From: a bacterium CPR1 | GTDB taxonomy: Bacteria > Vulcanimicrobiota > Xenobia > Xenobiales > QWHO01 | Length of the DNA stretch: 37,470 bases | Reading direction: 5' to 3' | NCBI GenBank assembly: GCA_021404945.1 | Contig: QWHO01000035.1 | Location: forward strand, 1-37,470 | Shown here: in pieces, positions 1-37,470 of the stretch | Layout of the letters: each line of letters starts with the position of its first letter | Position numbering within the stretch: the first letter of the stretch is position 1 | Translations under genes and position numbers: made by a program | Notes under the pieces: model-generated | The model's input: only the letters and a program-made list of their open reading frames with translations | Database searches by the model: none | Told to the model about the DNA's origin: nothing

Positions 1-1
1 G

Positions 2-634
2 AACGACGTCAACAATCAGATCAACAACACCAACAAGGCAACCACACCAACCGCACCTCCCCCCGCTTCCAAACCTCCCAAGACCTCGCCGCCCAAAACG
101 GGCGCCACGAAGACGACCGCCGCCCCCGCGGCCGCTCCTGCCGGGATGACCAGCGCCGCCCACCAGGCCGCCCTGGCGGGCAACCTGGATGGGCTGAAGG
201 CCTGCGTGGGGCAGGACCTGACCAGGCTGCGAGCCAGAGACGATCAGGGCAACACCCCCCTCCACCTGGCCGCCTGGAAAGGCCACAAGGACGTGGTGGC
301 TTACCTGCTCGAGAACAAGGTGGAGGTGATGGCGCTCGACCCGATGGGCGTCTCTCCCCTGCATCTGGCGGCCAGCAATGGCCACCGCGAGGTCGTGGTC
401 ATGTTGCTCGATGCCGGGGCTGATCCCAACGCGGTCACTCGCGACAAGGGCATGTCAGCTCTCCACCGAGCCGCCGGCTCCGGCCAGGCAGAGGTGGTCC
501 GGGTGCTGCTCGAGCGCGGGGCCCGGGTGGATCTGCCTGATCGCAGCGGTCAACTGCCCCTGGCCCTGGCCGAGCGCTACCAGCAGGGTGAGTGGCAGAC
601 GGTGGTGGAGTTGCTCAAGAAGCAACAGCCCTGA
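2..634 (+). CDS. Ankyrin-repeat protein, 5' end outside the window
   Basis: The frame is open from base 2, so the N-terminus lies upstream; the ATG at 146 is probably internal. The first ~48 visible residues are a low-complexity Pro/Thr/Ala/Lys linker. About four ankyrin repeats follow (residues ~50-200), with the typical G-x-TPLHLAA and G-ADPNA signatures. Ankyrin repeats are protein-binding scaffolds; no enzymatic domain is visible. The Pro-rich linker suggests that the missing N-terminus carries a separate domain or a membrane or export signal. The reading frame ends at TGA 632-634, about 100 bases before the next gene. Partner and location cannot be inferred from what is visible. Confidence 0.85.
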   Translation, partial: NDVNNQINNTNKATTPTAPPPASKPPKTSPPKTGATKTTAAPAAAPAGMTSAAHQAALAGNLDGLKACVGQDLTRLRARDDQGNTPLHLAAWKGHKDVVAYLLENKVEVMALDPMGVSPLHLAASNGHREVVVMLLDAGADPNAVTRDKGMSALHRAAGSGQAEVVRVLLERGARVDLPDRSGQLPLALAERYQQGEWQTVVELLKKQQP

Positions 635-737
635 GCCCCTTTGTTCGATCGGACCTTTGGAGGACGGGCCGGCCGGGCCGCGATTGCGAGCGTTCGAAAG
701 GTCTCCCAGCGGTCACCGTGGAACCTGCCCCCCCTCC

Positions 738-2381
738 ATGAAGCTGTGCTATTGGGTTCTGTTCCTCTTGCTCACTCTCTCCCCAGCCCTGGCTGAGTTG
801 CCGCTGGCTTCGGCCGGCGCGGCCGGGGGCGAGAGCTTTGCCGACCGGGTGCTGGTGGCCCGGGCCTCGCTGCTCGAAGGCCGCGAGCGTGCCCGCGCGG
901 CCATGAACGGCCTGCTCGGCCTGCAACCGACCACGACCCTGGAACAAGCGGTCCTGGCTCGCGCCCTGGGCGAGGGAGCCGTGCACTTCTCCGGCCAGGA
1001 TGCCTCGCTGTCGGCCAGCCTGGCCCAGCAGGCCGAGCGAGAGCTCGAGTTTCTGACCCCCTGGCTGGCAGACTATCCAGCCCTGATGAAGGTGCACGGC
1101 TTTGAGGAGCCGGCCTGGTTGCGGGGACAGTCCGATACCGTGGCGCACGCGTTGCTGGCCTGGGTAGCGGTGGACAAGCTCGACCCCCGCCCCGATCGTC
1201 GCAAGATCATCCAGCAGTTCGCCGAGGGCCTGGTCCTGCTGCAGCGCAAGTCCACTCACCTTTATCCCTACGGGGCCCACGTCTCGTTTTATCCCAGTCC
1301 CGAGCTCGAGCCTTATGCTCCCACTCCCGATGGCCAGCTCGTGCCGGGAGTCTCCTGGATCTTGCAGAACAGTCCCCAGGTCGAGGCCCTGGTGGCCGCC
1401 GGCACTCACCTCAGCAGCCCTGCTTTGATCCAGTCGGCCGAGGTGGAGGGGTTGGGCATGCTGGCCCACGTGGTGGCTTCCGGCAAGCTCGCTTACGGGT
1501 ATCTTCCGCGGCCCCAGGATGGGGGGTCAAGTCGGGGGGCCCTGGTCTTGATCGAGAACCTGGTCAGCCTGGAGAAGGCTACCGGAAGACCGGTCTACGC
1601 AGTTCTGGCCGGAATGGCCGCGGGCTGGGCCCGGCCGGGCTCGAATCCGGCCGAGCAGGCGGCCGCCCAGCTGGCCGACTCGCTCCTCAAGGGCCTGCCG
1701 GCCGAGCGCTACCGCCCGGTCGAAGACCTGCAGCCCCCCTTCAGCTACCAGGTGATGGATGCCGAGAATGGCAAGGCGGTCATCAAAGCCTTTGACGTGA
1801 TGGACGTGACCTACCCGGGAGGCTTTCCGGGCAAACTGGTCACGGTTGGCCGCGAGCAGATGTTCTGGATGCGTTTTGACGTCGACCGCGAGGACGAGTA
1901 TTACTTCTACCTGGTCTGTCTCAAGACGACTCAGGCAGGGCTGGTCTCGGTGGCCATGCGCATCGACGGTGACAAGATCTTCACCGTTCAGCTCGGGGGA
2001 GCCACCGACAGCTCCTTCGTGGATCTGGCCTTCGTGGCCGGTCCCCGGCGCTTGAGGTCGGGCCCTCACAGCTTCGGGATCCGTTTCTCGGGTCTCTTGA
2101 TGAAGCAACCGGCCATCCTGGATGCGGTCATCGTGCAACCAGTGGTCGAACGCCGCCTGGTCAAGCTCAAGGACGGCGAGCATCTGCTCCTGCTCAAGAA
2201 TCTCAAGCCCGAAGCCACGGCCACCGTGGTCACCGAGTGCGACCCTTCCCTGGCCCGGGTGGTGGCCTCGGTGGACGGCACCGGTCAGAGCTTCCAGCCC
2301 ACCACCAGCGTCGACCGCAAGGGCAAGAAGCGCCTCAACCTCCCTGCGGGAGGCGTGGTGGCCTTGCAGTTTCGGAGGTAG
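738..2381 (+). CDS. Secreted protein of unknown function, possible carbohydrate-active fold
   Basis: 547 residues. I do not recognise a family. The ATG at 738 gives a clear signal peptide (MKLCYW, hydrophobic core, PALA-E cleavage site at ~18-20), although the frame is open further upstream. Residues ~25-330 are predicted helical with repeated Gly/Leu/Trp patterns. Residues ~345-547 look like a beta-sandwich, with alternating strands around FWMRFDV and YYFYLVCLK, followed by a second small beta domain. A helical barrel plus a beta-sandwich is common in polysaccharide lyases and glycoside hydrolases, but that is only an analogy. It sits 3 bases upstream of murQ, so it is probably co-transcribed with the peptidoglycan genes and may act on the cell wall or on sugars. 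No clear Shine-Dalgarno precedes the ATG. Confidence 0.75.
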   Translation: MKLCYWVLFLLLTLSPALAELPLASAGAAGGESFADRVLVARASLLEGRERARAAMNGLLGLQPTTTLEQAVLARALGEGAVHFSGQDASLSASLAQQAERELEFLTPWLADYPALMKVHGFEEPAWLRGQSDTVAHALLAWVAVDKLDPRPDRRKIIQQFAEGLVLLQRKSTHLYPYGAHVSFYPSPELEPYAPTPDGQLVPGVSWILQNSPQVEALVAAGTHLSSPALIQSAEVEGLGMLAHVVASGKLAYGYLPRPQDGGSSRGALVLIENLVSLEKATGRPVYAVLAGMAAGWARPGSNPAEQAAAQLADSLLKGLPAERYRPVEDLQPPFSYQVMDAENGKAVIKAFDVMDVTYPGGFPGKLVTVGREQMFWMRFDVDREDEYYFYLVCLKTTQAGLVSVAMRIDGDKIFTVQLGGATDSSFVDLAFVAGPRRLRSGPHSFGIRFSGLLMKQPAILDAVIVQPVVERRLVKLKDGEHLLLLKNLKPEATATVVTECDPSLARVVASVDGTGQSFQPTTSVDRKGKKRLNLPAGGVVALQFRR

Positions 2382-2384
2382 ATC

Positions 2385-3278
2385 GTGCACATCACCGAGT
2401 CGCGTCACCCTGACTCGCAGAACCTGGATCAGATGCCTACCCTGGAGGTGGTGCGCCTGATGAACCAGGAGGACGCTCGGGTCGTGGAGGTTATTGCCCA
2501 GGCCCTGCCTTCCATTGCCGCCCTGGTGGACAAAGTGGCCGAGCAGTTGCGCTCGGGAGGACGTCTCTTCTACGTGGGCGCCGGCACCAGTGGCCGATTG
2601 GGGGTGCTGGACGCCTCAGAGTGTCCGCCCACCTTCGGGACCGATCCCGAGATGGTGCAGGGCATTCTGGCTGGCGGACTGGAGGCCTGTGTGCGGGCGG
2701 TGGAGCACGCCGAGGACGACCCGGATGCCGCCTCTTCCGAGCTTCGTTCGCTCAGTCTGGACGCGCGCGACGTGGTGGTGGGCATCTCGGCCTCCGGGCG
2801 CACGCCCTACGCCCTGGGCGCGGTGCGTTACGCGCGGGAGCTGGGAGTCCCCACCGGCTCCATCTGCTGCAACTCCGGCACTCCTCTCAGCCTGGAGGTC
2901 GATTTCCCCATCGTGCTGGAAGTGGGGGCCGAGGTGCTGACCGGCTCCACCCGCCTCAAGGCGGGAACGGCCACCAAGATGGCTCTGAACATGATCTCCA
3001 CGGCCGCCATGGTCAGGCTCGGGCGAGTGCTGGGGAACCTGATGGTGGACCTGCGCCCCAACAGCCAGAAGCTGCAGGTGCGCCAGGTTCGCAATGTGGC
3101 CGAGGCCGCCCGGGTCAGCCAGGAGGTGGCCGCCAGCTGCCTCGAGCAGGCTCAGGGCAACGTCCGGCTGGCTTCGGTCATGGCCGCCGGGGGGCTCACG
3201 CCGACTCAGGCCGAGGAGCTGCTCGCAGCCCATCCCGACTTGCGGGAAGCCCTGGAGGCCGCGCGCTCGGGTCGATGA
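2385..3278 (+). CDS. murQ: N-acetylmuramic acid 6-phosphate etherase MurQ
   Basis: 297 residues, the usual length. MurQ cleaves the D-lactyl ether of MurNAc-6-phosphate to GlcNAc-6-phosphate in cytoplasmic cell-wall recycling. The N-terminus ITESR...NLDQMPTLEVV is the family signature. The SIS sugar-phosphate fold follows, with GAGTSGRLG at ~66-73 and DASECPPTFG with Glu79, matching the proton-transfer Glu of E. coli MurQ. Glu110 lies in the AEDD segment matching the second catalytic Glu. A small helical C-terminal domain ends the protein. Start is GTG at 2385, with GGAGG at 2374-2378 inside the end of the previous gene. The stop overlaps the next ATG (ATGA), indicating translational coupling with the SpoIID-type enzyme. 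Confidence 0.95.
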   Translation: MHITESRHPDSQNLDQMPTLEVVRLMNQEDARVVEVIAQALPSIAALVDKVAEQLRSGGRLFYVGAGTSGRLGVLDASECPPTFGTDPEMVQGILAGGLEACVRAVEHAEDDPDAASSELRSLSLDARDVVVGISASGRTPYALGAVRYARELGVPTGSICCNSGTPLSLEVDFPIVLEVGAEVLTGSTRLKAGTATKMALNMISTAAMVRLGRVLGNLMVDLRPNSQKLQVRQVRNVAEAARVSQEVAASCLEQAQGNVRLASVMAAGGLTPTQAEELLAAHPDLREALEAARSGR

Positions 3279-5140
3279 GCGCTCGCCTGCTGGCCCTGAC
3301 AGCTCTGTTGGGCCTGCTCTGCTGCGCCGCCCCCCGACCCGAGACGGACAGGATCTACCTGCTGCGCAGCCAGGCCACCCTGGCCCAGGCTGGCTGGCGG
3401 GGGGAGTGGGAGCTGGAATGCGCCCGGCGCACTCTGGCCAGCCTGGGCGCCGAGCCCGAGGTGATCGGCGAGGAGCGTCTGGCGGATCTTGCGCCCGGGC
3501 TGCTGGTGCTCTCCAACGTGCGCAACATGAGCGAGCCCGATGCCGAGGCGGTGCGCGCCTTCTGCCGCAAAGGAGGGCGTGTTCTGGCCACCGCCCTGAC
3601 CTCCTATCGCCAGGCCGACGGCTCCCCCTGGCAACCCAACAACTTTGCTCTGGCCGACGTCCTGGGGGCTGACTTTCTGCGCTGGGGCGCTCCCGACCGC
3701 ATGGACAAGATCCTTCTGGGCAAGCGCAACGCCATGCTGGTCAGACCTCGCGACCACGCCCGTGTGCGAGCTCGCTTCGAGAGCGGCGATCCGGCCATTC
3801 TGGAGACCGACTGGGGAACCTATGTGGCCGAAGACCTGCTCGCGCCCGAGGATACGGCCGCCCCCGAGGTGCGCAAGCTGCTGGCCGAGCTGTTGACCCG
3901 GCTTTCTCCGCTGCGCAGCTTCGCGCCCGGTCCCTACACCGAGCTGCCGCCCCCCCTGCCCTTTCGCGAGACGCTGCCCGAGGGCGAGAGGCTGGACGTG
4001 CTGGTGGAGGAGAAGGTCCCTGCCATCAAAGTGGGCTCGCGGGAGGTGCGGGCCATCCTCACGGTGGGCAAGCCCCCTGCCCTGGCGCTCTATGACCGGG
4101 CAGGAAAGCTGCTGCGCCGCAGCAGCGAACCCCTGATTTTGCAGGAGAAACCTTACACGGCGTTGCGCATCACTCGCAGCAACGGCAGCTATCGCTGGTC
4201 GGCCTATCGGGGGGAGGTGGTGCTGGTTCCCGAGCTGCACGGACTGAGCGTGCTCAACCGGTTGACGCTGGAGGAATATCTGGCCGGAGTGGTGCCCAAC
4301 GAGGTGCCCCCCGGTTTCCCGGCCGAAAGCTTGAAAGCGATGGCGGTGGTGGCCCGCAGCTACTCGCTGGCCCACCGGGGGGCGCATTCCGGGGCCGACC
4401 TGTGCGACGAGGTGCACTGCCAGGTTTACGGCGGACTCGCCTCCGAGGCCGACAGCACCACGGCGGCGGTGCTGGCCACCCACGGCGGCGTGCTTTCTTC
4501 TCTTGGCCAACCCGTCGACGCCACCTTCCACGCCGTCTGCGGCGGGGTGGGGCAGGACGCCGACCGGGTCTGGTCCGGTCGCGGGGCGGCCTATCTTCGC
4601 GGCCGCCCCGACACGCTCGAGTCCGATCCGGGCAGTTTGGCCAGCGAGGAGGCGGTGAGGACTTTCCTCGAGCACCCTCCCGAGGACGCCTGCTGTCGCC
4701 AGGCCGGCCGGTTTCGCTGGCGGGAGAGCTACTCTCGCCAGGAGATGGAGCAGCGTCTGAACGCCTCTCTCAGTGTGCTGGTCAAGGCCGAGTGGCACGG
4801 GCTCGGTCGCTTGAAAGCCCTTCGAGTCACCGAGCGCGGCCCTCTGGGGCGGGTCGAGGCACTCGAGGTGGAAGGCGAGCAGTGCCGCTATACGGTACGG
4901 GGGGATCGGGTGCGCTGGCTGACCAGCGGTGGGAAGATCGGGGCAGCCGGGTTGAACAGCACTCTTTTTGTGGTGAAGCTTGTCGGGGACAGGGTCGAGC
5001 TGGACGGGGGGGGCTGGGGCCACGGTGTGGGCATGTGCCAGGAGGGCGCGGCCGGAAGAGCCCGCTCAGGGTGGAAGTACCCGGCCATTCTGGAGCATTA
5101 CTACCCGGGAACCGACCTTACAGGACCCCCTGCACCCTGA
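3275..5140 (+). CDS. SpoIID/LytB-type cell-wall enzyme with an N-terminal ThuA/amidotransferase-like domain
   Basis: 621 residues. The start ATG 3275 overlaps the murQ stop; the frame is open upstream but the signal sequence MSARLLALTALLGLLCC fixes this start, with a weak lipobox-like LLCC. Residues ~25-215 resemble a ThuA or glutamine-amidotransferase-like flavodoxin fold (GLLVLSNVRNMSE, FCRKGGRVLAT). Residues ~320-620 are a SpoIID domain, with VPNEVPPGFPAESLKAMAV at ~339 and GGWGHGVGMCQEGA at ~579. The Glu of NEVP corresponds to the catalytic Glu of SpoIID lytic transglycosylases. The family cleaves denuded glycan strands to anhydroMurNAc ends. Coupling to MurQ suggests one turnover and recycling route; endospore formation should not be inferred from this gene alone. 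Confidence 0.88.
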   Translation: MSARLLALTALLGLLCCAAPRPETDRIYLLRSQATLAQAGWRGEWELECARRTLASLGAEPEVIGEERLADLAPGLLVLSNVRNMSEPDAEAVRAFCRKGGRVLATALTSYRQADGSPWQPNNFALADVLGADFLRWGAPDRMDKILLGKRNAMLVRPRDHARVRARFESGDPAILETDWGTYVAEDLLAPEDTAAPEVRKLLAELLTRLSPLRSFAPGPYTELPPPLPFRETLPEGERLDVLVEEKVPAIKVGSREVRAILTVGKPPALALYDRAGKLLRRSSEPLILQEKPYTALRITRSNGSYRWSAYRGEVVLVPELHGLSVLNRLTLEEYLAGVVPNEVPPGFPAESLKAMAVVARSYSLAHRGAHSGADLCDEVHCQVYGGLASEADSTTAAVLATHGGVLSSLGQPVDATFHAVCGGVGQDADRVWSGRGAAYLRGRPDTLESDPGSLASEEAVRTFLEHPPEDACCRQAGRFRWRESYSRQEMEQRLNASLSVLVKAEWHGLGRLKALRVTERGPLGRVEALEVEGEQCRYTVRGDRVRWLTSGGKIGAAGLNSTLFVVKLVGDRVELDGGGWGHGVGMCQEGAAGRARSGWKYPAILEHYYPGTDLTGPPAP

Positions 5141-5179
5141 GCGAAGGGCTCTTCTTCCAGTTTGCATGGGAGGATGCCG

Positions 5180-5638
5180 ATGTCGTCACGAGCGTTTCTG
5201 TTTGTTTGTCTGGGGTTGATGCTGCTGCGGCCCGTGCCGGCTCAGGCTCAGGCCCAGGAAAAGTCTCTCTATGAGCGGCTGGGCGGGCTCTATGCGGTCT
5301 CAGCTCTGGTGGACGATTTCATCGACCGCCTGCTCTCCAACGAGCTGATCATCCAGAACGAGCACGTCAAAGGCGCTCTGCAGCCCAGGCCGTTCAACAA
5401 GGTGCCCGGGCTCAAGGTGCACATCGTCAACCTGGTCTGCCAGCTTACGGGTGGGACCGAGCACTACTCGGGTCGTGACATGGCCAGCTCCCACGCGGGG
5501 CTTCAGATCCGCCCCAACGAGTGGGACGCCATGGTGGGCGACTTCAAGGCCGCCATGGAGGCCATGAAGATCCCTGCCAGAGAGCAGGCCGAGTTGCTCG
5601 AGCTGGTGGGCTCCACCAGGAAAGACATCGTCCGCTAA
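5180..5638 (+). CDS. Exported group 1 truncated haemoglobin
   Basis: 152 residues. Start ATG 5180 is preceded by GGGAGG (5168-5173) at good spacing; TTG 5162 and ATG 5174 are alternatives. A signal peptide covers residues 1-25 (FLFVCLGLMLL, cleavage near AQAQA), so the globin should be periplasmic, which is unusual for this family. The globin domain spans ~29-150: SLYERLGG at the start, the GG-x(3)-YSGRDM turn, and proximal His105 in HAGLQI. The B10 position, usually Tyr in TrHbN, appears to be Ile48 (DDFIDR), so ligand chemistry may differ. Truncated globins bind O2, NO or CO at heme. It lies 151 bases upstream of the pseudopilin genes. Confidence 0.88.
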   Translation: MSSRAFLFVCLGLMLLRPVPAQAQAQEKSLYERLGGLYAVSALVDDFIDRLLSNELIIQNEHVKGALQPRPFNKVPGLKVHIVNLVCQLTGGTEHYSGRDMASSHAGLQIRPNEWDAMVGDFKAAMEAMKIPAREQAELLELVGSTRKDIVR

Positions 5639-5673
5639 GGAGGGTTTGAGTAAAGGCCCGATCTCGGTCGGGC

Positions 5674-5760
5674 TTGGATGCGCCAAGCAGGTCCCTGGGG
5701 GTGGAACCCTCGACGCCCCTGGATTGGATGCGCCCAAGCAGGTCCCCGGGGGGTGGAACC
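5674..5760 (+). repeat. Imperfect direct repeat of ~36 bp upstream of the pseudopilins
   Basis: Two copies, 5674-5708 and 5724-5760. Both read TTGGATGCGCC(C)AAGCAGG, then TCCC(T/C)(G)GGGGGTGGAACC, and differ only in short C and G runs. The second continues as GTGGAACCTGCCCC (5753-5766); the same 14-mer occurs at 718-731, just before the secreted-protein gene. This suggests an intergenic repeat family. Function is unknown. Confidence 0.7.
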
Positions 5761-5773
5761 TGCCCCGTTTCGG

Positions 5774-5782
5774 TGCTACGAT
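5774..5782 (+). promoter_or_regulatory. Extended -10 promoter at the pseudopilin start
   Basis: TGCTACGAT (TG-n plus TACGAT, 4 of 6 to consensus) would start transcription at about 5789. That is on or next to the GTG at 5790, so the mRNA would be leaderless. No convincing -35 box is visible. Confidence 0.4.
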
Positions 5783-5789
5783 TTACAGG

Positions 5790-6290
5790 GTGGCCCGGCT
5801 CCGGCATAGGAAGGGTATCACGGTGGCTGAGCTTGTCATGGCCATCGTGCTGCTGGGGATGATCGTGACGGTCACGGTCATGGTCTTTACCCGGATGCTG
5901 GCCTCCACCAGCAAGACCACCAACCAGACCGTGGGGCTCGTTTTCGCCCAGCGCCGACTCGAGCAGGCGACCCAGATCGGCCCGCCCGAAACACCCGGAG
6001 GGCCGGGCTGGGGAATCTCCGATCCGAGCGAGGTGCTGGCAGAAGGGGTCTACACGCCCGATGATCGGCTTCAGACTACGTTCTGGAATCGCCTGACGGT
6101 GCAATCCCTGGACGAGCGCTCGGTCATGCCCGACGGAGGTCGGAAAATGGGTGATCTGTATCGTCTGAGGGTGGAAGTCTACTGGTGGGCCAGCGACCCC
6201 GACAACCCTCAGCCGATCGTGCGTCAGGGCCTGGGGGTCCAGAAAGTCGAGCTCGAGACGATCTACTACTACCAGAGGATGAAAGATTGA
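5790..6290 (+). CDS. Type IV pseudopilin, type II secretion/pilus minor subunit
   Basis: 166 residues from GTG 5790; the frame is open upstream to 5646, but that stretch is repeat DNA. The prepilin peptidase motif is RKG^ITVAELVMAIVLLG: Gly at -1 and Glu at +5, followed by a ~20-residue hydrophobic helix. After cleavage and N-methylation such proteins assemble into pili or pseudopili from the inner membrane. The C-terminal part is soluble with no recognised domain. The stop overlaps the next start (TTGA), so the genes are translationally coupled. GspI or GspH would be the nearest type II secretion analogues, but the exact class cannot be set from sequence alone. Confidence 0.85.
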   Translation: MARLRHRKGITVAELVMAIVLLGMIVTVTVMVFTRMLASTSKTTNQTVGLVFAQRRLEQATQIGPPETPGGPGWGISDPSEVLAEGVYTPDDRLQTTFWNRLTVQSLDERSVMPDGGRKMGDLYRLRVEVYWWASDPDNPQPIVRQGLGVQKVELETIYYYQRMKD

Positions 6291-6973
6291 ATCGGCGCGG
6301 GCTCACCCTCCCGGAGGTGGTGGTCTGCTTTGGCATCTTCAGCCTGCTCTCGCTGGTGGCCCTGGGGACCCTGGTCTACGGAGCGACCGGATTTCACCAG
6401 GTCGTCTACCAGCAGGGCTCGCAGAACGATGTACGGCGAATCATGGCCGCTTTGCAGCGCGATCTTGCCTCCACCCACCATCGTTCCATCACCGTCGAGA
6501 AGCGCCAGAGTGTCGCTGGCTACGCCCGCGACGCGATGGCGCTATGCTCGCTCGACAGTTGGAGCGATCCGGCCAACTTCGACAACTACCTGCGACCGCG
6601 CTGGAACTGTTACGTCGTCTACTACGCCAGCCGCGAGCAGAACGGCGTCAACGAGGCCGGCAAACTGGTTCGTCAGGTGTGCTATCCTCGGGGCACCCCG
6701 GTCGGGGCGTTCGAGTATGCCACCTTCATCAGCTCCCCCGAAAGCCTGATCCGCGATGGGGAGCCGCTGCAGAGCGATGAGGTGCGCTCGCAGATCCTTA
6801 CGGACCGTCTCTGGAAATTCGAGCTGGTCGACAATCCTCTGACCCAGTCAGTCTCCATCCGTCTGTCCCTGCGCAACCCGCCCCAGAAACGGGCCACGGG
6901 AATCGAGCGCGACCTGCACAGCATAGAAGTCCTTCAAGAGATCAAGCCGGCCAACACCTGGCCTCAAATCTGA
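6287..6973 (+). CDS. Type IV pseudopilin (second), GspJ/PilW-like
   Basis: 228 residues. Start is TTG 6287, overlapping the previous stop; the frame is open upstream, but this start puts the prepilin site right at the N-terminus. The site is NRRG^LTLPEVVVCFGIFSL, with Glu at +5 and a hydrophobic helix. The following region, including VRRIMAALQRDLASTHH, resembles minor pseudopilins of the GspJ/PilW type, where a similar RxxxxLxxDL pattern follows the helix. Two of its Cys may pair, at WNCYVV and QVCYP. It ends 16 bases before the next pilin-like gene. Confidence 0.85.
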   Translation: MNRRGLTLPEVVVCFGIFSLLSLVALGTLVYGATGFHQVVYQQGSQNDVRRIMAALQRDLASTHHRSITVEKRQSVAGYARDAMALCSLDSWSDPANFDNYLRPRWNCYVVYYASREQNGVNEAGKLVRQVCYPRGTPVGAFEYATFISSPESLIRDGEPLQSDEVRSQILTDRLWKFELVDNPLTQSVSIRLSLRNPPQKRATGIERDLHSIEVLQEIKPANTWPQI

Positions 6974-6989
6974 GCTGAGAGGATCTGCG

Positions 6990-8867
6990 ATGCGAGAATC
7001 ACGTCAGGGCGTAGCACTGTTTCTCGTGCTCACCATCCTGGGCGTCATCACCACCATGCTGGGTGCCTTCGTGGCCCTCAATCAGCAGAACTTCAGCCTG
7101 CTGGCCAGCTCGATGGAGCAGTCCGAGGCCCTGCAGGCTTGCCTGAGCGGCTACAACTATGCTCTCTACCGCATCGAGCACGACAAGAGCTGGGGGAAGG
7201 ACGCCTTCAATGGGCTCGATGACGCCGCTCCACCCACGGGGACCGCTCTCGATGGAACGCTGAGCTGCGATCTGATCGAGCCCTCGCGCCTCTTCTTCAG
7301 CATCCAGGGTACGCGCATGAAGTTCGAGCTGACTGTTGTCAACAATCTCCCGGTTTCCTCGCGCTCGGGGGGGAGCCCGGACCCGGACACCCGACCCGGC
7401 GGGATGCCGGTAGTGGCCGACGATGCTCTCTACCTGCGCATCGTGGGTCGGGCCGGTCGGGCCACCAAAAGGGCGGATGTGGTGCTGCACACGGCCCCGG
7501 CCTTCGACTCGGCTGCCCTGAGCAACGGCGACCTGGAGATTCGCCAGGGGCGCGTGCACATCGACAGCCATGATCCCATGCGCAACTTCATCAAGTCCAA
7601 CGGAGACATCAACCTGCCTCGCGTCAACCGGGCCGGCGATGTGCGCTTTCGGCACACGGGCGACACCGCGCCCACCAAGCGTCCGCCTTACGGCCACGCG
7701 TTGGCGCGTAACACGGTGCGCTCCGGTCCGACCGACCTGGGGCAGAACGATGAGGCTCTGGCCCAGGCCAGGCAGGACTCGCAGGGGTTTCTGGCTCCCA
7801 AGTCGCCGCGCAAGGCCGAGATTCTCAATCTGGACTTCGCCGACATCAATTTGCCGCCCGGGGCCGAGTCCAACCTGCCGCCCGGGAACTACGTGTTTAC
7901 CACCACCAAGGTCAATATCCCCGTTCAGGTGACCTACACGGACTCGGAAGGGATCCCGGTCTCCGAGCGCAAGAACCTGCGCATCACGGTGCCCGCCATC
8001 GTGCGGCGCAACGCCGAGACCGATGCGGTGGAGAAGGTCTGGTGGAGCGACACCGACATCTACATCCCCCCCAATACAGGCACCTGGCTCCCGGGCATCG
8101 GGGGCGCCGTGGTGACCCAGCTCGGCGGAGAGAGCCTGGCTGAGAACGTGCCGGCCTCCGAGGTTCTCTCGGGGGAGCCTCCCATGGCCATGCTGGCCCC
8201 GGGGGTCCAGGCCGACCTTTGGAACGCCACCGTTCAGGTGCAGCAGAACTATCGGGTCAACGTGGAGGGAGGCTTCGGTTTGCGCTATGAGCGCCGCAGT
8301 CAGCGCACCACGGTGCAGGAGGGCCCCGAAGGCATCGACGTGGGGGACTACGAGGTCCCGGAGGGCTCCAAGGATGCCCTGCTGATCATGGGCGACGGCA
8401 CCAGCGGGTCCTCGATCCGGGCCACGGGCAAGGTGGACCTGCGCCAGGTGACCGGCAAAGGCGCCATCCTGGCCAACGACGACCTGACCCTGAACGGCAC
8501 GCTGGTGGCCGAGGGGACCGGGGTGGAGACGGGCGGTCTGGCCTTGATGTCGGAGCGGGACGTCGTCCTGAACGTGCCCGAGGAGACCTACGAGGCCGAC
8601 ACGGTCACCGATACCCTGCGTAACACCGTTTTTCGTGGCCTGGTGTACGCCGAGCGAGACTTCGTGGTGCGCCCCCTCAGCAGCGACGCCAGGGTGACCC
8701 GCAGCCTGGACATCACCGGCTCCGTGGTGGCCCGGCGCGGCAAGATCGTGGTGGAGGGCACCAACGAGGTCAACCTGACCTACGACCCGCGCTATCTCGA
8801 CGATGTCGTCAAGGACCTGAGCAACAACCGCATCAAGCTCGAGCGCTACTCCTTCACCTTCAAGTGA
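6990..8867 (+). CDS. PilX/GspK-like large pseudopilin with long C-terminal domain
   Basis: 625 residues, start ATG 6990 with GAGAGGA upstream. The N-terminus is RQG^VALFLVLTILGVITT, a prepilin site lacking Glu at +5 (Phe instead). That is the hallmark of GspK/PilX-type subunits, which cap the pilus tip. The N-terminal ~130 residues match the PilX pattern. The remaining ~490 residues are beta-rich with no recognised family; repeated short strands around 420-600 (VDLRQVTGKGAIL, LNGTLVAEGTG) suggest a beta-helix like those of adhesins or polymer-binding proteins. Third gene of the pseudopilin set. The stop lies 3 bases from the end of a convergent gene, with no visible terminator. Confidence 0.82.
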   Translation: MRESRQGVALFLVLTILGVITTMLGAFVALNQQNFSLLASSMEQSEALQACLSGYNYALYRIEHDKSWGKDAFNGLDDAAPPTGTALDGTLSCDLIEPSRLFFSIQGTRMKFELTVVNNLPVSSRSGGSPDPDTRPGGMPVVADDALYLRIVGRAGRATKRADVVLHTAPAFDSAALSNGDLEIRQGRVHIDSHDPMRNFIKSNGDINLPRVNRAGDVRFRHTGDTAPTKRPPYGHALARNTVRSGPTDLGQNDEALAQARQDSQGFLAPKSPRKAEILNLDFADINLPPGAESNLPPGNYVFTTTKVNIPVQVTYTDSEGIPVSERKNLRITVPAIVRRNAETDAVEKVWWSDTDIYIPPNTGTWLPGIGGAVVTQLGGESLAENVPASEVLSGEPPMAMLAPGVQADLWNATVQVQQNYRVNVEGGFGLRYERRSQRTTVQEGPEGIDVGDYEVPEGSKDALLIMGDGTSGSSIRATGKVDLRQVTGKGAILANDDLTLNGTLVAEGTGVETGGLALMSERDVVLNVPEETYEADTVTDTLRNTVFRGLVYAERDFVVRPLSSDARVTRSLDITGSVVARRGKIVVEGTNEVNLTYDPRYLDDVVKDLSNNRIKLERYSFTFK

Positions 8868-8870
8868 GGC

Positions 8871-9083
8871 TCACTCTTCAGGGGCCAGCTTGAAGCCCTT
8901 ACGGCCCAGGAACAGCATGACCACGGAGAACACGATGAGCACCGCGCCCCAGATCAGGTTGATATTGACGCCCAGCGACCTGACGTAGGTCTCGGGCGGC
9001 GTCATCAAACCGTAAATGGCCAGCAGCAGGCCCTTGACCAGGAACATCAGCCCGATGGGAACGCGAATGTCCAGTCCACCCAT
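8871..9083 (-). CDS. Small two-helix membrane protein next to a symporter
   Basis: 70 residues with two predicted membrane helices (~8-27 and ~42-62) and short polar ends. ATG at 9083 is preceded by GAGGAGG on the minus strand, an excellent Shine-Dalgarno. It follows the symporter gene by 13 bases and is surely in its operon. Small membrane proteins often accompany sodium/solute symporters as accessory subunits; that role is inference. No family is recognised. Confidence 0.78.
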   Translation of the reverse strand: MGGLDIRVPIGLMFLVKGLLLAIYGLMTPPETYVRSLGVNINLIWGAVLIVFSVVMLFLGRKGFKLAPEE

Positions 9084-9096
9084 CTTTCCTCCTCTG

Positions 9097-10881
9097 TCAG
9101 TAAAAAACCAGATTGAGCAAGATCACGCCGATACCCACCAGCACGGCCAGGAAGGCCGGTTTCTGGTAGAAGGCCAGGTGGCCTTCGGCAGGGCGCTCGG
9201 TGAGCGAGTAGACCAGGCCCTTGAGCTCCTCGTCGGGGCGTGGTTTCGTGACCAGGCTGACCAGGATGGTGACCACGAAGCAGGTGGTCCAGGCCGCGAT
9301 GGCGGTGTAAAAGGTCTGGGCCATCGGGTTGGGATAGGTGTGCAGCACGCCCAGCAGGCCACCCTTGATGCCCGGCACGGCCCCGGCCGGCAGGGTCAGG
9401 CAGTGGTGGAAGAAGGCCGCCAGGGTGCCTGACACAAGCCCGGCGAAGGCGCCGTTCCCGGTGGCCCGTTTCCAGATCATGCCGAGCAGGAAAGTGGCGA
9501 AGAGAGGTGCGTTCACGAAGGCGAAGACCAGCTGCAGCACCTCCATGATGTTGTTGAATTGGAGCGCCAGGTAGGCCGCCACCATGCTCAGGCCGATGCC
9601 CCACACGGTGGCCATGCGTCCCACCCACAGGTAGTGCTCGTCGGAGGCCTCCTTCTTGAGGTAGGCCTGGTAGATGTCGTAGGTCCAGACGGTGTTGAAG
9701 GCGGTCACGTTCCCGGCCATGCCTGACATGAACGAGGCCAGCAGGGCGGTCAGGCCCAATCCCAGCATGCCGGCGGGAAAGAAGTACAAGAGCAGGGTCG
9801 GGATGACCATGTCGTAGTCGGGCTCAAGCTGGCCGGTGGACGGATTGAGCTTGTTCGGGATGATGCCCACCTGGGGAGCACCGCCCGCCTGCGAGATGGC
9901 GGCTGTCTGGTCGGGGGCTCCGGTGGCCACCGGGGTGATGGCCACCGCGATCAGCCCGGGCATGATGACCAGGAAGGGAAAGAGCATCTTGGGCACGGCC
10001 GCGATCAGGGGGGTCTTGCGGGCCGAGGTCATGGAGTCGGCGGCCATGGCTCTCTGCACCACCAGAAAATCAGTGCACCAGTAACCGAAAGAGAGCACGA
10101 ACCCCAGCCCCATGACCATTCCGAACCACTCGACCCCCAGCGAGTTGGTATCGGCGCTGGACATGCCTTTCCAGGTGTGCACCATCTCCTGGTTGCCCAG
10201 GGCGACCATGCGCTCTTTCAGGCCTTCCCAGCCGCCCAGGCTCTGCAGTCCCAGCCAGACCAGCGGGAAAAAGCCCGCTACGATCAGGAAGAACTGCAGT
10301 ACCTCGTTGTAGATGGCGCTGGTAAGTCCGCCCAGGAAGATGTAGCCGAGCACGATCACGGCTGAGAGCAGGATGCTGACCAGGAAGATGTGGCTCTTAT
10401 CGATGCCCAGAGCCTCGAAGGGCTGGTCGAAGAGCTTGAGAGCCTCGATCAGCTTGGCCATGGCGTACATCGAGACGCCCGACGAGCAGACCGTCATCAG
10501 GGCGAAGGTGATGGCGTTGAGGGCCCGCGTCTTCTCGTCGAAGCGCAGGCGCAGATACTCGGGCACCGACCGGGCTCGCGAGCCGTAATAGAACGGCATC
10601 ATGAAGAGACCCACGAAGATCATGGCCGGGATGGCGCCCACCCAGTAGAAGTGGCTGGTGGCGATGCCGTACTTGGCGCCCGAGGCGGCCATCCCGATGA
10701 CTTCCTGGGCCCCCAGGTTGGCCGAGATGAAGGCCAGTCCGGCCACCCAGGCCGGAATAGACTTGCCCGCCTCAAAAAAGTCCTTGCTGGTCTTCGTGAA
10801 GCGCTTGAGGACAAAACCGATTCCCAGCACGAAAACGAAGTACACCAGCATGATGAGCCAGTCGATCGGGTGCAGGTTCAT
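9097..10881 (-). CDS. Sodium/solute symporter, SSS (SGLT-like) family
   Basis: 594 residues with ~14 predicted membrane helices, typical for the SLC5/SGLT branch. The first helix (DWLIMLVYFVFVLGIGF) is followed by the conserved FISANLGAQEVIGMAASG segment, matching the unwound helix 1 region of vSGLT. GYIFLGGLTSAIYNEVLQFF is the SSS family signature region. It would use the Na+ gradient to import a sugar or similar small solute; substrate is not predictable here. ATG 10881 has only a weak ribosome site. The gene lies downstream of pilO on the same strand, separated by 117 bases, and the small membrane protein follows it. Confidence 0.93.
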   Translation of the reverse strand: MNLHPIDWLIMLVYFVFVLGIGFVLKRFTKTSKDFFEAGKSIPAWVAGLAFISANLGAQEVIGMAASGAKYGIATSHFYWVGAIPAMIFVGLFMMPFYYGSRARSVPEYLRLRFDEKTRALNAITFALMTVCSSGVSMYAMAKLIEALKLFDQPFEALGIDKSHIFLVSILLSAVIVLGYIFLGGLTSAIYNEVLQFFLIVAGFFPLVWLGLQSLGGWEGLKERMVALGNQEMVHTWKGMSSADTNSLGVEWFGMVMGLGFVLSFGYWCTDFLVVQRAMAADSMTSARKTPLIAAVPKMLFPFLVIMPGLIAVAITPVATGAPDQTAAISQAGGAPQVGIIPNKLNPSTGQLEPDYDMVIPTLLLYFFPAGMLGLGLTALLASFMSGMAGNVTAFNTVWTYDIYQAYLKKEASDEHYLWVGRMATVWGIGLSMVAAYLALQFNNIMEVLQLVFAFVNAPLFATFLLGMIWKRATGNGAFAGLVSGTLAAFFHHCLTLPAGAVPGIKGGLLGVLHTYPNPMAQTFYTAIAAWTTCFVVTILVSLVTKPRPDEELKGLVYSLTERPAEGHLAFYQKPAFLAVLVGIGVILLNLVFY

Positions 10882-10998
10882 GGTGGTGTGGTGGCCTTTC
10901 GCGGAAAATGCCAGGCAAGACGCCCCTGTCGACGGTAGGCCTCGGACCTGAAATTGGCCTGAAAGTCGGTTGCCGCTCTGAGATCGGCCAGCGACCGC

Positions 10999-11535
10999 TC
11001 AGCCTCCGGGGCTGTAGTAGACCTCCACCTCGATTGCCGCCTGGCCCCGGTCCGGGCCACACTCCAGGTTGAGTCGACGCAGCCTGGTGGGGCGAGCTTG
11101 CCGAAGCAGCCCGTCGAGCAAGCGAAAGAGCTCGTCCTTGGGTCCGCTGGCCTGCAACTTCACCGAAACAGAGGGGTTCAAGCCGTAATTCATTTCGTCC
11201 AGGATGTCTTGAACGGTGATGGAGACTTTCAGGCCGGGCCGTTTCAGCAACCCCCGCCATTCTTGCTGGAGCTTCTTTGCCATCGCTGACGTGGCGGTCG
11301 GGTCAGGCTGGAGCTTGAGCCCTTGACGAAGGGCCTGCACCTTTGCCTCGAGCTCGGCCGCTCGAGCGGTGAGCGCCGGCAGCTCGGCCAGATCGGACTG
11401 GCATTTTTGAGGGCGCTGGCGGAGCTCGATGGCCTGCTGTCTGAGCATCTCAATTTCTTGAAGCTTGTCGCTCCAGCTCAGAAAGTAGCCGGCCACCAGC
11501 AGCAGGCAGGAGGCCACGACGGCAGCCAGGCTCAC
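10999..11535 (-). CDS. pilO: PilO-like type IV pilus inner-membrane protein
   Basis: 178 residues. One N-terminal membrane helix (~3-20), then a coiled coil (~22-72, QEIEMLRQQAIELRQ), then a ferredoxin-like alpha/beta domain to the end. This is the PilO/GspM plan: a bitopic alignment-subcomplex protein that pairs with PilN. The family is very divergent, so the call rests on topology, length and the adjacent PilN-like gene. Its start overlaps the pilN stop by 4 bases (11532-11535). No pilM, pilP or pilQ follows; the pseudopilins at 5790-8867 are on the opposite strand nearby and may be its partners. Confidence 0.68.
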   Translation of the reverse strand: MSLAAVVASCLLLVAGYFLSWSDKLQEIEMLRQQAIELRQRPQKCQSDLAELPALTARAAELEAKVQALRQGLKLQPDPTATSAMAKKLQQEWRGLLKRPGLKVSITVQDILDEMNYGLNPSVSVKLQASGPKDELFRLLDGLLRQARPTRLRRLNLECGPDRGQAAIEVEVYYSPGG

Positions 11536-11957
11536 TGGTTGAGCACTCCCTCGAGTTGACCTTCCGACTCGGTCAGCCCGGTCACTCCGGGCACGGTCTC
11601 CAGCCGCTCCCTGGCGCGGGCGAGGTTCTTCGACTGCACGATCAGGGTGCCGCCCTCATACCCGAAGCGCGTCAGGTCGGTTCCCAGGGAGTCGATAGCC
11701 GCAAGCAGCAGCGACTGGCCGGCAGCCATCACCGGGGTCTCGCGCAGAGCCCCCAGGGCCAGCTCGCTGCGCTCGGCCCGGGCCCGGGTCTCTTCCAATG
11801 TCTTGATCTCGGGGTGCTGCCGCGCCCATTCGCTCAGTTCTTGCTGGGCGGCCTCGAGATCGGCCCGACCCGCCTCGAGCTTGAGACCGAGCAGGTGCTC
11901 GACGGCAGCGCCGGAGAGCAGGGCAATGAGCAGGATGGCCACAGGAGCAAGTCTCAC
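11532..11957 (-). CDS. pilN: PilN-like type IV pilus inner-membrane protein
   Basis: 141 residues from GTG 11957, chosen because AGAAGGG lies 7 bases upstream and it puts the membrane helix (VRLAPVAILLIALLSGAAV) at the N-terminus; GTG 11996 is an alternative. The helix is followed by a coiled coil and a short alpha/beta domain (SLGTDLTRFGYEGGTLIVQ...RARERLETVPGV) typical of the PilN/GspL C-terminal region. PilN usually links cytoplasmic PilM with PilO across the inner membrane. The N-terminal INLLP PilM-binding motif is missing, which fits the absence of pilM here. Identification is by topology and context. Confidence 0.62.
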   Translation of the reverse strand: MRLAPVAILLIALLSGAAVEHLLGLKLEAGRADLEAAQQELSEWARQHPEIKTLEETRARAERSELALGALRETPVMAAGQSLLLAAIDSLGTDLTRFGYEGGTLIVQSKNLARARERLETVPGVTGLTESEGQLEGVLNQ

Positions 11958-12014
11958 GCCGCAGCCCTTCTGATCTCGGCAGGGCCTTCCCTGCACTGGC
12001 TGGAACTATCCTGT

Positions 12015-12278
12015 ATGGACGCGCAGGAGATCTTGTCCTTCCCATGTGATTTCCCCGTCAAGGCAATGGGCAACTCGGCCCCCGACTTCGCCGAGCACGT
12101 GGCCGCCATCGTGCGCCGGCACGCTCCGGGGTTCAACGAGGCGGCAGTCTCGAGTCGCAGCTCGAGCGGGGGCAAATTCACCGCCGTCACGGTGATGATT
12201 CAGGCCACCAGCCGGGCCCAGCTTGAGGCGATCTACCAGGATTTTCACCAGGACGAGCGCGTGCTCTACGTCATTTGA
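12015..12278 (+). CDS. ybeD: YbeD/DUF493 family protein
   Basis: 87 residues, the family's usual size. The N-terminus (ILSFPCDFPVKAMG) and C-terminus (IYQDFHQDERVLYVI) match the YbeD/DUF493 ferredoxin-like fold, which resembles small-molecule-binding regulatory ACT-type domains. Its molecular role is not well established. ATG 12015 has no Shine-Dalgarno, but TATCCT sits immediately upstream (12007-12012), so a leaderless mRNA is possible. The next gene begins 18 bases later. The 57-base gap to the divergent pilN may hold both promoters. Confidence 0.85.
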   Translation: MDAQEILSFPCDFPVKAMGNSAPDFAEHVAAIVRRHAPGFNEAAVSSRSSSGGKFTAVTVMIQATSRAQLEAIYQDFHQDERVLYVI

Positions 12279-12296
12279 CTCAAGGAGGCCTTGATC

Positions 12297-12629
12297 GTGT
12301 CGCATATGACCGTGGTGGTGACCCAGCTCATCGAGCCGCGCTTCATCGAGAAGGCGGCCGCCGACCTCTCTCACAAGGTGGAGATTCAGGCTCGTCAGAG
12401 TTTCAGCATCGAGCGGGTGGCATTCAACTGGAACGGCAAGAGCTATGAGGCCAGCGCAGATAGCGACCATGTGAAGGCCGAGAAGGTGCATTCGCTGGCC
12501 AGGAAGCTGAGTCAGCGCTACGCCTATCACGCCACCAGGGAAACCCTGGCCGAGAAGGGCTTCGACCTGGTGACCGAGGAGACCGAGAAGAGCGGCGCCA
12601 TTCGACTCACGCTGAGGCGGATCGCCTGA
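12297..12629 (+). CDS. DUF1257 (Ycf35-like) protein
   Basis: 110 residues from GTG 12297, 8 bases after AAGGAGG (12282-12288); TTG 12291 and ATG 12306 are alternatives. The start VSHMTVVVTQL and the C-terminal run SQRYAYHATRETLAEKGF...EKSGAIRLTLRR fit the DUF1257 family, called Ycf35 in plastids and cyanobacteria. The family sits beside DUF2997 and Ycf46 in many genomes, as here, but has no established biochemical role. Its stop overlaps the start of the broken DUF2997 gene by one base (ATGATGG). Confidence 0.82.
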   Translation: MSHMTVVVTQLIEPRFIEKAAADLSHKVEIQARQSFSIERVAFNWNGKSYEASADSDHVKAEKVHSLARKLSQRYAYHATRETLAEKGFDLVTEETEKSGAIRLTLRRIA

Positions 12630-12761
12630 TGGAGATTCAAGAGGTTCAGGTGGTCATCGGCCCCGGAGAAGGCGCTGGGCAGGGTCTCGAGCCGGGAGAT
12701 GACCCCCGAGGCTCACCAGCACGTGGAGGTCTCTCAGGACGCTCAGGTTTGGGGCGGCTGA
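12629..12761 (+). pseudogene. DUF2997 gene with internal deletion and frameshift
   Basis: From ATG 12629 the frame reads MEIQEVQVVIGP, a typical DUF2997 N-terminus. After about base 12664 the family continues in another frame: PEKALGRVSSREMTPEAHQH, then VEVSQDAQVWGG and a stop at 12759-12761, a typical DUF2997 C-terminus. The middle of the domain (roughly 20-24 residues, including the usual G-x(2)-G-x(2)-C region) is absent. A deletion that is not a multiple of three explains both observations. The original frame now stays open into the radical SAM gene. Whether the loss is real or an assembly error cannot be told here. Confidence 0.72.
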
Positions 12762-13294
12762 AGCTCCATCACTTCCTGAAGGGCAGCCGGGCCAACGGTC
12801 CGGGGTTGCGCGCGGTGCTCTGGGTGCAGGGCTGCTCGCTGGGCTGCCCGGGATGCTTCAACCCCGAAACCCACGCGTTGGAGGGCGGCCAGGAGTGGGA
12901 AGTCGATTCCCTCTTCGACGAAATTTGTGCTTTAGACGAGATCGAGGGCCTCACCATCAGCGGGGGAGAGCCCTTGCAGCAACGCGCTCCCCTGCTCGAG
13001 CTGCTCGGTCGGGTGCGCCGCGAAACCGGGCTTTCGGTACTGATCTTTACCGGGTTTGCCTTTGAGGAGCTGCGCTGTCCCGAGTTGCTCGAACTGGCCG
13101 ACGTCCTCTTGTGCGGGCGCTTCCACGAAAAAGAGCGCCTGGCCAGCGGCCTGATCGGGTCGGCCAACAAGGCGGTGCATTTTCTGACGACTCGCTACTC
13201 GATGCAAGACCTGGACGAGGTGCCGGTGGGAGAGGTGGTCATCGGGCCCGAAGGGGTGGTGGTCTATACCGGGATCGACCCGCTGAGGAGCTGA
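12749..13294 (+). CDS. Radical SAM activase-like protein, NrdG/PflA type
   Basis: 181 residues from TTG 12749, which overlaps the old DUF2997 stop and has AGGA 9 bases upstream; CTG 12758 is another option. The frame is also open to ATG 12629, which would add a 40-residue N-terminus made of DUF2997 remains. The domain begins LKLHHFLKGSRANGPGLRA and has the CSLGCPGC cluster motif (Cx3Cx2C) that binds the 4Fe-4S cluster and SAM. TISGGEPL is the SAM-binding GGE motif. The family activates glycyl-radical enzymes or makes other radicals; no glycyl-radical enzyme is in the window. The stop is 2 bases before ycf46. Confidence 0.88.
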   Translation: MGRLKLHHFLKGSRANGPGLRAVLWVQGCSLGCPGCFNPETHALEGGQEWEVDSLFDEICALDEIEGLTISGGEPLQQRAPLLELLGRVRRETGLSVLIFTGFAFEELRCPELLELADVLLCGRFHEKERLASGLIGSANKAVHFLTTRYSMQDLDEVPVGEVVIGPEGVVVYTGIDPLRS

Positions 13295-13296
13295 CC

Positions 13297-14838
13297 GTGG
13301 ACTTCGAGGACCAGCTGGAAATCTTTCTGCGTGCTCGCTTCACGCTGATCGCCGTGACCACGGTCGAGGAAGAGCGCGCCCTGGAGGCCATCGCCCGGGT
13401 CTGCAAACGCAACAACCTGGGCTGCGTCAGCTGGGACGTGGCCGATACCTTCGCGCACCTCTTGCCGTCCAGGGAAGAGCTCACCTCGGCCCGCGAGCCC
13501 TTCACCGCCCTGGAGAAGATCGGCGCTTACCGCGGCGATGCTGTCTTCGTGCTCAAGGACTTCCATGACTTTCTCAATGTGCCCCAGGTGCGCCGTAAGC
13601 TCAAGAGCCTGGCCTACCAGCTCAAGGTGTCGCGGCGCCACCTGGTGGTGCTCACGCCCTTCGCGAAGGTCCCCGAGGAGCTGCGCGACATGTGGGTGCC
13701 GCTCGACCTCCCCATGCCGTTGGCGGGCGAGCTCGACCAGCTGGTGACCCAGCTCTCCAACGTGGCTGGAGGCAGCGTGCGGCTCACGCCGCTGGGCCGC
13801 GAGAAGCTGGTGCAGGCGGCCCTGGGTCTTACCGCCTCGCAGGCTTCGCGGGCCTTCGCCAAGGCGCTGGTGACCGACGGCTGCCTCGACGATCGCGACA
13901 TCGGCCTGGTCACCGAAGAAAAGCGCCTGATCCTGCGCGAGAGCGAGGCCCTCGAGTTCTTCCCCGTGACCGAGACGCCCGCCGACGTGGGCGGGCTGGG
14001 GGTGCTCAAGGACTGGCTGCGCCTGCGCGAGCGGGCTTTCACCAAAGAGGCTCGCGACTACGGCCTGCCCACCCCCAAGGGGATCGCCCTGGTGGGCATT
14101 CCGGGCACGGGCAAGAGCCTGACCGCCAAGATGATCGGTGGCCTTTGGAACATGCCGGTGGTGCGGTTGGACGTGGGCAGCCTCTTCGGCAGCCTGCTCG
14201 GTGAGTCGGAGGAGAAGGCCCGCCGGGCCCTGCGCCTGGCCGAGACGGTGGCTCCCTGCATCTTGTGGATGGACGAGATCGACAAGTCGCTGGGAGTGGG
14301 GACCGGGGCTTTGGACCAGGGCACCAGCCGGCGCGTGCTGGGCACGCTGATCACCTGGATGCAGGAGAAGACGGCCCCCTGCTTCGTGGTGGCCACCGCC
14401 AACGACATCCAGACCCTGCCCCCCGAGCTGCTGCGGCGCGGCCGCTTCGACGAGATGTTCTTTCTGGATCTGCCCACGCTGGAGGAGCGGCGCGAGATTC
14501 TGGCGGTGCACATCACCCGCCGTCACCGCCTGCCTCACGACTATGACATCGCCCGCCTGGCTGGCATGTCCGAGGGCTACGTGGGGGCCGAGCTCGAGCA
14601 GGCAGTGGTGGATGCGATGTTCTACGCCTTCAGCCAGCAGCGCGAGTTTACCACCGAGGACGTGGCCCGGGCCATCCAGCAGCAGGTGCCGCTCAGCAGC
14701 ACCCAGCGCGAGGTGGTGGAGGGCCTGCGCAAGTGGCTGCTCGAGGGGCGGGCCCAGTCGGCTTCCTTCCGCGAGGTCACCGAGGCCCAGCAGAAGGCCG
14801 TGCCCCTGCAGCTGGTCAAACGCTCCTACGGGGTTTGA
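13297..14838 (+). CDS. ycf46: Ycf46-like AAA+ ATPase
   Basis: 513 residues, usual length ~500. Start is GTG 13297 with GAGGAG at 13285-13290. Residues 1-225 form the N-terminal domain of the family (FLRARFTLIAVTTVEEERA; FVLKDFHDFL). The AAA+ module follows: Walker A GIPGTGKS (267-274), Walker B ILWMDEID (322-329), sensor/arginine-finger region LRRGRFDEMF near 381-390, and a helical lid with SEGYVGAELEQAVVDA. Ycf46 has been linked to photosynthesis and inorganic carbon use in cyanobacteria, but it is widespread in non-phototrophs. Here it ends the DUF1257 / DUF2997 / radical SAM cluster and is likely its motor or chaperone. Confidence 0.92.
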   Translation: MDFEDQLEIFLRARFTLIAVTTVEEERALEAIARVCKRNNLGCVSWDVADTFAHLLPSREELTSAREPFTALEKIGAYRGDAVFVLKDFHDFLNVPQVRRKLKSLAYQLKVSRRHLVVLTPFAKVPEELRDMWVPLDLPMPLAGELDQLVTQLSNVAGGSVRLTPLGREKLVQAALGLTASQASRAFAKALVTDGCLDDRDIGLVTEEKRLILRESEALEFFPVTETPADVGGLGVLKDWLRLRERAFTKEARDYGLPTPKGIALVGIPGTGKSLTAKMIGGLWNMPVVRLDVGSLFGSLLGESEEKARRALRLAETVAPCILWMDEIDKSLGVGTGALDQGTSRRVLGTLITWMQEKTAPCFVVATANDIQTLPPELLRRGRFDEMFFLDLPTLEERREILAVHITRRHRLPHDYDIARLAGMSEGYVGAELEQAVVDAMFYAFSQQREFTTEDVARAIQQQVPLSSTQREVVEGLRKWLLEGRAQSASFREVTEAQQKAVPLQLVKRSYGV

Positions 14839-14872
14839 TGCGTCCCGCAGTGTTCTAATGTGTTGAGCGTTA

Positions 14873-14953
14873 CGTGCTGAAGGTTTTGCCTCTCCTTCGG
14901 AGGCGCCTCCACACAAGTCTGTCGGCGCGATTTACTGCAAAACCTTCAGCACG
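14873..14953. repeat. Perfect 17-bp inverted repeat with 47-base interior
   Basis: Left arm CGTGCTGAAGGTTTTGC at 14873-14889; right arm GCAAAACCTTCAGCACG at 14937-14953, all 17 pairs matching. The interior has a small 5-bp hairpin, GCCTC/GAGGC, around 14888-14904. There is no T run, so it is not a standard terminator, although it lies 35 bases after ycf46. It could be a MITE-like element, a folded RNA or a recombination site. Confidence 0.7.
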
Positions 14954-15029
14954 GTCTGATGGGACACTTACCCGAACTTCGTTTCAGCGCGTCGTAAATT
15001 GGTCGAGGGACCCGGCGGGTTGGGACGGC

Positions 15030-15409
15030 GGTATCGAACATTCCTTCGGTCGCCCGGGCCCAGTCCCCGGTCCCAGGCCGGATCGCCCCCAAGAATCCTG
15101 TTCGATTTTTGAACCGCCGGTATCGGACATTTGTTCGGTCGCCCGGGCCCAGTCCCCGGTCCCAGGCCGGATCGCCCCCCCAAGAATCCTGTTCGATTTT
15201 TGAACCGCCGGTATCGGACATTCGTTCGGTCGCCCGGGTCCAGTCCCCGGTCCCAGGCCGGATCGCCCCCCAAGAGTCCTGTTCGATTTTTGAACCGCCG
15301 GTATCGTACGTTTGTTCGGTCGCCCGGGTCCAGTCCTCGGTCCCAGGCCGGACCGCCCCCCAGGAGTCCTGTTCGAAATTTGAACCGGCGGTATCGTCTC
15401 TTTGTTCGG
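15030..15409 (+). repeat. Tandem array: four ~90-bp units plus a partial fifth
   Basis: Units begin with GGTATCG at 15030, 15119, 15210, 15300 and 15390; spacings are 89, 91, 90 and 90. Each reads GGTATCG, a short variable part, TTCGGTCGCCCGGG, CAGTCC(C/T)CGGTCCCAGGCCGG, a C run of 5-7, CCTGTTCGA and TTTGAACCG(C/G)C. Length differences come from the C run. Units differ by a few substitutions each, and unit 4 is the most diverged. The fifth copy stops after ~20 bases at the edge of the vapB upstream region. Confidence 0.92.
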
Positions 15410-15441
15410 CATGGGCGGTGTCAGCGCAGTGACAATACCCG

Positions 15442-15470
15442 TGGACATCGCGAGGCCGATGGTGTACACT
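15442..15470 (+). promoter_or_regulatory. vapB promoter with overlapping palindrome
   Basis: -35 TGGACA (15442-15447), 17-base spacer, -10 TACACT (15465-15470). The predicted start at about 15477 leaves only ~5 bases before ATG 15482, and no Shine-Dalgarno is present. GTGTACAC (15462-15469), a perfect palindrome, overlaps the -10; a wider ATGGTG...CACCAT dyad reaches the ATG. VapB-type antitoxins usually repress their own promoter at such dyads. Confidence 0.55.
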
Positions 15471-15481
15471 TGGGTATCACC

Positions 15482-15730
15482 ATGGGCGAAGTAGGAATTG
15501 CCAAAATCTTCATGCATGGGCGCAGCCAGGCGGTGCGACTGCCGGCTGCTTTCCGACTGCCGGGCGAGAAAGTGCGCGTTCGGCGGGTACCCGAGGGGAT
15601 TTTACTCGAGCCCATCATCACTGACCTGGATGCCTGGTTTGCCCTGCTCGATGAGAATGCCGACGAGTCTTTTCTGGAGGAGGGCCGAAACCAGCCACCG
15701 ATGCCACCACCCAATGACCTCTTCCAGTGA
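15482..15730 (+). CDS. vapB: VapB-type antitoxin (AbrB-like N-terminus)
   Basis: 82 residues from ATG 15482. The N-terminus GIAKIFMHGRSQAVRLPAAF is the SpoVT/AbrB swapped-hairpin DNA-binding domain typical of VapB, where xxGxSQAVRLP is the family signature. The acidic and Pro-rich C-terminus (~55-82) would wrap and inhibit the toxin. The stop overlaps the vapC start as GTGA, the normal coupled arrangement. The frame stays open upstream through the tandem repeats, but the promoter just before the ATG supports the short form. Confidence 0.88.
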   Translation: MGEVGIAKIFMHGRSQAVRLPAAFRLPGEKVRVRRVPEGILLEPIITDLDAWFALLDENADESFLEEGRNQPPMPPPNDLFQ

Positions 15731-16143
15731 GTTATCTGCTCGACACGAACGCAGTGATTGCGCTCTTGAGGCAGAAACCACACCCGGTCGATGAGCGGTT
15801 TCGGCGAGAGCTGAGAGCGAGAGAAGTGATCGCGGTAAGTTCCATCGTGCTCTTCGAGCTTTGCTACGGGATTGCGCGCAGCCAGCATCCCGAGAAGAAC
15901 GCGAAATCTTTGCGAGACTTTCTTGCCGGCCCGATCCAGGTGCTGGATTTCAACCCTGAAGACGCCGCTCGAGCCGGCGAGATTCGAGCTCACCTGGAAG
16001 TCCGGGGCACCCCCATCGGGCCGTATGACCTCCTGGTCGCGGCCCAGGCTCTGAGAACCGCGACCACGCTCGTGACGGCCAATTTCGCCGAGTTCGCGCG
16101 CGTGCCGGGCCTGCGCTGGGAGGACTGGAGTCTTCCCGACTGA
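15727..16143 (+). CDS. vapC: VapC-type PIN-domain ribonuclease toxin
   Basis: 138 residues, start GTG 15727. PIN domain with the conserved acidic residues: Asp6 in LLDTNAVI, Glu44 in VLFELCYGI, Asp101 in GPYDLLVAAQA. The C-terminal VTANFAEFARVPGLRWEDW is the common VapC ending; the acidic site normally binds Mg2+. VapC toxins cleave tRNA or rRNA and stop translation until the antitoxin rebinds. Intact and in frame. It lies between the 90-bp repeat array and the repeat-flanked DUF4143 gene, an accessory setting. Confidence 0.92.
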   Translation: MSYLLDTNAVIALLRQKPHPVDERFRRELRAREVIAVSSIVLFELCYGIARSQHPEKNAKSLRDFLAGPIQVLDFNPEDAARAGEIRAHLEVRGTPIGPYDLLVAAQALRTATTLVTANFAEFARVPGLRWEDWSLPD

Positions 16144-16216
16144 GTCAGAAGCTGAAGCGGCGAGGGGCTGACCCGAGAAGTTGGCGCGGAGGAATCGGCT
16201 CGGCCGGCCAGGCGGC

Positions 16217-16262
16217 TTGACCGGACCTGCAATAGCTGGAGCAGTGAGGAGCCAGTCTACCA
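16217..16262 (+). repeat. Left copy of the repeats flanking the DUF4143 gene
   Basis: TTGACCGGACCTGCAAT (16217-16233) and GGAGCCAGTCTACCA (16248-16262), with GCAGTGA between them. Both blocks and GCAGTGA recur in the same order at 17711-17777, after the ATPase gene. Confidence 0.8.
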
Positions 16263-16377
16263 TTCGAGAGGAGGCTGGCTCGTCTCGTTCCAGTGCTCGG
16301 GATTACACTCGTCGGGAGCGGGTCTTGAGGGGCTCGGTCAGCCCCTGAGGCGGCCTCCGCGGGCCAGGAAACCAGCT

Positions 16378-16412
16378 TGTCAAAATTGAACATGAAGTGT
16401 TGAAATATGACA
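16378..16412. promoter_or_regulatory. 35-bp imperfect palindrome over the DUF4143 start
   Basis: Centred on 16395. Outer arms TGTCA (16378-16382) and TGACA (16408-16412), inner arms AACA (16389-16392) and TGTT (16398-16401), with equal 6-base spacers; 12 of the outer 15 pairs match. It is AT-rich compared with its surroundings and includes the start codon at 16407. It looks like an operator, possibly with -35 TTGTCA at 16377-16382. Confidence 0.5.
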
Positions 16413-17630
16413 GCATATCATGAGCGAGAGATCGCCTCCCCTCTCCTCGACGCCCTTGAGACGATGCCCGTTGTGGTGGTGACCGGGGCCCGGCAGGTGG
16501 GCAAGAGCACCCTGCTGCAAAGCCACGAGCGACTGGGGCAGAGGCGCTACCTCACGCTGGATGACTTCGCGCAACTGGAGGCAGCCGAGAGCAACCCTGA
16601 AGCGCTCCTCTCCGGTTCGGAGCCCATTACGGTGGACGAGGCCCAGAAGGCACCCGGCCTGCTCCACGCGATCAAGCGGATGGTGGACTCCAAGCGCCTG
16701 AGCGGGAGGTTTCTCCTGTCCGGGTCGGCCAACTTTGCTCTGCTCAAGGGCATCACGGAGAGCCTGGCGGGACGGGCTCTCTACCTCACGCTCCACCCGT
16801 TCACGCGCCGCGAGGTTGCCGGGAGCGTCGAGAGCAGGCCGTTTCTCCTCGACTTCTTTGAGACGCTCCGGGTTGGAGCCCGCAAACCGATCCCTCTCTC
16901 GGGCGCCGAGGTCCTGGCGGGCGGCTTTCCTCCGGTTTGCCTGGGCCGGCCCGAGACTGCCCGACCCTGGTTCCGAGGCTACGAGCAAACCTACTTGGAG
17001 CGGGATCTCCGCGAGCTCTCGCAGGTGGCCGACCTGGTCACCTTCCGACAGTTCCTCGTGCTGACAGCTCTGCGCACCGCCCAGGTTCTCAACGTCAGCG
17101 AGCTGGCCCGAGACGCCCATCTCAACCACACGACCGCTTCGCGTTATCTCGGACTGCTGGAGGCGAGCTTCATGCTCCGCCGCCTCGGCCCTTATCTGTC
17201 CAACCCGACCAGCCGCCTCATCAAGTCGCCCAAGCTCTACATGGCCGACTCAGGGCTGGCGGCTCACCTGGCCGGCGTGACCTCGGTGGAACCGACCTCC
17301 GGCGAGCCGCTCCGGGGACCGCTCTTTGAGACTTACGTGGCGGCCAATCTCGCTGCCTTGCTCGAGTCCCACTGGCCGGAGGCTCGACTCCATTACTGGC
17401 ACGTCCAGGGACGCTTCGAAGTGGACTTCGTGATCGAGGCCGGCCGACAGTGCATGGCGATCGAGGTCAAGGCGGCCACCCGCTGGAGCTCGCGGGATCT
17501 CAGATCGTTACGCGCCTTTCTCGACTCGACTCCCCACTGTCGGGCGGCCATTCTGGCCCACAACGGCACCCAGGCGGTGCAGCTCCAGGACCGGCTCTGG
17601 GCACTGCCTTTGGGGATGCTGCTGGAGTAA
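16407..17630 (+). CDS. AAA_14 / DUF4143 ATPase
   Basis: 407 residues, full length for the family. Walker A GARQVGKST (27-35), Walker B PITVDEAQ (~73-80), an arginine-rich sensor region (GRFLLSGSANFALL), a winged-helix segment around 230-255 (LNVSELARDAHLNHTTASRYL) and the DUF4143 domain. The end of that domain carries VDFVIE...AIEVKAA, which resembles a PD-(D/E)xK nuclease core. The family is common and patchily distributed; no specific substrate is established. No Shine-Dalgarno precedes ATG 16407, which lies in a palindrome. Direct repeats on both sides suggest the gene moves or is gained as a unit. Confidence 0.9.
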   Translation: MTAYHEREIASPLLDALETMPVVVVTGARQVGKSTLLQSHERLGQRRYLTLDDFAQLEAAESNPEALLSGSEPITVDEAQKAPGLLHAIKRMVDSKRLSGRFLLSGSANFALLKGITESLAGRALYLTLHPFTRREVAGSVESRPFLLDFFETLRVGARKPIPLSGAEVLAGGFPPVCLGRPETARPWFRGYEQTYLERDLRELSQVADLVTFRQFLVLTALRTAQVLNVSELARDAHLNHTTASRYLGLLEASFMLRRLGPYLSNPTSRLIKSPKLYMADSGLAAHLAGVTSVEPTSGEPLRGPLFETYVAANLAALLESHWPEARLHYWHVQGRFEVDFVIEAGRQCMAIEVKAATRWSSRDLRSLRAFLDSTPHCRAAILAHNGTQAVQLQDRLWALPLGMLLE

Positions 17631-17661
17631 CCACCCGCTCGCTCCGGCACAGCCCGGGGAA

Positions 17662-17701
17662 GGCCGGAACGCGCAGGCGTCCCGCCTGCCAAAGTCCGGC
17701 C
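17662..17701. repeat. REP-like nested palindrome
   Basis: Outer arms GGCCGGA (17662-17668) and TCCGGCC (17695-17701); inner hairpin GCAGGCG-TCC-CGCCTGC (17673-17689). Similar GCAGGCG/CGCCTGC palindromes occur as dispersed repeats in many high-GC genomes. It lies 32 bases after the DUF4143 stop and could also help end transcription, though no T run follows. Confidence 0.6.
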
Positions 17702-17710
17702 GGAGGACCG

Positions 17711-17777
17711 TTGACCGGACCTGCAATGGGGGGCAACTCGCAGTGAATTGGATTGTGCTATCGGAGCCAGTCTACCA
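17711..17777 (+). repeat. Right copy of the repeats flanking the DUF4143 gene
   Basis: TTGACCGGACCTGCAAT (17711-17727), GCAGTGA (17740-17746) and GGAGCCAGTCTACCA (17763-17777). Same order and orientation as 16217-16262, but with ~20 extra bases in the interior, mostly between GCAGTGA and the second block. The two copies lie about 1.5 kb apart and bracket the ATPase gene. Confidence 0.8.
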
Positions 17778-17838
17778 CCCACGAGATCGGGGCGCAGGGG
17801 CCCTGGCCACCAGCAGCAGCTACCGGTGGCCAACCACC

Positions 17839-18438
17839 TCAGACGCGGCAGGAGGTGAACAGGAGCGTGTTGGGGTGGTTGAACACGTCGTGGCGGATCT
17901 CGGCCTGGATGTCGCTGAAATACTCGCGGATCAGCCGCTCGTAGCCTTCCTGGTCACGGATGAACTTGCCCCGGTCCAGGCGCAGCCAGATGCGTGTGAA
18001 CCAGTGCTGGCCGGGCACGAAACAGCCGTCCACCGTGACCAGGCGGCCGCCCGGGCGCAGGTAGCCGCGGGCCAGCTCGAGCAGCTTGCGAGCGTTCTCG
18101 TCGTCGAGGTGGTGCAGGACGCCCGTGGCGATGACGGTATCGAAGTAGGCCGGCTGGGCCACCGAGTGGTCCTTGATCAGCTGGCACAGAAAGCGCCCGC
18201 GGTGGCCGTACAGCTTCTGGGCTGCCTCGATATAGGCAGCGCTCCCATCCACGCCCCAGTACTCGATGTCGCACTTGATCCAGGGCAAGATCACGCCCGG
18301 ACCGCAACCGATGTCGAGAATGCGATGCCCGGGCTCAGGGCGCACGAAGCGCGAAACGTAGACCTCGTAGAACTTTCGTCCCCGGCTGAGGGTCTGAAAC
18401 CAGGTGTAGATCCGGGGCCACCGGAGCAGAAATCTCAT
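17839..18438 (-). CDS. Class I SAM-dependent methyltransferase
   Basis: 199 residues. Motif I ILDIGCGPGVILP (~40-52) binds SAM; an acidic motif II lies in WGVDGSAAYI; motif IV/post-I region FDTVIATGVLHHLDDENA and the LRPGGRLVTVD strand follow. The overall plan matches the small-molecule methyltransferase_11/25 group. The substrate is unknown. The C-terminus (EYFSDIQAEIRHDVFNHP) is typical of sugar or lipid head-group methylases, but that is weak. The gene starts 6 bases after the S41 peptidase gene on the same strand, so they are probably co-transcribed. Confidence 0.88.
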   Translation of the reverse strand: MRFLLRWPRIYTWFQTLSRGRKFYEVYVSRFVRPEPGHRILDIGCGPGVILPWIKCDIEYWGVDGSAAYIEAAQKLYGHRGRFLCQLIKDHSVAQPAYFDTVIATGVLHHLDDENARKLLELARGYLRPGGRLVTVDGCFVPGQHWFTRIWLRLDRGKFIRDQEGYERLIREYFSDIQAEIRHDVFNHPNTLLFTSCRV

Positions 18439-18444
18439 CGGCTC

Positions 18445-19644
18445 TCAGGGGCTTCGGGGTGCCCGGGCCTTGTCCTGGATCATCCGGGCCGCCTCGCGCA
18501 GGGCCGCTTTGCGCTGCGGGTCGCGCCCGGCCGAGTAGGGGAGGGCTCGATCCACAGTAAGGTCGGGCTCCACCCCCACGCCTTCCAGTCGCTCTCCGTC
18601 GATCAGCGCGTCGCCCACCGCCAGATAGAGCAGATTGCCGCTCTTGAGCAGGTAGGGTCGGCCGAACACCACCGCCCCTGCCGTGCGCGCTCCCACCACC
18701 CGGCCCAGAGCGTAGCGGCGCACGCCGAAGGCCAGGATCTCCTTGCCGCTGCGGCTGGTCTCATCCACCAGCAACACCAGCGGCTTGCGCCAGGTGGAGT
18801 CCATCTGGGCCCGATTCTGGCGCCCGATGAAGGTGATGGACGGGAGGCGGGCATTGAACAGGCTCAGGTAATCGGGCGAGGCTCCGCCCCAGCCGCCTCG
18901 CAGGTCCAGCACCAGGGCCTCGGCCTCCTTGAGCGGGCCGTCCAGGAGGGCTTCCTCCAGCGCCTGCTGGTAGCTGTCGCTGGCGTAGCTCCACAGGTGG
19001 GCATAGGCCACCTTGCGCCCCTCCACCTCTTCTACCCGCAAGCTCTTCTTGAGAGCGTGCAAAAACATGGTGCGCCCATCCAGGCGGCGCGGCTTGACCT
19101 GCAGCTCGAGCTCGGGCCCGCCCGCCTGACGCCGAAGTTGTAGGGCCACCGGGCGTCCCTCGGTCAGCCCACCCGGCAGGGGAGCGAGCAGCTCATCTCC
19201 CTCCAGTACCCCCGCTTCCTGGCCCGGCCCGCCCTCGAGCACGCCGCTGACGAAGCTCTTGCCGTCCAGCTCGCGGCTGGTCAGGCCCAGGCCCACGTAG
19301 ACCGGTCCCTCGGGCAAGACCTTGCGGATGCGCCTGGAGAAGTCGCCCCGATCAAAGACCGCCAGGAGCTGGTAATACTCCGGCTGCTGGCGGTGGTAGT
19401 AGGCCACGTGCGAGGTCCTCAGCCGGGCCAGCATGGCCGAGATGATGCCGGCCAGCTCGCCCTCTCGGGCCACGCGCGCTCGGGGCTCGAGCTCTTCACG
19501 CACGGCCTCCCAGTCGAGTCCGCCTAACTTCTCATCGTAAAACTCGCGCCGCACCGTCTCCCACACTTCGGAGAAGTCCGAGAGCCGGGCCTGGGCCGAG
19601 GCCGGTACGACCAGCAACAACACCAGCAAGACGAGCCGATTCAT
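18445..19644 (-). CDS. S41-family (C-terminal processing) peptidase, exported
   Basis: 399 residues with a signal peptide (MNRLVLLVLLLVVPASAQA, ~1-19). The N-terminal helical region (WETVRREFYDEKLGGLDWEAV) is the S41 family start; a divergent PDZ-like domain lies at ~110-205, including VSGVLEGGPGQEAGVLEGDEL. The protease core is ~210-360: LVLDLRGGWGGA, then PLVLLVDETSRSGKEILA with the probable nucleophile Ser in TSRSGKE, then GARTAG. S41 enzymes degrade or trim periplasmic proteins and are often regulatory. It starts 38 bases after the phosphatase gene on the same strand. Confidence 0.9.
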   Translation of the reverse strand: MNRLVLLVLLLVVPASAQARLSDFSEVWETVRREFYDEKLGGLDWEAVREELEPRARVAREGELAGIISAMLARLRTSHVAYYHRQQPEYYQLLAVFDRGDFSRRIRKVLPEGPVYVGLGLTSRELDGKSFVSGVLEGGPGQEAGVLEGDELLAPLPGGLTEGRPVALQLRRQAGGPELELQVKPRRLDGRTMFLHALKKSLRVEEVEGRKVAYAHLWSYASDSYQQALEEALLDGPLKEAEALVLDLRGGWGGASPDYLSLFNARLPSITFIGRQNRAQMDSTWRKPLVLLVDETSRSGKEILAFGVRRYALGRVVGARTAGAVVFGRPYLLKSGNLLYLAVGDALIDGERLEGVGVEPDLTVDRALPYSAGRDPQRKAALREAARMIQDKARAPRSP

Positions 19645-19682
19645 GAAACTGGCTTGGCGTGCCGGGCCGGGAGTCCTCCCTG

Positions 19683-21089
19683 TCAGGCGTAAGCCTGGTT
19701 GGATTGGACTGCGGGGTTCATGGCCAGCTGCAGGTTCTCGAGCAGGGCCTTCAGCTCGGGCCGTTCCTTCAGCCAGTCGGAGAAGGTCTGCTGGAAGCCC
19801 CCGGGGGCCTGATCCTTGACATACTGGTTGAAGCTGACCAGGTAGAAGTAGCGCTTGAGGTAGTCCTGCCCGCGCTCGAGCGCGTGGGAGTCGCCCGCCT
19901 CGGCCTGCTGCTTGAGCCTGGCGATGGAAGTCCGCAGGTTCTGCATGGCGCTGGTGCGATCGATGGCGTCATCCACCCCGGCCTTGGCCTGAGAGCCCTC
20001 CTCCAGGGCCCGGATCAGGCCCAGGATGACCCGATAGTCGCCGTTGGCGTAGCGACCCACCTCTTTGATCTGCTCGCGCACCGCGCCCCGCTGCGCGAGG
20101 GTCATCTCGGAGCCGTCCATCAGGTCGGCGATCACCATGGCCGTGGTGGTGCGGCCCCGCCCGGCGTGGCAGTTCATGACGAGCGGAGTGTCGGCGGGAA
20201 CCCTCTTCAGGCGGGCCACCAGGGCGTCGAAGTCGGCCTCTTCGGGCACCTTCTCATCGGTGACCGGGATGCGGGCGTAGTCGACCTGAAAGCCCTCCCG
20301 GGTCATCTGCTGGAAGACCTCGAGCGGGGTCTTAAGGCTGGCTGCGTCCACGCTCACCCAGCGAGCCTGCACCTTTCCATCCGGGGTCTCCTCGTGCAGC
20401 AGGATGCGCCCTCCATTGGCGGCGGCTTCCTTGAGCACCTCGGCCTTGAGCGCAACCTCCTGGGCCTGGACCTGGGCCGGGGTGCTGCCCGGCTGCTCCA
20501 GGTTGGCGAAGGGGTGGGCCAGCTCGCGCAGGGTGACCGAGCGTCCCTGGATGTAGAGAGCAGGCTCCTCGCGCATGGTGGTCCAGACCACCTTCTGGCG
20601 GTCGGCTCCCAGGCGTTTGAGCACGCCGCGCAGTCCGTCCACGCTGGGCTGGGCCACCCCGTAGATGCTGGTGCCCTCCACCCCGCGAAAGTTGGGGGCG
20701 CCGGGCACGACTTCCAGCGAGCCGTTCTGCAGGGTGGGATAGTGGTCGTACTTGAGCATGCGTCCGCTGGATAGATTGGCCTGAGAGCGAGCTTCCACGT
20801 GCCGGGCTGCCTCGGTTGGAGAGGCCAGGGTGCCCTGGGCCACGGTGATGGCCGCCGGCGGGCCGGGCACGAAGCTGGCCGCCAGGCCTGGCCCGGTCAG
20901 GCCCAACGCCAGGGCGGCCGCCCACAGGCGCGGGCTGGTGATCTTGCGCTCCGGCTCGGGCGAGCTCTTGCTCGGGATTGGAGCTGCCGGCTCATAGCTC
21001 TCGGTCGGCGCCTCGTTTCCCCGCCAGGGCTCGCGCAGATTGCTCGGAGGCGGGGAGGCGCTGGCGAGGGGAAGGCGGGGGATCTGCAC
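19683..21089 (-). CDS. Exported dual-specificity/phytase-like tyrosine phosphatase
   Basis: 468 residues from GTG 21089; the same frame is open far upstream, but that part overlaps the EAL gene. After a ~54-residue polar, Pro/Glu-rich N-terminus comes a hydrophobic segment (LWAAALALGLTGPGLAA, ~55-71), so it is anchored or exported by a late signal. The catalytic loop is CHAGRGRTT, a C-x5-R-T P-loop at about residue 305. NFRGVEGTSIYGVAQPS resembles the N-terminal part of PTP-like phytases and the paladin family, which remove phosphates from inositol phosphates or phosphotyrosine. It sits 26 bases after the GGDEF/EAL gene, possibly with its own promoter (21096-21104). Substrate uncertain. Confidence 0.82.
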   Translation of the reverse strand: MQIPRLPLASASPPPSNLREPWRGNEAPTESYEPAAPIPSKSSPEPERKITSPRLWAAALALGLTGPGLAASFVPGPPAAITVAQGTLASPTEAARHVEARSQANLSSGRMLKYDHYPTLQNGSLEVVPGAPNFRGVEGTSIYGVAQPSVDGLRGVLKRLGADRQKVVWTTMREEPALYIQGRSVTLRELAHPFANLEQPGSTPAQVQAQEVALKAEVLKEAAANGGRILLHEETPDGKVQARWVSVDAASLKTPLEVFQQMTREGFQVDYARIPVTDEKVPEEADFDALVARLKRVPADTPLVMNCHAGRGRTTTAMVIADLMDGSEMTLAQRGAVREQIKEVGRYANGDYRVILGLIRALEEGSQAKAGVDDAIDRTSAMQNLRTSIARLKQQAEAGDSHALERGQDYLKRYFYLVSFNQYVKDQAPGGFQQTFSDWLKERPELKALLENLQLAMNPAVQSNQAYA

Positions 21090-21095
21090 AGGGGG

Positions 21096-21104
21096 AGTAT
21101 ACCA
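21096..21104 (-). promoter_or_regulatory. Extended -10 promoter at the phosphatase start
   Basis: On the minus strand, TGGTATACT (TG-n plus TATACT, 5 of 6). Transcription would begin at about 21089, exactly at the GTG, giving a leaderless mRNA. No Shine-Dalgarno is present, and no good -35 is seen at 17 bases. Confidence 0.45.
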
Positions 21105-21115
21105 GATTTCGGGAC

Positions 21116-22738
21116 CTACGTTCCAGCGTCCTGCTGATCGGCACGGCCTTTCCGCCCGCGCCTCGTGGATCGCAGCCGGCGCTCGATCTCCTCGGGCTCG
21201 GCCGGTTTGCCGAAGTGGTAGCCCTGACCCAGGTGGCAACCCAGATCGCGCAGGCACTCGTGTTGGGCGGCCGTCTCGATGCCCTCGGCCAGCGACTCCA
21301 TGCCCAGGTTGTGGGCCAGCTCGATGACGGCGCTGGCGATGGAAGCGTCCTTGTAGTCGTCGGGCAGGCCGTGCACGAAGGAGGAATCGAGCTTGAGCAG
21401 GTGGCTTCGCAGGCTCTTGAGACGCGAGAGCGAGGAGTGGCCGACCCCGAAGTCGTCGATGGCCACCTTCAAGCCCAGCTCCTCCAGTCCGGCCAGAATA
21501 CGATCGGTATCGGCCCCGGCGCGCATGATGGCGGTCTCGGTCACCTCGATCTCGATGCTGCCCGGGGGTAGGCGATGAAGAGCGAGCAACTGCTTCAGTC
21601 GGGTCAGGAAGTCGGGGTGCATGAATTGGGCCACGGAGACGTTGCAGGCCACCACCAGGCGGGCCCCCTGAGCGTGCCAGAGGGCGGCCTGGCGCAGAGT
21701 CTCTTGCAACACCCAATCGCCGATGGGAATGATCAGGCCGTTCTCCTCGGCCATGGGGATGAACAGGGCCGGCGAGGTCAGCCCGCGTTCGGGCGAGAGC
21801 CAGCGGATCAACGCCTCGACTCCCACCATCCGGCTCGTTCCGAGCTCCACCACCGGCTGATAGGCTAGAAAGAACTCGCCCCGGCGCAGGGCCTGACGCA
21901 GTCGATTCTCGATGGCCATGCGCTCGGACTTTTCGCGCAAGAGGTCGCCGGAGTAGAGCTCGTAGCGGGTTCTCCCCAGCTCCTTGGCGCGATAGAGGGC
22001 GCTCTCGGCGCACTTGAGGGTCAACTGGGGGTCCAGCTCCGGGTGCACCAGAGCGATGCCGATGCTGGCCCCCACGTAGACCTCGCTCCCGTCGATCTCG
22101 AAGGGAGCCACCAGGCTCTCCAGCACCCGCTCAGCCACGGCTCCGGCTTCCAGGCTCGGGTCGCGCCTCCGGCGCCGGTCCATCTCGTGTTCCTCGGCTT
22201 CGTGGGCCCGGGCCGAGAGCACCACCAGGAACTCATCCTCGCCTCGCCGGCTGACCAGGTCGGTGGCCCGCAGGGTGGAGGCGAGCCTCAAGCCCACCTG
22301 GCGCAGCAGCTCGTCCCCCGTACGGTAGCCCAGCACCGCGTTGATGACGTGAAAGCGGTCCAGGTCGACCACCAGCAGGGCCGAGCTCGAGTGCACCCGG
22401 GCGTCCAGCGAGCGCAGGGCGGTCTCCATGGGGACCAGCCGGCGACCGGGCTCGGGCGCCGCCCGGGGACCCGGTCGCGTGCGCTGCTCGGGGAGCGAGC
22501 GCAGCACCACGAGCTCGGCCTCGGCTCCCTGCCAGTTGATGGCATGGCGCGAGACAAAGGCGCGACCCAGGCCGGGGATGGCCAGGGTCGAGTCGGTGGG
22601 AAGGTCGAGCTCGCGCCCCTCGATGGGGCCAAAGAGCTCTCGGGCGCGCTCGTTGGCAAAGGAGACGACGCCGTCGTAGCGCAGGATCAGCAAGGGCTCC
22701 AGGGCGGCCAGAATCCCGTGCAGGTCGCGTGGATTCAC
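21116..22738 (-). CDS. GGDEF-EAL protein, probable c-di-GMP phosphodiesterase
   Basis: 540 residues, GTG start at 22738 overlapping the kinase stop (GTGA). Residues ~8-75 form a PAS-like sensor (EPLLILRYDGVVSFANERA). The GGDEF domain (~105-275) has GEDEF at 166-170 in place of GGDEF, so cyclase activity is probably lost, although GTP may still bind. The EAL domain (~285-530) is intact: VEALIRW, EVTETAIM, IDDFGVGHSSL, LKLDSSFV and SLAEGIET carry the metal ligands and catalytic residues. It should therefore hydrolyse c-di-GMP. No receiver domain is present. Coupled translation with the kinase implies that the two share a stimulus or pathway. Confidence 0.93.
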   Translation of the reverse strand: MNPRDLHGILAALEPLLILRYDGVVSFANERARELFGPIEGRELDLPTDSTLAIPGLGRAFVSRHAINWQGAEAELVVLRSLPEQRTRPGPRAAPEPGRRLVPMETALRSLDARVHSSSALLVVDLDRFHVINAVLGYRTGDELLRQVGLRLASTLRATDLVSRRGEDEFLVVLSARAHEAEEHEMDRRRRRDPSLEAGAVAERVLESLVAPFEIDGSEVYVGASIGIALVHPELDPQLTLKCAESALYRAKELGRTRYELYSGDLLREKSERMAIENRLRQALRRGEFFLAYQPVVELGTSRMVGVEALIRWLSPERGLTSPALFIPMAEENGLIIPIGDWVLQETLRQAALWHAQGARLVVACNVSVAQFMHPDFLTRLKQLLALHRLPPGSIEIEVTETAIMRAGADTDRILAGLEELGLKVAIDDFGVGHSSLSRLKSLRSHLLKLDSSFVHGLPDDYKDASIASAVIELAHNLGMESLAEGIETAAQHECLRDLGCHLGQGYHFGKPAEPEEIERRLRSTRRGRKGRADQQDAGT

Positions 22739-25305
22739 GGCGGCCCCGCCAGGGGCAGGGTGAAGTGGAAGCGGCTGCCCTTGCCCGGCTCGCTTTCGAC
22801 CCCGATGCGGCCCCCGTGCTGGGTCACGATGCTCTTGCAGATGGCCAGCCCCAGACCGGTGCCCCCCTTGACCCGGGCGTCCGAGGCATCGACCTGCTGG
22901 AAGCGTCCGAAGACCGCGTCCAGCTTGTCAGCCGGAATGCCACGGCCCTGGTCGGTGACGGTGAATTCGACGCTGTGATCGACCAGGCGGACGCTCAGTG
23001 CGACGGTTTGCCCCTCACTTGAGAACTTGACCGCATTGGAAAGCAGGTTTACCAGCGTTTGCACCACCCGATCGGGGTCGGCTCGCAACGGAGACTGCAA
23101 AGGGTGGCCCTCCAGCAGCACCTTGCCCTTCTCGGCCAGGGGCTTGACGATGTCCAGAGCCGAGGTCACCAGGGCGGAAACTTCGGTATCCGAGACGTTC
23201 AGGCTGACCGTGCCCGACTCCATGCGCTCGATGTCGAGAATGTCATTGATCAGCCGCACCAGGCGGTCGGTGTTGTTGACTGCTATGTCCACCATCCGCT
23301 GGGCCTTGGGGCTGAGCTGGCCCAGCGCTCCCCCCGCCAGAAGACCCAGGGAGCCCCGGATGGAAGTCAGCGGCGTGCGTAGCTCGTGGCTGACCACCGA
23401 GACAAACTCATCTTTCATGCGCTCGACCTCTTTGTAGGCGGTGATATCGCGAAAGCTTACCACCGTTCCGAGCTGGCGTCCATGCTCTCGGATGGGCGTG
23501 ACCACCAGCTCGGCCGGAAAGCCTGTGCCATCTTTGCGCTGGAGCCATTCGTCGCGGTCGGAGAGAGTGGTCGATTGGGTCAGCGGGCAGTCGCTGCGTG
23601 CGTGCCTCGAGCCCGCGTGCACCAGGTCGTGGAGGTGAGCGCCCAGAAGCTCCAGGGCGTGATAACCTGTCAGCCGGACGGCAGCTGGATTGGCGAAGGT
23701 GACCCGGCCGAGCTCATCCAGCCCGCAGATCCCGTCCCCGGCCGAGTTCAAGATCAGCTCCATCTGCCGATTGATCCGTTCCAGGCTCTCGCGCACGCGA
23801 CCGCGCTCGATCGACTGGCCGATCTGGGAGGCCAGCGTCATGACCAGTTGCATGAGATCGGGGTCGGGCTCGAGCGGCTCACGACGGAAGAACTCCATCA
23901 CCGTGAGCACCTTGCCCTCGACCGAGATGGGGAAGGCCATGGCGCCTTTGAGACCGGCCTTGAGAGCCGGGCCGGCCCGGATGAAGATGGGATCGCTCTG
24001 CACGTCGGCCACCCAGGCTGGAATCCTCTGTTGATAGACCCGACCTGGCAGGCTGGTGGAGCGTGCGGCGAACGAGGAGCAGGCCTGAGTGAATGTCTTC
24101 AGCTCGTCGGCCGAGCCTCGAGTCCAGGAGCTCTGGAGCTCGAGCGTGTCGTCGAGCTCGTCCACCCCCCAGAGCAGGGCCACGTCCCAACCCAGCCCCT
24201 CGCCCAGGGTATCGAGCAGACGAGGCATGCTGGCCACCGTCGAGGTTGTCTGAGCCAGTTGGCGGGCCAGAGCGTACTGGATTTCGCGACGGCTCTGGTT
24301 GGTCTTGAGGTCGGTGATGTCGCGAGCCAGAGCGTAGAGGCAGCGGTCCTCCGGGAAGGAGCGACAATTCCAGGCCAGCCAGCGGTGCAGGCCGTCGCGC
24401 CGGCGAAAGCGGGCTTCGAAGGCACAGCTTGCCTGGCCCTGTCGGCTGCTCTCCAGCTCGCGCTCAGCCCGGGCCTGGTCGTCGGGATGAAGCAGCTCTC
24501 GCAGCGGGCGACCCTCGAGCTCGGAGCGGCTGTACCCGAACAGGGCCAACCAGACCGAGTTGAGTCGTTGGAAGCGGTGCTCGAAGTCAAGCGTGGCCAG
24601 CGGGTCGGCCGTGCTTTCGAACTGGCGGTCTCGTTCCAGCTCGGCTCGGGCCTGCTGGCGCAGGGAGCGGCCGAGGGCCAGAAAACAACCGGCCGAGAGG
24701 AGCACCGCCAGCAGGGCTTCGCCCAGCACGGCCAGCTGGGCAGTCCGGACCTGAGTGGCCATGGTGGTCCGTAACGAGCTTAGCCGTTGCTGTCCGCTTG
24801 CGCGCAGGTCTTCGGCTGCTGCCAGAAGCTCGCCCATCAGGGCTCTGCCCTCTTCTGCCCGGATGGACGCGACCGCCTCGGGGGTGCGTCCGGTCGTGGC
24901 CAGCTCGATGAGGCTCTCCATATGCTGGCGCAACGCGAGGAAAGCGTTTTCCAGTCGGGCCACGCGCTGGGCATCTTCGGGGATCTGGGCCACCAGCTCC
25001 CGGGTTCTGGCCAGGTGGAGGTCGAGGGTGCCGTGGACCTCCCGAAACTCGTCGAGGTAGATGGCCTCCCCGGTGAGGATCAGGGCGCGCTCGCTGGCTT
25101 TCATCTGAAAGAGCCGGCTGATCAGGTCTTCCACCGCGTGTTGGACTTCCAGGGTTCGGGCCGCTTGCTCGGTGGTGCGAGCGTAAGCGCTGGTGGCGTA
25201 GGAAGCGAAGCCGCCTCCCAGAGCCAGGATGGCAATCTGCACCAGGACCATCAGGGGGAGAGTGCTTCGGATCAGGCTCAAGCCGGGTGGCCGCCAATCG
25301 TCCAT
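22735..25305 (-). CDS. Hybrid-sensor histidine kinase: CHASE3-like, PAS, GAF, PAS, HisKA, HATPase
   Basis: 856 residues from ATG 25305 (TTG 25323 is an alternative). Membrane helix ~15-35, an extracytoplasmic helical CHASE3-like domain (~38-195, with TTEQAARTLEVQHAVEDLI), a second helix ~198-220, a PAS domain (~230-345, ending ARDITDLK), a GAF domain (~365-520), a second PAS (~525-640), HisKA with H-box SHELRTPLTSIRGS, and HATPase_c with N-box LLSNAVKFS, G1 DQGRGIP and G2 GGTGLGLAI. There is no receiver domain and no response regulator nearby. It shares a 90-base divergent promoter region with lexA. Confidence 0.93.
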   Translation of the reverse strand: MDDWRPPGLSLIRSTLPLMVLVQIAILALGGGFASYATSAYARTTEQAARTLEVQHAVEDLISRLFQMKASERALILTGEAIYLDEFREVHGTLDLHLARTRELVAQIPEDAQRVARLENAFLALRQHMESLIELATTGRTPEAVASIRAEEGRALMGELLAAAEDLRASGQQRLSSLRTTMATQVRTAQLAVLGEALLAVLLSAGCFLALGRSLRQQARAELERDRQFESTADPLATLDFEHRFQRLNSVWLALFGYSRSELEGRPLRELLHPDDQARAERELESSRQGQASCAFEARFRRRDGLHRWLAWNCRSFPEDRCLYALARDITDLKTNQSRREIQYALARQLAQTTSTVASMPRLLDTLGEGLGWDVALLWGVDELDDTLELQSSWTRGSADELKTFTQACSSFAARSTSLPGRVYQQRIPAWVADVQSDPIFIRAGPALKAGLKGAMAFPISVEGKVLTVMEFFRREPLEPDPDLMQLVMTLASQIGQSIERGRVRESLERINRQMELILNSAGDGICGLDELGRVTFANPAAVRLTGYHALELLGAHLHDLVHAGSRHARSDCPLTQSTTLSDRDEWLQRKDGTGFPAELVVTPIREHGRQLGTVVSFRDITAYKEVERMKDEFVSVVSHELRTPLTSIRGSLGLLAGGALGQLSPKAQRMVDIAVNNTDRLVRLINDILDIERMESGTVSLNVSDTEVSALVTSALDIVKPLAEKGKVLLEGHPLQSPLRADPDRVVQTLVNLLSNAVKFSSEGQTVALSVRLVDHSVEFTVTDQGRGIPADKLDAVFGRFQQVDASDARVKGGTGLGLAICKSIVTQHGGRIGVESEPGKGSRFHFTLPLAGPP

Positions 25306-25313
25306 GTGTTCGC

Positions 25314-25343
25314 TTGACCGCAACCGCCTGCCGGGTGTATGAT
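25314..25343 (+). promoter_or_regulatory. lexA promoter
   Basis: -35 TTGACC (25314-25319, 5 of 6), an 18-base spacer, -10 TATGAT (25338-25343, 5 of 6). Predicted start ~25350, 45 bases before the lexA ATG. The -35 lies just upstream of the divergent kinase ATG. Confidence 0.65.
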
Positions 25344-25377
25344 GCGAGCATGGTTCGTTAAATTATGCGAATGCATA
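25342..25377. promoter_or_regulatory. Two similar dyads, candidate LexA operators
   Basis: ATGC-GA-GCAT at 25342-25351 covers the end of the -10 and the start site. TATGC-GAAT-GCATA at 25364-25377 is perfect over 5-bp arms. Their centres are 24 bp apart. Autoregulation is the rule for lexA, and LexA boxes vary between phyla, so these are the natural candidates. The same sites could also act on the divergent kinase. Confidence 0.5.
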
Positions 25378-25395
25378 GTTCCCTGGAGGGAAGAA

Positions 25396-26037
25396 ATGAT
25401 GAAAACTCTCACCGCTCGCCAGTCCCAGATTCTCCATATGGTCTCCGATTTTCTGCAAGAGGGTCGATTGCCCTCGGCAATCCGACTCTCCGAAGAGCTC
25501 GGCCTGGCCGGAGAATCCAGTGTCACGCCGATCTTGAAGGCACTCGAGAAAAAAGGCTACCTGGATATCCAGGGTGGTATCAAAGGGCGCCCCCGCCAGT
25601 TGAGCTTGACCCCCAAAGGCAAGCAGGCGGTGCATAAGCCGGGTCTGCCGATTCTGGGCTCGATACCGGCTGGCCCTCTGCGCGAGGCACTCGAGCAAGC
25701 CGGCGAGTTCGCCGAAACGCTCAAGGACCTTTTGCCCTATCAGGACGGCGACTTCTTGTTGACCGTCGAAGGCGAGTCCATGATCGGGGACGGTATTCTT
25801 CCCGGCGATCAGGTTTTGATCCGGCCGGGCGTAATCCCTGCTGCGGGCGAGATCGTGGCGGTATGCGTGGGAAGCCACTACGAGGCCACACTCAAGCGCC
25901 TTTACCCCGAGCCCAGCAAGGGCAAGGTGCGGCTGGTTGCCTCCAATCCCGACTTCAAGGAGCAAGCCTACCCGGCGGAAGAGGTCAAGATCGTCGGGGT
26001 CCTGCGCGGGGTGGTGCGCCGCCATGTCGGCGGCTGA
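25396..26037 (+). CDS. lexA: LexA SOS repressor
   Basis: 213 residues; ATG 25396 follows GGAGGG (25385-25390). The N-terminal winged helix (1-75: LTARQSQILHMVSDFLQEGRLPS) is the LexA DNA-binding domain. The S24 protease domain has the Ala92-Gly93 cleavage bond (IPAG), nucleophile Ser128 (GESMI) and Lys167 (EATLKR), all at expected spacing, so RecA-stimulated self-cleavage should work. The helix-turn-helix recognition region (SAIRLSEELGLAGESSVTPILKAL) differs from E. coli, fitting a non-standard box. First gene of a set with imuB and DUF6504; the stop lies inside imuB. Confidence 0.93.
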   Translation: MMKTLTARQSQILHMVSDFLQEGRLPSAIRLSEELGLAGESSVTPILKALEKKGYLDIQGGIKGRPRQLSLTPKGKQAVHKPGLPILGSIPAGPLREALEQAGEFAETLKDLLPYQDGDFLLTVEGESMIGDGILPGDQVLIRPGVIPAAGEIVAVCVGSHYEATLKRLYPEPSKGKVRLVASNPDFKEQAYPAEEVKIVGVLRGVVRRHVGG

Positions 26038-27166
26038 GCTGGCCTTCGGCGTCCTCTGGCTGGCCGATTTTCCGGTCTGGGCCTGGCGCCGTCTCGAGCC
26101 GGCTCTGGCCGAGCGCGAGCTTCTGGTGGTGGCCGCCGGACAGGTGGTCAGCCTCACCCCGGCTCTGCGCCAGGCCGGCATTCGAGTGGGCTTCAGTCGG
26201 GAGCGGGCTCTGGCCCTGGCCCCCCGGGCCGAAGTGCGGCTGGCGGCAGGCATCCCTCAGGGCCTGATTGAGGAGGAGGTGCTGCAAGCCTGCAACCGCT
26301 ATACTCCCTGGCTCGAGTCTCAAGGGGCGGGGCTGTTGGTGGCCAGGCTGGCCGCTCACGAGCTGGACGAGCTGGCCGCTTGCTTCGGGGCCCGGGCGGG
26401 GCTGGCCAGCGATCGCTCCACCGCTTATCTGGCGGCTCTGGCTGCTCGCCCGGGCCGGTTGCTCCAGGTGAGCGCCGGCCACGAGCACCTCTTTCGCCAG
26501 GCCCTGCCGCTGGCCTTGCTGGGTCGAGCCGAGCTCTCGCCCGACAGCTTGCAGAAGCTTTCCTGGCTGGGCTTCAGCACGGTGGCCAGCTTGCTGGGCC
26601 TGACCCGGGCCCAGCTGCAGGCCCGTCTGCCTGAAGGCGAGCAGCTTTACTGGCTGAGCCGCTGGGAGGATCGTCGTCCGGTGCCGCTCTACAGCCCTCC
26701 TCTCGAGTTGGAGTCTCGCTGGGCGCGCGAGGAAGAGCTCGATGAGCTCGAGCCGGTGCTGCGCCACTTGCTTGGCGAGCTGTTGCCTCGATTGGGGACG
26801 CGTCGGGTCAGCCGGGTCACGGTCGAGGCCGGCTCGGTGGCGGCCCGGCGTTACCTGCAGAGCCCCACTGCCCGTTCTGGTCCGCTCTGGAATGCCGTGT
26901 CGAGAGCCGGTCATGAAGCCCTGGCTGCTTGCCGCGAGCGGCCTGACGAGCTCGCTCTCCGGTTGGGCGGTTTGCTTTCGCCACCGGCTCGCCAGGAGCT
27001 GCTGTTCGCTCCTGCTCGACGCAGCCTGCGCCCCGAGGGGTTGCAGAAGGCGCTGCGCCGCCTCGAGGCGCGCCTGCCGGGTCGGCTGCTCAAGGTGCGC
27101 TACCACAACCCTGAGGCCTACCTGCCCGAGGAAGCCTGGACGCTGGAGCGCCTGCACCCCTCATGA
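26024..27166 (+). CDS. imuB: ImuB-like inactive Y-family polymerase homologue
   Basis: 380 residues, ATG 26024 overlapping the end of lexA by 14 bases. The N-terminus GVLWLADFPVWAWRR resembles the ImuB version of the Y-polymerase palm; the DxDxFFA metal motif of active enzymes is absent. Palm, fingers (RVGFSRERALALAP), a helix-hairpin-helix region (LQKLSWLGFSTVASLLGL) and a little-finger domain (ELESRWAREEEL...) are recognisable. ImuB normally bridges the beta clamp and DnaE2 in a damage-induced mutagenic complex. A C-terminal clamp-binding motif is not obvious. No imuA or dnaE2 gene is in the window. Confidence 0.82.
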   Translation: MSAAELAFGVLWLADFPVWAWRRLEPALAERELLVVAAGQVVSLTPALRQAGIRVGFSRERALALAPRAEVRLAAGIPQGLIEEEVLQACNRYTPWLESQGAGLLVARLAAHELDELAACFGARAGLASDRSTAYLAALAARPGRLLQVSAGHEHLFRQALPLALLGRAELSPDSLQKLSWLGFSTVASLLGLTRAQLQARLPEGEQLYWLSRWEDRRPVPLYSPPLELESRWAREEELDELEPVLRHLLGELLPRLGTRRVSRVTVEAGSVAARRYLQSPTARSGPLWNAVSRAGHEALAACRERPDELALRLGGLLSPPARQELLFAPARRSLRPEGLQKALRRLEARLPGRLLKVRYHNPEAYLPEEAWTLERLHPS

Positions 27167-27411
27167 GGCAGGTCATGGAGCCGATCGAGGTGCGGGTGGA
27201 GGCCGACGGATTGAGGGCCTTTCGCTGGCGCAGACGGGTCTATCCCGTCGAGCAGATCCTGGAGAGCTGGGTCTACCGGGGCCGCTGGTGGACCGACGAG
27301 TGTCTGGCCGGCGAGCGGCGGGTCTACTACCGCCTCCTGGCCCGACCGGGCTGCTATGAGCTGTATCGCTCCGACCGCCAGGGCTGGGTGCTCAGTCGAG
27401 TCCTGGATTGA
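27163..27411 (+). CDS. DUF6504-like small protein
   Basis: 82 residues; ATG 27163 overlaps the imuB stop (ATGA), with ATG 27175 as an alternative. The pattern FRWRRRVYPVEQILESWVYRGRWW followed by YYRLLA, YELYRS and GWVLSRVLD fits DUF6504, a small basic/aromatic beta domain found beside or fused to Y-family and DnaE2-type polymerase genes. That gives it a likely role in the mutagenesis complex or its DNA contacts. The family's biochemistry is unknown. Last gene of the lexA set; the convergent M13 peptidase gene ends 24 bases further on and no terminator hairpin is visible between them. Confidence 0.7.
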   Translation: MRQVMEPIEVRVEADGLRAFRWRRRVYPVEQILESWVYRGRWWTDECLAGERRVYYRLLARPGCYELYRSDRQGWVLSRVLD

Positions 27412-27435
27412 AGCGCCTGTTCTGAGCGGGATCTC

Positions 27436-29835
27436 CTACCAGAGCTGGGCTCGCTCGGTCTCGGGCAGGGCCATCGGCTGGCCCGGCTCCACTGCGTAAG
27501 CGGCTGCGAAGGCGGGCAGGTTCTTCAGCGTCTGGTTGATGCGGAACTCGACCACCGGGTGCGGGTCGGTCTGCACCTGCTGGCGGGTGGCCTCGGGGCG
27601 CTGGTTGTTGGCCCACACCTGGCCGAAGCCCATGAAGAAACGCTGCTCGGGCGTGAATCCGTCCAGCTTGGGTCCGAAGGGTTTGCCCTTGAGCGAGTTC
27701 TGGTAGGCGGTCAGGGCCAGGGTCACACCGCCCACGTCGGCCAGGGCTTCGCCCAGCACCAGGTTGCCGTTCAGGCGCAGGCCCGGCTCCACCTCGTAGC
27801 TGTCAGCCTGGGCCTTGATGACCCCGGCCCGGCTCATGAACTCCTCGCGGTCGGCCTCGGTCCACCAGTTGCGCAGGTCGCCCTCGGCGTCGAACTTGGA
27901 GCCATTGTCGTCGAAACCGTGGGTGAACTCGTGCCCGATGACCATGCCGATCCCGCCGTAATTGATGGCGTCGTCGGCCTGAGCGTCGAAGAAGGGGGGC
28001 TGCAGGATGGCGGCTGGGAAAACGATCTCGTTGTTCTGGGGGCTGTAATAGGCGTTGACCATGGCCGGGGACATGTGCCAGGCTGCCTTGTCGACCGGTT
28101 GCCCGATCTCGGCCAGGTCCTTGCGGGCTGCCCAGGCGCGAATGCTCATCACGTTCTGGCCGTAGACCCCGCGCTCGACGGGAATGTCGGACTCGTCTGG
28201 CCACTCGTCCGGGTAGCCCACCTTCACGCCCACGTTGGCCAGCTTGTCCAGGGCCTGGGATTTCGTCTCGGGGCTCATCCAGTCAAAAGAGCGGATGTGC
28301 TCGCCCAGGGCTCCGCGGATGTTCTCGATCATCTCCTCGCAGCGAGCCTTGGATTCGGGCGGGAAGGTGCGCTCCACGTAGGCCCGGCCCAGCGACATGC
28401 TGAGGTGGTTGGCGGTGGAGTCGGCCATGCGCTGGTCGCGAGGCTTGCGTCCCTGGGCCCCGCTCAGCACCTTGCCGAAGAAGTTGAAGCTCTCCTCATC
28501 GAATCGGGCCGGCAGGAAGCCGGCCGCGCCGTCCACCAGGCGCACCTGCAGGTAGGCCTTCCAGTCCTCCACCGGGGTCTCGGACAGCTCGCGGTCGAGC
28601 TGCTCAAAGAAGCGCGGGGTGGCCATGTTGACGGTCTCGAGCGATTCCAGCCCCAGCCCGCTCAGATAGCCGTTCCAGTTGAAGTTGGGCGTCAGCGCCT
28701 GCAACTCGTCGCGATTCATGATGTGGTAGAGGTTGGCCGGGTCGCGCATCTCGGCCTTGGTGAGCGAGGCGTTGGCCAGCCGGGTCTCCAGGGCCATCAC
28801 TCGTCCGGCCTTGGAGGAGGCCGTGGCGCTGTCGTCGCCGAGCAACTCGAACACCTTGCCCAGGTGCTCCAAGTAAGCGGCCCGCAGCTGGTCGGCCTTC
28901 TCGCCCTGGTCCTCGTAATAGTTCTTGCCGGGTAGGCCCAGGCCGCCCTGGTAGGCGCCGGCGATGTTCATGGTGCTGTCATGGTAGTCGGTCACGCTGC
29001 CGAAGCCAAAGGCGGCCCCGTTGCCGGTGCGGTGGAGCTCGGTCAGGGTGGCTTGCACGTCGGCCGCGTTTTGAATCGAGCTGATGCGGTCGAGCAGGGG
29101 CTGGACGGGGGAGAGGCCGGCCGCCTCGATGCTGGCCGTGTCCATAGCGCTGGCGTAGAAGTCGCCCAGCTTCTGCTCCACCGAGCCCTTCGGGGCGTCG
29201 GTGCGTCCGGCGTACTCCTCCAGGATTTGCTTCTGGATGCGGGTGCTGGCCTCGCGCAGCTCGTTGAATCGGCCCCAGCGCACCTGGTCGTTGGGGATCG
29301 GGTTCTTGGCCAGCCAGCCGCCGTTGATGTGCTGGTAGTAGTCTTGCTGGGGAGCCACGGCCGGGTTCAGGTTGCTGAGATCGAACCCGTGGCCAGGAAC
29401 GCTCTCAGACTGGCTCAGAGCGATATCGCGCAGGGTGGTGAGATAGGCCGCGCCGGCCCCGCTGGCCTGCGGGCTGGTGTGGGCCGTGACGGCGGCAGCT
29501 TTGGCGGCCGCTTCCGGCTCGCTCGTAAGAGTCGCGATCTGGTCGAGGTAGATGTTGGCGACCTGGGCTCGCACTCGCGGGTTGTCCACCGTCTCCAGGG
29601 TGCGCACTCCAAGCTGGGCAAGCACCACGCTGGCCGGTCCACTGAGGCTGACCCCCAGAGCGTTGGTGGCTGTAGCCTGGCCGCTCTTGGCCAGCGAGGA
29701 GGCGCTGGGTGGCTGGGGCCGGCCCAACTCGGCCTGGTCCACCGGGACCGATTCTTGCGTCTGGCCGGCAGAAGCCGCCTGGGGTCTTGAGCTCAGCGGG
29801 GCGATGGACTGGGCGGAGAGGGGGCGAACGAGCAA
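27436..29835 (-). CDS. M13 (neprilysin-like) zinc metallopeptidase with long N-terminal extension
   Basis: 799 residues from TTG 29835, with GGAGG 8 bases upstream on the minus strand. Catalytic features are complete: NAYYSPQNNEIVFPAAILQ, zinc site HEFTH at about 637, third zinc ligand in GEALADVGG at about 697, and the HPVVEFRIN substrate region. The usual C-terminal C-x-x-W ends here as RAQLW, without the Cys. The first ~150 residues are unlike M13 proteins: low-complexity Ser/Ala/Gln, no signal peptide, no membrane anchor. M13 enzymes cleave peptides outside the cytoplasm, so either a non-classical export route or a cytoplasmic role is implied. A strong inverted repeat covers the ribosome site. 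Confidence 0.92.
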   Translation of the reverse strand: MLVRPLSAQSIAPLSSRPQAASAGQTQESVPVDQAELGRPQPPSASSLAKSGQATATNALGVSLSGPASVVLAQLGVRTLETVDNPRVRAQVANIYLDQIATLTSEPEAAAKAAAVTAHTSPQASGAGAAYLTTLRDIALSQSESVPGHGFDLSNLNPAVAPQQDYYQHINGGWLAKNPIPNDQVRWGRFNELREASTRIQKQILEEYAGRTDAPKGSVEQKLGDFYASAMDTASIEAAGLSPVQPLLDRISSIQNAADVQATLTELHRTGNGAAFGFGSVTDYHDSTMNIAGAYQGGLGLPGKNYYEDQGEKADQLRAAYLEHLGKVFELLGDDSATASSKAGRVMALETRLANASLTKAEMRDPANLYHIMNRDELQALTPNFNWNGYLSGLGLESLETVNMATPRFFEQLDRELSETPVEDWKAYLQVRLVDGAAGFLPARFDEESFNFFGKVLSGAQGRKPRDQRMADSTANHLSMSLGRAYVERTFPPESKARCEEMIENIRGALGEHIRSFDWMSPETKSQALDKLANVGVKVGYPDEWPDESDIPVERGVYGQNVMSIRAWAARKDLAEIGQPVDKAAWHMSPAMVNAYYSPQNNEIVFPAAILQPPFFDAQADDAINYGGIGMVIGHEFTHGFDDNGSKFDAEGDLRNWWTEADREEFMSRAGVIKAQADSYEVEPGLRLNGNLVLGEALADVGGVTLALTAYQNSLKGKPFGPKLDGFTPEQRFFMGFGQVWANNQRPEATRQQVQTDPHPVVEFRINQTLKNLPAFAAAYAVEPGQPMALPETERAQLW

Positions 29836-29838
29836 AGA

Positions 29839-29876
29839 AGCCTCCAGAATGTTCTTGTGGTAGCATTCTAGAGGCT
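29839..29876 (-). promoter_or_regulatory. Hairpin over the M13 peptidase ribosome-binding site
   Basis: Arms 29839-29851 and 29864-29876 with a 12-base loop. In DNA 12 of 13 pairs match; in minus-strand RNA the odd pair is U-G, so all 13 can pair. The downstream arm contains the GGAGG of the peptidase gene. It may block translation, or be an operator if transcription starts inside it (TGCTACCAC, 29855-29863 region, is a weak extended -10). Confidence 0.6.
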
Positions 29877-29909
29877 CCGACCGGTCAGGATGGTTGCCTT
29901 TGTGTAAAA

Positions 29910-30431
29910 CTACAGTCGGGGTCGCAGTCGAAAGGAGCCCAGGTAGCGGTCAAGCTCGGTTTCGTCATAAGCGTCCTCGGTCTGGCCGCCCAGAACCTGG
30001 TAGAGCCGGTTCTTGACCAGATAGAGGCGGGCTTTGGCTTTGATCTTCTTGCTGGGAGCCGAGAACACGAGCTCGAGGCCCGGGTGGCCCTCCAACTCGA
30101 TCCAGCTCTCCTTCTCGAGTTTGCCGTCGACGTTGCGCAAGGCTCCATCGCGCGCGCCTTGGAGCAGCTCCCTGGCGTTCTTCTTGTCGATGGCCCAGTC
30201 GGGAAAGTCTGCGTAGGCCGAGGCGAACCCCCAGGTGCGCCCCTCGCTCAGGGCCATGTGGAAGTTGATGGTGCCCACATCGGTAGAGATCTTGTCACTG
30301 GACTCCTTGGGAGCGTGGGGCACCTCCACCGAATAGCCACCCTTGTTGGAGCGGTATTCGGTCCAGCGGGACTGGCCGCAGCCAGCCATCATCAGCGCCA
30401 TTGCCAGCAGGGCGAGAAGCGGTTTCTGCAT
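29910..30431 (-). CDS. Lipoprotein of unknown function
   Basis: 173 residues from ATG 30431, with AGGTGG upstream; GTG 30443 is an alternative. Signal peptide with lipobox LMMAGC, so Cys18 is the likely lipidated residue. The mature part (SNKGGYSVEVPHAPKES...INFHMALSEG...GLELVFSAPSKKIKAKARLYLVKNRLYQVLG) has the alternating pattern of a PsbP/Mog1-like single-domain fold, similar to many small envelope lipoproteins. No function assigned. A strong promoter lies upstream (30464-30492). The M13 peptidase gene starts 74 bases downstream and may be read from the same transcript. Confidence 0.8.
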   Translation of the reverse strand: MQKPLLALLAMALMMAGCGQSRWTEYRSNKGGYSVEVPHAPKESSDKISTDVGTINFHMALSEGRTWGFASAYADFPDWAIDKKNARELLQGARDGALRNVDGKLEKESWIELEGHPGLELVFSAPSKKIKAKARLYLVKNRLYQVLGGQTEDAYDETELDRYLGSFRLRPRL

Positions 30432-30463
30432 TTTTCGTTCCACCTGCCTTTTAGTATGTGTTA

Positions 30464-30492
30464 ATTATACACTATTTGGAGTGTGAGGTAAA
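30464..30492 (-). promoter_or_regulatory. Lipoprotein promoter
   Basis: Minus strand: -35 TTTACC (30487-30492), a 17-base spacer, -10 TATAAT (30464-30469, perfect). Predicted start ~30457, about 26 bases before the ATG. A GTGT...ACAC dyad with outer TAGT...ACTA arms (30453-30475 region) overlaps the -10, a possible operator. Confidence 0.65.
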
Positions 30493-30663
30493 GCAGGAAA
30501 CAGGCCTGGCACGGAAATGCCAGCCCTCCTCTTTCCCGGGAATCAGAGAGCCTCCGCGGTTTGCTGCCGCGCGATCGACGAGACGACAAAGGAGCGCTCA
30601 GCGCTCTCTGGCCGACAGAGCGGCAGGCCGCCTGACCTTGTGGTCGAACAGCCGACTCTCGCG

Positions 30664-31926
30664 ATGAAGCCCTACCGCCCCAAAGTCCTGCGCGACCCGG
30701 TGCACGGCAGCCTGCCCATCCCCTGGCCGGTGCTGCTCGACCTGGTGGACACGCCCCTGTTCCAGCGCCTGCGCGGCATCCGCCAGTTGGGGATGTGCTA
30801 CACCACCTTCCACGGTGCCGAGCACTCGCGCTTTCAACACGTGCTTGGGGTCATGTGGCTGATGCACAGGGTTCTGGAGCGCTGGCGCACCCTGGCCGAC
30901 CTGCCCGAGATCGAGTGCCAGGCGGCCTGTGCCGCCGCCCTGCTCCACGACGTGGGCCACGGACCCTTTTCCCACGCTCTCGAGCGCGTCTTCTCGCGCG
31001 TCGACCACGAGTCGCTCTCGCGTCGCATCGTGCGCGAGCGCCTGGCCCCCGTTCTGGAGCGGCACGGGCTGAGCACGGAGATGGTGACCGCCATCATGGA
31101 GGGCACCTATCCTCGGCTGGCTTTTCACGAGCTTCTGGCCAGTCAGTTGGACGTGGACCGCATGGACTACCTGCTGCGCGACTCGCTCTACACAGGCGTG
31201 CGCTACGGCCTGTTCGACCTGGACCGCATCCTGGCTTCACTGGTGCCGCTGGAGGACGAGCCGGGGGGCCTGCTGGCCGCTCTCGACCCCAAGGGGGTGG
31301 ACGCGGTGGAGGAGTTCTTGTTCAGTCGCTACTTCATGCAGTGGCAGGTGTATCGCCACCGCACCGTGCGCTCGGCCGAGGCATTGTTGCGGGCGGTGCT
31401 CGAGCGCTCGCGGCAGGCTTACCTCGAGAGCCCCACCTCGCTGTCCATTCCGCCCAACCTGGAGTTTTTGTTCCGTGAGGAAGACCCGACCAGCCAGGAC
31501 TTCCTCGACGACTTCCTGCTGCTCGACGACTTTGATCTGTTCCACGCCATCAAGCTCTGGCGCCGCAGCAGCGATCCGGTTCTGGCCGATCTCTCGGCCC
31601 GCTTCAGCGAGCGCCGCCCCTACAAGGTGCTGCCCCATCCGGGGCCGGGCGAGCGGCTGGAAGCCGTCGAGAAGCTCGTAAGACAGCGGTTCGGCCAGGC
31701 CTGGAGCTTCTATCTGCTGTCCGACTCACCCGAGGACGCCGGCTTTGAGGTCTACCGGGGCGACCACAATCGGCCCATTCGGGTCAAGACCGGACCCCGG
31801 ACCTGGCGAGAGTTCAGCCAGATGACCCGCACCGACGCCGTGCTCTCCCTGGCCGCCACGGTGCGCACAGACAATCTGCTCATTGCCCCCGAGTGCCGCG
31901 AGCAAGCAACCCGGTTGCTTGAGTAG
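30664..31926 (+). CDS. HD-domain phosphohydrolase (dGTPase-like superfamily)
   Basis: 420 residues from ATG 30664 (GTG 30640 is an alternative; neither has a Shine-Dalgarno). The N-terminus RPKVLRDPVHGSLPI...TPLFQRLRGIRQLG is the signature of the YdhJ/SAMHD1-like HD branch. Metal ligands: His59 (RFQHVLG), His95-Asp96 (LLHDVGHGPFSH) and the Asp of QLDVDRMDYL (~163-165). These enzymes remove phosphates from nucleotides such as dNTPs. The C-terminal ~200 residues vary and are not recognised. The 194-base upstream gap holds only small hairpins (CTGGCA/TGCCAG at 30506-30523; GAGCGC/GCGCTC at 30592-30606). Confidence 0.9.
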   Translation: MKPYRPKVLRDPVHGSLPIPWPVLLDLVDTPLFQRLRGIRQLGMCYTTFHGAEHSRFQHVLGVMWLMHRVLERWRTLADLPEIECQAACAAALLHDVGHGPFSHALERVFSRVDHESLSRRIVRERLAPVLERHGLSTEMVTAIMEGTYPRLAFHELLASQLDVDRMDYLLRDSLYTGVRYGLFDLDRILASLVPLEDEPGGLLAALDPKGVDAVEEFLFSRYFMQWQVYRHRTVRSAEALLRAVLERSRQAYLESPTSLSIPPNLEFLFREEDPTSQDFLDDFLLLDDFDLFHAIKLWRRSSDPVLADLSARFSERRPYKVLPHPGPGERLEAVEKLVRQRFGQAWSFYLLSDSPEDAGFEVYRGDHNRPIRVKTGPRTWREFSQMTRTDAVLSLAATVRTDNLLIAPECREQATRLLE

Positions 31927-31960
31927 CCCGCCAGGTCATCGCCAGGAATCAAGCCCTGCT

Positions 31961-32671
31961 TCAGTAGTTGCGATGGGCGGTGGCCGGCCAGCTGGGCTCG
32001 GAGCGTTTGCCGTTGCTCCCCACGGCGATGACCCGGAAGCGGTACGGTCCGGGTAGGGGATGGTTGAGCAAGAAGACTTTGTTGTCCGACTGCTCGCCCA
32101 GGATGTCCTTGGCCGGAACCCACTTGCCCTCGAGCTCCTCCTCGATCTGGTAGCTGGCCGCTCCGGCTACTTTACGCCAGGACAGCTGAACGCGGTCGTT
32201 CTCGGAGAACACCGCGATCAACCCGGAGGGCTCCTCGGGGGCCGGTGCGGTGGGGTCGGAAATCGGCTTCTTGGGCGGAGTGGGGCCGGTCGGGTTGGAG
32301 GGAGTGGGATTGGTCAGGCTGGCCCGGGAGGCGGTCCGGGCCCCGATGGGGGTCGAGTTGGGGGAGACCGCTCCCTGGCTGCCCACGGCTCGCACCACGA
32401 ACTCGTAGGGAGTGTCGGCACTCAGGCCGGTGATGGTGGTGGAGGAGGTCAGGGGGGTTCGGTTCGGGTCCTCGGCGTCGAACCACCACTCGCTGCCCCG
32501 GTACTGCAGCACCTCATAGCCAATCGCGCCGGGAACAGGGTCCCAGCGGAGCTCGAGGCGAGTGGTCCCGTCGGCACCCGGCGGGGTCTTGGCCTGCAGG
32601 TTGGTGGGAGCCGGAAGCCCCTGACACCAAGCCGGAAGGCAGAGGAGCAGGCAGAGCAGAACCGCGCGCAA
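31961..32671 (-). CDS. Secreted protein with two fibronectin type III domains
   Basis: 236 residues, TTG start at 32671, 2 bases after the TerB-like stop. Signal peptide ~1-17 (VLLCLLLCLPAWCQG). FN3 domain 1 (~20-112: PAPTNLQAKTP...LELRWDPVPGAIGYEVLQ...TITGLSADTPYEFVVRAVG), a Pro/Thr-rich linker (~113-148), FN3 domain 2 (~150-232: VQLSWRKVAGAASYQIEEE...GPYRFRVIAVGSNGKRSEPS). FN3 domains mediate binding, often to carbohydrate or protein; no enzyme domain is attached. The TTG start is assumed because the signal peptide begins there. Confidence 0.88.
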   Translation of the reverse strand: MRAVLLCLLLCLPAWCQGLPAPTNLQAKTPPGADGTTRLELRWDPVPGAIGYEVLQYRGSEWWFDAEDPNRTPLTSSTTITGLSADTPYEFVVRAVGSQGAVSPNSTPIGARTASRASLTNPTPSNPTGPTPPKKPISDPTAPAPEEPSGLIAVFSENDRVQLSWRKVAGAASYQIEEELEGKWVPAKDILGEQSDNKVFLLNHPLPGPYRFRVIAVGSNGKRSEPSWPATAHRNY

Positions 32672-32673
32672 GG

Positions 32674-33048
32674 TCAGGCGCCTGCCTCGAGCGCCTTCAG
32701 GGTCTCCTCTTTCAGGGCCGCAAAATCTTCATCCTTGATCTCCAGCGTCTTGGCCATTTTGTTCAGGAAGCGCAGCTCGGAGATGTTGACCCGTCCGTCG
32801 GCCAAGGACATGGCCAGCACAACCTTCAAGATGTCGCAGCGGGCCTCGTAATCGGAAACCTGCTCGCGCAGATCGTCGAGCTCGGGGGGCTTCTGGAGCA
32901 TGGCCCCGACTTCCATGACCTCTTCGGGCGAAGCCCCCAGCTGGGCCAGAATCCCGCCCAGCATCTCGCGCTCTTCAGCGGCCATCTCCCCGTCGGCCCA
33001 GATGGCCTTGACCAGGGTCTTCACCAGAGCCTTCTCATTGTCTTCCAC
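32674..33048 (-). CDS. TerB-like tellurite-resistance family protein
   Basis: 124 residues; GTG 33048 with GGGAGG upstream. All-helical with the repeated TerB pattern: AIWADGEMAAEEREML (~16-31) and AMSLADGRVNISELRFL (~78-94), each with an A-D-G-x(3)-x-E motif that can bind metal. TerB domains occur in stress and phage-defence related membrane complexes, but a single small copy outside a ter cluster, as here, has no fixed role. It precedes the FN3 gene by 2 bases. Confidence 0.82.
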   Translation of the reverse strand: MEDNEKALVKTLVKAIWADGEMAAEEREMLGGILAQLGASPEEVMEVGAMLQKPPELDDLREQVSDYEARCDILKVVLAMSLADGRVNISELRFLNKMAKTLEIKDEDFAALKEETLKALEAGA

Positions 33049-33176
33049 GGCGCCCTCCCGTAATGAATTTGGACCGCTCCTATCGTCGCTGAAAGTTGCA
33101 GCGGCCGCTTTCGTTATACGCGGGAGGGCGCGACCCCTGCCAGGAACCCCCTGGCGGATGGGGAACGTCGGCTCGC

Positions 33177-34046
33177 ATGCCCGCCCCCCCTCTGGACCTG
33201 CTCTGGGCCCGCCTCGACGGCAACAACCGCCCGGCGCTGGAAACTCGCCTCTCGGTGCTCGATCACGGCCTGCTCTACGGCGATTCCGCCTACGAGACCC
33301 TGCGCACGTACGCCGGTAAAGTGTTTCGCCTGGGCGAGCATCTGGCTCGCCTGAGACGGACTGCGGCCGGCATTCGATTGGAGCTGCCCTGGACCGACGC
33401 GGAGCTGGCCGCTGAGATTGCCGCGCTGCAGGCCGACCTTCAGGGTGAGCTTTACATCCGTTTGCTCGTTCTGCGCGGGGTGGGCGAGCTGGATTACGCC
33501 CGCAACGGGGCTCAGCGGCCCACGCTGTTGGTTCTGGCCGGTCCCTTCGTGGAGCAGCCTGAGTGGCTCTACACTCGGGGCCTGACGGCCGGCCTGGTGG
33601 AGATGCGCCGATCTCCCCACCAGGCTTTGAGCCCCACCTACAAGACGGGTAACCTGCTCAACGCCCGGCTGGCCCATATGGAGGCCCGCGAGCGAGGCTG
33701 GCAGGAAGCCTTGATGCTGAGCCTGGAGGGCCACCTGACCGAGGCATCCTCCAGTAACCTGTTCCTGGTTCTCGACGGGGTGCTGTCCACACCAGCTGTG
33801 TCGGACGGCATCCTGGAGGGGGTGACCCGCAATGCCGTGCTCGAGCTCGCGGTCGCTGCGGGCCTCCCCACCCGGGTGGCTTCACTCGGTCCCGAGACGC
33901 TCGATCAGGCCAGCGAGGCATTCTTGACCAGCACCACGCGGGCTGTGGGGCCTATCGGCCAGCTGGGCGGGCGCAATCTGCCCGTTCCGGGGCCGCTCAC
34001 GGCTCGATTGATGGAGCTTTTTCGCGCTCACGCAGGAGGTTTGTAG
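33177..34046 (+). CDS. Class IV PLP aminotransferase (BCAT/D-AAT/PabC type)
   Basis: 289 residues from ATG 33177. Start region DHGLLYGDSAYETLRTYAGKVFRLGEHL is the fold-type IV signature, and LSPTYKTGNLLNARL carries the PLP-binding Lys. LTEASSSNLFLVLDGVLSTP is the family PLP-binding motif. Members are branched-chain or D-amino-acid aminotransferases, or 4-amino-4-deoxychorismate lyase (PabC) of folate synthesis. Without pabA/B nearby I cannot choose among them. No clear Shine-Dalgarno. The stop is followed after 1 base by the MoaB-like gene, whose ribosome site lies in this gene's end. Confidence 0.9.
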   Translation: MPAPPLDLLWARLDGNNRPALETRLSVLDHGLLYGDSAYETLRTYAGKVFRLGEHLARLRRTAAGIRLELPWTDAELAAEIAALQADLQGELYIRLLVLRGVGELDYARNGAQRPTLLVLAGPFVEQPEWLYTRGLTAGLVEMRRSPHQALSPTYKTGNLLNARLAHMEARERGWQEALMLSLEGHLTEASSSNLFLVLDGVLSTPAVSDGILEGVTRNAVLELAVAAGLPTRVASLGPETLDQASEAFLTSTTRAVGPIGQLGGRNLPVPGPLTARLMELFRAHAGGL

Positions 34047-34047
34047 G

Positions 34048-34497
34048 ATGATTAGCTGTCTCGTCATCACCGTAAGCGATACCCTCAGCTACGAGAACGA
34101 TCCCGCCGGGCAGGCAATCCGCAGTCGGCTGGAGGCGGCCGGGCACGGGCTGCTCGGCTATCACCTGGTACCGGACGACCCGATGCGGCTCAAGGCACTC
34201 TTGATCGGAGCCCTGGGTGACCACGGGATTCGAGCCATCTTACTCAGCGGCGGCACGAGCACGGTGGACGTCGTGGAAGGTTTCCTGGAGCGTCGCATGG
34301 AGGGTTTCGGAGAGTTGTTCCGCTTCCTGCTCTTTCAGGAGGTCGGCTCCTCGGCCGTGCTGGCGCGCACGCTGGCCGGTTTTCACCGTGGCCGGGTGCT
34401 GATCGCCCTGCCCGAGGCACCTCAGGCGGTGGAGCTGGCCATGGACCGGCTGATCGCGCCCGAGCTGGCCAATATGGTGGCTCAAGCATGGCGCTGA
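34048..34497 (+). CDS. MoaB/MogA-like molybdopterin-binding protein
   Basis: 149 residues; ATG 34048 after AGGAGG (34034-34039). LVITVSDTLSYENDPAGQAI and FGELFRFLLFQEVGSSAVLARTLAGFHRG fit the MoaB/MogA fold of molybdenum cofactor synthesis (molybdopterin adenylylation or binding). Two signatures are altered: the usual GGTG-x(3)-RD is GGTSTVDVV, and LPGSP is LPEAP. The substrate site may therefore be changed. The window has no other molybdenum-cofactor gene, and the partner in the operon is an aminotransferase, so the role may lie outside cofactor synthesis. Confidence 0.82.
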   Translation: MISCLVITVSDTLSYENDPAGQAIRSRLEAAGHGLLGYHLVPDDPMRLKALLIGALGDHGIRAILLSGGTSTVDVVEGFLERRMEGFGELFRFLLFQEVGSSAVLARTLAGFHRGRVLIALPEAPQAVELAMDRLIAPELANMVAQAWR

Positions 34498-34637
34498 TTC
34501 TGAGACGATCCCGTGCCAGAACGTCTCTTGCGACGAATGTGCGTTCCCTGAGCCGAGCCGCGGACGGAGCATGATCCGCTTCGGGGGTGGATCACGACGA
34601 AAGTGTGTTCTCGATCCCGCCGTAACGACGACCCGGG

Positions 34638-35486
34638 TTAACCCTTCGCCTTGCGCCCCTCGCTGAGCAGCTCCCCCGGCGTGGTGCGCACCCCCAGCAC
34701 GAAGGTGCCGAACTCGGCGAAGACCGCGCTGACCTCATCGAACCGCATTTCGTAAATCAGCTTCTTGAAGGCCACCGCGTCGTCAGAGAACAGGTCCACC
34801 CCCCAGTCGTAGTCGTCGAGCCCCACCGAGGAGCTGATGATCTGGGTGACCTTGCCCGCGAAGCGGCGCCCGATCTTGCCGTGCGAGACCATCATCTGGG
34901 CCCGCTCGCGGTTGCTCAGCATGAACCAGTTCTTCAGCTCGCCCCGGCGCTTGTTCATGGGGTAAAAGCAGATATAGCGCTTGTCGGGCAGCTGGGGATA
35001 GAGCCGTGCCTGCATGGCCGAGCGCTCCTGGGCGAGCAGCTCTTCAGCGGCCGCCTCGAACTCGGTCGTCCCGGGTTTCAGTCCGGATTTCTCGAGCCTG
35101 GCGGCGTGACGCTCGGCGGCTCCGTGCAAGGACAGCTCCACCACCGAAAGATACGACCAGGTGGGCTCGAGGAAGTCCATCAGGTCGAGTGCGCCGGCCA
35201 CGCGCTCGCAGTCGAGCAGCTCTTCCGGGGTCTGGCGCAGAAAGACCAGCATCAGGTCGCCCTTGTGGCCCAGAATGCGGAAACACCCCCCGGCCTCATC
35301 GCGCTCAGCCGGAGCAAACAGGGCTTTGAGCTTCTTGGAGGCCTGCGAGCGGATGGCTTTCTGTTCCTTGGTCGAGGCCCTGCTCCAGGCTTTCCAATCG
35401 ACGGCGTAGAGCTGGTGGAGCATGAAGGCTCCCTCGAGAGTGGCGGGGGCGGTGCTCTCCTGCTGCGGTGCGGTGACGGTCATCAT
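34638..35486 (-). CDS. hemQ: Coproheme decarboxylase HemQ
   Basis: 282 residues; ATG 35486, followed by a second ATG. Chlorite-dismutase fold with the HemQ hallmarks: proximal His202 in MVSHGKIGRRF, Tyr175 in RYICFYPMNKRR (the radical-forming Tyr), the NWFMLSNRERAQMM helix, and GLDDYDWGVDLFSDD. HemQ removes two propionate carboxyl groups from iron coproporphyrin III to make heme b. That is the coproporphyrin-dependent pathway, used by Actinobacteria, Firmicutes and several deep lineages. About 22 extra N-terminal residues are polar and probably disordered. Convergent with the MoaB-like gene; the 140-base gap has a weak TGATCC/GGATCA dyad (34572-34594). Confidence 0.93.
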   Translation of the reverse strand: MMTVTAPQQESTAPATLEGAFMLHQLYAVDWKAWSRASTKEQKAIRSQASKKLKALFAPAERDEAGGCFRILGHKGDLMLVFLRQTPEELLDCERVAGALDLMDFLEPTWSYLSVVELSLHGAAERHAARLEKSGLKPGTTEFEAAAEELLAQERSAMQARLYPQLPDKRYICFYPMNKRRGELKNWFMLSNRERAQMMVSHGKIGRRFAGKVTQIISSSVGLDDYDWGVDLFSDDAVAFKKLIYEMRFDEVSAVFAEFGTFVLGVRTTPGELLSEGRKAKG

Positions 35487-35590
35487 GCGTTTTGCCTTCG
35501 CAGCCGCCCTTCAGCTCCCTTTCGGTTGCCTGTTGTAACATTCTGGACATCTTCCGTTTACTTCTCGGAAAAAAATCGCCCCGGGTGGGT

Positions 35591-35599
35591 TGCTATACT
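35591..35599 (+). promoter_or_regulatory. Extended -10 promoter of the 138-residue unknown gene
   Basis: TGCTATACT (TG-n plus TATACT, 5 of 6). Predicted start ~35606, about 20 bases before ATG 35627, which has GGGAGG at 35617-35622. The spacing is normal, so this transcript has a short leader. No -35 matches at 17 bases. Confidence 0.5.
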
Positions 35600-35626
35600 G
35601 GGGGCGAAGACCGTTCGGGAGGTTCC

Positions 35627-36043
35627 ATGGAATCTGTTCCTTTCACCAACCTGTATGGTATCGTGGCCAACCAGGCGAGCCCGGCCAAGACAGCCGCTCC
35701 CATCCACACGGACGCCCGCGCTTTCGAGAGCGCGCTGGCTCAGGCCCGAGGGGACCAGGAAACAACCCCGACCAAACGCGCGAAGTCTGCCAGTAACCTG
35801 ATGTTCAGCAAGATGGGAGCGGGCGTGACCATCCCGGTCCCTCACAAGGTCGACTCCCAGCGCCAGGTGGATACGGCTCGCACAGCCCTCTACGAGCAGG
35901 TGCTGCAGACCCGGGGCATCTCCCACCAGATGATAAGTCAGTTGGCCGCCGGGGGCGGCAGCCAGGCCTTCCTGAACTTCCGGGGCGTGCTGTCCGAGGG
36001 ACAGCTTGAAGCCCGTCAGGCAGTTCTGCACCGCCTCCACTAA
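35627..36043 (+). CDS. Small protein of unknown function
   Basis: 138 residues; ATG 35627 with GGGAGG 4 bases upstream and a good extended -10. No signal peptide or membrane helix. The first ~65 residues are polar and likely disordered (AQARGDQETTPTKRAKSAS). The C-terminal half is helical (TARTALYEQVLQTRGISHQMISQLAAGGGSQAFLNF). The style of a disordered N-terminus followed by a short helical domain resembles secretion substrates and flagellar or type III accessory proteins, and the N-terminal region of the M13 peptidase is similarly Ser/Ala/Gln-rich. This is only a resemblance in composition. Confidence 0.75.
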   Translation: MESVPFTNLYGIVANQASPAKTAAPIHTDARAFESALAQARGDQETTPTKRAKSASNLMFSKMGAGVTIPVPHKVDSQRQVDTARTALYEQVLQTRGISHQMISQLAAGGGSQAFLNFRGVLSEGQLEARQAVLHRLH

Positions 36044-36071
36044 CCTCCATCTGTCAGAAGGTTTGCAGCCT

Positions 36072-36094
36072 GGCTCCGTGGTAACCACGGGGCC
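36072..36094 (+). promoter_or_regulatory. 10-bp hairpin ending right before the pepP start codon
   Basis: GGCTCCGTGG (36072-36081), loop TAA, CCACGGGGCC (36085-36094). Nine Watson-Crick pairs and one U-G pair. The ATG begins at 36095, directly after the stem. The only ribosome-site-like sequence, AGAAGG, lies at 36055-36060. If the hairpin stays folded it would bring that site to within ~11 unpaired bases of the start. Confidence 0.55.
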
Positions 36095-37453
36095 ATGACA
36101 ATTTCTCAGGCTCTTCGACTGCGCCGCAGCCTCCTGGCCGAGCGGCTCCCCAACCGCCCCGTGCTGCTCTTCTCCGGGCGTGAGCGGGCCCGCAACTACC
36201 CTGGCAACTCGTATCCATTCCGGGCCAGCAGTCACTTTCTCTACTTTGCCGGCTGGAACCACCCCGGCCTGACGGTGCTGCTCGAGGGCGGCCGGGCTGT
36301 TCTGTTCTATGACTTCCCCGAGTCGGAAGATGTCGTTTGGCACGGCTCGGGGCTTTCCGAGCAGGAGCTGAAGGCGCGCTTTGCCTTCGACGAGATTCGC
36401 CCCTCCAGCCGGCTCTCCGAGGTGCAGGGGGCCACCTCCCTGCCTCTGGCTGAGGCTGCCGAGCAACTCGAGGTGATGGGCAGGGTTCCCGACCTGACCG
36501 AGGATCGCGAGCTGGCCGAGGCGGTGGTCTTCCTGCGGCTCGACCACGATGCCTGCGCCCAGCAGCAACTGCGCCAGGCCGGACGGGCCACGGTGCAGGC
36601 TCATCGGGCCGGCATGGCCGCCACCCGGCGGGGGGCCACCGAGTGGCAGGTCCGGGCGGCCATGGACTTTGAGCTGATCCAGCACGGCATGCCCCACAGC
36701 TACCAGCCCATCGTCACCCGTGACGGCCAGGTGCTGCACAATAACGCTCACGAGAACACCCTGATCGACGGCGACATGATCCTGGCCGACTTCGGAGCCG
36801 AGACCCTCGAGGGCTGGGCTGCCGACGTGACCCGCTGCTGGCCCGTGTCGGGCCGTTTCAGCCAGCGCCAGCGCGAGATCTACCAGGTGGTGCTGAAAGC
36901 CCAGCAAGAGGCCATCAAAGCCGTCAAGCCGTGGGCCGAGTTTCGCCATATCCATCTGCTGGCTGCCCGTGTCCTGACCGAGGGGCTGATCGACCTGGGC
37001 CTGCTGGTTGGCAAGCCGGACGACCTGGTCGAGCGGGGAGCACACGCTCTCTTCTTCGTGCACGGGCTGGGCCACTTGCTGGGCCTGGACGTGCATGACA
37101 TGGAAGACCTGGGCGACCTGGCCGGCTACGCCGAAGGGCGCCACCGAAGCCCCCAGTTTGGCCTGTGCTACCTGCGGCTCGATCGCACGCTCAAGCCCGG
37201 GATGGCGGTTACCATCGAGCCGGGCTTCTACTGGATCGATCGCCTGCTCGACGATCCCGAGGTGCTCAAGCCTTTCGCCGACTGTGTTCGGCCCGACGTG
37301 ATCCAGGCTTACCGCGAGGTGAAGGGCATTCGCATCGAGGACGACCTGCTGGTGACCGAGCAGGGCCACGAGAACCTGACCCCGGGTCTGCCCACCACCC
37401 TGGAGGAGGTGGAGCGCGCCGTGACCGGAGCGGTGACCGCCAGTCGGTCCTGA
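36095..37453 (+). CDS. pepP: Xaa-Pro aminopeptidase (M24B, PepP-like)
   Basis: 452 residues, full length for PepP. N-terminal aminopeptidase-P domain (~5-150: VLLFSGRERARNYPGNSYPFRASSHFLYFAGW). The creatinase-fold catalytic domain follows (~165-440): metal ligands in DFGAETLEGWAADVT (two Asp), HGLGHLLGLDVHD (His), TIEPGFYW (Glu) and GIRIEDDLLVT (Glu). It releases N-terminal residues before proline, using two manganese or similar ions. The stop at 37451-37453 leaves 17 bases to the window end. Start ATG 36095 sits directly behind a stable hairpin. Confidence 0.95.
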   Translation: MTISQALRLRRSLLAERLPNRPVLLFSGRERARNYPGNSYPFRASSHFLYFAGWNHPGLTVLLEGGRAVLFYDFPESEDVVWHGSGLSEQELKARFAFDEIRPSSRLSEVQGATSLPLAEAAEQLEVMGRVPDLTEDRELAEAVVFLRLDHDACAQQQLRQAGRATVQAHRAGMAATRRGATEWQVRAAMDFELIQHGMPHSYQPIVTRDGQVLHNNAHENTLIDGDMILADFGAETLEGWAADVTRCWPVSGRFSQRQREIYQVVLKAQQEAIKAVKPWAEFRHIHLLAARVLTEGLIDLGLLVGKPDDLVERGAHALFFVHGLGHLLGLDVHDMEDLGDLAGYAEGRHRSPQFGLCYLRLDRTLKPGMAVTIEPGFYWIDRLLDDPEVLKPFADCVRPDVIQAYREVKGIRIEDDLLVTEQGHENLTPGLPTTLEEVERAVTGAVTASRS

Positions 37454-37470
37454 GCTATCTGCAGTGAAAG

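Follow-up and report, generated by a model that had tools for sequence, protein, structure and literature searches.

An apparent DUF2997 gene remnant reading in frame into a radical SAM gene in a DUF1257 operon of bacterium CPR1

INTRODUCTION

DUF2997 (PF11211) is a family of small proteins found in cyanobacteria and other bacteria, encoded beside DUF1257/Ycf35, Ycf46-like AAA ATPases, or ferredoxin. The cluster in Synechocystis is given as duf2997-ycf35-fed7 (PMC4284462). DUF1257 and DUF2997 also occur alongside an AAA ATPase on a Pseudanabaena plasmid. The literature that we searched contained essentially no functional work on DUF1257 or DUF2997. On the Treponema succinifaciens plasmid pTRESU01, DUF1257 lies inside a contractile-tail-like cluster (sheath, baseplate), and DUF2997 is located elsewhere on the plasmid. 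On the Geminocystis plasmid pGM3709_04 (positions 4001-4383 of the region L079), the DUF1257 homolog aligns as two separate segments, and the annotated protein diverges from the family close to its C-terminus, which suggests a frameshift.

Here, we describe a locus of this type in bacterium CPR1 (Vulcanimicrobiota), in which the DUF2997 gene appears to have lost its central third and now reads in frame into the neighboring radical SAM gene. The window refers to the whole stretch of DNA analyzed, the 37,470 nucleotides of contig QWHO01000035.1.

RESULTS

The genes of the locus follow the order DUF493, DUF1257, DUF2997 (as a remnant), radical SAM, and AAA (Table 1). The window contains an open reading frame at 12629-13294, 221 aa in length, that spans both the DUF2997 start and the radical SAM gene. 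This ORF is a chimera in which residues ~13-43 are out-of-frame DUF2997.

Table 1. Features of the DUF1257 operon and of the DUF2997 remnant within it
Feature	Position in the window	Strand	Details
DUF493, intact, upstream	12015..12278	+	PF04359, E = 3.2e-28, 82 of 84 positions
DUF1257 (Ycf35-like)	12297..12629	+	GTG start (MSHM...); PF06868, E = 9.7e-15; in-frame loss of ~17-20 residues at about codon 23 (near 12370)
DUF2997 N-terminal remnant, MEIQEVQVVIGP	12629..12664	+	ATG overlaps the DUF1257 stop; Shine-Dalgarno-like stretch
Deletion junction, ggccccgg	12659..12666	+	Alignment with relatives; codon-usage frame switch
DUF2997 C-terminal remnant, EKALGRVSSREMTPEAHQHVEVSQDAQVWGG	12666..12761	+	+1 frame; stop TGA 12759-12761
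Radical SAM (Fer4_12, activating-enzyme-like)	12749..13294	+	PF13353, E = 3.3e-30; native start TTG 12749 or CTG 12758; in frame with ATG 12629
AAA ATPase (Ycf46-like), intact	13297..14838	+	PF00004, E = 1.2e-28; full-length, ~53% identity to the G010 protein

In four genomes of the same order (G010-G013), DUF2997 begins with exactly the first eight residues of the ORF, MEIQEVQV. Shifted by one base relative to the ORF, the frame 12630-12758, which ends at the TGA, yields EKALGRVSSREMTPEAHQHVEVSQDAQVWGG; its reading from 12666 opens as EKALGRVSSREMTPEA..., which corresponds to the DUF2997 C-terminus. The PF11211 profile matched the C-terminal peptide over profile positions 31-47 of 47 (E = 0.0017). 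The score of 18.7 bits lies below the 24.1-bit cut-off, as would be expected when only a third of the domain is left. With an HMM built from the relatives, no other six-frame segment of the window scored as well as the C-terminal one (E = 4e-4), and the N-terminal piece came next. We also compared the six-frame translation of the window with 12 DUF2997 proteins. The only exact 8-mers in common were MEIQEVQV at 12629 and SREMTPEA at 12690; across 347 kb of the genome's other contigs, a single 7-mer was shared with these proteins. The two octapeptide matches are far beyond chance.

Alignment with the relatives placed the two DUF2997 pieces directly against each other, abutting within ~8 bases. 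From Ile10 to the EE/EK of the C-terminal helix, the relatives have 25 residues, versus ~3 here. The loss relative to the relatives is therefore ~22 residues, or ~68 nt, and in any case 2 mod 3. Between codon 12 and the EKALG segment, the conserved G-x-x-G-x-x-C core is missing, and its Cys with it. Both ends of the family are thus recognizable and adjacent, in the expected operon position beside DUF1257, and neither a profile score above the cut-off nor the Gly-x-x-Gly-x-x-Cys core in one open frame was found. As judged from these sequence comparisons, the feature is a DUF2997 gene remnant and not a functional member of the family.

Codon usage gave the same picture. We scored the 31 codons of the C-terminal reading with statistics taken from the genome's remaining contigs that were sampled. 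The DUF2997 frame scored +11.5 bits, where true-frame segments average 11.2. Read in the frame of the fusion, the same codons scored -11.2 bits, a value as low as that of only 1% of true-frame segments, and the third frame scored -31.6 bits. Near 12660, coding leaves frame 0 for frame 1, and frame 0 resumes with the radical SAM gene. The C-terminal remnant itself is free of codon-level decay.

Collectively, these results confirm the original observation, which had assigned the first 12 codons from 12629 to DUF2997, identified the missing part as the conserved core, and proposed that the initial frame stays open so that a gene call at 12629 yields a chimera with out-of-frame DUF2997. It had also placed a DUF2997 C-terminus in another frame, ending exactly where the radical SAM gene begins. 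Both the frame and the end point were recovered, with the TGA overlapping the CTG at 12758, but a separation of ~40 bases between the two pieces was not, as this distance is obtained only when counting from 12629.

We then surveyed relatives for the arrangement of these genes. DUF2997 was present in all five other genomes of the phylum that have DUF1257 with a visible neighborhood; in each it is intact (65-70 aa) and the radical SAM gene is separate. A sixth genome with DUF1257 (G020) was left out of this count because DUF1257 lies at a contig end with its neighbor out of view. In G010-G012, a second locus has an intact DUF2997 followed by its stop and directly by the radical SAM gene, which is how the genes would be expected to have lain here prior to the deletion. 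No fused DUF2997-radical SAM protein was found among relatives at the order level and above. DUF2997 similarity was present in both frames in the all-frame search. Homology, codon-usage scores, and the undisrupted gene order of the relatives agree on an internally deleted DUF2997 that runs into the radical SAM gene, as originally proposed.

Profile (E ≤ 0.001) and protein searches of the organism's own assembly detected no further DUF2997. A search for a duplicate of the locus was likewise negative, and DUF1257, radical SAM, and AAA genes of this type each occur once. A weak DUF2997 match on another contig (C495, E = 0.017) was rejected since its translation is not DUF2997-like. A scan of genome contigs for close relatives returned only distant radical SAM proteins from Peptoniphilaceae, Anaerococcus, and Tissierellia. 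An exact DNA pattern had no match in viral contigs, and comparison with plasmids revealed similarity in the AAA-domain DNA only.

The upstream neighbor of the remnant is also changed, a feature that is new beside the first reading, in which DUF1257 had not been mentioned. The protein clearly belongs to the family, with the MSHxT start and a profile score of 55.1 bits against a cut-off of 22.2. Compared with proteins from the same phylum and with cyanobacterial and Treponema homologs, it lacks the GFxPQVGRLEVRGYxG segment after the first helix, and both of its ends are normal. In addition, the ADxWG motif reads ADSDH here, so the conserved WG is gone. The in-frame loss and the altered conserved positions suggest, at the level of sequence, that constraint on the DUF1257/DUF2997 pair has been relaxed.

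Two other features of the window were noted. At 15029-15396, just downstream of the operon, there are four tandem units of ~90 bp that are 90-99% identical and absent elsewhere in the assembly. At 15525-16143, a small ORF with no Pfam match is overlapped at its end by a PIN-domain gene (E = 3e-22), an arrangement that resembles a VapBC-type toxin-antitoxin pair.

The radical SAM protein aligns over its full length with those of relatives. The PF13353 match covers positions 1-137 of 137 and includes the CxxxCxxC motif, of which C69, C73, and C76 are invariant. CTG 12758 is the first codon that can be aligned with radical SAM starts, and the nearest usual start is TTG 12749. The predicted anti-Shine-Dalgarno duplex is -7.5 kcal/mol for ATG 12629, -4.0 kcal/mol for TTG 12749, and -3.5 kcal/mol for CTG 12758. 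When the chimera was modeled using AlphaFold2, with an alignment of only seven sequences, residues 1-40 had a pLDDT of <50 and a well-formed domain began at about residue 41. The predicted structure begins at the native radical SAM start.

DISCUSSION

We consider it probable that a real and recent internal deletion inactivated DUF2997 in the DUF1257-DUF2997-radical SAM-AAA operon. We favor a real deletion mainly because DUF1257 is also shortened and altered, with no such damage to the radical SAM and AAA genes. An internal deletion of about 68 bp would have taken DUF2997 residues ~13-34, with the core, and changed the frame. The junction would fit slippage involving a putative pair of short GGCCCCG-type repeats (IGPD...APEK). 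Formerly, ribosomes would have terminated at the TGA and re-initiated at the radical SAM gene. After the deletion, those starting from the well-placed ATG 12629 would translate the DUF2997 tail out of frame and continue into the radical SAM sequence. The enzyme would thus still be made, carrying a disordered N-terminal extension of ~43 residues. The DUF1257/DUF2997 half of the module would then be decaying, and the radical SAM and AAA half would be maintained.

A possible but less probable explanation is that the deletion arose in sequencing or assembly. The organism would then have an intact DUF2997, and possibly a full-length DUF1257, obscured by errors or by strain-mixture collapse in a fragmented, metagenome-type assembly. 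The locus is known from a single assembly in 798 contigs. The undecayed codon usage and homology of the remnant, the intact radical SAM and AAA partners, and the retention of DUF2997 in every comparable genome would all be consistent with such an error, and two small losses ~290 bp apart are unusual as independent events. In contrast, the loss in DUF1257 is in frame and accompanied by substitutions at conserved positions, which assembly error would not produce, and the remainder of the 37-kb contig consists of apparently intact genes. The junction has only a short possible repeat; graph collapse in assembly usually requires repeats longer than the k-mer.

Comparisons of assembly quality, which covered 385 kb of this genome and 2 Mb of the long-contig relative G001 with few orthologs, pointed in both directions. 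In a homology-based survey, frameshift-like cases occurred at 2 of 78 places in this genome and at none of 109 in relatives. Segmentation by codon usage, a coarse measure of low specificity and power, yielded ~52 candidate frame breaks per Mb here versus 50 in G001; it is weak evidence because it is too coarse to resolve the 12660 junction itself. The convincing one of the two frameshift-like cases lies on the minus strand of contig C708 (~12635-12760 of the region L113), where a response-regulator/SARP-like gene extends over two frames and is ~35 residues shorter than its G001 homolog. From this comparison, an out-of-frame internal deletion is probable there too, and other breaks therefore exist in this assembly. 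An 18-aa gap in a carbamoyltransferase-like protein was also considered as a break and was rejected as a subfamily difference.

Two further readings treat the present arrangement as functional. It is very improbable that a streamlined DUF1257/radical SAM/AAA module works without DUF2997, using a short DUF1257 and a radical SAM protein with a stably kept out-of-frame DUF2997 extension. A selected fusion, in which the remnant and the radical SAM protein form a conserved working protein beside a miniaturized DUF1257 in a streamlined module, is very improbable. In its favor, the frame is uninterrupted over the 43 codons leading into the radical SAM gene, the ribosome-binding context of ATG 12629 is the better one, and DUF1257 was shortened in frame rather than destroyed. 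However, residues 13-43 have the codon usage of an out-of-frame reading, no predicted structure, and no homology of their own, and none of the relatives has such a fusion or extension. Finally, a programmed ribosomal frameshift at 12659-12666 that decodes DUF2997 has almost no chance of being correct despite the short C run (gcccc) at the junction, because no frame encodes the ~22-residue core with its conserved Cys, and the relatives, all with a single open frame, do not need one.

Since the core is absent, the DUF2997 remnant represents an ordinary kind of event, of use chiefly as a caution for annotation. The cause is probably routine gene loss, or an assembly error, rather than a new kind of protein. 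When a small gene is partly deleted, the chimeric ORF left behind can look plausible enough to pass automated annotation, and the loss then goes unseen. Provided that the deletion is real, this lineage offers a natural test of whether the radical SAM and AAA partners can do without the uncharacterized DUF1257/DUF2997 pair. If it is not, the assembly conceals an intact DUF2997 gene.

Compared with known systems, the locus resembles DUF2997 in its N-terminal MEIQEVQV, its C-terminal EKALG..SREMTPEA, and its location between DUF1257 and the radical SAM and AAA genes, but the central ~22 residues with the Gly/Cys core are gone and the two ends lie in different frames. The radical SAM protein is like other Fer4_12, NrdG-type activating-enzyme-like proteins in its CSLGCPGC motif, full-length domain, and ~50% identity to the G010-G013 proteins, and the accidental N-terminal extension is the sole difference. 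With ends in two frames, a lost core, and no other copy, the feature matches an internal-deletion, frame-shifted pseudogene or prokaryotic gene remnant. Unlike in a typical frame-shifted pseudogene, no stop codon happens to interrupt the new frame before the adjacent gene, and the 221-aa chimeric ORF results.

Follow-up and report, generated by a model that had tools for sequence, protein, structure and literature searches.

The ribosome-binding site of an M13 peptidase gene in the bacterium CPR1 (GTDB lineage Vulcanimicrobiota, Xenobia) is covered by a real hairpin, one of the strongest of its kind in the sampled part of this genome. The leading reading of this hairpin, to which we give somewhat less than even confidence on the basis of sequence and energy modelling, is that of an intercistronic terminator, perhaps a partial one, with a 3' arm and tail that also serve as the ribosome site of the peptidase. 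This reading takes precedence because the hairpin lies just past the stop codon of the upstream gene and is followed by a U-rich tail. The machinery is ordinary and the layout is economical.

The peptidase gene occupies positions 27436-29835 on the minus strand of the window (the whole stretch of DNA that was analysed, 37,470 nucleotides in length), has a TTG start at 29835 and encodes 799 aa with matches to Peptidase_M13_N (4.4e-118) and Peptidase_M13 (2.6e-66). Because the gene sits on the minus strand, the relevant RNA is the reverse complement. An earlier note on this DNA had claimed a stem in which all 13 positions pair, one of them as G-U, around a 12-base loop, and these arms proved exact: 29839-29851 and 29864-29876 are 13 nt each with 12 nt between them, and form 12 Watson-Crick pairs out of 13 and one G-U pair. 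In the minus-strand RNA the helix even extends to 15 consecutive pairs (29878-29864 with 29851-29837), closed by the same 12-nt loop (29852-29863, unpaired in the predicted fold), with the G-U pair inside the 13-bp core and no interruption in the pairing; taken alone, this helix amounts to -22.2 kcal/mol. The 5' arm (29864-29878, 15 nt) holds a -10-like hexamer, TAGAAT, at 29870-29865, while the 3' arm (29837-29851) contains, as had also been noted, the GGAGG Shine-Dalgarno (SD) sequence at 29845-29841, 5 nt ahead of the TTG. The U-rich tail TCTTTGCT (29831-29838, minus strand, 5 T of 8) comes after the 13-bp stem and overlaps both the spacer and the TTG codon. On the opposite strand, and converging on the M13 gene, LexA (S24, LexA_DNA_bind), an IMS-type polymerase-like ORF (a weak match, below the Pfam cut-off) and a DUF6504 ORF lie in a row at 25396-27411 (+), which by analogy we take to be an SOS mutagenesis-type cassette.

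The TTG at 29835 is likely to be the start of the peptidase, judging from its SD, from its being the sole start codon before codon 32 and from its distance to an N-terminal motif. The open frame has no ATG, GTG or TTG ahead of 29835, and the next ones are at codons 32 and 37. The resulting N-terminus, MLVRPLS...VDQAELG, has likenesses in the same genome in MLVTPVS...ADQVQLS (L224, read from an ATG four codons past its called start) and MLVHSTM...LDSVRLS (L204). The motif D[SQR][VA]x[LV][GS] occurs at residues 22-46 in 11 of 599 proteins of the genome and at residues 122-146 in none of them; it begins at residue 33 in the peptidase (DQAELG) and at residue 34, counted after its ATG, in the relative at L003 (DRVQVS). 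The same motif disfavours a later alternative start. N-terminal alignment with this nearest relative was not significant (1910 of 5000 shuffles were as good), and the coding potential of codons 1-31 is near neutral and does not alone decide the start. A recurring N-terminal region, with about 28-34 residues from the start to the motif and often rich in S/P/A/Q, was observed in proteins of L150, L151, L154 (M13), L160, L204, L212 and L224, and is possibly a lineage-specific sorting or leader region, although some of the 11 motif-bearing proteins look like chance. Terminators can also mislead start calling, as at L197 (646-2161, minus strand), where the called TTG falls within the run of U that belongs to a clear terminator, and where the ATG found 14 codons further on fits the N-terminal motif distance better.

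That the hairpin captures the ribosome site is well supported by the energy model for any RNA holding both arms, in which the predicted unpaired fraction of the SD is 0.0003 at 37 °C, 0.0004 at 42 °C and 0.019 at 80 °C, the highest temperature modelled. This part of the earlier note's interpretation therefore stood in the model, whereas the thermometer, the protein-bound switch and the DNA operator that it offered as explanations did not fare well. An RNA thermometer is exceedingly improbable. The SD is indeed paired in a hairpin adjoining the start, as in the ROSE and fourU elements; however, a thermometer must melt, yet here the modelled SD is less than 2% unpaired even at 80 °C. According to the relevant parts of PMC3669281, ROSE-type thermometers pair imperfectly, and one that had been mutated so as to pair its SD perfectly was reported to be too stable for melting, whereas the helix considered here is an uninterrupted one of 15 bp.

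Comparison with shuffled sequences and with other starts of the genome bears on whether the hairpin is an unselected inverted repeat that happens to fall over a ribosome site. In the 80-nt region, a stem of -22 kcal/mol or stronger arose in only 1 of 20,000 dinucleotide shuffles. A simple gene finder, derived from 60 stretches of the same genome (600,905 bases, 500 genes), gave a plausible gene map when applied to window positions 20001-37470. Among the 459 usable starts of these 600 kb, no ungapped stem over the SD position was stronger than the M13 hairpin, and -20 kcal/mol was reached in 1 of the 459 genes versus 0 of 4590 shuffled upstream regions. When the sample was enlarged to 120 stretches of the same genome (1,061,312 bases, 831 genes, 768 starts), SD-position stems of -12 or stronger were found at 22 of the 768 starts, and the M13 hairpin ranked second overall and top among stems with GGAG or GAGG in the 3' arm. 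The first rank fell to L206 (-33.0), which is repeat-like, carries GGAGGTTCCCTCC and has neither GGAG nor GAGG in its 3' arm, and whose start call may be wrong. SD-covering hairpins were not significantly enriched in co-directional gaps of 20-150 nt (8 of 151 versus 14 of 617, Fisher p 0.056). Folded in its entirety, the 120-nt region has an unexceptional energy (z -1.80, with 11 of 200 shuffles equally or more stable); this, together with the lack of a common capture among the M13 genes whose starts could be folded and the fact that the hairpin was picked after the entire window had been scanned, speaks for chance, which the two shuffle counts nevertheless make improbable.

Several other hairpins came to light in this sampling. 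At 36071-36095 (+) the window holds a second strong hairpin (-19.8 kcal/mol, 11 bp, loop of 3), the third strongest start-covering hairpin of the 768 starts, which lies 27 nt past the preceding co-directional stop and ends on the first base of ATG 36095 of an M24 aminopeptidase-P-like gene; as this too is a start-covering hairpin preceding a metallopeptidase gene, the layout might be reused in the lineage. A dispersed intergenic hairpin repeat, TAAAGTGCAAGRCC...GGTCTTGCACTTTA, was seen at L127, L132, L151, L166, L174 and L212, being followed at L132 and L166 by a second hairpin, AACGCGCTGGAACGCAGTTT..., and its GGTCTTGCACTTT occurs 7 times in 6 of the 120 loci. The sequence GGAGGTTCCCTCC has 7 occurrences in 7 of the 120 loci (L145, L150, L175, L206, L234, L236 and L241), forms the apex of a long hairpin at L175 and L206, and may mark a second hairpin family.

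The upstream co-directional gene (29910-30443, minus strand) encodes a protein of 177 aa with no Pfam family, whose N-terminus reads like a lipoprotein signal, and its stop codon lies 31 nt before the 15-bp hairpin. A strong sigma-70-like promoter for this gene (30464-30492, minus strand; TTTACC, 17, TATAAT) was the sole site found in a consensus scan of 28800-32500, with a score of 17.1 as against a 90th percentile of 9.9 across 128 divergent upstream regions. The corresponding scan for the peptidase gave no good promoter: the best candidate, TTGACC-16-TCGACT, has a poor -10 (starting at 29931), lies inside the upstream gene and scores 7.2, which surpasses 90% of 144 close co-directional and 60% of the 128 divergent upstream regions. 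RNA started from this candidate would include both arms of the hairpin and hence its lock on the ribosome site.

Evidence for termination comes from the position of the helix just past the upstream stop and from the U-rich tail, neither of which the earlier note had mentioned. Tails were scored with weights modelled on published terminator scoring; the count took in hairpins of -15 kcal/mol or stronger, and a score of 3 or more was taken as a terminator-like U tail. With up to three outer pairs trimmed, the M13 hairpin reaches 3.08. The threshold of 3 was reached or exceeded by 13 of the 56 strong hairpins that lie no more than 60 nt past a stop (the M13 hairpin included, as the lowest of the 13), compared with 4 of 529 same-strand intragenic hairpins, 3 of 24 at 60-150 nt and 3 of 145 farther away, and by 2 of 104 SD spacers other than that of the peptidase. 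This enrichment after stops argues that the tail suits a terminator better than a chance hairpin or an ordinary spacer. Furthermore, the outer stem AGCCTC...GAGGCTT is common to the M13 hairpin and to terminator-like hairpins in L141 and L162, and related letters occur in some clear terminators of the sample, for example AGAGCCTCCTCCGGGAGGCTTTTTG in L141. Like intrinsic (Rho-independent) terminators, the M13 hairpin thus offers a strong G+C-containing helix soon after a stop codon and then a U-rich stretch, although the latter follows the helix in a weak form. It differs from them in that its U-tract is short and interrupted, its loop of 12 nt is on the long side for a terminator, and the 3' arm and tail are at the same time the ribosome site and start codon of the next gene. 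Among stop-proximal hairpins with loops of 10 or more, such a tail was seen in 2 of 11, of which the M13 hairpin is one; a terminator scan with a loop limit of 8 did not list it.

If the hairpin acts as such a terminator, RNA polymerase coming from the upstream promoter would be stopped or thinned at it, and any read-through RNA would fold the same helix, hiding GGAGG so that it would be poorly translated. The 3' arm and the U-rich tail would serve equally as Shine-Dalgarno sequence, spacer and start codon of the peptidase, and the net effect would be to insulate the peptidase from upstream transcription by making read-through RNA both scarcer and untranslatable. Counting against this proposal, a terminator lying 1-4 nt before the start codon means that the peptidase needs another transcript. 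Leaky read-through is one way in which the peptidase could be made, and a start inside the hairpin is another; the 5' arm, with its -10-like TAGAAT, gives a hint of such an internal start, of the kind used by gene e of phage T4.

In this regard, it is possible, though we hold it only tentatively, that the hairpin is a translational lock without termination, silencing the peptidase on read-through or operon mRNA, while the productive mRNA starts inside the hairpin at TAGAAT and lacks the 5' arm. A start directed by this hexamer would fall in the loop, near 29858, and no other -10 hexamer of the region scores as high as TAGAAT (8.8, the next being 4.9); in the model, SD accessibility climbs only once the 5' end of the RNA passes 29877. 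According to the portions of PMC3014915 concerned with them, the ribosome sites of T4 gene e, soc, 49 and I-TevI lie under inhibitory RNA structure, and in gene e and its relatives the DNA that specifies the 5' strand of this helix contains a late promoter, so that internally started RNA is free of the lock. Like gene e, the M13 hairpin buries the SD in a helix when the RNA is the longer one, here by prediction; unlike gene e, for which 5' ends from the late promoter were mapped and repression was measured, it offers a -10-like hexamer without a -35 (best combined score 4.3) and a terminator-like tail. That tail, being rare in SD spacers, also weighs against a lock alone. Moreover, the SD of 5'-truncated RNA remains largely paired in the model, with coding sequence as its partner: its mean unpaired value is about 0.15 in one fragment, and four of the five SD bases stand at 0.02 or less in another, which argues against a fully free site. 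It is rather unlikely that the dyad combines three roles, ending transcription of the upstream gene, locking the ribosome site of read-through RNA and hosting the peptidase -10 element; in such an arrangement, only RNA started inside the hairpin would escape both gates.

Unlikely as well is a switch in which a protein, a ligand or translation of a leader opens or holds the hairpin, or in which an antiterminator swaps with it. A precedent exists in mgtC-mgtB (mgtQ), where, as described in the pertinent sections of PMC8092293, an intercistronic stem-loop sequesters the downstream ribosome site and is opened by a small ORF. At the M13 locus, however, the stretch from the upstream stop to the 5' arm contains no ATG, GTG or TTG (an ATG first appears within the arm, at 29866), and no competing fold goes beyond chance: the 5' arm could alternatively pair with the upstream gene, but 24.3% of 1000 shuffles were as good, on which ground an antiterminator was rejected, and longer folds retain the hairpin. 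The rpfB leader of M. tuberculosis is presented in the corresponding passages of PMC6009663 as a real terminator-based attenuator with alternative folds, of which the modelling gave no sign at the M13 hairpin. No Rfam family matched in the window at the gathering threshold, and the single match within 29700-30050 (E 3.7, at 29708-29724) lies on the opposite strand and away from the hairpin. The exact dyad pattern was present in 0 of 14 other genomes of the order, and the protein-bound switch put forward in the earlier note found no family, repeat or conservation in its support.

The third suggestion of that note, a DNA operator at which a repressor acts and within which transcription starts, appears decidedly improbable. 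The length of the dyad and the -10-like element inside it would suit an operator, and two further half-site matches were found in the genome, with none for the reversed-pattern control. Against this, the exact dyad occurs once in the 7.4 Mb genome and is absent from the 14 relatives of the order (as far as exact copies go, diverged ones being possible), loose half-sites in the window are near chance (77 found, 63.6 expected, with 5 of 100 shuffles giving as many), no good promoter accompanies the TAGAAT, which has no -35, and the asymmetric U-rich tail is left unexplained. An operator with many sites was rejected on the uniqueness of the exact dyad. The looser pattern AGAATG...CATTCT occurs at 4 places in the genome (reversed-pattern control, 0). 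Of the three besides the M13 dyad, C617 forms a terminator-like hairpin of 14 bp that follows an ORF, C639 fails to take up the dyad fold and C561 is a strong hairpin next to an ORF read as integrase-like. A mobile or repeated element was likewise discarded, as BLAST of the 74-nt spacer in its own genome gave the spacer itself and nine other matches with E of 0.89 or higher.

Relatives of the M13 peptidase were found in 23 of the 58 genomes searched, its own included, with the best long matches elsewhere being 48-49% identical and one 183-residue fragment in G016 reaching 57%. As the long matches are at most 49% identical, the spacer is too diverged to align and does not allow a covariation test. 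From 30 M13 loci (L002-L031, including that of the window and a paralog of the same genome), four of which gave no frame by motif, the 14 starts with a candidate SD of 4 or more, namely that of the peptidase and 13 others, were folded, all of them as candidate starts; the upstream regions of 77 contig loci were left out. Among the 13 others, a hairpin at the ribosome site was seen at L006 (-12.4) and, at a doubtful internal start, at L029, whereas L003, L004, L005, L007 and L018 have hairpins upstream of the ribosome site instead; at L003 and L007 the 3' end of the hairpin lies 50 nt and 34 nt before the M13 start, as expected of between-gene hairpins. In this small set, then, the M13 genes do not have capture of the ribosome site in common. 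The upstream protein has weak relatives (24-29% identity) in 7 other genomes, on contigs other than those of their M13 matches, so that these fragmented assemblies give no sign of a conserved gene pair. Among the literature titles looked at, which do not amount to a novelty search, none was about this locus. At L011, L012, L026, L027 and L028, a conserved 151-codon frame ends at an in-frame TAG about six codons before the M13 ATG; save for that TAG the whole frame is open across 829-830 codons, and GCGAACGCG in the spacer is identical in all five. Translational coupling and TAG read-through are both possible there.

The intercistronic terminator that doubles as a ribosome site, if true, would represent a compact insulation between co-directional neighbours in a little-studied lineage. 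It would also serve as a caution, in that a strong SD-capturing hairpin located just past an upstream stop may well be a terminator and not a thermometer or a riboswitch. In conclusion, what the M13 peptidase gene carries at its start may well be a tidy form of gene insulation and is probably not a heat sensor.
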